The notes under the pieces: generated by a model
Told to the model about the DNA's origin: nothing
The model's database searches: none
What the model saw: the letters and a program-made list of their open reading frames with translations, nothing else
NCBI RefSeq assembly: GCF_964355755.1
Contig: NC_092678.1
Span: forward strand, 18,634,922 to 18,698,921
Origin: Antedon mediterranea
Lineage: Eukaryota; Echinodermata; Crinoidea; Comatulida; Antedonidae
Direction: 5' to 3'
Length of the DNA stretch: 64,000 bases
Shown here: in pieces, positions 1 to 64,000 of the stretch
Layout of the letters: each line of letters starts with the position of its first letter
How positions within the stretch are numbered: the stretch's first letter is position 1
Program-made: the position numbers and the translations under genes

Positions 1-62
1 CATCTGATTATCACGATTCGTCTGACCATCACGATTTATTTGACTATCACGATTCATTTGAC
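1..62. repeat. Short minisatellite at window edge
   Basis: About three and a half imperfect units of 18-19 bp with the core TATCACGATTCATTTGAC run from the window edge to about position 62. The array is cut by the edge, so its full length is unknown. It lies in the upstream part of receptor copy A, probably in an intron. Confidence 0.7.
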
Positions 63-344
63 CAATATACCAGTATTTATTTATTTATTTATAAAAACAT
101 ACAAACAGCAGCACTTTTTAAAGGCTGAAAACGTTTTTAACAAACAAATTAAAACGCATACAATATTACAAGTTTAATAGATAGTTAACATTCATACAAA
201 AATAGATACAATATTATATACAATTGATTTTTACATTTTTTTTTACATTATTAGGCCTATGCCTATGTTGAATTGTTAACAAAAAATGGATCCAGGTGAA
301 AATTAATCATGAACAAGAGGACTAAAAATAATTTCATCTTTCAG

Positions 345-3300
345 GTAAAAATAACTGAAGAAAATGCTGAAAAGGTTGGCATGTATCTATCAATCCTTAC
401 GAGTGAAGAAAATTTGGACAGCAAAGTTAACATTGAGGATGTTGCCTTGATTCTAAAAGGAATAACTGGAGTTGGAGGAGGTAATAAAATGGTAAGGGAA
501 TTGTTTAAATGCATTTTTCGAGCAGATTATGAAATCGATAGGATTTCACAGGAATCGGAGCAGAAAATGAGTCAAGGAAACTTAATTGTTACAATGATGA
601 TGACGATTTTAAATACTTTTTAATACATTACACAATTAATAATGTGTAAGTATTTTATGTTTTCAGATTACTAACTTTACAGTGAACGTTGTGAGTAACA
701 TACAATATGCTGATTATGACGTTTTCACTGCAGACAATAACACTATGAGCGCGGCTTCCAGTATCGTGAAGTCTCTAGAAACTCAGCTTGGATCTCTCTC
801 AGACTTTAAAGACGTTGAAAAAAATGTTGCTGTGCAGACCACACATTATAGCCGTGAGACACTTTCAAATGGTATCGGATTTGCTTCACTTCAGCCTGGC
901 AATGCTACCAGTCTTCAAAAAGAGAATATCGAAACTTTTGAAGAAGTTGATGATTTTCTAATGGATATGATAGAAACATCAATTGCTTTGCCGCCGGAAA
1001 TTGTTGATTTAAGTCTAGATCAAACCGGACCAAAACAGATACAGGTTAGCTTTATTGTGTACCAGACATCCAAGTTATTTGCTTCGAATCGTCTGATATT
1101 CAATAAACAAAGGGCAGTTGGAAGTCGTGTCATTTCTGCTACTGTTGAAAATGTCACAGTCGAGGGTTTGAATGAGCCAATCAGAGCCGCATTTTTACCG
1201 GTAGTGGTAAGTTAATTTATTATTATTACTTTTTTTAAATTGTGTAAAACCAAAACTGTCCGTATTTTTTATTTATGTACGAAATACATTATGGTACGAA
1301 ATACTTTACGATACAAGTACACTGCTTTCTAAATTTTCCGTAATGTTTATTGTGTTCGAAATACATGACAAGTACATTAAATTAATTTCTCAAATTGTAA
1401 ATGTTTCTTTCGTATATCACAGGAACATGTATCTGGTAACCCTGAATGTGTTTTCTGGGACTTTGAGTTAGAAAACGGGCAAGGTGATTGGTCAAACGAA
1501 GGCTGCTACTTCAATAAAACATCAGACGGTCGTATCGTCTGCTTCTGCGATCATTTAACAAACTTCGCTGTCATATTGGTTTGTAATTATTTGTTGTTGC
1601 TTTTAATTAGAATGAATTGGATAATATAAGAAATTCACAATCAAATAAGATATCCGGTCAGCATTACTGGTTATTCTAAATCATAAATATTACACGATCT
1701 TACTCTTTTTAAATGGCTTAAACAGATAAATTATAATGGGCGCTATGACTACTGTAAGAAGAAGTAAACATGGACTTAAGTAAATATTATTGACAATGCT
1801 TTTCTCTAAGAATATAGTTGACTGAAGAGTGAAAGCAACGGTTACTGTTTTGTTGAAACACCAAAATTCAATCAAGGCAATCTAAATAAAAGGATGCTTA
1901 GTGCCGGAGATCAAATGGTTTATCTGTGGCAGCGAGAACACCAGACACCACGCGCCGCGTAAAATATGTGCATAATACAGTACTGTTGGTATTTGTCGCA
2001 GCCAGGCATAAGATCATAGGACTGTTACGAGTTCCGCAACCAATCACTACTCGATAGATGATGATTCATCGTGTCAAATTTCTTGTATTACGCTTACGTC
2101 AACAGAGTTTTTACCCTTTTTTTGGCAGGATTACCATGGACAAACTGGTGAATATGATGTTCTTTCATTCATCAGCATCATCGGTTGTAGCGTATCTATC
2201 GCTTGCTTGATTTTCACCATTATTACTTTTACTTGTTTCAGGTAAGATGTATACATTCTAAAAAAGGGAGAACATTCATTATCCAAAATGTTATAAATAT
2301 TTGCATGTCCGATCCAGGGCTGGAATTTTTTTGTTTTCTCTAGAAAAGTGCTTAAGTTAAAAAGCCTTAATTTTTTTTTAAAATATAAAAATGGTACTTT
2401 CAGTATTATCTTTAATGAACTTATAATAATTTATAAAAATTACAAAAAGCATAAATATTTCTATTCTATCATATATTGATTCCAGTTGTTTTTTCTTTTT
2501 TTTTGTGGACGTTTCAACCCATATGATGGCCTAATTAGTATTATTGAATTTATCTAATCAATTATTTTTTAGGAACCTACGTGGAAAGCGCCCTCAGCGT
2601 ATACTAGTTAACTTGTGTTTTTCTTTGCTGTTACTCTACACTACATTTGTGATCGGTATTGGCTTAACGTCGTGTCCCAATTGCTGCATCGTGGTAGCCA
2701 TTCTTCTACATTACTTTGTTCTCACAACACTTTTCTGGATGCTTGTTGAAGCTGTTAATATGTATCTGAAGTTTGTTGTGATATTTTACGAGGAAACACG
2801 TTCTTTCATGTTGAAGTCAGCCGTACTTGGCTGGGGTAAGTCTCTTATTCAAATATTTATGAGAAAATAAATGTACTTACATTTATAATGTTTATACTTA
2901 TCTAGGCTATACTGAACTTGAAAATTAGAGAAATATAAAGACATTTCCAAAACTTTAAATCGTGAATGTGAAATCGATAATTTCTGATAAAATGCAAATC
3001 ATGGTAAAGTTGTGTGAAAAAAATCGTCCCGATCTTAGACGAACGAAGGATTAGCCAATCATTTGAACACACATAATTTTAGCTGGGTTGTTATCTTCTT
3101 ACGCTTACCTAATCCATGAAGTGAATAATTTTCAATTTAAACCAATCGGCGTGTCATAGCTTTTGCCGAATAAATTATCGTTATCTTAAAATCATAGAAA
3201 CTATTACTAACAATAACTAGAACGGCACTTCGAGAGTGCGTACCTCCGCCTACTTTAAAATTCTATTCACCGTAACAAAAATTGTATTTGTTTGTTGTGT

Positions 3301-4611
3301 CTTAATGCTGGTGTGACTAATTTTACTACAACCATATGTATGCGAATTTAGTGTAATAGTTATGTAACCAGCCTTTCAACTAAAAATAGTTTCAGTTTAC
3401 TAACAATTGAACAGCAACGCCAAAAACAAACGAATTAATTTGAAAAGAAGTAGATTTTAAAAACTACTCGTATCAATATCAATAAGCGCGTCAATCTAAA
3501 TAGCGCCCTCTCATATGTTAAACCTTGTGATATTCATACGATCTCAAGACTATCGATAATCAATGGCAAAATGTATAAGTATATATACATACTTGCTCTG
3601 TATTGTTGTTATCGTACTGATACATTTTTGTGACATAAATAAAAACCCAAACAAAAAATTGTGAAATAGAACGACTCCTGTAGACTATTTTCGCTCATTT
3701 TTGTTAATATATATTATTGTTCAACAGTTCTTCCAGTATTACCAGTTACAATCATTGCAGCTGTTAATTTTAAAGGAACATATTCAAATGAACATTAGTA
3801 AGTTTCTAATATTTACCAGATTTATTTTTTTAATACACGAGCAACCATCTAAGCATAGAATGAATGAAGTAAATTCTGTTAATAACGTTTATCTAGTAAC
3901 AATCAATCGCCTTTGATTATTTCTTCAAATTTCTCCACAGCGGTTTCCGATAATGATTTAAATTCCAAGGCCAAATTCCAAATACCTAGCGCGCCCTCAA
4001 TCTCATATTTGTTCCTGAACTATGAGGGAGACGTTGTTCCCCGTGGGCCACCTTCAATTTCCCAATGCTTTATAGTTTAATTAAAACTTCTTTTTATTTT
4101 TAGTTGTTTTATGAAACCTGGACCCGCGTTATACGGTGGGATATTAGCCATCTCAGCCATCATCCTCGCGATTAATTTCGTCTTATACACACTGATCATT
4201 CGTAAACTGACCTGTCGACGAATAATGACCACAGCAAACACGGCTAACGATAAAGAACTGCCTGTGCGGCGGGTGAGAAACGCCATAGCGATAATGATGC
4301 TGCTTGGTTTAACGTGGATCTTCGGTTTCTTCGCCGTGGATTCTTCTAAGGGAAATCGAATCCTGTTTCAATCGTTGTTCTGTGTGTGTAATTCTTTGCA
4401 AGGATTCTTTATTTTCGTATTGTTTTGTGCTCGGCGTAAGGACGTAAGAGATGCGTGGGCGAAATGCTGCTGCCATTGCAGAGGGTTCTTTACCAGATCA
4501 GCATCAGAACAACGCTATACAAGCGTAGAGAAGACAACAGATGCTACAAATACCCAGACGAGTGGTGGTGGACTTGGATTGATTGTCCCCATTCCCTTAA
4601 CTACTCGCTAA
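345..4611 (+). CDS. Adhesion GPCR copy A (5' end outside window)
   Basis: Seven exons are visible: 345-491, 667-1206, 1423-1578, 2129-2241, 2573-2835, 3728-3797 and 4104-4611 (598 codons plus stop). All have AG/GT borders and compatible phases. The first two exons are the GAIN domain (VKITEENAE..., then ITNFTVNVVSN...). The third is the GPS, with CVFWDFELENGQGDW and the cleavage motif CDHLTNF. The rest encode seven membrane helices ending in RRKDVRDAWAKCC and a Ser/Thr-rich tail. The helix motifs LRGKRPQRILVNLC, LLHYFVLTTLFWMLVEAVNM and LLGLTWIFGFF are typical of family B2 receptors, closest in my judgement to the ADGRG (GPR64/GPR126-like) group. By family knowledge, GAIN autoproteolysis leaves a tethered agonist starting at TNFAVIL. 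The exons equivalent to B1-B8 should lie upstream. The cytoplasmic tail (SGGGLGLIVPIPLTTR) differs from B and C. Confidence 0.9.
1423..1578 (+). CDS. Copy A GPS exon
   Basis: This 156-nt phase 0-0 exon encodes 52 residues. It has the four GPS cysteines, two conserved tryptophans (FWDFE and GDWSNEGC) and the autoproteolysis tripeptide His-Leu-Thr. The donor is gtttgt rather than gtaag, as in both paralogues. By my count it differs from the copy B exon at 10 of 156 positions. Confidence 0.92.
2129..4611 (+). CDS. Copy A seven-helix domain (4 exons)
   Basis: Exons 2129-2241 (TM1, phase 2 end), 2573-2835 (TM2-TM3), 3728-3797 (TM4 and start of extracellular loop 2) and 4104-4611 (loop 2 cysteine in HYCFMKPG, TM5-TM7 and tail). 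The short TM4 exon ends at 'catta' before gtaagt, so the loop-2 Tyr codon is split across the intron. The stop is TAA at 4609-4611. Confidence 0.88.
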
Positions 4612-4953
4612 GTGGCTCCAACTTAAACTGCTCACCACTACAAATAATGAAATGTAAATGAAATATGTTCAGGAGTGGAAATAGAAGATTCAATTAGGTT
4701 GAAGCCCGCCCTCTATAATTCATTCATCCGCCATGCATAATACACTTACATTTGTTCATGCTCTTTTTAATGATTCAATCCATTCAACACACAGTCATTG
4801 TTTTATTATTACACACACCTGATGTATTATTACATTTTTTACTGTTTTTCGATTTTCAGCACAAAACCTCACCGCTTGAATAGGATGTAAAAAGTTAGCC
4901 TAAGACTATAAGTTTTCCCGCGGAGAAGGCGCACTCAGTAGTTCATTCATTGG

Positions 4954-5010
4954 AAGATTGACTGCTCTTTTTAACTCGGCTTCGTTTTGTTAAATAGAGC
5001 AGTCAATCTT
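4954..5010. repeat. Inverted repeat / hairpin
   Basis: AAGATTGACTGCTCT (4954-4968) and its exact reverse complement AGAGCAGTCAATCTT (4996-5010) are separated by about 27 nt. It lies 340 bp after the copy A stop, so it could sit in the 3' UTR or be a small foldback element. Confidence 0.6.
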
Positions 5011-5177
5011 TTAACTGAGGAAATGTTTACCACTCAACCCCATTATTTGTTTAAACTTAGGTGAAGTATTTTCTAAACACAACAAGATTAAACATTGACA
5101 ACAAATTCATCGAAATAATTCCAGCAAGTTCAAATCTTGCCCATTGTTTTGAAATACCACTAAATTCGATATCAATC

Positions 5178-6113
5178 TTAGGGTCTGTTTCTGCTGAAAA
5201 AATCGAAATAATCAATTTTTTCCAGTCACCGCAAACCACAAAAATAATCGCGTTGCAATTGAAAATTGCTACGACTTTAATCGGTTATTCAGGTAATCGG
5301 TTTTTAAAATCACGTCATCATTCCCCCACAGCGCAGTTCAAGTTATGAAAGGCCAATGAGAGTTGGTTTGTTTACATCCTATCGCTGCCTAAAACTCTCA
5401 CCATATAATATCTCTATGCTCTCACATGTAGGATTAAAAATTACTCTTACCTAAAGCTATATTATTTGTAAAATAAACATCTAGGCCTACTACCGTACCA
5501 CATACAACAGAATAATGATGTTATATTAATAAGGACACGTCGGCGAAAAAAGTTCGTTTCGCCGTTCGTTGGTTCTACCTTCGGCCTGCTAGGCCTATAG
5601 GCTATATATTTCTACCGAAACAAGTCAACAGACAACAGGCCTAAAAAATGACATGTAAAACATCGTTAGCCTGGACTGGTGGTATGTAACGGGTGTACTT
5701 GTAATACAGAATCCTGAAGTCTCTCGGTATAATTCTCCCCCACAAAATAATAAAAATCAAATGTTTAACATTTGATTGTTATTCGGTCTACATCCCGATC
5801 GTTGTTTTGCTGATCGTCGTCGATATCGCGCAAATAAACAGCATGCTTTGTGAAGTGAAGTTTGTCATACTCTAGAGGTCAAAGTGAGGTCAATAATCGC
5901 TATTTGTGTTGCAGCTCAAAACTGCTCCGCAATAATCGGTTAAAACAAGAAATAATCGATTAAAACACGCAATGGATTGAGTGTTTTTAATCGGTTATTT
6001 TTAATCGGTTATTTTATTTTGCGCCGTTTCTGCTGCCCAAAAATAATCGATTAAAAAAATAAACGGTTAATAATCGATTATTTCTGCTCAGCAGAAACAG
6101 GCCCTTAGAATGA
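5178..6113. mobile_element. PIF/Harbinger-like MITE
   Basis: The left end GGGTCTGTTTCTGCTGA and right end CAGCAGAAACAGGCCC are inverted copies, and both are flanked by TTA, the trinucleotide target duplication usual for PIF/Harbinger elements. Inside, the words AATAATCGATTA and TTAATCGGTTATT recur in both orientations near each end. No transposase frame is visible, so the element is non-autonomous. Related, shorter sequences occur near 11690-11810 and 60700-60955. Confidence 0.65.
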
Positions 6114-6731
6114 CTCTTTCGATTTCAATTACAAAGCAGTTAGTTATTAGTCATATGACAGTAAGAAAACAGAAATGTTCCATGCAAAGATAATATCACA
6201 ACAATATGTAAAGAAAAAAAGTATTTTTATTTAATATTAGAAAATATAAGAATTACCCAACATATGTGTGGAATAATTTTAGTTAGAAGATTAATATTAT
6301 ATACCAAATGTTAGTAAAGTTAGTAAATGAAAACAGTAGGCTTATAATTATGCATGTAGATTAAATGAGTGTCGATAGAATTTGGATTTTCTCTTCTATA
6401 ATACAAACGTTGTTTGCGTTTGTAGTTAATCGCGTAGTGTGTATTGTAATGTAATTTATATCCAGAATACTTAAAATCCCAAAATGTTCGCGGCCCGTAA
6501 TTTTCGCGATTTTACATTTTTAACTATTTCCAGACCTTTTTTTCTTGATTTGACTTTCTTAGCTTATCGTTTTATTAAGTTAAATCTGAATTAACAGAGA
6601 GAAGAGAGCTTTGAAACGGAATTTAAGTGTATGGTCCTATATTTAATTAATAATAATTCAGAAATTATCGTCCATGTTTCAAACAAAAGTATGTGGTATA
6701 TTATGTAATTTGTTATTTCACTATTCAACGA

Positions 6732-6743
6732 GGGGGGGGGGGG
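6732..6743 (+). repeat. Homopolymer G run
   Basis: Twelve consecutive G in AT-rich DNA about 820 bp upstream of the copy B start codon. Simple sequence; no function is claimed. Confidence 0.9.
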
Positions 6744-7271
6744 ATTTCAATGATATTTCCAAAGTTTTCCTGTAATGCTGATAACGCCATGAACAATCGG
6801 AAATCACACCCAAACTACTAAAAGCGATGGGCGAAGAGATCGAGAGCAAGGTGGGTTTCTCTTCCAGATCATCATATACTGTAATAATACATTTTTTTTC
6901 TTCGAACTGAGTTCAGTGGTTGGTACGCGCGTACTGTCACATCAACATTTAAAAACGGTTAAGTACGAATGTCATTACAGTAAGTCATCTTGCGCACGCA
7001 CGTCGCAGACGAGTAAGCTTGCGTACCGGTAGCGATGATGATTCTTAAAAAAACTTTGCATTCTCACGTTTTAAATTCTAGTCTCTTTGATAGTGTACTG
7101 TAATGTTTGTTTTTTTATATATAGTGATATTACCTCATTGTTTGTCATTTAAAAAGTACAAAGCAAATTTTAACGACAATTGGTTGATGACGAATATAAC
7201 TACAGTGTAAATACTTTCGTTTTCTGGACAGGTAACTCGCAAGTATTAAATGGTTCACTGATTTCTATAAA

Positions 7272-7292
7272 TAAAACACCGATAATTGGTTA
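7272..7292 (+). promoter_or_regulatory. Paralogue-conserved CCAAT-type upstream motif (copy B)
   Basis: AAAACACCGATAATTGGTTA lies about 270 bp before the copy B ATG. An almost identical word lies about 235 bp before the copy C ATG (28287-28307). It contains ATTGG, the reverse of CCAAT. Conservation between otherwise diverged flanks suggests a shared promoter element; no experimental start site can be read. Confidence 0.4.
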
Positions 7293-7559
7293 TCATGAGT
7301 TCTTTTATACCACGACGACACGAAGGTTTTATCTCAGTGTTAAAACCAACTAAATAGAACGCAAAGTTATAGTATACAACGGCATTGAAGCCCCATTGAA
7401 GTAATCATCAGCGTTTGACAGACATCTGACTGGTATTGTTTAAAACACAAGCGGACGTTATTAAGTCTCATTGTTATATCGCTTCCACCCAAAATACGAT
7501 TGCCATATTTACGACCACTTACATACTGACAGTTTAAATATAGCGTCGAGCTGATCAAA

Positions 7560-7644
7560 ATGAGGAAAGGAGGTCTTAATTGTCCCCGTTCGTGGCTGCT
7601 GTTTTATGTTTTAATCTTCGGAGTACAGAGTCAGGAAGAAATAG
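7560..7644 (+). CDS. Copy B signal-peptide exon
   Basis: This exon encodes MRKGGLNC, the hydrophobic core SWLLFYVLIFGV, then QSQEEI, ending in phase 1 before gtaggc. It is a good secretory signal with probable cleavage near VQS/Q. It matches the copy C first exon in length class, phase and the trailing Gln/Glu-rich residues. Confidence 0.82.
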
Positions 7645-10600
7645 GTAGGCGTGCATTGTAATTGTTATAACAACTCGGGTGTAGGCCTATATATAATAGC
7701 ATATTTCGTAACATATAATGGTTTTAGCCTACGGTAGTTTAGCAACAGGTGCAGGTCAGGAATTTCTGAAAGGGTCAGGAAGGGAATAGATGATAATACT
7801 AATAAATAATCGTAGCCTAGAATATATAACCGTATAGTTTACTCGTTGGGATATAGTTTGTTATCTTAAATATTCATTTACATACGTTGTAAACCTGTTT
7901 TCAACACGTTCTGTACGCGCGCGCCATTTAGATGACTACGCGCGTGCCATTTAGATGATTACGCGCGCAATAGTGATGATATGGGAGCGGTTGGAATTTG
8001 TTTTTCTTGTGGAATTAATTTGCTTTTCAAAAGTTTATTTTCGTACGAAACCTTAGCCTACGCTTACATGTATATAACTATCATTTGAATTAAAACTGAA
8101 GACATAATTATCTTTTTTATGTTTGGAAATAGACGTTTTCATTGCGAATTTAAGTTTTGAATAATAGTATATATAACAATTCATTAATTTATTTTGTCAA
8201 AATCAATTCCAACAATAAGGACGTCAAGAACAAGAATAAAAACCATACAGAAGAAAATGTAATTGTATAATTGAATTGGTAATTAAATACATCATTAATC
8301 ATTAAAAACAAAAAAAGAAAACATGAGTTCAAATATTGCAGGTTACATTTATTTAAACTGTATACAGTAGCAACATGTTTTTATAATGGTAATGTTTTTA
8401 GTATTTGATTAATTCGTTTTAATTTATAATTAATATTCAAATTAATTTACCTCTTCCCTGGTTTAATCATATTACGTAATACTGTACTGTAATAGCTATA
8501 CTTACTCGGCCTACACTGCATTGTGTTATGAGATGTTTGGGTTATTTTATAGATAAGGAATGAAGGCATGCGTTAAACAAAACAGAGCGTTCCGATCAAA
8601 GCTCGTTGTTTCTTTAGAAATCCAAGGAAGGGCACAACGTTTACTTTGTTTGAAAATGGTCGGGAATTGAACATTGTCGCTTGAACAGATTTTCTAGATG
8701 AATGGTTTTAATAAAATTATTGTGCTAAATGACGTATTTAAGCGAAGCGTACTCCTGTGATGGTAGAGACTTATAGTTATAGTCAGCACACCTCACAAAC
8801 CTTTCAGAGATGTAGAGGTGTTATTCTATATGCATCTTCAAAACCACACGAAAAACAAATCAAGAAAACAGCCATAAAAAGATATAAAGGAAACGAAGAT
8901 GAACTTAATAGATTGTGTCCCCTATAATTATAAATTATAAATATGATAAGAATCTTATTACGGAGTAAAAAAAAAAGAGAAAACTTAACTAGTTGTCCTG
9001 GATTGGTAAGCCTACTGTATCAAAGCTTAGTGGGAAGCCCGATGGGAAATATTGAAATAAAGCTTCAATTCAAAGTTAGATAGATCTACGTCTATATAGT
9101 TTTGGCTTGATATTCGACCTTTGAACTTACAAGGTATTTGTTGCTGCAATTAAAAAAAGTAATCAAATAGTAACTGATATTTAAATGACTAAAATTAATT
9201 TAAATAAAAACGTTACTAGTTGTAAGATTTCTACCTTAAAAACTTAAGAGCTTTAAACCGTAAAACACTATTACAAACTGATTTATGACTATTTATAGAA
9301 GCATAACAATGTTACTGAAAACGGAACCATAAATAAATAGTTTAGTTGATTCTATTATTTTTACAATAAAGACAATTTAAATGTGTCAAAAAAAGTAGGC
9401 TACATCCTCCATGGCGATACACTGTCTTCTGTTGTCTATAGAATTTTTCAGTAACTTTATTTTCAACTTAACGTATCTATCTACTTATCTTACAATGATA
9501 AAGCGAAATGCATGTTTACGTTTGTTTGTTTATTTGTTTTTACTACACACACATTGTATAAAAAGTAAGAACAGTAAATGAAGTACTAAATATAGAAAAC
9601 AGTAATTATAGTTACTGGTACAGTTAGAATTAGTTTTACATTCAAACAAATTAACAGAAAAAAAGAAACAAAATTCAATTAAATCAATTAGTTAATTAAT
9701 TTTAATTAAGGTCCTAACTAGTCGCAAAATATTGAGGGAAAAAACAGTCCTAGGCCTTTATTATAGTTGTTAAATATGTGTACACGTTATGCAGACCATT
9801 AGTGTTTTAATATTTCCCAGAAGTATAATGTCTAGATATTGTATTATGACAAAAAAACAGGAGTCAAAGGTCAACTCCATAACCAACTAATTATGTTCTA
9901 TTTAATGAGAGAAAAAAACATACACCTTTTTTTAATGAAGGACAACAATTATGAAGACTTGGGTTTTGGTGCAATTTTGTTAATTATCATATATTGTTTC
10001 ATTTATTTCAATGAGATATCAGGTCGGTATGCCTCGGTCTATGGCGCGCCAAGCTGGCATTTATTATTATAAGTTTTAGTTTGAAACTTAGACTAATGTA
10101 ATCGGATAATGATATTTGAAATAATGTTAAGAAAAAGACATTTATTGAATTCTACTTCCTTTTATTTATAACATAAAAAAAGTGTATTATTACCCCTGTA
10201 GCATACATATTATTATTTCTAAGGCCTATATAATCGAGTAACATTTAAGGTTGTTTTCTAAGTTGTAACATAAATAAAAATAATAAATAATAAATAAAAA
10301 CCTATACCATTCGTCATAAATATTTGTTGTTTATTAATAATATTTAAACAAAAGTTTATTAATATATCTCAGTAGCATACGATACATATTGTTATTATTA
10401 TTTTTTTTTAAACACACACACAGCTAGTCCTACACTATCCTGCGTAGAATCATATAAGGAGTCGTAAATATCTTTCATTGTTTACGCATCTTTCACATCA
10501 TTTAGGACGATTACTGTATGTCAAATTCACACCGTTTTTCATGTATCATTGTATATAGTTTTAAAAAAAAAAGCATATAAAAATAGAAGTCAGGTTGAAT

Positions 10601-13600
10601 TTAGGGGATTTTATTTTCAGACACTTTAATTGTGTTTTTCCTGGAATCACCCTATTTAAAGACCTGGTGATCTTCCGTATTAATCCAACTATGTTCACAG
10701 AATGGAATCTGATATGACACATTAACTACATCACTGGATGTTTGTGTTATTAGTAGGAACACAGCTCAGTGTTTAGATCCGTTTCTTTAGAGTTATGTAT
10801 AATTTAGCATCGTGTATTTTCTTTATCTGTAGAAATTCGCAATTCATTTCCTAAGAATACATACCTACTCATCATCTTAATGCGTTTGTTGTTAACGGAA
10901 GTAATATAATACAAATTAATAAAGGGAAAGTGATCATCTAACGTTTTGAATGACTAACAATATATTTGGTGGTGTTTACTATTTACTAAGTATAGACCAC
11001 CACTATTAATAAAAAACAATCACAGCAATTATTTTGTTTACAGACTATGTAAAACATAGGCCTAAAGTTATGCGAATGACCACCAAACCTCTCTTTTTCG
11101 GCGTAAACAAATGTGGGATTTAATTTATTAATTTACATAACATAGCAATAGTAAAGAGTATAAAAAGTAGAATTTTCATGTGCACACCAGGGTTTTGTGG
11201 GGTTAATTTATAGGGCCGATTATCAGTATGGCGCTGTATTTTTATGTGTCCAGTATCAGGAAAATAATATAATGTTTATAATGTAATATCAGTGTTATGA
11301 CAAGTGCTGTATCGAATAGGAAATACACTTTCCTAAACACAGGCGCCACATATGTGACACTGTATTACATAATTTGCCTATTGCAATGATAACATAATGC
11401 CATTTGGTGAAACAGTCCTTCAATTACATTTTTAAACACTCACTGTATTAACACTGTTTAATACATCACACAACATGCACTTCTTCAATAACTCTGGTAC
11501 AAATGTAAACGAACAACAAGTACAATCGTATACTATATCATGTCTATCACTATTTGTTTGTATTATTATATCATGTTTGAGATGTTCAGCGATATCACAC
11601 ACGTGTGTACTGACGTCGATGTAAACAAAAATCCAACTTACTGAGTGTAAAGGCATTTTGAGTAACATTTTGGTCGACGACCACCCACAGATTTAACCGG
11701 TTATTTCGGAGCACAAATTGATCAGAAACGCGGTCCCGTTATTTTTATCTCTTTTTAATCGATTTTTAAATAACCGGTTAATTTGCGTTATGCAGCAGAA
11801 ATAGATCAAAATCAAATTGCGGTAGAGCAAATTATTTCCGTATTGTCTTCAAATACTTACGTATACGTAGACGTATAAATCATTTTCAATTAGACTACTC
11901 ATGGCATTTCAAAGTAACAATAACGTAACTTATAATTCAATCAATACAACAAACAGTACGTAATGATCAATTATTTTATAAATACTCGCTGATTTTTTAT
12001 TGCTATTAATACATGCTTAAATATCCCGTTAAATATGCCTACCAACATGGCTGACGTCATCACCCCATGGAAAACATCGGGTTAATGCCCTAGTTCAGAC
12101 TGCCGTTTAAGCATAGAGGAAATAGTTATGATAATAGGACCCAAGTTAATTCATGGTTAGAGTAATAAAAAATATTTAATTATATTCTGTACAATACTTA
12201 TACAAAATATACATAAGCTTAATACTATTATGGTACCAATTGTTGAAGTCATATGATTATTGTATTGATTGAGTTAGTAGAAAATATAGTTTCATTCTAA
12301 GAAAGGCGAGCACAATGGCAAAAACGTTGGTAAAATAGGCCCACAGTACCTTATCTATCTCAGATGAAACGTAGATTTGATAATATTAGTATTTATCACT
12401 AACCATGCACATTAGCCTACATTATGCATATATTAGTATAGTTAGTTTGCTATTTATACGTATAACACATCGATTATTACTATTTACACTAAAATAAGTT
12501 GATGGCTATAACGTCAAAAGAACATGCGAAGGAAGCACTATGCATCTCTCCTGTGAAGAGGGTGGTACCTTGGACATCGAAAGTGCACTATACGGACGAA
12601 CCAGTCGACAACTTTGTCCACATTCTAGCCAGAATCTGCCGTGTGACGGAGTCGACGGGCTCCAAATAGTGCGCGCAGCCTGCCAAGACGAAAACGCATG
12701 CTCTGTTGGCGCAAGAAATGGTGTGTTTGGTGACCCTTGTGTAGGAGTATACAAATATCTTGAAGTGTCATACAGGTGTGTAAGACGTAAAGGTGAGCTT
12801 CAAAAAACCGGAAAGTAATGCTATGACGTCACATTTGCCATCAGTTTGCTATCTGCTAGCTTTTTATTAAATCGATGATGTTGGTGGTGGGTAGAATTTT
12901 TACAATTCTAACTCAATTAAATATTTCATAGTAGTCATACATTTAAAAAAAATAATATTTTAAATTTTTTAAATTTTTGTCAAACATTGCCTCTAAGTGC
13001 GAACTTTGTTCCTGTAAGAGTTTTTTAAACAAAAAGAAATAAAACACATACATCATCAGGAATACTAACAAGCATATATTATGTCTATTGATATTAATAT
13101 TTTGTTTCTTCTTATCCTGCTTTTAATCATTATACGCGTATTTATAAATTATTATTAATTATTATAAAATTGATATTATCTTTACAATTGACCGCTTTTT
13201 GACGCTTACTGATAGTATTTTTCATATAGATTTGATTAAATATTCCATTTAAAATATTAAACGAATCAAAATGTTATAAAGACGGCAAATTATTAAGCTA
13301 ACACATTTTTTGTCTTGCTATCAAATTTCAGAACATACACGTAAGATAATGCATAGAAAAAAATGTTTGATACTATGACAATTGTTGTGACCGCAAACTT
13401 TGAATAAGACCTTATTGCAAAAGCATAATGCATCTTGCACTAACACGTTTTAAAATGCTTAAAATAATCATGAAGTGGCCTTTTTTTCACACTCGACTCG
13501 TGATATAGGTCTACTGTAATTTAAAGTAAATTATGGAAGAATCGAAATAAACGAGTTATTGTATGATTTTCGAAGTTTTTGTTTGGTGAATTGCTGACGT

Positions 13601-16600
13601 AAATGAATATTGGTTTTTACAGGATGGATTCCAGTGTTTAAGGGTGTGTCTGGCGCTGGAGGGCCACATCTGTACGATCTATGGATAGGGAATACATCGC
13701 TGAATGAACTAAATGACTCTGTTCGTGCTCTTGACGCAAACATCAAAGCTCATTTCAAAAGTCCATTAATAGAAAGGTGGTCTGAATTTCAAGTTCGACA
13801 GGTAATTGCTATTTATATTCTTGACAGCAATTTGACTGTCTAAATAATTATTTAATTACTTCAAAACCTTACATTAGAGAACAATACAACATTCATTAAC
13901 ATCTAAATGTCAGAAAAAGTAAAAGGCTACTTTGACGTAGGTCACGCTTTGACGTAGGTCACGCTTCATTTCTTATCAGATCAGAAAGGTCATAGTTTTT
14001 CTAAAAAAAAATGGCCTAAGACGGCCTAGGCTAAGTTTGCGGCTTTCGCTCTCTGCGGGTGAAATCATGTATTGCAGGCGATGATTTTACACTGCGTAGT
14101 CTGACTACGATATTTAAAACTACGTTAGATCTGCTCGGAGACACTTCGCACTTTGCAGATTCTAATCTTTATAATAGACACTATACAATCTGATTTTGGA
14201 TACTGTAATATATTATTTGCTTAGATATTCAACTTAAGAATACACACGTTTTCTAATGCTTGGGTTTGGTTAGATGCTGATGTCATAAACTAGGCCTACT
14301 TTCTAACAACGTAATTTGGGAAGTCATCAATAGTTAATTGTTCTATTTATAAAAATAATATGTTAGTTATATAAAAGGTTTATAAATATACAAAAGTGGT
14401 TGAACAATTCGTCTCTATTGCTAGGCCCGAGGCTATTTATATAGTTGTATCCGACTTTATTGATACAGATTAAGTTAGTGAAGCTTGGAAGTGACTTTTT
14501 AAGCTGCGTCATTTGTTGTATTTTTACCATGGTGGTAAATTAAACGGTATACTTCAATAGCCTATTGATTGTACTGTCATGATCGCGGTATTGTTGTGCT
14601 TTACAAGTGCGTCTAATAAAAGCCATGAGTGGCCTTTAACTTGGTCTGACATTCAGATGTCAATGACTGTTACATTGTTCTCTGAGCGTTTGAGGTGTGC
14701 CTTAATTATTTAGACATACACATTATGTGATTGTTAAATTAATTCCATTTGATTAGAGGATTGATGTCATAGAACGTACGCTACATGGTGATTATACTGA
14801 TCATATAAAACACACGGCAACAACTAGTTAAATAGCTCTAATCTGGCATTGCCTTATATAAAACATAGGTAAGGTTTTATATAAGGCAACATTAGAGCTA
14901 TTTCACCATCTCTGGAATATCTAAAAAGAAGCCAATGCATGTGTAAAATACCAGGAATATGGAAAACATTATATACTACTCAATGCATGGAAGTCACGTT
15001 TTAACTATGATTTTCGCACATGGAAGTCATTTTATATACGGTAGTTATTCCCAGGTAAAAGATAAGGACGCATTAATTTCTTAGACATTGTGGTCATCCA
15101 GGGCATAATATAACTATTCTAAGGCATGACCTTTGAACTATAATTCTCATGGAAGATTGCATCGCTATTCCCATGATAGATCAGGAAGCATGTTTTTATT
15201 CCCGAGCTTGGAAGTAGTAGTAACATTATTCCCAGGTATAGGCCTAGATAATGAGGAATATTACCGAGATCGAGACGAGGTATGTTTACTTATATATACA
15301 TATATTTCCAAAGGCAAATTTCTAAAAAATAATGATGCTGTGGGTATCAGTGACTGGATCTCAATGGAGATAGGCCTACAAATGAAAAGTAAAACAGCCA
15401 GAAAAGTTAGCAGAGCTTTCGGGAAACACTAGCCTTTCCTCAGTGCACATTAATTCTAAACCGCCCGGTGAAATTGAATTAATTAATTAATTTGAAACAA
15501 TAAGATGAGGAAATCTGTGAGAATGAGAAAAAGTCTCCCCAACCGAGTTCGAACCCGGAACTTCTGCTTGATATGCAGATGTTCGTACCATTAGCTAAGA
15601 CAACTGGGACTTTCATGGTATAGTTCAATATATACATACACACATGTACCGTCAAAGTTATTTATATCCAATAAAATTGGATAATCTTGTGTATCGCAGC
15701 TTTCTTTTTTTTCCGCTCTTTAGAATTCAATTCTATTTATCTAAACGAAGATCTAAAATCAAACCAATGATGCGATTACCGAAAATGGGATGTAATATAA
15801 AAAAAGTGTTTTGTCAAAGAGCGTTGTTGAAACTGTTGCAAAGTTGGGCGGCTGCTAAACTAACAATTCTAATCCACATACTTCTTAAGCCCCTTCATTC
15901 AATGTTGATTTACCAATTAAAACGATGAGAGAAATTGAAAAACAAAATCAATATTTAAACATAATGTTGCAAGTAAGCATTACATCCGTTTTAGATGTTT
16001 AATATATATTTCAAGTTTTCAACAAAGAATAATTTCTGACACCATGAAGTGGCTCTAACAACATGTCCCTGTGAAATTAGAGTTTCCACGTAACACCAAC
16101 TTTGTATTCATTAAGATTGTACTTTTTCAACAGCTTAAATTTTTAGTTGTGATGCTAAACTAAATTTAATAAGGCCATATACATGATTGAAGTCGCGTGC
16201 GCAAGTTTGAGACCAACGACCGACATAGTGAGCTGTGGAGTCGCATTTTCACGACACTGAAACATCTAAATAATTTTAAGATTAATTTGTTGTTCGGTAT
16301 TTGGGGAGGCTGGTAAGGTATTTTTTTAAATCGCGTCTTTTTTTTTTTTTTTTTTGCAAAGCGCTGTTTTTATTGAACATATTTCCTGGCGTCAATAATA
16401 TAATCTTGTGCGCATCATATTTTATAGGCCTATATGTTTTTTAATAGGTTAAGATTAGATTCTATAAAAATGGAGAAGAAATGGCGTTCATCGACTTCAC
16501 TGGAGAATCTACAGATAAAGAGAACTGGTTTGCCAAAGAAAGAGTAAGAGAAAGTTCGTTCGAAAATATTAAACGAGAGAATACCAATTATTTTTCGATT

Positions 16601-19600
16601 AAAGGGTATGTTATGATACTTTTTCACTTTTTTCTACCGTTCAGTAGGCCTACAAACATTGGTCTACCTTTACCAATACATATACTTGCTTGCTTGCTCG
16701 GAATGCATTATGTAGCCAATTCTATACAATCGAGTATAGCAAATAGTATCAACATATCCCTGCTGTAGTTTTCATCAGAAGAGAAGTTTTGACTAAAACA
16801 AGTGTTTCATTTTATTATTGATAATACAATAGTAGGCTATTATTTATCAATATAAGACATTGTATATAGATACTCTTAATTCGGTTAGTAACACCTGGGC
16901 TAAATAATAATTCTTCGAATCCAGGATATAAACCCGATTTCGGGGATTTAGCGGGCTACCTGTACGGTATCCCTAGTACTACCATACTAATGATTGCGTT
17001 TTGTTTGTCTGTGTTTGTTTTCCGTATGATGGTATCGAAATAAATCAAATAAAATCAAAATTAAAAAAAGGTACAAATGATATAACCTGCCCTTATGTAT
17101 TAATGTAAATCACAGGGTATTACTAAAGAAAGAGAATGATTCGAATTTAAAAATTAAACGATAACCCATTATTTGTTATAACATTTTTCGACTTAATGAT
17201 TAATTTTTGTATAAATATTATTTTATGAAGTAACTTTTACTTCAAGTTAAAACACACAGGGAGACTGATTATCAAACAAGGATTATCGAGATTTTCCAAA
17301 CCTATATTGGGTCAAGTAATGACGTCACATTCGTGTACTTACAAATCTTAAATAATTCTACTTGATGTGACAAAAAATGTGATGGACAGGAAGATGTACT
17401 ATCACTACTATATTTAAGCCTATCACTACCATATTTAAGCATATCACTACCATATTTAAGCATATCACTACCATATTTGAGCATATCACTACCATATTTA
17501 AGCATATCACTACCATATTTAAGCATATCACTACCATATTTGAGCATATCACTACCATATTTAAGCATATCACTACCATATTTAAGCATATCACTACCAT
17601 ATTTGAGCATATCACTACCATATTTAAGCATATCACTACCATATTTGAGCATATCACTACCATATTTAAGCATATCACTACCATATTTAAGCATATCACT
17701 ACCATATTTAAGCATATCACTACCATATTTGAGCATATCACTACCATATTTAAGCATATCACTACCATATTTAAGCATATCACTACCATATTTAAGCATA
17801 TCACTACCATATTTAAGCATATCACTACCATATTTAAGCATATCACTACCATATTTAAGCATATCACTACCATATTTAAGCATATCACTACCATATTTGG
17901 GCATATCACTATCATATTTAAGCATATCACTACCATATTTAAGCATATCACTACCATATTTAAGCATATCACTACCATATTTAAGCATATCACTACCATA
18001 TTTAAGCATATCACTACCATATTTAAGCATATCACTACCATATTTGGGCATATCACTACCATATTTAAGAATATCACTACCATATTTGGGCACAGAGCCT
18101 TAGGTTTTATCTAAACTAATTATTGCTTCTATTGCAGACATTCTAACAGTGATGTACGTCGTCAATTCTTTACTAACAAAAATTATGGAGGCTGTGAAAA
18201 CGACTACGGATGGACTGTTGTTGTATCGCAAGATGGAAATTGTATGTGGGAACGTAAACAAACTGAGTACCCCTTGATTATGTATTCACCCGTACCAAAC
18301 GGTGTACTTTGGCAATCTGGTAAGTAATACCTGCTATTTAAAGATATATTGTACCCCTGAAGAAAAAAATATTTTTGTTCAATATGGCATATTAATGTCA
18401 CACAATAGTTATCCTCTTTTACCAAAAATTTGACCGAAAAAATGTATTTACCTGAAAAAAAAGTGCTTTAAAGCAAAAAATATGAAAATTGATTGAATTT
18501 AATCATTTATTTTGTCATTTTTTAAGTGAAAATATTTTTTTTTTTCGTTTTTTTCTATGGAAGTGATTAACTTAAAACTTAAAACTACAAAATAACCTTT
18601 CTAAAGTTTGATATAAGTAATCTTCAATTTTCTGGTTTTTGAGGACAATACATCTTTAAATTGTAAAGGCTAACGATCTGGAAAAAAAATCTGAACGATA
18701 ACACAATGAGAAAAGGTGACCAAATTGAGATTTGAACACTAAATTTTCTGTTTGATAATAATGTAGACATTCTACCATTAGAACACTGAATTTCATCATT
18801 ATACACAGGCTCACAGAAAAGTAACATAATAAGCTTAATTTACTAGTGACGTAACGCAATGACGCAAGCAAGTTCACCAATGGCAAGCGACAGTTCAAAT
18901 AATTGTTTGTGGTCAGTCAAATCACTAATGCTTGATTCCCACTGGAAAAGCAACACAACAACACAAGCGATAAATTATTCGAACAGTCGCTTGTCATTAG
19001 TCAATTCGCTTGCGTTGCGTATACGTCTTTGTATAGCATCCTAGTTGACCAAGCTTTATATTGTGCTTACGGCCTTGTGTTGCGTCTCCAGCTCCAGCTC
19101 CCATAGTTAAAGGTTGAACAAAATTAAAACATCACACTGCAGGCTAGGGTTACGGAACTAAAATCATGAATTATGTACAAGTTTATGCACATCAATACAG
19201 TAAAGGCAACAAGCAGTGTAGCACAAGTTCAATTCTTGGAATGTTTGTTTTATTAGAATGTGGAGAGGTCAGGTAGGGATTAAAGTAAACTTCGCAGTTT
19301 GAACATTATAACAAAACCCAGACGATCTTACTAGACATTTGAAGCAGAAATCAAGAACAATACGTTATTTTCTATATTAAGAATTTACAAACCAACATAT
19401 TTCTTAAACATATCTGAACAACCTATCTTTCTAAATTATCTCTCGTAACTAATTACACTTCTCTTAAATCACCGCCACTAGATTATCTTTATTTTAATAT
19501 GTTAATACGGTATAATTAAGTCTCAATTTTCTATAAATCAACAAGGTAAAATACAAATAAAAGTGTATAGCATGGTACGTAAGAACGTGAGTCTCAACGA

Positions 19601-22600
19601 GTAAACACCAGGATTGAAATCAACGGATACTTATTATTAGGCATAGGCCTACATTATTAAAATATATTTACTTAAGTTTTTTCTCATTTAAAATGAACAT
19701 TCTTTAATACACAGATGATCCAGGTATCGCAGATTTTATGGCGATTTTCTTAGAATTTACAGGTAAATTTATTTCATTCAATACTTTACGAATATTTATG
19801 TATCTCAATAAGTAATTAATAACTTACTTAACATAATTTAATTCACAATAAGCAATCTTCTAACTTTAAAAAAATATTCCAAACGTTAAAAATGTGTGTT
19901 TGTTCAACGTTGTCACTTTTTCTTCTTTTTTCACTGCTTTATAGACACTTGTCAACACGAGGTTGTATTAATTAATGGCGTGACGTACACGTTCGAAACG
20001 TCTCCATCGGAATTTTTGGCTCATTCGCTCGAGTTGTGTAGCTTTGAAAGTAAGGTTTAAAATACATTAGAGTAGTGCTTAGTCACAATCGTAATAGTTA
20101 CCGTATGGTTTACAAACATCAAACTATAATTTTTGATTTATATAACCAACAAAGCTAATATTATACCTCTACTTGATAGCTCCACTGGCAGTGCGCATGT
20201 GCAATATTGACCCCCGTGGAGGAGGTGTCTGGGGAGAAGTAACGGTTCAGCCATGTACAACCTATACCATCAGTGATCTGGCAAAGGTAACCATTGTATT
20301 TATACATCTTCGACAAAATTGAAATGTGGTCGTTTTATCTTACTAAGTTTCATTTAAATATATTTCACACAACATATTATATATAGATTTTGTAATGATA
20401 AATATTAAATAATGATACATTTGATTGTTCGTGGAGATTTCACTAATTCATAATGGTTTTACGTCTGAACCTCCAGGTAAAAAAACATTAAATATTATGA
20501 TGACTGAGATCAACAAGAAAAAAAAATACATGCAACAATAATAAGTTATTATAAGTGCAAGAAAAACAAAACAAACAAAATAAACAAAAAATATGATGCA
20601 TAACTGAATTAATAATTGTTTAAGTAGAAAAAAATCACACAATAGATTGTTCTTGGGTAACATTTTTAACAAAACTATTTATGAAATAAGTAAGCTTTGG
20701 TTCATGACGTTCCATTTCACCAATATTGTTCATCAACCTGCTGAACAAGAGGGATAACTTGTATTTAATTTGATCTTCCCTTATAGGTTGACATAACTGA
20801 AGAAAACGCTGAAGAAGTTGCTATGCAACTATCGACCCTTACGAGTGAAGAGAATATGGACAACGAAGTTAACATTGATGACGTTGCCTTGATTCTAGAA
20901 GGATTAACTGGAGTTGGAGCAGGAAATGAAATGGTAAGACAACTTTTAACTGTTTTAACTGTATTGGAAGCAGTTAATGAAATAAGCGATTTTTTGACAA
21001 AAAAATAATTTTTGAAAAATTACTGACCCAAAATATTGTAAATATTTCAATAAAGTAAAAATCAGACTAGAATATTGAGAAGCCTTCTACGTTTTTAAGT
21101 GCCCAAAAGGTTAAAGAAATTCAATCTATAGAGGGCGGTTTGTATAAAAGCGGAGACTTTCCGACTCGAGTTTCTTCATTTGTAAGTTGGTGATGTTGAT
21201 TTAAAACAACTTTATTGTTAATGTTTAAAAATTCACATTTTTTTTAGATTACTGGTTTGACGGTGAATGTTGTGAGCAACATTCAATATGCTGATGATGA
21301 TGTATTCACTGCAGACAATAACAGTATGAGTGCGGCTTCCAGTATCGTTAAGTCTCTAGAAACTCAGATTGGATCTGTCTCGAACTTTAAAGGCGTTGAA
21401 AACAATTTAGCTGTGCAAACTAAACAATATCTCCCTGAGGCACTCCAAAATGGAATCGGATTTGCTTCTCTTGAGCCTGAAAATACTGAATCTGGTCTGC
21501 AAGAAGAAAATATTGAAACATTTGAAGATGTAGAGGATTTTCTAATGGATATGATAGAAACATCAATAGCTTTGCCTCCTGAAATTGTTGAGTTAAATCA
21601 GGATCAAACCGGATCAAACCAGATACAAGTTAGCTTTATCGTGTACCAGACATCCAAGTTATTTGCATCGAATCGTCTAATGTCCAATCAAGATAGAGCA
21701 ATTGGAAGTCGTGTCATTTCGGCTACTGTTGAAAAGGTCACTGTCGAAGGTTTATATGAGCCAATCAGAGCCGCATATTTACCAGTTTTGGTAAGTTACA
21801 ACCTTGCATGTTATTTATTTTTAAAAGAAGTGTCCACGTATAGACACTGTAAATTATAGCTCAAAATTTAATGGTTTTTTTTAATTTAAAAGAAAAACAT
21901 ATAAATTACATTTTAAAAAGACTCCATGTTGTGTTTATGCTTTAACTGTTCTAATATCACAGGAAGATGTATCTGGTAATCCTGAATGTGTTTATTGGGA
22001 CTTTGAGTTAGAAAACGGTCAAGGTGATTGGTCAAACGAAAGCTGCTACTTCAATAAAACATCAGACGGTCGTATCGTCTGCTTCTGCGATCATTTAACA
22101 AACTTTGCTGTTATCATGGTTTGTAATTGTAATAATTAAATTTGAATATAATAAAAAAAGAAAGAAAACATTACATTAAACTTGTTTGGATTGTAAATGA
22201 TTGATAATGTTTTTTTTATAGCTAGAATGCTCCTTGTACTATTACGTTAAATCTTCAATAGACTTTCAAAATTTGTGTTGTCTAACGATCTTCCCGGACC
22301 TTCTTGGACTCAACCCCACCAATTACAGTCAATAATTACAGTTATCATGTTGCTTTTCATTGTTTAAGTCAAGATAAAATCAATTTATTTAAGTTGTTGT
22401 TCCTGCACTTTTATGCTTGTTGTTGTACTTTTATTTAGCTATAATACTATTTATTTTCTTATAAATGGGTGGTATTACGTTCAAATCTATTTTGACTTTT
22501 TTATCTTTATGTAAACATTTTAAGCTCTGTCTACACTATCAAAACTAGTTTGACAACAAAATTGAGATGTACACAAATATGGTATGACATCATCGTGTCC

Positions 22601-25600
22601 GTTATGGGTACATCACATTTTTATGTCACAAAACGTTTGATAGTGTAGACAGATCTTTACAGCGTTTTCCGTAATTATTCCACTATCTTTGTGCATGTTC
22701 TTCAAATACTATATTCTCTGTTTTCTTTGACAGGATTATTCTGGACAAGCAGGTCCGACCACAACATTCCAAGATGCTCTAACATACATTAGCATCATTG
22801 GTTGCGTCATCTCTATAGTTTGTTTGGTGATCACGATTATTACGTTTACATACTTTAGGTAAGATCGATTAAATATTCATCATAAAAAGCATTGTCATTA
22901 ACAACATACCCTAATATATATAACTATAAACATTTCCCATGTTGTTGTTATGGTGATTTGCCTAAATATGGTAGTGATATGACATCACCATGTCCATATA
23001 TGGGAACATCACATTTTTTGTCACATACAGTTTGGTATAATTGTGAACAAAGGATCGTGATCGCATTTATAATCATAATTATTATTTTTATTTATAATTT
23101 ATAATTATATAATTATAAATAATCAACGGATTGTTCCCTGAACTAGATTTTACAGTTATAGTCACTTTTATTGTAAGCAACGAGCTTCATTACAATTAGC
23201 ATAACACCATCAACACAATGTCTACAACTTGTACTATTAAAACCGAATAAACATAATGACGATTAAGTTTATATTTCGTGATTACCACCAAAAGTTATTG
23301 ATAACTAGATGGTACGCTCGCTTCGCTCGCGTACCATCTAGGTCGTGCCCACAGATGGTTCTCGAATACATAGTAATTTCAGCGTTTAAAAAACTGGCGA
23401 CTTCAAATGCACATGCAGGACAATAATACATGTTGTTTACAGGAACGAATAAATAGACACGGTGATTTATGTACTCAACTAAAATTAGCACCCCGGGAAT
23501 TACTTCCGAAAAAGAAGTTTGTCACAAAATAAGAAACAAACTGAATTTGTGTTTTGTATGTAACATTTGGGTTGAGGGATGGGGAAGAGGATGGATGCAA
23601 AGACGAACAATTTTTAAATATATTCTTTATCGATTTAGTAACGAAATATGAATTGTTTTCATGTTTTACAAATAATATACCAGTAAACACAGTAAAACAT
23701 TGCGATTTAATACTTTGTTGAAACTGTCACCGTCATAGTCGATTGAAATAGTACAGTACATGTAACGATACATCACTCTAATACGACGTTTATATTTTTT
23801 TGAAGTTACATGATTACAAACGTTCAGAAGGAACTGTCAGTAATATATTAAACACCTCTAATCGCGGCAAATCGTAAATTCGCTTTAATCGTCAATAAAT
23901 AATTATCTAACTCAACTTAATTAGTAGGCCTAATGGTCAAGTGTTTCATAGAGCCAATTATGCTACCCAACTTGTATTGAAAATTAAGTTGTTTCCTAAC
24001 CACCAAAGTTGTTCTGCGTTTAGGGCATGTACTGATCATTCGTACTGTAGGCCTGTCCTCTACTGACTTTACAACGCTACTCATGCCAGTGAGGGGAGGG
24101 TGGTGATGTTGGTGGTGGTTTAGCTGCAATAATAAAGTTGATTGTACATAATAGACGGCGACTGGAAAGGCTAGCTCATTATGCGTTAAAAAAAAAGGAT
24201 TCCACAGATTGGAAAAAAATGTATCGAATTTCTGTTATGACTGTACAGTACTTGTCTTTACGACGCCTGAGGGAATAGACACTTGTGGAACAGAGATTGG
24301 AATGTTCCATTTATCGCAGATCAAAACATTTGTATAAACGTATATTAAATCTATCAAAATAGTATTTTTTAAAGAAAATCGGCCTGTCTTCAACATTATG
24401 ATGCTGTACTCGAGCTGTTCAACCGGTTTTCAGTTATTATAAACAATTATCGTAGGAGGAGATAGGGAAATGCGAAGCATCCTTGCATTATTGTCTGCGG
24501 GTATTTTTCAAGTTAGACATCCATTAGACAGTGTATACCACGACCACGAAACACCCTATTTGGGGCAAATCGTTGAACCTAAATTCGTTTTAATTGTCAA
24601 TAACTAATTATCTAACTCAATTTAATTAGTAAACATGGTTACATCAGATGGTTAAAATCAGTACCGAAAGTACGAACCAACTTTATATACCATCGAGTAA
24701 AAATTCTAGAAATAAACTGCGATTTATCGAATTTTGCCCTTACGTAAATTTATATATAGATAACTGCATTATATTTACATTTTTTAGGCACCTGCGTGGA
24801 AAACGTCCCCAGCGTATACTAGTAAACTTGTGTTTTTCTCTGCTTTTCCTATACACTACATTTGTGATCGGTATTGAGTTAACTACATGTTACTATTGCT
24901 GTATCGTGGTAGCCATTCTCCTACATTACTTTGTTCTCACAACACTTTTCTGGATGCTTGTCGAAGCCGTGAACATGTACTTAAAGTTTGTTTTAGTATT
25001 TTACGACGAAGTACGTTTTTTCATGTTGAAGTCAGTTTTAGTTGGCTGGGGTAAGTTGACACCAAGTCCTATTTTGTTACTGTATATTTGTCGATGGCAT
25101 TTATATAACATAAAATGTATTACATTAATATAAACAAAAGGGTATTTAGTTTGACGTGTTAACAACACAATTTGATTGTGTACTGTCCAATAGACGCCAA
25201 ACATTATTACGCAGTCAAGCTTGGTTTCCATGACACTGGGAGGCAACGCAATGGCGTAAGCTTAACGCAAGCGAATTGACCAATGAAAAGCGATAGATTA
25301 TTCGAACTATCGCTTGTTATTGGTTAAACATGCAGTGGTAGTAGCAACCCGTCTTAAGGGTATTATTTTTATTTCCAACAGTTCTTCCTATCATACCAGT
25401 TACAATCATTGCGGTTTTGGATTATGAAGATACATATTCTAATGACGAGTAGTAAGTTTCTCTTTTTGTTTTTATATTTGATTTTTGAAAGCAGGCAAGA
25501 GCAACTGAAATTATATTCGCGCGGATGGTTTTTAGAGAGCTGGATGTGCATTGGGTTTGTTTATTTAGGATTCGAAAGTTTGCGCCCGAGACTGTACAGT

Positions 25601-26399
25601 TTGCGCCCGAGACTGTACAGTTTGCGCCCGAGACTGAACAGTTTACGCCCGAGACTGTACAGTTTGCGCTCAAAACTGGTATTAATGCTGAAAAGTGGTA
25701 TTATCACAATCTAGTATGTTTTCGTACAGTAGATTTTCGAATTCAATTCATTCTCCGTCGAATTGCATACTTGGGCTTGAAAAAGAAAAATGCTCATGCG
25801 CACTGATCGCTATTAAAATTAACCAGGCTAATTAACATATTTTCGTTAAACAAATGTGTTACATACAACGTTACACAGTGATGGTTTTACTGATAATTTT
25901 GTTTTTTTCCATTTCCAGTTGTTTTATGAAACCGGGATACCCATTATACTTTGGATTATTAGTAATCTCAGCTATTGTTCTTGTCATTAACTTCGCCATA
26001 TACGTACAAATCATTCGTAGGCTGACCTGTCGACGAAGAGTAACAAAAATAAAGACGGACAAAGACAAAATGAACGAACTCGCTGTACGCGTACAAAACG
26101 CCATAGCGATAATGATGCTGCTTGGCTTAACGTGGATCTTCGGATTCTTCGCCATAGATTCATCCGAGGCGGTTCGTGATTTGTTCCAATTGTTATTCTG
26201 TGTGTGCAATTCGTTACAAGGATTTTTTATTTTCTTGTTATTTTGTGTTCGTCGCAAGGATGTCAGAAATTCTTGGGCCTACAGTTGCTGCAGCATCGGT
26301 GAAAAGCCTGGAATATTCATGACTACTACGTCACGACAACGCTATGCAACTGAGAAAACGACTGTTTCAGGGAACTCAGTCAACCAAAGTAAAGCGTGA
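7560..26399 (+). CDS. Adhesion GPCR copy B, lectin-bearing (complete)
   Basis: Fifteen exons join in frame to 980 residues plus stop: 7560-7644, 12499-12792, 13623-13801, 16448-16605, 18138-18319, 19715-19762, 19945-20049, 20180-20286, 20787-20933, 21248-21790, 21963-22118, 22734-22858, 24788-25050, 25382-25451 and 25919-26399. The start is the ATG of a signal-peptide exon. The domain order is signal peptide, SUEL-type lectin, an uncharacterised WIPVFKGVSG module, a hormone-receptor-motif-like segment, GAIN, GPS (CDHL/TNFAVIM) and seven helices. The tail ends ...SRQRYATEKTT...NQSKA. The receptor should sit in the plasma membrane, with a cleaved but retained ectodomain; the tethered peptide is split by the intron after TNFAVIM. 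Ligand and G protein cannot be read from sequence. The family B2 call is strong. The exon 2 acceptor (aaaataag) lacks a polypyrimidine tract and is the weakest junction. Confidence 0.88.
11690..11810. mobile_element. Small foldback element related to the 5.2-kb MITE
   Basis: TTAACCGGTTATTT near the left and AAATAACCGGTTAATT near the right are inverted. 'GCAGCAGAAATAGA' at the right resembles the terminal 'CAGCAGAAACAG' of the larger element. It looks like a degraded relative. Confidence 0.45.
12298..12385 (+). repeat. Dispersed repeat, copy 1
   Basis: It contains GGCGAGCACAATG...AAAAAC, CTTATCTATCT and AAACGTAGATTTGATAA in the same order as the reverse complement of 50470-50578. It is non-coding, with no diagnostic ends seen. 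Confidence 0.55.
12499..12792 (+). CDS. SUEL-type galactose/rhamnose-binding lectin exon (copy B)
   Basis: A single 294-nt phase 1-1 exon encodes a whole Gal_Lectin (SUEL) domain of about 95 residues. It starts with GYNVKRTCEGSTMHLSCEEG, has the ANYGR-like motif ALYGR and the C-terminal signature DPCVGVYKYLEVSYRC, with the cysteines expected for the family. Family members bind galactose or rhamnose; the same domain heads latrophilins. It is absent from copy C, whose corresponding intron is only about 300 bp. The acceptor AG is preceded by purine-rich sequence, so splicing may be inefficient or regulated. Confidence 0.88.
13623..19762 (+). CDS. Copy B N-terminal WIPVFKGVSG module (4 exons)
   Basis: Exons 13623-13801, 16448-16605, 18138-18319 and 19715-19762 encode about 190 residues. 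Landmarks are GWIPVFKGVSGAG, LYDLWIG, ALDANIKAHFKSP, RWSEF, a basic/aromatic strand VKIRFYKNGEE, NWFAKERVRES, NYGGCENDYGW, CMWER, IMYSP and DPGIADFMAIFL. From memory this resembles the C-terminal region of invertebrate secreted proteins annotated 'uncharacterized skeletal organic matrix protein 5'. No function is established. It looks like a compact beta-rich extracellular domain with a paired Cys (GGC and NC). Two introns carry large insertions, including the 21-bp minisatellite. Confidence 0.75.
13931..13966 (+). repeat. Two-unit tandem duplication
   Basis: TTTGACGTAGGTCACGC is repeated twice in direct tandem in copy B intron 3. It is simple and short. Confidence 0.8.
14830..14903. repeat. 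Long near-perfect hairpin
   Basis: Left arm AAATAGCTCTAAT..GCCTTATATAAAAC (14830-14864) and right arm GTTTTATATAAGGC..ATTAGAGCTATTT (14874-14903) pair over about 30 bp, with a few unpaired bases (CTG) and a loop under 10 nt. It lies in copy B intron 3. The size and shape fit either a microRNA precursor or a tiny foldback transposon. Confidence 0.6.
15531..15612 (-). repeat. tRNA-like sequence (tRNA relic or SINE head)
   Basis: On the minus strand the sequence has complementary ends (AGTCCCA and TTGGGGAGACT), an A-box-like TCTTAGCTAATGGTACGA, a perfect five-pair anticodon stem TCTGC/GCAGA around loop ATATCAA, and a B box GGGTTCGAAC. The acceptor arm has a bulge and the T loop is one base short, so it is a relic or SINE head rather than a working tRNA. 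Confidence 0.4.
17389..18095. repeat. 21-bp minisatellite, about 33 units
   Basis: Near-perfect tandem copies of a 21-bp unit (ATATTTAAGCATATCACTACC) fill about 700 bp of copy B intron 4. Variant positions are mostly TTAAGC, TTGAGC or TTGGGC. The left flank (GATGTGACAAAAAATGTGATG) and right flank (TTTGGGCACAGAGCCT) match the inside of the local GTCTACACTATCAAAC MITE, which carries one or two copies of the same unit. The unit is a multiple of three and free of stops in several frames, so long meaningless frames cross it on both strands. Confidence 0.92.
18845..19070. mobile_element. Foldback MITE family 2, copy
   Basis: It carries the family words GCTTGATTCCCACTGG, ACGCAAGCAAGTTCACCAATGG, TCGCTTGTCATTAGTCAATTC and GCTTGCGTTGCGT in inverted arrangement, ending near GACCAAGCTTTA. 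It is probably one element inserted beside or into another. Confidence 0.55.
19945..20286 (+). CDS. Copy B hormone-receptor-motif-like exons
   Basis: Exons 19945-20049 and 20180-20286 encode TCQHEV...GVTYTFETSPSEF...LELC, then AVRMCNIDPRGGGVWGEVTV and QPC. The spacing of 'TF.TSP', 'ELC', 'R.C', 'G.WGE' and a final Cys resembles the Cys/Trp segment that precedes GAIN in many adhesion GPCRs (HormR-like). In other receptors the domain is structural or modulatory. The family assignment is moderate. Confidence 0.6.
20787..21790 (+). CDS. Copy B GAIN domain exons
   Basis: Exons 20787-20933 (VDITEENAEEV..., the helical subdomain) and 21248-21790 (ITGLTVNVVSNIQ...GFASLEP...VSFIVYQTSKLF...GSRVISATVEKVTVEGL) are both in phase 0. 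The pattern VISATV...V.GL..PI just before the GPS is the standard GAIN subdomain B. The same two exons occur in A (345-491, 667-1206) and C (32705-32851, 33811-34359). Confidence 0.85.
21963..22118 (+). CDS. Copy B GPS exon
   Basis: A 52-codon exon with CVYWDFELENGQGDW, two further Cys pairs and CDHLTNFAVIM, so autoproteolysis between Leu and Thr is expected. The donor is gtttgt. It differs from the copy C exon at only 5 of 156 positions, with about 110 nt identical in a row. Confidence 0.92.
22521..22660. mobile_element. MITE family 1 (GTCTACACTATCAAAC ends)
   Basis: AGCTCTGTCTACACTATCAAAA at the left is mirrored by TTTGATAGTGTAGACAGATCT at the right. Inside is CAAATATGGTATGACATCATCGTG, the segment that seeds the minisatellite. 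It lies in copy B intron 11, between the GPS and TM1 exons. Confidence 0.75.
22734..26399 (+). CDS. Copy B seven-helix domain (4 exons)
   Basis: Exons 22734-22858 (linker DYSGQAGPTT and TM1), 24788-25050 (TM2-TM3), 25382-25451 (TM4) and 25919-26399 (TM5-TM7 and tail). Motifs: HLRGKRPQRILVNLC, LTTLFWMLVEAVNMYLKF, LPIIPVTIIAVLDY, EYCFMKPG, NAIAIMMLLGLTWIFGFFA and LFCVCNSLQGFFIFLLFC. The first intracellular and extracellular loop 2 cysteine patterns are those of adhesion receptors. The stop is TGA at 26397-26399. Confidence 0.9.
22950..23030. mobile_element. MITE family 1 internal fragment
   Basis: CCTAAATATGGTAGTGATATGACATCACCATGTCC...GGGAACATCACATTTTTTGTCACA matches the interior of family 1. 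Clear terminal repeats are missing. Confidence 0.55.
23282..23490 (-). mobile_element. Helitron-like 3' end
   Basis: Read on the minus strand, the sequence ends with the perfect hairpin ATGGTACGC...GCGTACCAT followed by CTAGT. That is the hairpin-plus-CTRR end with a T 3' of the insertion point used by Helitrons. The preceding 150 bp match 45615-45757 on the plus strand (e.g. ATCACCGTGTCTATTTATTCG, CGCCAGTTTTTTAAACGCTG). It lies in copy B intron 12. Confidence 0.5.
25216..25345. mobile_element. Foldback MITE family 2, copy
   Basis: It starts AAGCTTGGTTTCCATG and contains AACGCAAGCGAATTGACCAA and the inverted pair GCGATAGATTATTCGAACTATCGC. Its right end is degraded. It lies 35 bp upstream of the copy B TM4 exon. 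Confidence 0.65.
25574..25672 (+). repeat. 21-bp minisatellite, five units
   Basis: Five tandem units of GTTTGCGCCCGAGACTGTACA, the last ones with substitutions, lie in copy B intron 14. The unit is unrelated to the 17.4-kb array despite equal length. It is GC-rich against the background. Confidence 0.9.
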
Positions 26400-26765
26400 A
26401 TTGGCAGGGCGCCACCATTCAAATGTATTTGAATGCAAAATAGTTTTTTATTGTTTGGGAATTCTTTAATAGGATTTATATTATACAATCACTTTAGTTC
26501 GTGACCAAAAATAGGTAGGGATAGTGTCTTGAAAAACTCGATACATAATGTCGTAATTGAAATAGAATCAAGCATTGTGTTAATAATAGCACCATTCATC
26601 ATTAGTTTAGTTAATGCTTAGTTTGATCATTTTTAATAATTATATATTTGATGAATGTACTATATTTCTAACGGGCTTGTTATTGGTCCCGTAGTGTAGG
26701 AAGTTTCGTGTCTGAGGTCATGGTGCTACTGTATTTTGGACCGAGAGTTAAAGGTGATCATTAAC

Positions 26766-26771
26766 AATAAA
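26766..26771 (+). terminator. Candidate poly(A) signal for copy B
   Basis: AATAAA lies 367 bp after the stop codon, the first exact match I found downstream. The cleavage site is not identifiable from sequence alone. Confidence 0.35.
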
Positions 26772-27194
26772 TAGGATAAGGTACAGCCGCAAGTTAAGAA
26801 GCATACCGGTAATATACCTTTAGTGTCAAGACTGTTTCCAATGTGCAAATTTGTTCTCGTGAATTAAAATCTCAGCTTATACACATGCGTATTCATGTTT
26901 CCATCTTCCAAATCCCTCTGTGCGACAAATTTTAGTTTCTTGGCATTTTTGCTTCAGCAAAATTAGTAAGATCGATTTTTTTTGCGCAACCAATCCGAGC
27001 TCAGAAAATTAACTATGACTCACACATGCGAATCGAAAAACAACACAAACGATAGAATTTAAAATCGCAGATCTTATAGTGGATCGAAAGAGTAGCGCAA
27101 TTTTTGTTCTAGGATTGGCGCGAACAAATTCGCTAGTGGAAAACAGGCTTTAAGTAAGTGAACATTACACTGTTCGTTACTACAACGTAACATT

Positions 27195-27347
27195 AAACTT
27201 GGTTCCCATTTGGACGCAAAGTAAGGACTTAAGCCGTAACGTAAACGAATTGACCACAAACGACAATTCGAATAATCCATCACTTTGATTAGTCAGTTCG
27301 CATGGGTTGCGGCTCACGTCTTTGCGTCCTAGTGGGAACCAAGCTTA
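27195..27347. mobile_element. Foldback MITE family 2, best preserved copy
   Basis: The left end AAACTTGGTTCCCATTTGGACGC and right end GCGTCCTAGTGGGAACCAAGCTT are inverted. The centre has GACAATTCGAATAATCC. This copy best defines the family ends (AAGCTTGGTTCCCACTAG). No coding capacity. Confidence 0.8.
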
Positions 27348-28286
27348 AATAACGTGTCTGGTATTCGTTGCAGTGATTCACGATGTTTGTATTGTATTAA
27401 GGATGTCGATTGACCAAGTTGCTTTTGCTGCCTACGAAAACATACCACTCCAAATCCAATACTCGCCATTACAATAATTACCTTTGTAACAACTGTATTA
27501 ATTGAATAAGGCAACAGACATATTGTAATAAAAAGAATAGTTTAGTGTAGCTTCACTTTTTTTAATAGACAAATTGTCAATTATTACACCGACTCTAAGT
27601 TTGTATGAGGAGTACGCACGGTTTATACGTAGTATACGTAGCCGTAAATAGTTAATGTCGGATACAGTGAACAGCTAAAATGATTGTTTGTTATTGTTTT
27701 TACTTGATAAATATTACAGTAAGTTTCAGAATGTTTAAGACATAAAATATTTAAATATATTAAGATTTTAGGTGAAATACTACAACCTGTTTTCCGGCGT
27801 TTATTTGGGTGTAAATATTATTACACGCGGAAATATTATATCTAGTTTAAACAAGTTCTCTGAACTATTTGCGATTCGAAAAAGCGCACAAGAACTATTT
27901 ATTTACAAATAATTAATTAATTAATTTACATTTATTTCATAAATGGTGGCGTCACCAATAAAGCAAAAGCTAGTGTCAGGGACGCCCAAACAAAACGAAA
28001 CAAAACAACAACAAAAATAGTTCGTTACCATCCATAAACGACTAAACATTGTGGTTGTTATAAACAAACCTTTTTATTTTCGCATACTCAGACAAAAAGG
28101 TGTTCATGTCGCATGAGGAAGTATTACCATAAGTCTTTATTTTGTGTCATGAAACAGACAATTAAATGACAATTCTGTCATTAGTTAGTTTGTTTGTTTA
28201 GTAGACGCTTTGGCAACAATTCAAGAGGTTTTTTTGGATGGTGAGTGTAACGCGCAACTGTAAAACGGTTGAATGATTTCAACAAT

Positions 28287-28307
28287 CAAACCACCGCTAA
28301 TTGGTTA
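28287..28307 (+). promoter_or_regulatory. Paralogue-conserved CCAAT-type upstream motif (copy C)
   Basis: CAAACCACCGCTAATTGGTTA matches the motif 5' of copy B and has ATTGG in the same orientation. It is about 235 bp before the ATG. The bases just before both start codons (GATCAAAATGA) also match. Confidence 0.4.
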
Positions 28308-28540
28308 ATACTTTACTTTTTGACTATAGAGGTAGTTGTGTCTCATAACCGCCGGACCTTCAAAGTGACTAGCGCAAGCAAAGTATTATTATTACGCTTC
28401 GGACAATGATAAGTAAGATAGAAAGACAGCTTAAACACATGCGCAAATCTCATAATTTTAACTTCTTGCATTCAAAATAAGATTCCTCTATTTTTACAAC
28501 ACTAAAATTGTATTTGTGTGAATATATCAAGCGGATCAAA

Positions 28541-28622
28541 ATGAAGGAACATCTTAGTACCTGTTCGTGGATACTGCTACTTGTTTCAGTGTTCCTTGTG
28601 CACGGTCAACAAGAAGAAACAG
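28541..28622 (+). CDS. Copy C signal-peptide exon
   Basis: MKEHLSTC, the hydrophobic core WILLLVSVFLV, then HGQQEET, ending in phase 1 before gtaagc. The only in-frame exon able to follow within 300 bp is the WIPVFKGVSG exon, so the lectin exon of copy B has no counterpart here. Confidence 0.85.
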
Positions 28623-31600
28623 GTAAGCATAGTAAATAATTATAATAAACAGTTGACGAGTTTTTCAATACAGTCTTATAACGTTTACGGTATTTTAGAA
28701 TAACTAGTGTATAAGTAAGATATTCTTAAACTCAATATTACTAACTAGTTGTTTTATAACACACCTGCATGCTACCGAAACCAAGCTGTAGTGGGAGCTA
28801 ACTAAGCAATTTTTTTTTGACTGATAATTCAAATTTTATAAATCATAAATGAAATAGATAGAATAAGTACATAAATCGATTGATTATTGATTATTGATTT
28901 ATTTGCTATGGTTATCTTCATCTACAGGATGGATTCCAGTGTTTAAGGGTGTGTCTGGAGCTGGAGAACCAGATCTGTACGATCTATGGATAGGGAGCAC
29001 ATCGCTGAATGAACTGAATGACTCGGTTCGTGCTCTTGACGCAAACATCAAAGCACACTTCAAAAGTCCATTGGTAGAAAGATGGTCTGAATTGCAAATT
29101 GAACAGGTATGCTTTAAACTCTGTCTACACTTTGAAATTAGGTTGACAAAAAAGTGTGAAGTGACCAAATATGGTAGTGATATGCTTAAATAGGGTAGTA
29201 ATATGATATTCAACATGATGTCCATATGGACACATCACATTTTTTTCCTCAATCCTAAAACTCAATTTTCTAATTGCTTTGCAAAATAGAATGTTGCCAA
29301 GTATTATAGTAACTGCATTGTTACTAGGCAAAATAGAATTTGGTTAAGTTGGCCTATAGTACTTGCTTTGTTAGTTTGTTAGCACGATAACGCCTACATT
29401 TTTCAAGTTATCATTCTGAAAATGTCGGTGTGTACTGTACTATAATTGTATTCTTTTAACATAATAATAATATCAACATACGTCTTCTGTAGAAACAGTT
29501 TGGAAAGTACTTCACTCAGTTTCTGAGTTCATTTATGTTTAACAATTATATAATATATATTATGAATGATTATAATATTTATCTGAAACCAAAAGGAAAT
29601 CTCAGAAGAAAAAATGTTTTAAATTTTAAATGAAAGAAATAAATGTATATTTGATTTGAGTTTAATATACACCAGTCATCATCTATTTAAGATAATAAAG
29701 TTATGCATACAACGGAAAAAATGTATTTTTGTCTATTGCTAGGCCCAAGGTTATTTATAGTTTTATCGAACTTTCTCCTATTGTCACTGAAAACTAACAT
29801 CAACATTTACTTTTAAGCTGAATCATAGTTAATAATTTCACGATGGTAATAATGTTAATGGCATTTTAGTTGTCTGTCGATTCTTTTGTAAACATTTGTT
29901 TTGGCTAGTCAGTAGGACCACCAAGGTGGTTTATTACCTAAGTAGTTACACGCTGTCAACAACATAATTATTTTACATTTGGCATTCTCGTTGTTTGAGA
30001 TTTTAGATCGTTATCTGATCGTTTCAAATCAGGCTTTGTGAATCTAACATCGTAAAACTAACATTTTCATAATAAACTAATTCAATTATTCTATAGCATT
30101 GGTTTAAAAAATAGAATTGTAATTATGTTAAATGTACAGGACCCCCGAAGTAGAAAAGTAGACTTTTTTATCTCTTCCTAGGCCAGAACAGAAAGCTTCA
30201 ATTGTTACCCATTTCACCAGGCCATTCAAACAAATATTTTACTATTATTATTCAAACACTTATTAATTGTTAGTTAAAAAACAATATCTCAAAATTATTT
30301 AACCAGTTTGAGCTAGACCAGAATTGAACTAAAGTATGTTTTTGTATATTTTGAAATTTTTCGTGTGTGGGTTTTATTTTATTTATAATTCTTTTCCGTA
30401 TAATATCAAACATGCAACATACAACAACATTGTATGCACACCGTTTATGTATGTTTCTGTTTTACTCCAGGTTAAAATAAGTTTTTATAAAAATGGAGAA
30501 GAGGCGGCTTTTATCGAATTCGATGGTGAATCTTCAGATAAAACAAACTGGTTTACCAAAGATCGAGTAAGACAAAGTTCGTTTGGAGATTTGCGCAATA
30601 AAACAACCAACATTTTTTCAATTCAAGGGTATGTTCTACTTAATAAAATAATATTTGAAAATATAATATTAATAATAGATAAATCACACAGGACTATTGT
30701 AATTTGGGGGTGGGGGCGGGGTGATATGAAAAAAAAAGTTTTAGGCTCGGCGACTTTTTTTATTGCTATTATTATGTGCTTTACAAATTGTTTGTAATTC
30801 AGAGATCATAGAAGTTTTGTTCGTCGACATTTCTTTGTAAACAAAGCATATGGAGGTTGTCATAGTGATTACGGATGGAGTGTAGTGGTAACTCTGGGGT
30901 ATTGTCAGTGGGGACGAAAACAAAGAGATTACCCTTTGATTATGTATTCACCAACACAAAATGATGTCCTTTGGTCATCCAGTAAGTATGCTGATGTTTA
31001 ATTGCCAACGGTAAAATTCATGTTTGGGCATATCACCACCATATGTGGTTACATCAAACTAGTTTGATAGTGTTGACAGAGCTTTATTCCAATCATTCAA
31101 TATTTTCATAATTATTATGCACAGGTAATCCAGGTATTGCAGACTTCGTGGCTATTTTCTTGAAACTTCAAGGTAATTAAAATACAATGAACCTATAATA
31201 TATGTGAACAAAATATGTGGTGTGCCCATATATGGACATGATGATGTCATATCACTACCATATTTGGGTATATCACTACCATATTTGGGCACATAACACT
31301 TCTTTTGTCAAACTAGTGTAGACAGAGCTTAATGAGATGGATTAACTTTTACTGAAAACTCCTGAAACAAATGTCTTTGTTGCATTTTAATGTACAGTAA
31401 CTATTATGTATTAGTTTTATTATTATCATCGTCATTGTCGATGGTGAGCTTGTTTAAATAATCGTGCAATTTTCCCTCTCTTTTCTATAGATACTTGCCC
31501 ACATGATGTTGTATCAGTAAATAATGTAACGTATACGTTTGAGAAATCTAAATTAGATTTGTTGGCTCATTCGCTCGAGTTATGTATCTTCAATAATAGT

Positions 31601-34600
31601 AAGTTTAAACTTAAATTAGAGCATAGGCCTAGTGTACAGTAGGCACCTTAACGATTTTAATGATTACATAATTGGTGTAGTAATTTTATTGTTATTTTAA
31701 ATAATTGTCAAATATACGTGTTATAGTAACATACAATTTATAGTAATATACATTTATTCTCATTAATGTCAGCAAAATAGCGACTTAATATTAGGTAACG
31801 TTATATCTTAAATGTGGGTATTACAGATTCGATATATGACATGATATAAATGATATGATATAAACACTTACCTAACTATATTTGTATCGGTTTTTATTTG
31901 TAAATAATTATGTAAATGTGCTTGTTTAGTGTGTTGTGGTATATAGTCTAGGTTCGAGACCGAAACTATTAAAAAGACAAATTTGTTGGCGTTGCATACG
32001 TACAATACATGAGTATTTTCAAACAAAAATCGAAACGCACCGACTGCTGTACATACATAAAAGAGACAATGAATACAGACTTGGGCCACGTCTAGTGCTG
32101 TGGTAATATTTGTCGATTAATAGCCCACATCTACATTTTCTTAACAGCTCCCCGGGCAGCGCGCATGTGTAAAATTGATCCACTTGGAGGAGGCGTCTGG
32201 GGAGAAATAATGGTTCAATTATGCACAAATTTAACATCTACCAGTGATCTGGCCAAGGTAGTAATAATGATTAATTTCGCTATTAATTTGTTAATCGGAA
32301 TGATTTGATTGACATTATTTAGTTATTTTAGAGGAAATACAATTTTGTTTTAAATTAGAATATTGCATAATGGCTCAATAATAATTAGTATAGGTTCTAA
32401 GACGGTGATTCTGCTTAATATAAATTTCAGTGAAAAAAACCCGTTTTTGCACACTGGGTATGCCATACATATACAAAATTTCAAAGCACCTGTTGCGGTT
32501 ACGTAAAACTAAACAACAAACTAAAGAGTCTTATGACAATTCAAAACACTAATTTATGAATTGGTAAGCACTAAACATCTAGAACCATAAGATTATAATC
32601 ACTTTACATTCATTTAAAACCGTACATATAGCTTTGTCATATCTTTGAGCGTCCGTTAATTATCATTAATAATGAACAAGATTGTCGACTCGTTATCTTT
32701 ATAGGTAAACGTGACTATAGAAAACGCTGAAATAGTTGCTATGCAACTATCGACCCTTACGAGTAAAAAAGAGGATGTGGACAACGTTAACATCGATGAC
32801 GTTGCCTTAATTCTAGAAGGATTAACTAGTGTTGGAGCAGGAAATGAATTGGTAAGACAACTTGTTAGAACACATCTGAGCTTACCGCTATTGACGCATC
32901 TTATAGACATATATACTTACTGTAGTATTATTATTTTTGTGGATTTTTACTTTTATGTTGAACCAAAACGAACGAAAAGGAATAAAATTACCTTCGTGAC
33001 GTTTCGCCGACAATCTGTCAGCTGCTTCAGACTAATGCCTGGGTTGGAATGGTCTGGTTTTTTGTAAGTGACGCTGAACAGCACCACCAGCCGCCTGGTT
33101 GGTATTGACGATAGAGCGTCTCCTGCTTCAACTTTTTCCAGCAAACTATCATATGTATGTGGGAGGTCATACCCACCAATGTCTCTGTTGATATTATGTG
33201 GTCTTTTTCTTATGCAGATAGATTCTTTTATCTTTCTTTTGTCTGTCTGTGCTTCTTTTTCAATAACTCTCGCATTCCAATTTGGAATATGGTCATTCCC
33301 TATAGCGTGGTCAGTTATGGCTGACTTATGTAAAACCTGGGACGAAGAATTTCTATTTGCACGTGTTCTAACTACTTGGTTGTGTGTTGATACGTCTTTT
33401 TTTTATGTTCCCCAATTCTTGTATTCAGTGCCCTTCCGGTCTCTCCTATATATACTTTCTCACAGTTCACTTCGTATATAACCCCGCACATGTCTTCCGT
33501 TTTTATTCTATCTTTTGGGTGGACCAGTCCATTCTTTAATTTATTACTTGGAATGAAGAAAGTGTTCGGAGACGCTCTTTCGTCAATACCAACCAGACGG
33601 CTGGTGGCGCTGTTCAGCGTCACTTACAAAAAAACCAGACCATTCCAACCCAGGCATTAGTCTGAAGCAGCTGACAGATTGTCGGCGAAACGTCACGAAG
33701 GTAATTTTATTCCTTTTCGTTCGTTTTGGTTCAACATAAAAGTAAAAATCCACAAAAATATTATTTGGAACCAGATGAATTTATTCAATGTAGTATTATT
33801 ATGTTTTCAGATTACCGACTTTACAGTGAACGTTGTCAGTAACATACAAAATGCCGAGGAAGGCTTTTTTACAACGGACAATGAAAGCATGAGCGCAGCT
33901 TCCAGTATCATTAAATCTTTAGAAACTCAGCTTGGATCTCTCTCAAACTTTGAAGACGTTGAGAAAAATTTAGCTGTGCAGACTAAACAATATCTTCCTG
34001 AAGCACTCCGAAACGGAATCGGATTTGCATCGCTTCAGCTGGATTTTTCTACTTCCGAATCCGGTCTTCAAGAAGAGAATATTGAAACTTTTGAAGACGT
34101 TGAAGATTTTTTGATGAATATGACAGAAACATCAATAGCCTTGCCCTCTGAAATAGTTAATTTAAGTCAGAATCAAAATGGATCAAACAAGATACAAGTT
34201 AGCTTCATTTTGTACCAGACGTCTAAGTTATTTACTTCCAATCGTCTGATGTCCAATAAAAACAGAGCAATTGGGAGTCGTGTAATTTCTTCTACTGTTG
34301 AAAAAGTCACAGTTGAGGGTTTAAATGAACCAATCAGAGCCGCATATTTACCAATTGTTGTAAGTTACAGCCTTATTTCTATTAAGACATAGAGGTGTAA
34401 TGTTAACTTTGCGTATAGTGTGAGACACTTCAATTCTCTGACACAGTTTTGATGTATTTTAGATTAAGGCGATGTCCTACGATAATTTGCGTAATTTAAA
34501 TCGAATGCTCATTGCTCTTATTTGAAATCAAACACACCTTTTGTAATTACTATCTTTAATAAACTTTATTTTTTCTTATTTTTAAGGAAAATGTATCTGG

Positions 34601-37457
34601 TAATCCTGAATGCGTTTTTTGGGACTTTGAGTTAGAAAACGGTCAAGGTGATTGGTCAAACGAAAGCTGCTACTTCAATAAAACATCAGACGGTCGTATC
34701 GTCTGCTTCTGCGATCATTTAACAAACTTCGCTGTTATTATGGTTTGTTATTTTTATATGAATATATATATCAAAACCCATTGGATCTTTAACACTTACT
34801 TTAAATAATTTATAGTGATATTTAACACTTAACATCATTAATAGATTTCTCTTGTAAAGTTTTTTAATACCATCTAATTGTACAACGGTGAGGAAGAGTG
34901 GGTACTAACATGTCATTTGTTTTTGTTCAAACTGTGTTTACGGTTGAATTTGAAAAACACACACTTTAGTACACGATTTATTATTAATTTGTAGGCATAT
35001 AGTTGATTTTTATTAAATAAAAGAAATGTATTTATGAATAGGCCTATGTGAAATTTATGCAAAATATCCAAGCTTAAAAAGATAATTTCTGTATTATTAT
35101 GTTGTTTTTAATTTTAAACTCTTATTGAAAAAATGCATATTGTTAGTTGGCATTTTGAATATATATTTATAAATAATATCTTAAGTTCTGTCTACACTGT
35201 CAAACTTGTTTGATCGTGTCCTTATAATGTGCTATGACGTGTTTTTTTTTTGGTCAAATAATGTTTGATAGTGTAGACAGAGCCTGATGTTGTATTTCAC
35301 TGTAATTATTTTGTCTATATTCTTGATAATGAATTATTGTCAGAAAACAGCGTGGCATTAACACAAATAGCAATTTGTTTCTTTGACAGGATTATCTTGG
35401 ACAAGAGGATGATAATAATAAACCATTCCAAGATGTTCTAACATACATTAGCATCATTGGGTGCGTCATCTCTATAGTTTGTTTGGTGATTACGATTATT
35501 ACATTTATTTACTTCAGGTAAAATTAAGTCACATTCACCATAATATCATAATAGTCATCTACTACATCATCGTTAATTTCGTCCTCTTCAGCGTCATCGT
35601 CATCTTTATTGTCTACATCAACTTCATAAACATCATCATAATCATTGTCATTTCCATCTTTATCGTCATCATGATCTTCATCATCATCATCATCATCATC
35701 ATCGTCATCATCAAATCTATCGACATCTTTTTCTGACACACGTTCTTTCCATTATACTAGTCAGAATACAAAATATTAAACTTTTGCATTAAGTTACATG
35801 CTCAACTTTCAATACAGTGTCTTTAATATTTTACAGAAACCTGCGTGGAAAACGTCCACAGCGAATACTAGTAAACTTGTGTATTTCACTGTTATTTCTA
35901 TACACTACATTTGTGATCGGTATTGAGTTAACTACATGTTACTATTGCTGTATCGTGGTAGCCATTCTTCTACATTACTTTGTTCTCACAACACTTTTCT
36001 GGATGCTTGTCGAAGCCGTGAACATGTATCTGAAGTTTGTTTTAGTATTCTACGATGGAATACGTTTTTTCATGTTGAAGTCGGTCTTCGTTGGATGGGG
36101 TAAGTTTTACTGGATCTTATTATTCCTAGAATTCGTTGATGGCCTCTATAATTAGAAATACATGCATTATATTACATAGTTACAGTGTCCGCTATAACAT
36201 TGGACGTGTTTTATAGTAAAAACATAAATCTTTGAAACAAAACAGTCAATAGTCGTAACTGTACTGTATGCTTTCTGAAGGAAGGCTAACAACGTAAAAT
36301 GAAATTAAATATATAATGGAGAAAAGTCTAACTAACATTCATCTTTGAGAAATTATTAAAAATATGAAATTAGGTGGATTATTTCTTTTCTAAAAAACGG
36401 TAGGCCTAAAGTAGTGTTTTTTTTCTTATTTTCAACAGTTCTTCCTATCATACCAGTTACAATCATTGCAGTTATGGATTACGAAGAAACATATTCAAAT
36501 AAAAAATAGTAAGACATTTTGTTATTTAAAAAAATATATAATAATGCAATTGAAAAATTGAGTATAACACATTGAGGGTATAATGTCGAAAAAAAAAACA
36601 TTTCTTTCAGCTATGAAACTGGGCCACATACACACGCATTATAACAGGCCACCATTTTGAATAGAGTATAACGGTCGTAAACTGTGCCTTAGTTCAGATT
36701 GTGTAATTCCATGAGTCTAAAAAAAAGTTTTTTTTTCATTTATTTTTATCATTCATTTTTATCAATGTATATTAAATACAAGCGTTGATGTGTTGGATAT
36801 ACCTGCCTATAATTTTCTGCCTTATGTAGTAGGCCTATACGGCTCAATCGAGCAATGAAATCACTTAGTTTATTCTCTGTTAAAATCAGAGGTTGTAGTA
36901 GATTACATACGCGATATTTGCATGATCTGGTAATTTTCTAAGTCATATCTGGATTGATTTCTTATTTTATTTCTAGTTGTTTCATGACACCCGGACACTC
37001 ATTCTTTTATGGATTATTAGTGATTTCAGCGGTTGTTCTTGTTATTAACTTCGCCATATATGTAAAAGTCATTTGTAGGCTGACCTGTCAACGAAAAAGA
37101 GTTATGAAAATAAAAACTGATAAAGACAACGAACTCGCTATACGCGTACAGAATGCAATAGCGATACTGATGCTGCTTGGCTTAACGTGGATCTTCGGAT
37201 TCTTCGCCATAGGGTCATCTGAGGCGGTTCGTGATTTTTTCCAATTGTTGTTCTGCTTGTGCAATTCGTTGCAAGGATTCTTCATATTCTTATTATTTTG
37301 TGTTCGTTGCAAGGATGTCCGAGATGTGTGGGCTTACAGCTGCTGTGGTTTCGGTAAAAAGCCTGGATTATACACCACAACGACGTCACGGCAACGCTAT
37401 GTAACCGATAAGGTCACGACTGTGTCAGCTCACTCAGCCAACCAAAACAAAGCGTGA
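28541..37457 (+). CDS. Adhesion GPCR copy C, lectin-less (complete)
   Basis: Fourteen exons join in frame to 885 residues plus stop: 28541-28622, 28928-29106, 30471-30628, 30803-30981, 31125-31172, 31491-31598, 32148-32257, 32705-32851, 33811-34359, 34587-34742, 35390-35517, 35837-36099, 36439-36508 and 36977-37457. The order is the same as copy B without the lectin exon: signal peptide, WIPVFKGVSG module, hormone-receptor-motif-like segment, GAIN, GPS and seven helices. The tail ends ...SRQRYVTDKVTT...NQNKA. It is closer to B than to A in the GPS and transmembrane exons. Intron 8 carries a Penelope-like insertion and intron 11 a trinucleotide array, neither of which breaks coding sequence. 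Function as a plasma-membrane receptor is by family; the ligand is unknown. Confidence 0.9.
28928..31172 (+). CDS. Copy C WIPVFKGVSG module (4 exons)
   Basis: Exons 28928-29106, 30471-30628, 30803-30981 and 31125-31172, with the same phases as in B. Landmarks are GWIPVFKGVSGAG, SLNELNDSVRALDANIKAHF, VKISFYKNGEE, NWFTKDRVRQSSF, AYGGCHSDYGW, CQWGRK, IMYSPTQN and NPGIADFVAIFL. Conservation with B is high in the aromatic and Cys positions, so the fold is retained. Confidence 0.78.
29112..29245. mobile_element. MITE family 1, truncated copy
   Basis: It begins AAACTCTGTCTACACTTTGAAAT, then has AAATATGGTAGTGATATGCTTAAAT and CACATCACATTTTTTTCC. The right inverted end is lost. It lies immediately after the donor of copy C exon 2. 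Confidence 0.55.
31018..31086. mobile_element. MITE family 1, right-end fragment
   Basis: TTTGGGCATATCACCACCATATG, then CAAACTAGTTTGATAGTGTTGACAGAGCTTT. Only the right half survives, in the 143-bp intron between copy C exons 4 and 5. Confidence 0.6.
31205..31333. mobile_element. MITE family 1 carrying a two-unit seed of the 21-bp repeat
   Basis: Inside this copy CATATCACTACCATATTTGGG is present in two adjacent near-perfect units, followed by CACATAACAC and the right end GTCAAACTAGTGTAGACAGAGCTT. This is the clearest precursor of the large minisatellite in copy B. Confidence 0.65.
31491..32257 (+). CDS. Copy C hormone-receptor-motif-like exons
   Basis: Exons 31491-31598 (TCPHDVVSVNNVTYTF...SLELC) and 32148-32257 (RAARMCKIDPLGGGVWGEIM and a final Cys in QLC). 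Cysteines and the VWGE tryptophan are conserved with copy B. The second exon is one codon longer than in B. Confidence 0.6.
32705..34359 (+). CDS. Copy C GAIN domain exons
   Basis: Exons 32705-32851 and 33811-34359 are both phase 0. The second exon is 183 codons, two longer than in B because of LDFSTSESG against PENTESG. The intron between them holds the Penelope-like insertion. Confidence 0.85.
32921..32934 (+). repeat. Left target-site duplication of the Penelope-like element
   Basis: TGTAGTATTATTAT here is repeated exactly at 33789-33802, on either side of the insertion. A 14-bp duplication fits endonuclease-based retroelement insertion. Confidence 0.6.
32934..33788 (-). mobile_element. 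Penelope-like retroelement remnant with inverted termini
   Basis: Inverted arms of about 190 bp (32934-33123 and 33568-33758) frame a minus-strand coding remnant. The remnant reads through CGVIYEVNCEKVYIGETGRA and LNTRIGEHKKK, the GIY-YIG nuclease signature typical of Penelope-like elements. It continues, after frame breaks, with HNINRDIGGYDLPHTYD. The reverse-transcriptase part is missing, so this is a 5'-truncated, dead copy. About 30 bp beyond the right arm also belongs to the element if the 14-bp flanking repeat is its target duplication. It lies wholly in copy C intron 8. Confidence 0.78.
33789..33802 (+). repeat. Right target-site duplication of the Penelope-like element
   Basis: Exact second copy of TGTAGTATTATTAT, ending 8 bp before the acceptor AG of the next copy C exon. 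The insertion stopped just short of the splice site. Confidence 0.6.
34587..34742 (+). CDS. Copy C GPS exon
   Basis: A 52-codon phase 0-0 exon with CVFWDFELENGQGDW and CDHLTNFAVIM. The donor is gtttgt as in A and B. Autoproteolysis is expected between Leu and Thr. Confidence 0.92.
35181..35286. mobile_element. MITE family 1, short copy
   Basis: AGTTCTGTCTACACTGTCAAAC at the left and GTTTGATAGTGTAGACAGAGC at the right are inverted, only about 100 bp apart. The interior is reduced. It lies between the GPS and TM1 exons, the same intron as the family 1 copy in receptor B. Confidence 0.75.
35390..37457 (+). CDS. Copy C seven-helix domain (4 exons)
   Basis: Exons 35390-35517 (linker DYLGQEDDNNKPF and TM1), 35837-36099 (TM2-TM3), 36439-36508 (TM4) and 36977-37457 (TM5-TM7, tail). 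It retains NLRGKRPQRILVNLC, LTTLFWMLVEAVNM, LPIIPVTIIAVMDY, KYCFMTPG and LLGLTWIFGFFAIG. The stop is TGA. Confidence 0.9.
35529..35733. repeat. Imperfect ATC/TCA trinucleotide array
   Basis: About 200 bp of interrupted (ATC)n and (TCATCG)n, purest near 35680-35705, in copy C intron 11. An acidic poly-Asp frame on the minus strand is a by-product. Confidence 0.85.
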
Positions 37458-37621
37458 AATGACAGGGCGCCACCTATATATTAAACAAAAAATATTTATT
37501 GTTGTTGCGAACATTCTCAAAAATTCTTGCCTAATGTTTTTTTTTTGTCAGATACGTAGATACGCGGTTTCGGGGTGAGGCTTATTAGATTGCAGAACTG
37601 ATTGTTATTGTTTGTTTCGGA

Positions 37622-37627
37622 AATAAA
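37622..37627 (+). terminator. Candidate poly(A) signal for copy C
   Basis: AATAAA 165 bp after the stop codon. It is the nearest exact match downstream of copy C. Confidence 0.4.
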
Positions 37628-38773
37628 TTTAATCAGTATGTACAGTATCTGATTTTTAAAACCAAACCCATTTTAGCTACATTTAATAACAGCACGCAAT
37701 ACTATCCTTTGTTTTTTTCCTGTTAACCAACAAGGTCTTTTATTCAACAATCATTTCGATATTATTTTGCAAACATAAAAACAATATGTTTGCAATATTC
37801 ACAATACCATAGTACAATCATGTTATTATAAAACAATACTATCCTTCTGTTGACAAATATTTCTTTTCAACATTTCAAACGAAACAAGACTGTATCCGAT
37901 TGTCTTTAGAGCAAACCTATTCCTAGTACTACAAAAGCAGAAATCATGCTATCGACAATAAGCAGTGTGTATTATACTTTTCAGACCAAAGCTATTGTTA
38001 GAACTACGTCTGAAATCATATTATCGACAATACAAAAACAGTATTACACTTTTCCAACTAAAACCTTTTTCGTAAACTGTGGTAAACGGCGTAACATTAG
38101 TTATATAATCTGTAAATGTGTGTAGGCATCTCGAAGCATCAGACCTAAGCAATCTTACCCTAACATAGATTGTTGTCGTTCTGAATTAATATAGTTTTAT
38201 TGATGCTTTAAATTCTTAAACTATGTACAAATAAATAATTGCAAGTGTGTGTATGTTATTATTATGAGAAACGCTTATTAAATGTCCACGTGTATATAAT
38301 GCAGTCAGTTTCTCCAAGTTGTGCTGTTACATAATTCATAATATTTCTGTCCGTGTTCATATTGCTAAAATAGACCTACTTCAGTGACATGTTCATATAA
38401 ATACTTAAATTCGCCATCCCTTTTAATTGAAAACAAAATGTATATGCAACACTATGACATACATGCTTCGTTTTATTATAGGTAATTAAAACGAAAATGT
38501 GAAAAAAAAGTATTATAATAATTAGCAATAATTTGAATAAAATGTATACATAAAAATGAAAGACTATTTTAACTAATGTAAGCCTAATAGCCGTATAATT
38601 AACAAACATCGCCGCTTGCGTTTGATTGCATTTCATTCTTAAATAATAGTTAAACACATTCTGTTTGTTTTTTGTATATATATATGTAGTTGTTTTATCT
38701 TTATCTTTCTAAATGTGTATAATGTTCTCTTCCCGGCACAGTTTGAATAAATAAAAAATGAAACAATGTTTAT

Positions 38774-38900
38774 GAAGCTTGGTTCTCGGACACTTAAGCG
38801 ATTTGACCAATCACAAACGACAGTTCGGATGATTCATCGATTGTGATTGGTAACTATGTTGCGCTTACGTTCTTGCGTTGCGTCTCTGTGGAAACCAAGT
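38774..38900. mobile_element. Foldback MITE family 2, copy
   Basis: The left end AAGCTTGGTTCTC and right end CTGTGGAAACCAAGT are inverted. The centre is GACCAATCACAAACGACAGTT...GATTGTGATTGGT. Confidence 0.7.
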
Positions 38901-39531
38901 ATTGAGGAATTACAGCGTAAAACAACAACTTTAATTTTCTATTTACTCGCTATACTTCGTTAAACTTGTTTCATTAGGAAGTCATCAGATCTCCACCTTC
39001 AACCACTTCATAAGGAAATAAGTAAAGTTTGAAATATTCAAAGAATTGCTGTAACCACTAAAACACGTAAATATTGTTTGTTTACAGACAGACATTAAAT
39101 ATTATTATTACCTTTATGAATAGCTTTAACAGACAAATCTTTGCATAATGTATTTCTTTGAATCTGAAGTGTTTTTAAAACAACAGAGGTTAAATCATCG
39201 GATTAAGAAATGTAAGCATTGCCTAAGATGCATTTACACACTCTTTTCTAGATTTTTAGTCGCGTGCAACGCGTCTCTAAAGCTCGCTATGTCGGTCGGT
39301 TGGTCTGTAAACACTAACTTGTATATGGCCTTGTCTTGATGTCAGTTTCATCTAGCTAAGTCAATTTTTCACAGTATAATTCTTATTGCCAGGTCTCGAT
39401 GTGGTTATGTTTTTCACGGTGCGCATAAAAAATTACGAGGTATACGCACGATTTAACGAAATCACGTTTGTAATCATATCTTCACAATCATTAATCACAA
39501 TTAAATAAAATGTGATACTCATAAATTTTAG

Positions 39532-39638
39532 GTCATATTTCATCATATGGCAATACAATTACGTTACTCATCTCATCTATCGTCCTCTTCATCAACATGG
39601 TCATGTTCGTATTAATCATTCGAGGACTGACTTGCCAA
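39532..39638 (+). pseudogene. Orphan TM5-like exon of a fourth receptor paralogue
   Basis: After an AG acceptor the frame reads HISSYGNTITLLISSIVLF, then INMVMFVLIIRGLTCQ, up to a possible donor gtaaag. It aligns along its length with the TM5 segment of copies A-C (LYGG...INF..Y..IIR.LTCRR), including nucleotide identity around 'ATCATTCG...CTGAC(C/T)TG'. No TM4 or TM6-TM7 exons were found nearby and the entry phase differs from the paralogues. It is probably a relic of a lost copy, though a diverged alternative exon cannot be excluded. Confidence 0.6.
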
Positions 39639-41966
39639 GTAAAGAAAATATAATATTATTATTATATTATATTTATAATCAATAACAGTAAGTTTCAATG
39701 TGAATTGAAATTACTTGAGAACGGTCTCACATGAAATATGCCTACAATAAAATATTAATTAGGTTTAACAATAATTATTTGGCTACAATACAGATTTTTC
39801 CGGATGTTTGTTTATATTATAATTATAAAAAATCAATGTCAGAAGCTTGTCGTTGGAAGATACGATTAAAAACAATGTTGGTCGCTATTTAGCGTTACTT
39901 TACCTATCCAGGTGTATTTTTAACGAAGTTATTTAGGTGACTTGTAGTGAAAGAAATTGTAGTTTAAAACAAATATTTGTTATTGGTAATTCCGTATCGG
40001 CGGATTAACATTGATATTTAATATAAATATGTTTATCTTTAATCAGGAAGATCATTCGTCAAAATGATAAATCAACATTTTTATTTTTATTTATTTGGTT
40101 TTTCCTTTAAGTGTGTAATGATTGCATAATAATTATGAAACTTTGTTATTATTTCTTTAAATAAAGGAGACATTGAAGTAATTAGTATTTAAAAAAAAAA
40201 CCTTTAAAAAAAATATATATATTTAAAATAACAGTATTTTGCAAGAACATGTGTCGAAAATTTGCATAAAATATAAAAAAAATATATCTACAAAAAAATA
40301 AACTAAATTATCATTTGTATTAAAAACACCATCATTCACTGTTTAGAATACACATATAATAATTATTGAATGTTTACGAAATAAATGAGGAGAATATTTT
40401 CATTATAGGGAAAGATTATATTAGGTGGAGCCGACTTAAATAGAGTCAACTTTTATAAATAAAAGTATTCTTGTCATTCAACAAATACAAGCTATTTATT
40501 TGTTTTATAACACACCTACTTTTCTAAAACGTATTAAAAAATAATCTAGTCGCTTCTATCGTCAAACGAATGCCGAATTCTAGGCCATTCAACAATTCCG
40601 CAGCCTACGTTTTTACACGCTGTTTAGTAATGATTTGATGACGCATTATTCACAAGCCTATCGTGTCGAACATCTTAAAGACTCATTCCCTACAGTTTGT
40701 GACGTTTTGTAGAAAAAAATAATGCATATAGGACTATATTACTTAACACATTAAACCAGGTTATTCCTTGTCTTAAATGTACGTTTTATGGTAAATTATG
40801 ATAAAAAGAGAGAAACGATGCACTACCTAATTAGCTCGCGTTGAATGTCCGCACGTGGGCGGTCGTTAGGCCTTAGCTAGGCTTAGTTTTTTAGGCCTAG
40901 CTGGTAAACATCGGTAACGTACGAACATCGTACACGAGCTATATGCCTAACCTGTCCTAACATTGTATAGTTGCTGAATTAATTGTGTTTCTGTTTTTGC
41001 CAGACTCCGTTGTTAAAACAAATTGGGGAAACCCGGTATTTCGCTGAAAAGTTAGGAGTCTTCCATTTATCTTGATCAAAAAATGGGTGAATTACAGAAA
41101 AAACAGAAATATCAATCCGCGCGCAATGCATGTGATTTATAGCGTGCCACTAAAATTATTAGAATCGACTTATTTTTCACATTTTTAACCGTTTAAAGAC
41201 GAGCAAAGTTATCTGAATAGGACCATAATTGTGTTTATTTTTACATTAATGTAGTCTGTGACCTTAAATTAGATCTAAAAAACGTAAAGAACGGGTCTTT
41301 AATAGAACCATCGATTAAAATGTTGCCATTCTGTAGTAAGTAATAATTACGCCCCATGGTACAAGTAGCAAGGCTGTTATAAAACTGTTTGACTTTTAAT
41401 AATAATAATATGGATAGCGTAGCTTTAATATTAATGTCATTTGATGTTTGATATTTTCCCTTTTTTTACTTTACAAACATTGAAAACAATTTAATAATGT
41501 GAATTGCCGAAACAGCTTCACATAACATATTTAAATATATTATAACAAGTATATTCAATTTTAAATAAATATGATATTTAAAATCAAATAATTATTAGGT
41601 TTAACTATAACGATCAAGATATAAATACAGGTTTTATTTTCCGGATGTTAGTTTAAATGATGACACGTCATAATCATAATAATCAACCTCCGTGAGCAAC
41701 CACCTCCCGTAAGCGGCCACCTCACTTCCAAAAGCCCGTTTGTTTTCATATCTAATTAGTGCATTTCAAAAAATTCGTATTGACATTTTTTTGAAAAAAA
41801 CAAATACAATTTTGATACTTATTGTGCTTTATATATTAGCTTTATTTGGAAGCAGTTTTAAAAACATTTCTGTAAAGAACATTCCTGTGTTTTTATGAGA
41901 TGATAAAACTACACAGATTTCGAACAACCATTTTCTTATGATAAATACGTTTAGAATTTGTCTCGA

Positions 41967-42135
41967 AATCATAAATAATACTAAACGACCTGATCATAAA
42001 TAATTAAATACAATTAGCTGGAGAATTTAGAAGCCCGTTGTGTTAAGAACGAAAATATCGTTAATAGTCATAATATATTCATATAATATTTAATTGTTTA
42101 TGATTGGAGGTGGTTTAGTATTATTTATGATTTTC
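41967..42135. repeat. Foldback with AATACTAAAC arms
   Basis: ATCATAAATAATACTAAACG (41967-41986) and the reverse complement within 42104-42135 (TTTAGTATTATTTATGAT) are inverted. AGCGGCCAC words flank both sides (about 41717 and 42140). Possible degraded MITE. Confidence 0.4.
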
Positions 42136-42261
42136 AGACAAGCGGCCACTTTTCCCGGTCTTTTGAAAGCTAAAAGATAATTAAGAGATGTAAATTGTGA
42201 CGGAACGGTTTAAAGTAATTGCTTAGATAGGATAATAATTATCATGATAAGATTTGTCTGA

Positions 42262-42393
42262 TATTTCAGTGTTGCCTATAGAGGGGCAAATATTTGGAAC
42301 CGTTTACCTGAAAACATAAAGTGTGAAACTAAAATCGGAAAATTTAAAAAGGAAATACAACAACTATTAATAAATAAATACTCACTCATGTAG
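42262..42393 (+). mobile_element. Non-LTR retrotransposon ORF tail
   Basis: An open segment reads FSVAYRGANIWNRLPENIKC, then a Lys-rich FKKEIQQLLINKY and a stop. The RGANIWNRLP...FKKE pattern is the common C-terminal tail of non-LTR reverse-transcriptase proteins. Only the last 40 codons remain. Confidence 0.65.
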
Positions 42394-43344
42394 AGTTCAC
42401 TTTTGTTACTTTTACTTTTTATTTCTATTTGTACTTTTATTGTTTTATTTGCTAATTAGATATCTGTATTATAGGGTAATGCGTTTAAGAGCTTCGGCTC
42501 ATTGCATACCCGTTTTGTATCAAATAAGTTTATAGAAATATTCTTGTGAAAGAAATACTGTATTATTTTGTTGTTGATACAAATAAATGGTACGTATATA
42601 GTACCGCGAATGATGAAATTACTCTCCTGCTTTTGTAAATACTTTTATATACAGCTATAATATTGAATGCTTGTTTTAACATAAAATGTTTCCCCAAAAC
42701 ATTTATGAGTTCTAACATTCTTCTGTTCAGAAGCCGAGTTGACTCAACTTTTAAAGAATGAAAATTCTCTCCCTTCGAATATTATTAACTAAATATTATT
42801 ATACACTTGTTTGTTTTATAACATACCTACTATTCTAAAATAAACTTTTTTACAATTGCGCAACTTCCATCTTTAATCGAAGTTCAGTCTATTAAAATAT
42901 TTGTCACTTAAATGTTGGCCTCTGAATAGAGCATGACGGCGCACACTACATAATGGTTTTCGGTCACGTGTACTTTTCACCAGCATACAGTACCACATCA
43001 CATACGATTCTCAAAATGCTACCTTTTAGCTTGTACTATTCCTGTGCAACCATTAATTAACCCTACCGTGCAATAAATATACACAAAATGAATATCAACA
43101 AATTAAATTGGTGGAATATAGGTGGGTTATGAAATATTGATAATTTTTAACTTAAAAAATACAGTAATTGTCTGATTAATATTTTGTTATCAGATTCAAT
43201 AATTCGTGTGTTTTCCGACGTTTATAAAAATAATATGGAACGCCCTAGCCACAAGCGGTGTTGTGTATAGTTGATAGTGTGTTTCCCTACTCTACCGAAA
43301 GATTTACTGGATTCTTTAAAATGCACACGATCCAGATGTGTACA

Positions 43345-43475
43345 GTGGACCTTATTCGAAAATACTAGTTCTACCACCAGAACAATGGTCGAGGAGTTAC
43401 TCGAACCTGTGCCGATTGTATATCTGTGGTTTGCGGCGGCGCCCCTGCCATAACCGCTCGGCCACTCATTGAGAA
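43345..43475 (-). mobile_element. tRNA-derived SINE family 1, copy 1
   Basis: On the minus strand it has an A box GAGTGGCCGAGCGGTTATGG and B box GGTTCGAGTAA with the spacing of a Leu/Ser-type tRNA head. It is followed by TTGTTCTGGTGGTAGAACTAG, the tail start shared with copies at 57.1 and 58.0 kb. Confidence 0.65.
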
Positions 43476-43934
43476 ATGTTCGCGTAATTAGAAAAGGTGC
43501 AATATCTTTGTTTACAATTCAAAATGTGTGGGTTTCTTTTTTTTATAAGTTATCATTGTTAAATATCTATTAAAATAAAAATAGACAGGAATCATTTATA
43601 TGCCAATTTAATTGTAGTAAAGGTATATGAAACAAAAAGTAATGCGTCGAAAATTGATGTGTTTTTTTAACACTGTTTTTTTAACCATTGGGTTATAATT
43701 GTCCACCGCTTTGCTGAAGTTGTAAGAAATACAACATAGAAATGTTTTTTACATTTAATTTGTCAAATATGTAAACAACTTGATATATTTGTATGTTTTT
43801 TTTTATTCACACATGCATGTAAACGATAATTAATTAAACTCTTAGCTCCTTCACTATGTAGGCCTATTTACACAACTGATGCTAACCCTAGCTCTAGGCC
43901 TACTCTTCTTAATTGAAAAAGTTGCATCTTTTTT

Positions 43935-43963
43935 GGGGGGGGGGGGGGGGCGGGGGGGGGCGG
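43935..43963 (+). repeat. G-run
   Basis: About 29 bases of nearly pure G, interrupted by two C. Simple sequence that could fold as a G-quadruplex. Length may also be a sequencing artefact. Confidence 0.9.
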
Positions 43964-44574
43964 AATTAAGGCGGATGGCTAGGTAGGCGTAGGTATACTT
44001 ATTTATTACTTTAAAATTATTCGTTGTTGAAACTAATCGAATCGGTTTTTAAAATCACTCAGTTCTATATGTAATACAGTCCTCAAGGAAGATTCATTGG
44101 CTATTATACAAATAATAATTGGCAGTTGCGTTGTTAACCTGTTATGTAAAAAAACAACAATTTATATTAAGATTTACGTGTAGTTTGCTATATAACTTTA
44201 GCATAAAATTTAACAGAAACGTCAATACTAGTTTTCATTAACTTTTATTTTAAAAACTTATATACATATATGGCCTTGTTACACTACCATATAATAGCAC
44301 CAATAGTCATTCAGCCTACGAAATGTTGTTATTTGAAATATAATTTATCACACCAATTATACTAGTTACAATAGCCTGGGACAAATGGAGCATTATTCGA
44401 TTTATTATTTAGTTTTTGTGATAAACAATGTGTCATTCATGAAACCACAGTAGAAGGTCAGCAGGATATCTAACTTTTCTATAGGGGTATAAAATCTTTT
44501 TTTATAATAATGTGTACATTAAGTACTATATGTAAACATACTCTATTTATTTTACCCTGTTACCCAATAAAAAT

Positions 44575-44692
44575 GATTGGTTCCCACTAGATTCGCAAAA
44601 CAATGACGTAAGCGCAATGTAAATGTTTTGACCAATGACAAGCGATGGAGTATTTAAATGTCATATTGGTCAACTCGTGTGCGTCTACGCCT
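44575..44692. mobile_element. Foldback MITE family 2, copy
   Basis: TTGGTTCCCACTAGATTCGC at the left. The interior has TTGACCAATGACAAGCGATGG and the reversed CATATTGGTCAACTCGTGTGCG. The right end is truncated. Confidence 0.6.
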
Positions 44693-45614
44693 TAATTAGT
44701 AATTTTAGGGAAAAAAAATTCCGAATATGTGATATTATTTATGATTTATATTTCTGTTTCTTTCAAATCGGTGCCTAATTTTCTTTTTACAAAAAACACC
44801 AGAAAACAAATTACGTTGGATCTGTTGTATCGGTTGGAATGGGGACGATACTCACTTATCTATCTGTTTGTGTAAATGGCCTAACGATTTACTGTGATTA
44901 TACGATTTATTTTTCTACTGTAGCAATATTTCGACCATGGAACAACAGGATATTCCAATGAATACTAAGCACTCTACAAACAATAGGTCTTTAACTGTAT
45001 ATGTATTTAACACACCCTAAAGATTAGGACGTGAAATATGTTTAGGCCGATAGCATAGTATTCAATATAGGCCTTAAGTTTGTATGATAAATTAATATTT
45101 TTTTGATTCAATGATTTATTTAGTCCTTAGGCTAGGAGTTCGAATGTATTTTGTAATGATAAAATTAATATTATTGTTATTGTTTCAATGATTTATTTTA
45201 CTCTTAATTATTAGCCTGGGAGTTCGAATTTATTTTGTAATGATAAATTAATAATTATATTTGTATTTTTTGAATGATTTATTTTAATCTTAATTATCAG
45301 CATAACATAACAAGTCTTGGTTTCTGTCATAGAGCCAATTTTTAGAACTTTAGAACTATTTTGTTTAATGTCACGTTTCATTTTCTTAACATTTTCTGTA
45401 TTTGTGTTATCGATAAGGTATATAATATATTGCACAGGAGAAGAAGAAGAAAAAATAATTGTTAATACAATTTCTAAAACTATATTATCTGTCTAAAATA
45501 ATATCATCTGTTTTATTCATTACATTCGACTATAACGGGGACAGTTTTAGTTTTTTGGACTCATTTTAAGACAAGTTTCTCCTTCGGAAGTAGGCCTAAC
45601 TCCCAGTGTGCTGA

Positions 45615-45757
45615 TTTTAGTTGACTACATTAATCATCGTGTCTATTTATTCGTTTCTGAAAACGACAATGTATTTATAGTCCTGCGGTACGTACATTTG
45701 AAATCGCCAGTTTTTTTACGCTGAAATTACTGTGTATTCGTGAACCATCTAGTCATG
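45615..45757 (+). mobile_element. Helitron-like 3' end, copy 2
   Basis: It matches the reverse complement of 23340-23490 and ends AACCATCTAGT, without the long hairpin seen there. Even the translation is partly retained (VDYINHRVYLFV against VEYINHRVYLFV), though frames are broken. Confidence 0.45.
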
Positions 45758-46634
45758 TAAATTAATAATAAAATACAAATAGCGAACGTAAGTAGTAATA
45801 TACAGATTCGATAGTACATGATTTTTGATGCTATACTTTATTTGTTCGACCATTCCTTTCTGTAACTCAACTCCATAGGCCATTGTGTTGACAACGACAA
45901 TCCAAGCTTAAAGCACGCATGGCGTTCCATACAAATAACGATACAGTATTAAACTGGCGGCCGCTTTGGTTGGCGGCCGCTTCGACCATCTCGCCATGAA
46001 GTAACCAAGTTTTATTTTTATATATCTATATACATATATACCCATACACATACATACATCATATGTATATAAATAATAATAAGATATTAATCAATTTAAA
46101 AAAGTTATAAAATGAGATATACAAACGATACAGCAACCTAGAATACATATTCAGATATTTTTTAGGAGAGATCTCCTATTCCATGCTTTACACACGCATT
46201 CCTTGCAATATTGATCAAATAATGGTTTTATTGCTCTTCATAACATATAGAAATATTTCCCATAATTGACACAAACGCATTAATTTTGTGCTAGTATTTT
46301 TTTGGAGATTAGCAGAAAACAAAAAGATAATTTGAAACGGGGTCATACCTAGGAAGTGGAACTAGGTATTTATCTATTGTTAGGCTAAGGTAAAACATGG
46401 ATTTTGAATACTAACGTTCAAGGTCAGATTTACATTACAATAAAAGGTATTACGTAAATAATTACTCGTGTTTACTGGAGCATGACAATTGTTGGCCTTA
46501 GTTTACAGGACACTTCATTTCACCTTGTCGCTGGTTGCATCAACACACCGGATTCCCAACATACCCGATATAGTAAAGGACGCGTTGGAGATATATATTT
46601 ACCGAAGGATCTACGGACCGTGTATGGGAGAAAT

Positions 46635-46719
46635 ATGTTATGGAAAAGGACTATATGTTTGTTTATGCTTATAGGACTATGCATTGAAAGCAGTAGATGC
46701 CAAGTTACACAGCCAGCAG
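46635..46719 (+). CDS. EGF gene signal-peptide exon
   Basis: MLWKRT, hydrophobic ICLFMLIGLCI, then ESSRCQVTQPA, ending in phase 1 before gtaaac. An in-frame ATG exists further upstream (46482), but this one starts directly at a proper signal sequence, so it is preferred. Confidence 0.75.
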
Positions 46720-49700
46720 GTAAACAAACTGGATACAAACTAAGTTATAAACATGTTAGCTAATCCATCAATACCATGGAGTAAAGAATAATAATATTCT
46801 TTACTCCATGATCAATACTAAACTAGGTGAATATGGTTAGAAGGGTTTGGTTGGTTATAGCATGACTATTATGGATAGGTAACGTTGCTAGAACTGTCGA
46901 AGTTCATAAACTTTGCAATGCTAATGAAGTTAATTCGATGCCGCGTGTTCTCATTTCAAACCCTTTCCCCGATATATTCACATTCCATTATTTGTAATTG
47001 CCATTTTGGTTATAGGTGTGTAGGACAATCAACCTATAAATGTAAAGGTTCGGTCAATAACCACCTATTAATGGACTCTACCATTGTTAGCGGATGGACC
47101 TATGTAAAGGTCCGGACAATAACCACCTATTAATGGACTCTACCATTGTTAACGGATGGACCTATACATTTAAAGGTCCAGACAATAACCACCCATTAAT
47201 GGACTTTACTATTGTTAGCGGATGGACCTATAAATTATAGTAGAGTTAGAAGGCAATGTATAGATGTATACGTACAGTATACAGTTACTGCAATGCTCTA
47301 CTTTACTCTTTTAAATTTTCTCTTTTCAAATTTTTCAAACATTATTAAATGTACAATCAAGTGAATTTACTTCACAAGATATTTATTAGTGGTTCCAAAT
47401 CTAGGTCTTTTTACTCGCATCTATTAAATAGCAATTTAGAACAAGTAAACAACACCCTAATTGATGACATACAAAATAATGACTTTTCTATTTGTAATAT
47501 TGTCTTGATAGTACAGATCGCCATAATATTTCCAAAATGTATAAATCTGTGGATTGTTTCAATCATGGTATCTGTAATAGCGTTAAGTCTGCCAAGTTTT
47601 TGCAATTATTTTAATACTTGATTTCTTGTTAAAACTATTTTAATCTTCTATTTATGATTCGTGTTAATCTTTATTCTGATATGTTTCATTTTGCTGTACA
47701 GTTTTGATAATAATAATAATAATTTATTTGGAATTTACATTTTTACAACAGTGGCACTTGACCAAATGGAAGGTACAGCCATAAGAAACATATGTTTCTC
47801 CCAAGGGAGGTCAATACATTTGAATTGAATTAATACCAAACAAACAACAAGGTGCCTTTTAAAGTCTTAAGTTTAATGTTTGGGTATAATTTCGTTGTAT
47901 GGGCGTCTGAAAAACTTGAATTTAACATGTTTAATATGCCCTTAACCTTTTTTTCAATATACTTGCCTTCTTACATTTATGATTAATTTTTGTATGATAA
48001 ATTATGATTGCAAAATAATACAACGATTGTAGTACTAGTAAAGTACACTTAGATATTTCTCATTCAATTGCTGCAGTTTATGCGTATTAATAAAATATTC
48101 TCATACCGACGTAAAAGCAATTCACTGTGATAATCCAAACAAAAAAATACAGCTATATCATTATGAATTTAATACAAACTTACAATGCAACCACTGTAAA
48201 ACCTGGAAGAGTTAAACTCGACTGGTAAAACAAGATACAACCAAGATAATTCAAGTCTACAATCCTCCATGGTCGACCCCACTCTAACAATGGTAGGCCT
48301 AGAATTAATTCTATTGTCTGGTGGGTGGCTATTGTCCCGGGTGATTAATGTTTCAATACTTATTGTTTCGACCTTAAAACCGGATAGAATATAATATCTC
48401 TGTGATTGCGTGTTATACAGTAGGTCCTCTTAAGTGAAAATCAAAGTCTGTGTTGTCATGGATCACCTCAATTGTGGTTTCATATTGTAGCCGTACATTC
48501 TTTATGTGCTGGTCATTACTGTACGTGGGAATTAGAAATATGCGATACACAATGTGGAAGTGTTTTGTGTCAGCATTAACCCCAATCAGAATTAATCAAG
48601 TTTGTGTAATTGCATCAATCAAATGTAAGCAATTTAACTGAAGTAAAAATGATCGTAGAGAATTTAGATTCATTTTTACATACAGTAGTGCTTTTTTCCA
48701 TTGATGAGTAGCCACAGCCCCGGAGCTACAGAGGCCTATAAATACAAACATTATTGCAAATGATTGATTATCAGTGTTTTTTTCAAAATTTCTTTTATGT
48801 AGGCCTATAATAATATGATGTACTGTAGGCATATCTTTCCCAAACACAATCATTTCTACTATACTAATTCAGCATATAACGCACTATTCTAATCCATTGT
48901 GTTTTTTTGTAATGCACAATTAGTCGTACTATGGCCTACAAAACGTTTAGCGAGGATTATCTACGTTGTACTCCATGGAGATTAGCACTGTTTTAACTCT
49001 CTGTTGTTAAACTCCTATTCTGTAACATTGACTGAAAATGGAATAAATTGTTAATTTACTTGCTTCGCCTAAAAGGTTATATTTTTGTCTGAAATATTTG
49101 TGTTTTTCTGTTTTATTTTATTTTACTAGTTCAGTAAAAACTACAAAAACAAATCTCTATCACGATTATTAATTCCTTTTCTCTTTTTATGTGTTTTGTT
49201 GTTTTTTAATAACCTGTATTTTAAAAGGAAAAAAAAACTACAACGTGAGTTACTGATTTGGTACTGCACAATGGTTGAACAAGACCAGAATTGACCCGCA
49301 CACTAAAAACAACTGGTTTCTTTTATCTTTACATTTTGTTGGTGTGTTAATCAACATACAGTACTAAAAATGAAGATTCAACGTGAAATTTAAGGTTAAA
49401 TATCATTATCATTGTCTCGTTGCTTTCATACAGTAGATCAATTTCTAAGACTAGAGGGTGAGCTCACTTCGCTCGCTCTCCCTCTAGGAAGTGTAGACGA
49501 TGGTTCTCGAAATGATAATGACTCGGGACGTAAACAATTTAAGAAGGACATTCTGGCCTGAACAATTTCGGTCGGTTACCATTATTTAAATGCTTTTGAT
49601 ATTCGTAAATCTAAACGTACTCACTAACCTAAGTGTCTTAGATGATTTATAGCGTTTTAGGCGTTTAGTGTTTATTGTAGATATGAAAAGTGGTAAAAAA

Positions 49701-52700
49701 GAATAACAAATGCTTGGTAAATTTTAGATAACAGTCCGAAAATATCTACTCAAAATAGTATAATTGTGTTATAAATATAATACAATATGCCTATTGTGTG
49801 TATAAATGTGGATGGGCGTTTTTTTAGATGTATTTGGGGTTTAAGTAGCGAGATAATTATTTAAATTTATCTTTTATTGGGGAGGTGTTCCGGGCGTTTA
49901 TTCAAATAAATACCATCCTAATTGGTATAATTAATACATTATTCCGCGACACAGTGGCCTAAGAAGGAACACGTTTTAAACGGCTTGCAACATGCATGGG
50001 CAGAAGTATCCCAGGGTCCTGACGGGACACAGATAGCCCACAGTAAACAGTCCTGGCAGCTTACTCAACAACGCGGCTATCGGGGTTTCATTCGATTTCA
50101 AAACAAAAGCTCTTATCATCAATTCTCTCTCTCTCTAATGTAATTTTATATAATTATTTCCCTCAATTTACTCCTATGTTTCATGAATATATTTAATTTG
50201 ATCTTTATGTACTACTATACCTTCACACCCGCGGTCAGAAAAAAAAAATGGCTATCGCCACAAAGCACCAACGGCAAACTTAGTTGAAACAGGTACAGCA
50301 GTTGTTTTACAACTCCCTGGTTGAAACCAACACTTTACCGTGAACCCGGAATTACTCCTACCACGCGTAGAGTTAAAATTTACCGATTGAAATCAGAAAA
50401 GTTCTTATAAAACCCTTTATAATATCTTCCTAAGATAGAAATATGGAACAATAGCGTCGAACTGAAAATTAATGTTATCAAATCTACGTTTCGCGGTACA
50501 TCTAAGATAGATAAGGTAGGTATCCAAGGCGGAGATTTATACCGAAGTTTTTGCATTGTGCTCGCCTATGTCAGAATTAACCATAATTTATATATAGATG
50601 CTGTTGTACGAATAATTACAGTAAGCTAAAATATCGTTTAATAGTGAGTACTATTTCATGCCATGTGACCAACAATTATTTAGGTTTATAATATATAATA
50701 TTCACTTCTGTTAATAATAATATTAAAGCTGATCCTCGAATTTTTTGTATTAACTGATTATAATAATACAGTTATAATAATGTATACAAATGTGAGTCAT
50801 TTTTTGTTGTGTGTACAGGCATGTCGACGCTTAATCCATAGTAAGTCTATACACAATCATGATAACAATTAAGCGAATTACCGTTTTTGTTGTTGTATAT
50901 TTTATCCTAGTTTTCATACTACTGTGTTCATAAATTCTACATTATTTTGTTCTTGTGTATCAACGTATCATAATACTAATAGTACTGTACAGTGCTCTTC
51001 TTCTATGGTGACTTATGTATTAGGGAACTGGTAGACATAAGAGTTAAAAATGCTTACATGTTCTTATACATTTCCACAATTTAAATTTCTGAGGACCATT
51101 ATTTATATAAAAAAATATAATATTCATACACGACATTATGTTGTTATAAAAATTGATAAGCGAAAAAGAAATTTGTGTTTCTTAATCTCTATCTAAACTA
51201 TCAAACTAGTGTGATATGCCTAAACATGGTAGTGATATGACATCACCATCCATAAATGGGAACATCACATTAGTTTGATAGTTTAGACAGAGATTTAAGC
51301 TTCATAGCTAACCCTTCATGAATTTACTTTTTAATTACGTATCATATATACTTTAATTGTAAAATTATGAATATGTCAAATTTAAATACGGTATTAACTA
51401 AAATCATTTTGTTATTTTTATTATATCATATTGTGGTAGAAAATTAAACCAGTACTGTTTTTATTTCTATATGTTTTTGTTTTTATTTCAACTAATTGAC
51501 TGTAATAATCAGGGTTAAAATTGTTTTCATACTACTGTATCTGGTGTTTAGATAAGAACATGTTTAGGTTCTAAATACATTCTAAACATGTACATTAGTC
51601 TGTATCTAACTCAACACATCAGTGACGTGTTGATTGATAAACATGTGGATCAATATTTAATATTTAATTTGCAATGTGTGGACTAATATGCATGCAACGC
51701 TAAACACATACCACCTAAACATGTTGAGTGAACATAATAGTGACATGTTGACTGCTAAACGAGTGGAGAAAAACAACATGTACAGTACCTATAAACACGT
51801 TTAAGTTTTAAACACGCTAAACATGTAGTTCTACGTGTATAAAAGCTAAATGTGTGTAAAAAGTGTTTAAATTTGTATTTAAAAATGTATTTGTTACTTT
51901 TTATGTGATTCTTTTTCATGAAAGTGCCAATTCTAAGGTGTGTATTCAGAATAAATGTTAGGAGTTAAAATACAAGGCAGGTGCGAAAGATAAATATTTG
52001 TAATCTTAGGTGTTGGGTCTTAGCTTTCGTGATCTTACTGTAGGTCTTAGGGGGTCTGAGCTTTCGTGGTCTGAGGTTTCGTGACACCCGGTTCGAATCC
52101 CATGAGCAACTTCTTTTTACTTTATGTGAGAGGGAGATTATTTAGAGGGTTGGGTTTAGTTGTATTTAGGAAGTACCGTAGTTCGGCTATCTTTCACATA
52201 AGGGGTCCCCAACTTACGTACGAAAAAAAATCGCTTCCGGGACATACCTAAGCTAGATTCCTTCATCCCGTATTTTTCTATCTACCATTGTGACAGCCAG
52301 TTTATCTCTCTGCATACCAGTATCCATCAAGTACAGCAATGTATGCGAGTGTTTGTCCTCTTCCACAGCAGAACATCTGCAATAATTTCGTCTTTATTGC
52401 ATAACCATTACATTATCTTAAAAACTCGAAATACAGTCTATCTAAAGTGTTTTATATAATGTCCTGTTCACACACATTGATATTAATGTTTCTCCAACTT
52501 ATTTTATAGTGAGTCCAGAGTGCAACGTTGAGACATGTCTAAACGGAGGTTCTTGTGCACCGGTTGAACTTGGTAAACTCTGCGATTGCCCTCAGGGATT
52601 CACCGGTTCTTCTTGTGAGACAAGTAAGTGCTCTCTGGTCGATTGTCCTTCATGCTACTTTGTTCTGCTTAAATCTATCAATGAAGTTGCTCATTTGTAT

Positions 52701-55700
52701 TCTCTCTTTAAATAATTAACAAAACTGCAATATAATAGTAAATGCGCTAAAATGCAATGCAATGAGGATATCCCAGCAAACAATTTTACGTTTTGGTAAC
52801 GTTATAATTACGTTATTTTTTGGTTATAAAAACGTTTTCTAATAACGTTGTACGAACGAAAAAATGTCGACCTTTTTATACGACTTTATAACGTCCAAAA
52901 TAACGTTCAAAATAACGTGTTTATAACGTTTTTTGAACGTCCTCAATAATGTTCAGAAATAACGTGTTAAATACGTATTTATAACTTCTACAATAACGTT
53001 GCACGAACGAGAAAATGTCAACCTTTTTATACGACTTTAAAACGTCCAAAAATAACATTCAAAATAACGTGTTTATAACGTCTTTTGAACGTCATCAATA
53101 ATGTTCATAAATAACGTATTCAAAACGTATATAAAACTTCTGCAATAACGTTGATAAAAAACGTGTCCTAGACGTTTTTTTTAACGTTTTATGTAATTTT
53201 TGTAAATGACGTGTTTGCAACATGTTTTTTACGTCCAAAATAACATTCATACATAACGTATGCAACGCGTTTTTATAACGTCCTAAAAATGTTCACAAAT
53301 AACGTGCTAGGAACGTGCCTTCTACGTTTGTAAATGACGTATTTGCTACGTGTTTTTAACGTTCTCAATGTTTTTAAATAACGTATGTAAGGCGTAATTA
53401 TGACTTTCGCACATACGAACTAGTAACGTTCATTATAACGTACCAGATACATTTTCAAATCGTAGTTTGATAATGTTACATCATAAACTTTTTACCACTG
53501 ACGCCGTATTTATAACGTCCATATTTGACGTCCTGAAAATGTAATACTTAGTTATATACAACGATTTGGCTAACGTTTCCACATATTATAATATAATAGT
53601 AGTAATATAATATAGTGTTCTGCAGATATACGCGTTACATAGCTCGTTATTTGTTAAAACATGTAGTTAGAACTGTATAAGACATATAAAAACAAGCAAT
53701 TTAAAATGAAATATTGTTTTTGATTTATTCTATTATCTGATTAAAAAAAAGACATACAGTATTGCAAATAGCTTAAGAGGTAGGTACTTGATTATTATTA
53801 GAGAGCTTTCGCTATTTTGATCAGGAACGAGAACCAGCAGTAATTACCCGTTCTCGATGATACGGAGATCGATAATGAGAAACATTGTTCTTAAACGAGA
53901 ATGAGCAAATTTGCCTATAAGTCGTCCTCTTCTCTGCTGTCTGGCACATTCCGTTCCTGAAAAGATAACAAAATGTAAAACTAGGTAAATAAAATGATCT
54001 CTTAACAGCAAATCTTTAAAAAAAATGTTAAGTGTTACTAGTTTACAAAATTAAATTATTGTCATTCTAATCGGATTTTCCCCACGTTTAAATTATAAAT
54101 GATTTTGGCTATTGACTATTTGATGTTTTTTATGTGGTTGCACATTCCCTATTAAATTTACCGTACAGTATGTAGTTGTTATGTTTATTTCGTATTGGAT
54201 AGTGTTGTTGGGTCTAAATACCAAGCCCTATCAGTATAGTACCAGACGTTAGTTGTAATTTACTTTATTCCAACATTTGTATCCCGTAACTTTACATTAA
54301 TTATTCGTTTGAGTGCGATTGTACGAATGTGTTTTATTGCTTTATATACCACTTGGTGAAACTGAACAATAATGACTAGTATCTTTTAGTTTGTAAACTA
54401 TTTAGTCTTTAAACTGATGCGGACTATAGTAAACTTCATCATTACAATATGAGTGATACGTAAAAGCATGTAGGAATAAGTTATTTCGCCATGGTAAAAA
54501 ATAAATAAATGATAAATCAAATTAAATTTATTCTTACCTTGTATCTTGAGCCACCTGGTCTGTTGGGAGCGTGCTTCAGTGTTTCAGCAATCTCTATCTC
54601 ACATTGCTTCGTTTGTGGGTGAGCTCGCATACACGATTCTAAAGATGAAAAATTTGAATGAAGTTATTAGTCACAATGTACACATTTAAAACTTTAAAAT
54701 TCTGTATTAGCAGTAAGCATTAATGCTATTATGACATAAATTGTTGTTAGTAAATAAACGACTTAACATTTAGAAAGTTCAGTACTTTTACATTATGCGC
54801 GCGCCGAACACATAAGTACTAATGTGCATGAGCACATTTGGTTTTAAGCGTCTAGTATTATTTGTCTTATTTGACCTCCTTTCACACTTCTTTGTATCCC
54901 TATATATTTTTTTCAAATTAGTTTGATTACCTTATTGTTTAATACTATGATACCTGCTGTCATTGTTTCACATAACTTGCGATCTACCTGCAAAACAACC
55001 ATTTATGTTTACTGATTAAAATAGCTTTTTGATACATCTTAAACCTAAAAGTACTATTATGATATATTACACATCTGTATACTCTGCAAAAGTCGGATGC
55101 CTTGGGCATATTCCCTTTGGCATATTCCCTTTGGCATATTCCCTTTGGCATATTCCCTTTGTCATATTCCCTGTCCCTTTTGGCATATTCCCTTTCCCTT
55201 TGGCCATCTTGACATTAACTCTCTTTTCCCAGAACAAGACATATTTCGATTTGTGACGACATGACCTACATTGATTTTCACGTGGATATAGAAACCATTG
55301 TGTAGAAGTATAAAACAAGCAACCAGGTTCTAACTTCCACGCCCCCACTCTCGCTAACGATATTTCTTTTCGTACATAAGACCCCTCATGAAACGTCACA
55401 AAATAAACATGAATATTAATTAAGATAAGATAAGATAACTTTTATTGATCCTCAAAAAGGAAATTCATTGCTCGTCATAATAACAAAGAAAACACTATAA
55501 AAACAAATATAGGATAAAACTATTCATATAAAAACATCTAAAAAATTACAATATAAAATTATCTTCTTGACTTCCTGTTCTACTGGATGATACCGGAGGG
55601 AATAAAGGATTTAGCAAATCGATTTGTTTTCACACTGAGGAGCCTCAATCTACCACTTGGATTAAGTTGGTCTATGATCACTTTGTGGAGAGGATGAGAG

Positions 55701-58700
55701 GCATCCGACTCAATGCGTTCGAAATCTTTCTCGAGGTGTTCTAGGTGCACATCGGTAAAGGAAGGCAGTTCCAGACCAATCATTTTACCAGCCCGACGGA
55801 TGAAAGTTTCAAGGCGTCCTTTATTCCCTCCGGTAACATTACCAGCCCAACAGGAGAGGCAATACGTCCAAACACTACATATAACGGATCTATAGAACGA
55901 AAGTAACATCAAATCACAGGAGTTAAATTTATATAAAGTTCTCATATAAATTTAACTCAGTGATTTGATGTTACTTTCGTTCTATAGATCCGTTATATGT
56001 AGTGTTTGGACGTATTGCCAGTCATACTGTATCTATAAGGTATGACGTAATAATTGAGCTAACTACAATTCGCTATAATACAAACGCTTTCTGTCGAGCC
56101 GTCTGTGTGGTCTAGTGGATTAGACTATGAGCTTCACATGTCGATGTATGGGTTTGAATCACATGAGCTACTCCTTTTTACTTTACAGTGAGAGAGAGAT
56201 TATTTAGAAGGTTATGTTTATAGTTATATTTAGGAAGTAGTTCGGCTATCTTTCACATAGGGTCTCCAACTTATGTTCGAAAAAAAAATTGCCTCCCGCT
56301 ATACGCACAATATTATTATTATTACAAACTTTTTCCTACCTCGTCGCAAATCAAGTTCTTCTTTGCTTCAACAGCATTTTAGACCTAATCTCATCTTCTG
56401 CCTTATTATACTTGTATTTTATGTTTTTTTTTGTTAAAATGATGTGTCAGAGAAAACATTAGTTAAGAAAAAGAATCTTCATTATTATAATTATGATGTC
56501 TGTTTTTGGAGTTCCTAATTTTGTAATATTATGTATATTTTATATTGAGGAGCCAGTAAATACAAGCTATGCGTTCACTTAGGCTCCTCCACTTTATATA
56601 CGTCATTAGTAAAGTGAAATAGATGAAATTAAATTATAAATGTACCATATTCAATTCATATTCCATTCTTCTTTCAAGTTGCTGATTGTATTAATACCCC
56701 ACGATACTGCGAGAACGGGGCAACGTGTATTCCAGGTATCGAGGGTTTACCAGTCACGTGTCAATGTTTGCCTGGTTTTAAAGGAGACCAATGTGAAAGT
56801 AAGAAATCATGAACAAGTACGATAAACTACTAATTGAGCAATACCATGTTCACATACTTTGGGTCGCTGTCGCTCACGAGACGCTGATCGGCTCACGGGC
56901 CGTTCCAACGTGTAAACGACTGAGATTCTATCGTGAGTGGCCCAAGGCCGCTTTTGATATTATAATACATTTGGCTTACAATGCTTTACGTACATCATGA
57001 TGTTGTGAAGTTTTAATATATATTGTCCATCGGTACTGGTTTCACATTCCTAATGTAAAGTATTTGTTTAATGAGTAGCTAAGCGGTTAAGACAGTGGAA
57101 CCGTAATACCTTGCCATATTAACATCGGCAAGAGTTCGAGTCTCACTCGCTCCATGGTTCTGGTGGAAGAACGAGTCTTCTCGGATAAGGACAATAAAAC
57201 GTCCAAACCTCCAAAAAAACATAGCAAATCCCACCGAACCATAATAAAAGTGATTGAATCATGTAGTATACAACCCACTGGGTACATCCATGTAAAAAAA
57301 TATTACATTACTTATTTTGGGGGAAAAACAAAATTCTTTTGGTCAAAAATTATTGCTAACCCCTGCAAACATTGATATACCGAGTGGGTCGTACACTACA
57401 TGATTCAATCACTTTTATGTTGGTTCGGTGGGGTGTGCTACCGTATGTTTTTTTGGAGGTTTTCGGGGGTTTGCGGGGTTTAGAAATACCCGATAATGTG
57501 CACTTTTTAAAGAACCTAATGTATCTTTCAAGACTAGTAGAGTGTTAACCCGGTGTACACACATTCACTGTCACTCATCAAGAGGGCCCCTTGATTGTCG
57601 GCATACGCTGTTTAGTAAAAAAAAAAAAATAAAATATGCTTCTTCACAAAATGCAATGCTTGGGATACCGCATAAACTTTTTGATAATACCCACCGAACT
57701 ATCGACAGATACAATCGCGCATACTCTACTACTTGTGTCGATGTCGATATTTCAAAATCTAGCGACAATAAAAGTTACATTATTATAACGAATTTCATGT
57801 TCACTATTTCTTGACAGCTTTTTCATGTGAAGCAGGTACCTGTCAAAACCAAGGAACATGTTATACTGAACCTGAATTTTTAAAAGATGGAAAGATATGC
57901 AACTGCTCCCCGTTATTCACGGGCACATACTGCGAAGGTAAGACTTATGTAAACGATGAGTTGATGTTTCATAAAAAAAAACACTGTACACAGGCCTCGT
58001 ATATTTCTTTAGTATTTCTAGTAATTGAGTGGAGGCCGAGGTTAAGACACTGTAACCTTAATGTGTATGTCAAGGATTCGGGCCTAACTCACGCCATGGT
58101 TCTGGTAGTGGAACGAGTCATTTCGGAGAAGTACTTTTAAGTATGCATATTGTTTGTTCGTCATGTTCAATAATAAACTCTATGCCTATCTCTTTTTAAA
58201 TTGTAGTTAGAGTGGATTGCAACGTGGAAACGTGCTTAAACGGAGGAGCTTGCAACATTCCTGAAATAGCCTTAGCGAACAATTCTCTTTGTTTTTGTCC
58301 GGACCAATTCACTGGTAATTTTTGCGAAACAAGTAAGATACTTTCTCATTTTTTCTTAAAAACATTTGAGTAGCCTAACGGCTATCATATTTGAAGAATA
58401 AAGAACGTTCTAGTGAATTTGCGTGTTAAATTAAGTTGCATGTCAATATATCTAGTATATACAACGATGACATTGCCAATGGGCAATGCGGATATTGTTT
58501 GATCGAACGAATTTGCAATATCCGGGAAATTAAAACCAAAAAAAGTTGTAACCGCAAATTCCTAATCCGTACATTTTCAAGTACGTACTTCACAGACCGA
58601 TATTACTCGATGTGTCACTGTGTAGGTAGTAGGTTTTATTTAACTCGAAAATAAAACACCATTAGAACAGAATGACATAGCTACAATAAAACAATTAGTT

Positions 58701-61700
58701 CTAAATATGCTGGAATAAAATACAATAACAAACTTATATATCGTCAACTAAAGACAATGTTTTACCTTTAATATTTCAGTTTTTTGATTCAATTTCAATC
58801 TATTCGATCCTCTAAAAAAATAAATCAATATCAATACAGTATAAATGTTATCATTCACAAATAAAAAAAAAATGTGTTTTCGTTTATTAACATGGGCCGA
58901 AATATCAACATGCGCTCTCTGTGGAAATATTTCTCCAAGTACTTCACTCAGTTTCTGATTGCTTACATTAATACATTGATTCTAATTTGATTTCACAGTG
59001 ATAAACTGCGTCCATGATCCAGCTCTTTGTCAAAATGGTGGTAGTTGCATAGATGGATTGTGTATGTGTCCCTTTGGCTTTACTGGCAGTTCATGTGACG
59101 GTAACAAACGTTTTTTGTTTGTTTTAGTAAAAGTGTGTATACATCATTTTATTCTAGCATAACTATGATATTAAATATCTTTTATACAACTAATTAAAAA
59201 ATGTAATTGAAAAAAAAAACACAAATTAAATAAATAACTAAATAACTACAGGGACATACATGCATGCATGGCCAAACGCTATCGTCTTGTTGTTATACGC
59301 ATTTTATAAAATGGTATAGCCACAAACACAAAACAACAAATTTTAGCTAAAACGCAAAAACGTTTCATAACACTAATTTCAGATTGATCAGCTAATTAAA
59401 ATGTTGTAATTTAAATGCTCTATGAACTGTTTGAAACAATCGGGTGTGTTTGATAACTATTAGTGTTTCTTCATACTCATCCAACAGCGAGTAACCCGCC
59501 AATTACAGGATGGATAAACTATTTAATAATTTCACAAGACAAACATATACACAAGATGCTCTACATAAACAAAGACTTATTAAGTCTTTGGGAGTGGAGT
59601 TGTAAATTGTCATGAGAAAAAAACCCTGAAATATGAAAGGACTTGAACCCAGGACCCTTAGATTGGTAGCCAAGCATCATAACCACCAAGCCACAGCTCC
59701 ACTCCAATTATTACTATTATATACAAAGAAAAAACAGAGTGCATACAATCATGCATACTTTGCATTAAGTGTTTGCAACCGAAATACTATTGGAAAACAT
59801 AGGCCAGAAGAACAATGCAATATTTCAATGTACTTCTCTGCATAAGTTTTCCTAGAAGTACACCTTACAAGATCACTCCATTCATTTCCATTCTGTTCTA
59901 TGCAATAGCTTTTATTTTTTTTCTAAATCCGTTAACGTTTAGAGTTTCAAGTAAAAGGGGTTTTTTTGCACGTTAATTCCCCATGTGTGAAAAATAAGCA
60001 ACTCTTTTTTATTTGATTTATAAGTACTCTTCGGTTTATTTCTCAGTTTATGAGTGTGGAAGTGGCACTTGTCAGAATGGTGGGACTTGCCAACCAGGGT
60101 CAACAGATCCTGCGACGGTGTGTACATGTCGGTCTGGATACATGGGATCGTTCTGTGACGAAAGTAAGTGACTATGGTAGTTTCTCCTACTTTAAAAAAA
60201 AAATTGGTGCGCAATTTTAAAACGTGTAAACCGGCCCTAAATACCTTTAGAAAACAAATAGATTACTATGATGATATTTGGAGAACATTGATGATGTCAT
60301 AGGCCTATCAGTACCATATTTGGTTTTAGATCACACCTTTTTTGTCGTTTAATGGTATAGACTAGGCATTATAGTCAACTCACACATACTGAAAAACAAA
60401 CGCTCTAAAGTATGTTGGTATTATAAATTAAAACAATATTCTGAAGATATTATTAATTACATATACAGGTAATATTTTAACAAAACTTTCGATTAGGATA
60501 ATAAACATAAGAATATGGCATGAAATGTCTAATAACATGATCGGCATCGGCCATTGAAGATACATATCATTTCACTTTTTTTTATAGTTGATACTGAAGC
60601 AATGTGTTTGATTAATTGCAATAACGGGGAATGCTCATCCAACCACACCTGCGAATGTAACCTGGGCTATCATGGAATTTATTGCAATGGTAAGGTTGGT
60701 ATTTAAGGCCGTGTTTCGTTTCCGCAGCCAAAAAAATCGATAATTACTGATTAACTGCCTGTAGAAACGGGGTTTAACCGATTCCACTCGAGAGAAATTA
60801 ACCGATAATTGTCTCACTCAAATCGAATAATTATTGGATAAATGCGATAATTTTTAACCTTTAACCAGATGGTTGTAATGAATGATCATGCGCACTTTAT
60901 TGGTTAAACAATTAACCGATAATTTTGTTTTGGCTGCGGAAACTCGAGATTTGTTTTTCTTATTTATTTATTTTTTTATTTCATACGCAGCAAGAACAAT
61001 TACAGGAGGGATAAACTCTTATCGTGCTTTGAAACTAAGTCTCATTTGAGGCTTAGGGGGTGGAGTTGAAAAAGTCACTATAAGGTCAGGATTGATCCCT
61101 GAACCACCTATGTTCGGAAGGCAAGCACGTTCACCACAAAACTACAGCTCCGCTACTTTCAAGTTTTCTCTTTTAAACAAGCTTGGTTTTCACTAAGACA
61201 AGAATGCGGACATAATTTGACCAATCACAAGTGAATGATTAGTTGAACTGTCGCTTGCCATTGGTCAACTCACTTGCGTTCGGTTTATGTCCTCGCGTTG
61301 CTTCCATAGTGGGAAAAAAGATTAAGTGTCATTCCGATGTCCTTCGGACAGGACGAAATTTATCCATTCGTGTTTCCTTCTTCTCAACCACGTAGTGCAG
61401 GCATAGTAGCATATGGAATCATTTCCTGCCGTGGTCTCTGTACCTGCCGTTCAATTTTTTTACCGTAGTCCCATTTCTATTTCGTTTTTTTTTAATTTAT
61501 TTTTATTTATTTTATTCATTTTATTCGTTCACATCCAACAGTGTATACACCAATTACAGGATGAAGATATAGATATAAATATAAAAACATATATAAAAAT
61601 AACAAAAAGAAAAGCCTAAAAGTTTATCTAATCTATAATAATCTATAGATTGACAGCAGTGTTAACTAATTCATGGACAATATGCTTAGAAAAGATACCT

Positions 61701-63696
61701 AATTCAGGATTTTGACAAACACAGTTGTTATAAACAGACGAAATTCTACAAAAAATACCTTTCTTACAAACATTAACACGGGAAAATTGTACATGTAACA
61801 TTGATTTTGAACGAAGTCTACAAATTGGAACATTAAAATTGAAATTTGAAACAAGATTACAAGTGAACATAGAATTAAGACATTTATACAAAAATGTTAG
61901 GTCATTTATTTTTCGTTTATCAGTTGGTGTGAAATAATCGGAGTTTGGCAAGGCCAACAGGTTTTTGGGCCAAGAATTTTTTTCTGAATCCTTTCGATTC
62001 TAGAGGATTGTGTATTTGATATAGAGTTAAAAAAAACAGAACAAAAATCTAACGAAGGTTGAATAAGACTTTCATAGAGGGCAATTTTTGGTTGTTTGTA
62101 TTTAATATCTATAATTTTAACACATTTAAACATGAATTACAATTATAAACACACATATTTGCGTTGTTCACCAGGCCTATATGAAAAGTAAATGCATTTA
62201 GATTGTAGGTCAAATAACTTTGAATTTAAAAATTAAATGGTAGATGTTGATACTCATTATTACTAATGCTTGATTCCCACTAGAGAGAGGCAACGCAGAG
62301 ACGTCGACGTAAGCGCAACGCCATTGGTCAACTCACTTGCGTTACGTCATTGCGTTACGTCTCTAGAACTTTGGTAATCCGTATGTACAGCGCCGTGTAT
62401 ATAGTCTATAACCGTTTTTCAATTCAAGTATAAAAAAAAGACTAAATTAGGCCCAAGGCATACTATGTATAGATATTGCTTGCTCAACGCTGTTTGTAAT
62501 AATTTATCATTATTTTCTCAAAACACTAGGACTTTTAGTAACTTTAATGTATTTATTCTTCTATCAATTTAGATATAATTCCATGTGAAGAAATGCCATG
62601 TCAAAACGGTGGCGAGTGTTTTGGACGACAACCACAGCGCCGGAAACGTCAGGAGTTCGAATTATTACCACCTACGCTAGCTGGCTGTTCTTGTTTGATC
62701 GAATATACCGGTTTATATTGCGAAACAGGTATACACATTTACGTGTACATCGTATTATTTATTCATTCACAAATATTGTTCAATAGTATAGTAAACGAAT
62801 ACCTGCAGCCCTATAATACAAAAACAAATAAAAATTTGTTACCGTAGCTATGTTTGAAACACTGTTACGTCGTCGGTTCCCACTTTACGTAATACAACAT
62901 TTTGGGTCGATACGTCACTGCGTTACGTTGCGTTGCGTTCTAGTGGAAAGCACGCTTTATGATTGTTCAAATCACATACGTTGCATTACGTCCATGTGCT
63001 GTGTCTCCAGTGGGAACGAAGCATATTAATTACGTCTTCATTTAACTTTAACTTCCGTAATCTGTAGTCTTATGGGCCTCACATCAATTATTACAGTGGT
63101 AAAACCAGTCTTCTTATATGCCTATAAGGACTATAAACAGTGGTTCAAAGAATCTAGTACATGCTTAAACGAGAGGGAGATTACCCCGGTGAATAATGAA
63201 TAATTTGCGCTGTAGTTGGCAGCACCGACTTGACCCTTAGGAGAAAGCATTTAATATTGAAAGGTAGAAGTCCACATTGAGACAACATTAAACAAAGTAC
63301 TATAGGCCCATGTGCAATACAACACCCCACAATCACAAACGATCGATTTGTTATTAGATATTAATTACCTTGTATTACGTCATTGTTGTTAGGCGTATTG
63401 TGAATCAATTTTACTTACTCTTGGCCTATTGTTTTTTTATTTTTTCATTATTATTTGAATTGTTGAGAATATCATAACGCGTTACATTCTATAACCAGAG
63501 ATTTGTTATGTCATGTATATTTAGGATGATTATTGATATTGATAAATACTATATACTGTTTATTTTTACACTGAAGAACGACCGCCGTGTGAGTTGGAAT
63601 GCCAAAACAAGGGAAGATGCGAACTAAGTCCAGAATCATTCGATTATATTTGTCAATGCTCTAACAGGAACTATTACAGTGGCGAATTGTGTGAAG
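46635..63696 (+). CDS. EGF-repeat protein (3' end outside window)
   Basis: A signal-peptide exon and nine EGF exons join in frame: 46635-46719, 52510-52623, 56679-56798, 57818-57937, 58207-58332, 58999-59100, 60047-60163, 60588-60689, 62573-62728 and 63577-63696. Every exon starts and ends in phase 1, so each EGF domain is a cassette. Each domain has six cysteines in EGF spacing, and none shows the calcium-binding D-x-D/N-E start. The product enters the secretory pathway. Without the 3' part one cannot tell a secreted EGF protein from a Notch-like or EGF-bearing receptor. The gene has the same strand as the receptor array, with a 9-kb gap. Domains 1 and 4 resemble each other (CNVETCLNGG), suggesting internal duplication. 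Confidence 0.85.
46775..46810. repeat. Perfect hairpin
   Basis: CATGGAGTAAAGAATA and its exact reverse complement TATTCTTTACTCCATG with a 4-nt spacer, flanked on both sides by ATCAATAC. The flanking direct repeat suggests a tiny inserted foldback. Confidence 0.7.
47025..47235 (+). repeat. Tandem repeat, about 69-bp unit, three copies
   Basis: Three consecutive units begin near 'aaaggtYcRgWcaataacc' and carry CACCTATTAATGGACTCTAC and GTTAGCGGATGGACCTAT. A few substitutions separate them. Confidence 0.85.
49454..49560 (-). mobile_element. Helitron-like 3' end, copy 3
   Basis: Minus strand: hairpin AGAGGGAGAGC...TCACCCTCT around GAGCGAAGTGAG, then AGTC, giving CTAGT at the end. The preceding 'CGAGAACCATCGTCTACACTTC' parallels the 23.3-kb copy. 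Confidence 0.4.
50470..50578 (-). repeat. Dispersed repeat, copy 2
   Basis: The reverse complement carries GGCGAGCACAATGCAAAAAC, CTTATCTATCTTAGATG and AAACGTAGATTTGATAA in the same order as 12298-12385. Confidence 0.55.
51182..51299. mobile_element. MITE family 1, intact copy
   Basis: CTTAATCTCTATCTAAACTATC at the left is mirrored by GATAGTTTAGACAGAGATTTAAG at the right. The interior has CCTAAACATGGTAGTGATATGACATCACC. About 118 bp. Confidence 0.8.
52011..52240 (+). mobile_element. tRNA-derived SINE family 2, copy 1
   Basis: A B box GGTTCGAATCCCATGAGC is followed by the body TTTTTACTTTATGTGAGAGG, TTATTTAGA, GTATTTAGGAAGTA and GTTCGGCTATCTTTCACATA, shared with 56097-56298. The head contains extra duplicated 'CTTTCGTGGTCTGAG' words. 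Confidence 0.65.
52510..52623 (+). CDS. EGF domain 1 exon
   Basis: CNVETCLNGGSC, CDCPQGFTGSSC: six cysteines. Phase 1-1, 114 nt. The donor gtaagt is strong. Confidence 0.9.
52786..53560. repeat. ACGTT-rich tandem array, about 151-bp period
   Basis: The landmark GTTGTACGAACGA..AATGTCGACCTTTTTATACG recurs at 52847, at 52998, and in degraded form near 53150. AACGTT, TAACGT and ACGTCC words recur every 20-30 bp within units. CpG is far denser than in surrounding DNA. Order decays to the right. Confidence 0.75.
55095..55205 (+). repeat. 15-bp minisatellite
   Basis: Six or more units of CCCTTTGGCATATTC with length variants, in EGF gene intron 2. Confidence 0.85.
55412..55945 (-). mobile_element. 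LINE (non-LTR retrotransposon) 3' end
   Basis: The minus-strand frame reads LLSFYRSVICSVWTYCLSCW, RRAGKMIGLELPSF, SHPLHKVIIDQL, PSGRLRLLSVKTNRFAKSF, ending IPSGIIQ. This is the conserved tail of CR1/Jockey-like reverse transcriptases (SCW.GN, HPLH, PSGRR.R..K.KT.R...SF.P). Beyond the stop, the 3' UTR ends with a (TTATC)n-type tail (55421-55440 on the plus strand AAGATAAGATAAGATAAC). It is 5'-truncated; the truncation is joined to an inverted copy of its own start. Confidence 0.8.
55857..56020. repeat. Inverted repeat at the LINE 5' junction
   Basis: GGCAATACGTCCAAACACTAC...GTAACATCAAATCAC (55857-55918) and its reverse complement (55957-56020) are almost perfect over about 65-75 bp, with a short spacer. 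It is part of the LINE body turned around, as produced by twin priming during insertion. Confidence 0.8.
56097..56298 (+). mobile_element. tRNA-derived SINE family 2, copy 2
   Basis: A box GTGTGGTCTAGTGGATTAGA, anticodon-arm-like stretch, B box GGGTTTGAATCACATGAGC, then the family body (TTTTTACTTTACAGTGAGAG, TTAGGAAGTAGTTCGGCTAT). The head still has tRNA spacing. Confidence 0.7.
56679..56798 (+). CDS. EGF domain 2 exon
   Basis: CINTPRYCENGATC, CQCLPGFKGDQC: six cysteines, phase 1-1, 120 nt, donor gtaaga. Confidence 0.9.
57072..57204 (+). mobile_element. tRNA-derived SINE family 1, copy 2
   Basis: A box GAGTAGCTAAGCGGTTAAGA, B box AGTTCGAGTCTC, then CCATGGTTCTGGTGGAAGAACGAGT and TTCTCGGATAAGGACAATAA. 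It is adjacent to the foldback at 57205-57462. Confidence 0.7.
57205..57462. repeat. Foldback element
   Basis: The left arm 57205-57283 (AAACCTCCAAAAAAACAT..., CCCACCGAACC, AAGTGATTGAATCATGTAGT) is mirrored by 57378-57462 (ACTACATGATTCAATCACTT, GGTTCGGTGGGG, TTTTTTTGGAGGTTT). About 95 bp of unpaired centre. It joins directly to the SINE tail. Confidence 0.75.
57818..57937 (+). CDS. EGF domain 3 exon
   Basis: CEAGTCQNQGTC, CNCSPLFTGTYC: six cysteines, phase 1-1, 120 nt, donor gtaaga. Confidence 0.9.
58027..58130 (+). mobile_element. tRNA-derived SINE family 1, copy 3
   Basis: GAGTGGAGGCCGAGGTTAAGA (degraded A box), AGGATTCGGGCCTAAC (B box) and CCATGGTTCTGGTAGTGGAACGAGT. Shorter than copy 2. 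Confidence 0.6.
58207..58332 (+). CDS. EGF domain 4 exon
   Basis: CNVETCLNGGAC, CFCPDQFTGNFC: six cysteines, phase 1-1, 126 nt. It has one NxS/T site (NNS). Closest to domain 1. Confidence 0.9.
58999..59100 (+). CDS. EGF domain 5 exon
   Basis: CVHDPALCQNGGSC, IDGLCMCPFGFTGSSC: six cysteines with a short central loop, phase 1-1, 102 nt. Confidence 0.9.
59490..59704 (-). mobile_element. tRNA-derived SINE family 3, copy 1
   Basis: On the minus strand: A box GAGCTGTGGCTTGGTGGTTATG, B box GGGTTCAAGTCC, a body with CAACTCCACTCCC, and a 3' end CCATCCTGTAATTGGCGGGT and CTGTTGGATGAG. That 3' end matches the LINE at 61.5 kb. Confidence 0.65.
60047..60163 (+). CDS. EGF domain 6 exon
   Basis: CGSGTCQNGGTC, CTCRSGYMGSFC: six cysteines, phase 1-1, 117 nt, donor gtaagt. 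Confidence 0.9.
60588..60689 (+). CDS. EGF domain 7 exon
   Basis: CLINCNNGECSSNHTCEC, NLGYHGIYC: six cysteines with very short first and second loops, phase 1-1, 102 nt. NHT is a glycosylation site. Confidence 0.88.
60700..60955. mobile_element. Foldback MITE with CGTTTCCGCAGCCAAAA ends
   Basis: The left end GTTTCGTTTCCGCAGCCAAAA and right end TTTTGGCTGCGGAAAC are inverted. The interior has repeated TTAACCGATAATT words in both orientations, as in the 5.2-kb element. Non-coding. Confidence 0.7.
60965..61155 (-). mobile_element. tRNA-derived SINE family 3, copy 2
   Basis: Minus strand: AGCGGAGCTGTAGTTTTGTGG head, GGTTCAGGGATCAATCC in the B-box position, CAACTCCACCCCC body, 3' end ATCCCTCCTGTAATTG and an (AAATA)n tail. 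The B box is degraded. Confidence 0.6.
61179..61317. mobile_element. Foldback MITE family 2, copy
   Basis: AAGCTTGGTTTTCACTAAGAC at the left, CCATAGTGGGAAAAAAG at the right, with TTGACCAATCACAAGTG and CTTGCCATTGGTCAACTCAC inverted inside. Confidence 0.7.
61490..62133 (-). mobile_element. LINE 3' part (second family)
   Basis: Two overlapping minus-strand frames (62133-61906 and 61957-61643) form the end of a reverse transcriptase with a frameshift. The first has YESLIQPSLDFCSVFF and QSSRIERIQKKI; the second has DYFTPTDKRKINDLTFLYKC and a basic tail. The 3' end has TCATCCTGTAATTGGTGT, CTGTTGGATGTGAAC and an (AATAAA)n tail. Dead copy in EGF gene intron 8. Confidence 0.75.
62265..62370. mobile_element. 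Foldback MITE family 2, copy
   Basis: AATGCTTGATTCCCACTAGAG at the left. GCAACGCAGAGACGTCGACG is mirrored by CGTTACGTCATTGCGTTACG. It lies 200 bp upstream of EGF exon 8. Confidence 0.65.
62573..62728 (+). CDS. EGF domain 8 exon, with basic insertion
   Basis: CEEMPCQNGGEC, then a long loop with FGRQPQRRKRQEFELL before CSCLIEYTGLYC. Six cysteines, phase 1-1, 156 nt, the longest EGF exon here. The RRKR in the third loop is a furin-type cleavage motif in an exposed position. The domain stays intact by disulphides if cut. The donor is gtatac, weaker than its neighbours. Confidence 0.88.
62872..63023. mobile_element. Foldback MITE family 2, copy
   Basis: CGGTTCCCACTTTACG at the left and CTCCAGTGGGAACGAAGC at the right are inverted, with CGTTACGTTGCGTTGCGTTC and GCATTACGTCCATG inside. 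Confidence 0.6.
63577..63696 (+). CDS. EGF domain 9 exon
   Basis: CELECQNKGRC, CQCSNRNYYSGELC: six cysteines, phase 1-1, 120 nt, donor gtaagt. The next exon is outside the window. Confidence 0.88.
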
Positions 63697-63851
63697 GTAA
63701 GTATAATGATAATTGTTATTTTCTATCGATTCTACCTTTTTCATATAAAAATATTCAATAAATTCACATAAAATAAAAAATTCACACTTGCCAAACAAGA
63801 CAAAAAGATCAATATCACTTGGCACTCATTCGAACCGGTCTTAAAATAATG

Positions 63852-63977
63852 ACCCTTGTATACACGGGACCTAAACTTTATAATTATCTACCCTTTCTCT
63901 ATTCTATTAAACAATAAGGTAAATGTTCTTTATTTAAACATAAATTTAAACTATTATTGGTTGAAGGTTCTTTGTAA
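63852..63977 (+). mobile_element. Non-LTR retrotransposon ORF tail, broken
   Basis: The frame reads TLVYTGPKLYNYLPFLYSIK, a stop, then CSLFKHKFKLLLVEGSL and a stop. The TGPKLYNYLP...FKHKFK pattern is the C-terminal tail of a non-LTR reverse transcriptase. It lies after EGF exon 9. Confidence 0.6.
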
Positions 63978-64000
63978 TTTATTTTTACATATTGGATATT

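Follow-up and report, generated by a model that had tools for sequence, protein, structure and literature searches.

Four tandem adhesion GPCR genes of the crinoid Antedon mediterranea that probably carry an outer module without a Pfam match

Four neighbouring genes of A. mediterranea are probably a receptor family that gained a new kind of outer sensor domain, since the domain at their outer tip is absent from the domain library searched. Judged from the sequence, each gene most likely encodes a single adhesion GPCR (aGPCR), composed of a signal peptide, an extracellular module of ~190 residues encoded by four exons (E1–E4), a cysteine segment (E5–E6), a GAIN domain with its GPS, and a 7TM domain, the module being of class 1-1 and shuffled onto an ADGRG-like receptor. 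The order E1–E12 is repeated in four tandem copies (cp1, A, B, and C). Genes B and C lie inside the window, i.e. the whole stretch of 64,000 nucleotides that was analysed, while the modules of cp1 and A are found at 18.599 and 18.622 Mb of contig C9, with gene A extending into the window. The first-pass annotation had spoken of two complete copies; the layout does recur in B and C, but the count was too low.

Exon structure and reading frames

All exons described here are on the forward strand. The module of gene B is encoded by E1 (13623–13801, entered in phase 1 and left in phase 0), E2 (16448–16605, phase 0 to phase 2), E3 (18138–18319, phase 2 to phase 1, with the YGGC..D.GW motif), and E4 (19715–19762, phase 1 at both ends). 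The last of these is the probable final strand of the module (GIADFMAIFLEF) and is similar to the stretch that follows E3 in a distant module, L006 (ADVFAIFVEH). The derived limits agree with the span 13623–19762 given earlier for the module, and the motifs quoted for it (WIPVFKGVSG, LYDLW, NWF, YGGC..DYGW, and MYSP) are found in E1, E2, and E3. The HormR-like segment with four cysteines, unconfirmed as HormR, occupies 19945–20286 (E5, 19945–20049; E6, 20180–20286), and is followed by E7–E9 (20787–22118), encoding GAIN and GPS (CFCDHLTNFAVIM; Pfam), and by E10, E11, the TM5 exon (25382–25451), and E12 (together 22734–26399), encoding the 7TM domain (Pfam 7tm_2) and the stop codon. Gene B continues in frame from the module to the GPS and 7tm_2 exons, in line with the original proposal that the module stands upstream of GAIN and 7TM in one gene. 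For its signal-peptide exon there is a weak candidate at 9495.

In gene C, a signal-peptide exon with a phase 1 donor (28541–28622) precedes the module exons at 28928–31172 (E1, 28928–29106; E2, 30471–30628; E3, 30803–30981; E4, 31125–31172), and E5–E12 (31491–37457) encode the HormR-like segment, GAIN, GPS, 7TM, and the stop. The 3' half of gene A (E7–E12) is located at 345–4611, and its signal peptide and E1–E4 upstream of the window, at C9:18619513–18630072. The gene models of cp1, A, and C are open from signal peptide to stop; the three lengths are 874, 880, and 885 residues, the last being that of gene C counted from the signal peptide, and all four models contain a single, terminal stop. 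The junctions from E1 to E11 show AG/GT sites with compatible phases in every copy, phase having formed part of the rule by which some exon boundaries were picked. Similarity between the copies is mostly restricted to exons, E1–E4 among them. The dN/dS values of E1–E4 range within 0.26–0.45 in all six pairwise comparisons of the four copies, and therefore the module exons evolve as coding sequence; for E4 alone (15 codons) the value exceeds 1 in one pair, cp1–A.

A SUEL/rhamnose-binding lectin exon is found at 12499–12792 (PF02140, E = 1.7e-23, 83.2 bits vs the cut-off of 31.4), with phase 1 possible at both ends. From its position and phase, it is probably part of gene B, placed in front of the module. 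No lectin was found in cp1, A, or C, and among 27 genome-wide SUEL matches there is no other in the cluster. The order of lectin, module, HormR-like segment, GAIN, and 7TM proposed at first thus describes gene B alone, as it is only there that a lectin was found. A stray insertion, or an exon of another gene, with all four receptors sharing the simple layout, is conceivable, if doubtful: it fits the lack of a lectin in the other copies, and no convincing signal-peptide exon was seen upstream of the lectin, whereas the exon is open and reaches 83 bits for SUEL, phase-1 splice sites are available at both its ends, and no start candidate passing the filter lies between it and E1.

The module exons are unlikely to form a gene separate from the receptor, because the E4–E5 introns of three copies are 182 bp (B), 318 bp (C), and 235 bp (cp1) long and contain no in-frame ATG ahead of E5, and because E3 and E4 end at phase-compatible splice donors in all four copies. 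A secreted-module gene and an adjacent aGPCR gene, duplicated jointly in tandem, would make the joined model an artefact, and a constant order is expected also from such a two-gene unit. In copy A, where the E4–E5 intron has 1987 bp, an in-frame ATG and then a hydrophobic stretch are present just before E5, so an alternative start is possible there. The unspliced frame beyond the E3 or E4 donor hits a stop after 2–34 codons in every copy, which makes an alternative unspliced end possible as well and favours neither reading. Nevertheless, the introns of 143 and 318 bp flanking E4 in gene C (its E2–E3 intron has 174 bp) and the 182 bp of gene B leave scant room for a 3' UTR, a promoter, and a signal-peptide exon, and we consider the two-gene arrangement very improbable.

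Receptor core and related receptors

The core was scanned against Pfam in genes B, C, and cp1. The GPS is matched in each of them (E = 3.2e-15, 8.6e-15, and 9.7e-17, respectively), and so is 7tm_2 (2e-44 in C, 2e-42 in cp1, and 2.4e-20 in B, of which the scanned piece was cut before TM5). The GPR128 GAIN subdomain B model is over its cut-off in B (E = 6.8e-5), cp1, and C (by 0.2 bits). The general GAIN model PF16489 falls short of its cut-off in B and cp1, and is not among the models listed for C. The sequence HLTNFAVI(M/L), present in all four copies, comprises the GPS cleavage motif and the tethered agonist, with cleavage being predicted. The three hallmarks of an adhesion GPCR, namely 7tm_2, the GPS motif, and the GAIN domain, are thereby present. 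The nearest PDB relatives of the core are ADGRG6 (6.1e-45), whose structure aligns from GAIN into 7TM, and ADGRG2 (4.4e-36); ADGRL3, another of the PDB matches, has 1.8e-30.

The segment encoded by E5–E6 has four conserved cysteines, and the HormR-like label attached to it found no backing. HormR (PF02793) was matched in none of six E5–E6 members at E values up to 5, and the Pfam scan gave two other families, with one member each (best 0.029). The PDB profile search returned no credible match, only an unrelated one at E = 0.53.

ADGRG6 (GPR126) and group VIII share with these receptors the nearest solved GAIN-7TM core, the layout of GPS and tethered agonist, and a string of N-terminal domains. 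In ADGRG6 the N-terminal domains are CUB, PTX, and SEA, whereas here the module without a Pfam match is carried in their place. Two ADGRG-like receptors on the same contig (L016 and L017) have GAIN domains 53–54% identical to those described here and the same E5–E8 exons. They differ in having an EGF-like exon (Pfam 5.4e-4 in L016, just under the cut-off, and weak in L017), and E1–E4 are absent within the stretch examined. Two of the three examined receptor relatives show a weak EGF-like exon in the place of the module. That gene B is latrophilin-like, with the module occupying the position of olfactomedin in vertebrate ADGRL1-3, is highly improbable, for although gene B has a SUEL lectin, then another domain, upstream of the GAIN-7TM core, and ADGRL3 is among the PDB matches, the lectin is found in one paralogue of four, the core is less similar to ADGRL3 than to ADGRG6 and ADGRG2, and neither olfactomedin nor HormR, which with the lectin make up the latrophilin ectodomain, was matched in the gene B pieces scanned.

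Identity and distribution of the module

The modules of B, C, and cp1 matched no Pfam family, and a Pfam scan of the 11 members of alignment A2 gave no significant match (four families, one member each, best 0.021). The PDB profile search returned no match at E values up to 5; seven sequences from a single-sequence PDB search (E of 0.046 or more) were judged to be chance matches and not relatives. The module can be kept as an uncharacterised domain, as first supposed, with no well-known domain emerging from the profile searches of Pfam and PDB. Among prokaryotic and viral sequences, 10 and 15 stretches, respectively, fit the pattern and none was confirmed, the patterns being built from four similar receptor copies, so that distant relatives could escape them. 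Neither the module nor the architecture is reported among the top-ranked results of the literature searches, which is weak evidence, the domain having no name to search by.

The module is not specific to receptors, as it is present at ~30 other places in the genome. In ten distant stretches examined the module was found every time, with intron phases mostly the same: the E1 acceptor is in phase 1 in 10 of 10 distant modules tested, the E2 acceptor in phase 0 in 11 of 11, and a phase-1 option exists at the E3 donor in 8 of 9 (the E3 donor was not located in L006, and E3 itself was not found in L005). The four receptor copies all have phase 1 at the E1 acceptor and the E3 donor. At each of the five loci scanned, Pfam domains of secreted proteins (kringle, WSC, TSP_1, F5_F8_type_C, and PAN_1) lie near the module and would belong to the same gene. 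The likeness to secreted proteins noted at first therefore holds inside the genome.

Well-known class 1-1 shuffling modules include EGF, kringle, F5/8C, and TSP1. The module resembles such extracellular modules in its phase 1 introns at both ends and in the mixed partner domains nearby, but differs from them in that the searches yielded neither a Pfam model nor a solved relative, and in having further introns inside, of phases 0 and 2. Phase 1 at both ends and several protein contexts give it the appearance of a class 1-1 domain spread by exon shuffling; symmetry of this kind is taken to indicate such shuffling (PMC8001218).

Positions of modules and 7TM domains were compared for the 160 7TM matches listed, from 150 of 367 candidates scored. 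A second fusion, on contig C3, was considered and rejected: the module and the 7TM domain are 38 kb apart, and the latter lies in its own frame of 673 residues, with another cysteine-rich ectodomain (by eye). No fusion was seen in the sequence examined there, which did not include C3:14046001–14061000.

Proposed mechanism and significance

The sequence itself shows the anatomy of the genes, the in-frame join, selection on the module exons, the GPS motif, and the marks of shuffling, whereas expression, cleavage, ligand binding, and activation are predicted. The module, which presumably folds independently, is used at many places next to other domains of secreted proteins. An ADGRG-like receptor probably acquired it at the site at which its relatives bear the EGF-like exon, and receptor and module were then probably duplicated together. 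If the receptor is expressed, the module, forming the outer end of the N-terminal fragment, would bind a ligand that is secreted or belongs to a matrix or a surface. The GAIN domain would cleave itself at HL/T, and a pull on the fragment, or its displacement, would bare the tethered agonist TNFAVI(M/L), which could then activate the 7TM domain. Release of the N-terminal fragment combined with a tethered agonist is the model given in PMC12716839.

The extracellular domains of aGPCRs were named with CDvist in a 2025 study (PMC12716839) and with Pfam in a study of sponges (PMC4302439). Such surveys rely on profile libraries and would overlook any domain that lacks a profile. The locus presents a domain of this kind in four genes, with the class 1-1 phases, the mixed partners, and the module-free relatives visible in one genome. 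Ligand screens gain a defined construct from it, and the domain can be sought elsewhere with the profile that it supplies. The module family (~34 places in the genome, without a Pfam match) may prove more widely useful than the receptor fusion.

It is known that aGPCRs swap their extracellular domains. Speculatively, the module could be a ligand-binding domain, so far undescribed, that is widely shuffled among the secreted proteins of invertebrates and that one ADGRG-like branch took as its ligand-binding head. The secreted and receptor copies would then recognise ligands of one shared class, matrix or glycan, and would possibly bind each other. If this tentative view is true, the receptor would monitor the condition of the animal's own extracellular coat.

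Exon layout of the four tandem receptor genes

The four tandem adhesion GPCR (aGPCR) genes (B and C in the window, A running into it, and cp1 upstream) were mapped over 104 kb, comprising four upstream loci and the window, with the exons of gene B and the signal-peptide exon of gene C as queries. All four copies contain E1-E12 in identical order: E1-E4 encode an extracellular module of ~190 residues, E5-E6 a HormR-like cysteine segment, E7-E9 the GAIN/GPS region, and E10-E12 with the TM5 exon the 7TM. The window itself spans C9:18634922-18698921. In gene B the module exons occupy 13623-19762, exactly as placed by the first-pass annotation. In every copy the E1-E11 junctions carry AG/GT splice sites, and their phases are compatible. 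The expected phase was built into the selection rule for the E3, E4, and E6 acceptors and the E4 and E5 donors, and motif and phase served to locate the signal-peptide, TM5, and E12 boundaries, so phase agreement at these boundaries is consistent rather than an independent test. With the TM5 exon and E12 added, each copy shows one stop, at its end. Complete models with the signal-peptide exon (phase-1 donor) comprise 874 (cp1), 880 (A), and 885 (C) residues; the gene B model has 854 residues counted from E1, its signal-peptide exon being represented only by a weak candidate at 9495.

Gene C matches the Pfam families 7tm_2 (2e-44) and GPS (8.6e-15), and its residues 1-287 have no Pfam match at E up to 1. 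In the PDB search with the receptor core, ADGRG6 ranks first (6.1e-45), followed by ADGRG2 (4.4e-36), with ADGRL3 at 1.8e-30. The HLTNFAVI(M/L) motif is intact in all four copies. The HormR-like segment has four cysteines conserved across six sequences, yet no HormR match in Pfam (E up to 5) or in the PDB, which leaves its earlier label unproven. As for the lectin-first order proposed in the first-pass annotation, the exon upstream of the module in gene B encodes a true SUEL (rhamnose-binding lectin) domain by Pfam, but only one of the 27 genome-wide SUEL matches lies within the four-gene cluster. Downstream of gene C, a fragment at 39564-39638 resembles part of the 7TM exon E12 (60% identity, E=5e-4) and is perhaps a receptor remnant; an EGF-like exon run was noted by eye at 52446-63758.

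The E4-E5 introns of cp1, B, and C (235, 182, and 318 bp) offer scant space for one gene to finish and another to begin, and no in-frame ATG precedes E5 in these copies. The chief counterpoint to the single-gene reading, confined to one copy, is found in A, whose E4-E5 intron (1987 bp) contains, directly before E5 (C9:18632060, C9 being the contig carrying the window), an in-frame ATG and a hydrophobic run reading straight into E5. This is a possible alternative start of a module-less receptor, in that copy only. If the E3 or E4 donor is left unspliced, the frame runs on for 2-34 codons before a stop in all copies, which allows, without demonstrating, an alternative unspliced end.

The module family inside and outside the cluster

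The Pfam scan of the modules from genes B, C, and cp1 returned zero families, and that of 11 members of the genome-wide module alignment four families, each in a single member (best E 0.021) and taken as chance. In the PDB, the profile search found nothing with E up to 5, and a search with a single sequence returned 7 sequences, all at E 0.046 or more. The missing Pfam and PDB matches, which constitute the test of novelty, bear out the initial description of the module as uncharacterised, and the family looks undescribed in these two libraries. In a comparison of names, which is not such a test, the module was not recognised among the aGPCR domains tabulated in PMC12716839 or those named in the legend to Fig. 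1 of PMC13197933, and the top literature matches listed include no report of it.

In the genome (354 Mb, 18 contigs) the module matches cluster into at least 34 places (33 with cp1 and A merged), 4 in the receptor cluster and 30 elsewhere, 5 of the latter supported in the match lists by single-exon matches only. Module exons are present in all ten fetched stretches, which cover 11 of the 30 outside places; in L005 only E1 and E2 were recovered. As in the receptor copies, the E1 acceptor is in phase 1 (10/10 tested) and the E2 acceptor in phase 0 (11/11). Phase-2 options exist at the E2 donor (11/11) and E3 acceptor (9/9), and phase-1 options at the E3 donor (8/9, none located in L006); with several GT options at many donors, the acceptor counts are the stronger evidence. 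The invariant positions of the module alignment include W53, F77, G79, C132, D135, G137, W138, and W150.

Nine neighbouring exon pieces from five of the ten loci were scanned against Pfam, revealing kringle and WSC (L005), TSP_1 (L006), F5/8C (L011), F5/8C and PAN_1 (L012), and PAN_1 (L013); one EGF-like piece and one other of L012 matched no Pfam family. From strand and proximity, we infer that these exons and the modules belong to the same genes. Judged by eye, L008 and L009 resemble small secreted proteins in which a coiled-coil stretch comes before the module.

Divergence among the receptor copies

For E1-E4, dN/dS ranges over 0.26-0.45 across all six pairwise comparisons, comparable to GAIN (0.20-0.55) and higher than 7TM (0.14-0.23); it exceeds 1 for E4 alone in one pair (cp1-A, 15 codons). 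Similarity between copies is largely limited to exons, E1-E4 included, except for cp1 versus A and an intron repeat common to B and C. From E7 onward, A (window 301-5026) and cp1 (C9:18606481-18611421) are 84-90% identical, introns included, whereas their module halves match chiefly in exons; we read this as recombination or conversion having homogenised the receptor core and not the sensor half. E1 (13623-13801, 28928-29106, and the cp1 and A copies) has unusually conserved synonymous sites (dS 0.08-0.42 versus 0.43-1.30 in E2/E3), although the surrounding intron is mostly unalignable between copies, reflecting either short gene conversion or additional constraint on the DNA. Part of the gene B E2-E3 intron (about 17400-18090) consists of a minisatellite, judged by eye to have a 21-bp, CATATCACTACCATATTTAAG-like unit, and a short stretch of it reappears in gene C near 31232-31297.

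Origin of the fusion and putative role of the module

Four receptor relatives (GAIN 53-57% identical) lie on C9 outside the cluster, and the upstream DNA of three was examined. In L016 and L017, E5-E8 are preceded by an EGF-like exon (a weak Pfam call: in L016 5.4e-4 and slightly under the cut-off, in L017 short of every cut-off), with no E1-E4 within the fetched stretch. L015, the most similar relative, has only E7-E8 and retroelement frames and is thus uninformative on its ectodomain; a weak E4 match there (E=0.013) sits within a retroelement frame and was taken as chance. By eye, the frames are reverse transcriptase-like in L015 and L017, and zinc-knuckle gag-like beside the module locus L014. 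Related GAIN/7TM exons (GAIN 35-41% identical) form another cluster at C9:18.71-18.99 Mb on the same strand. Inspection of L018 (C3:14036001-14046000) by eye shows a 7TM gene, unrelated to these, whose single open frame of 673 residues includes a somatomedin-B-like ectodomain rich in cysteine.

Class 1-1 intron symmetry is described in PMC8001218 as diagnostic of exon shuffling, and the account that fits is that the module would have been placed on an ADGRG-like receptor by class 1-1 shuffling. The comparison covers one genome, and the module may instead have been lost in the relatives rather than gained in the cluster.

For the aGPCR family, PMC12716839 presents two features as established: the N-terminal fragment is freed at the GPS when a ligand binds, and the receptor has a tethered agonist. 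The receptor is a variation on this known kind, novel in bearing the module, whose terminal position, reuse near secreted-protein domains, and constraint suggest a putative ligand binder.
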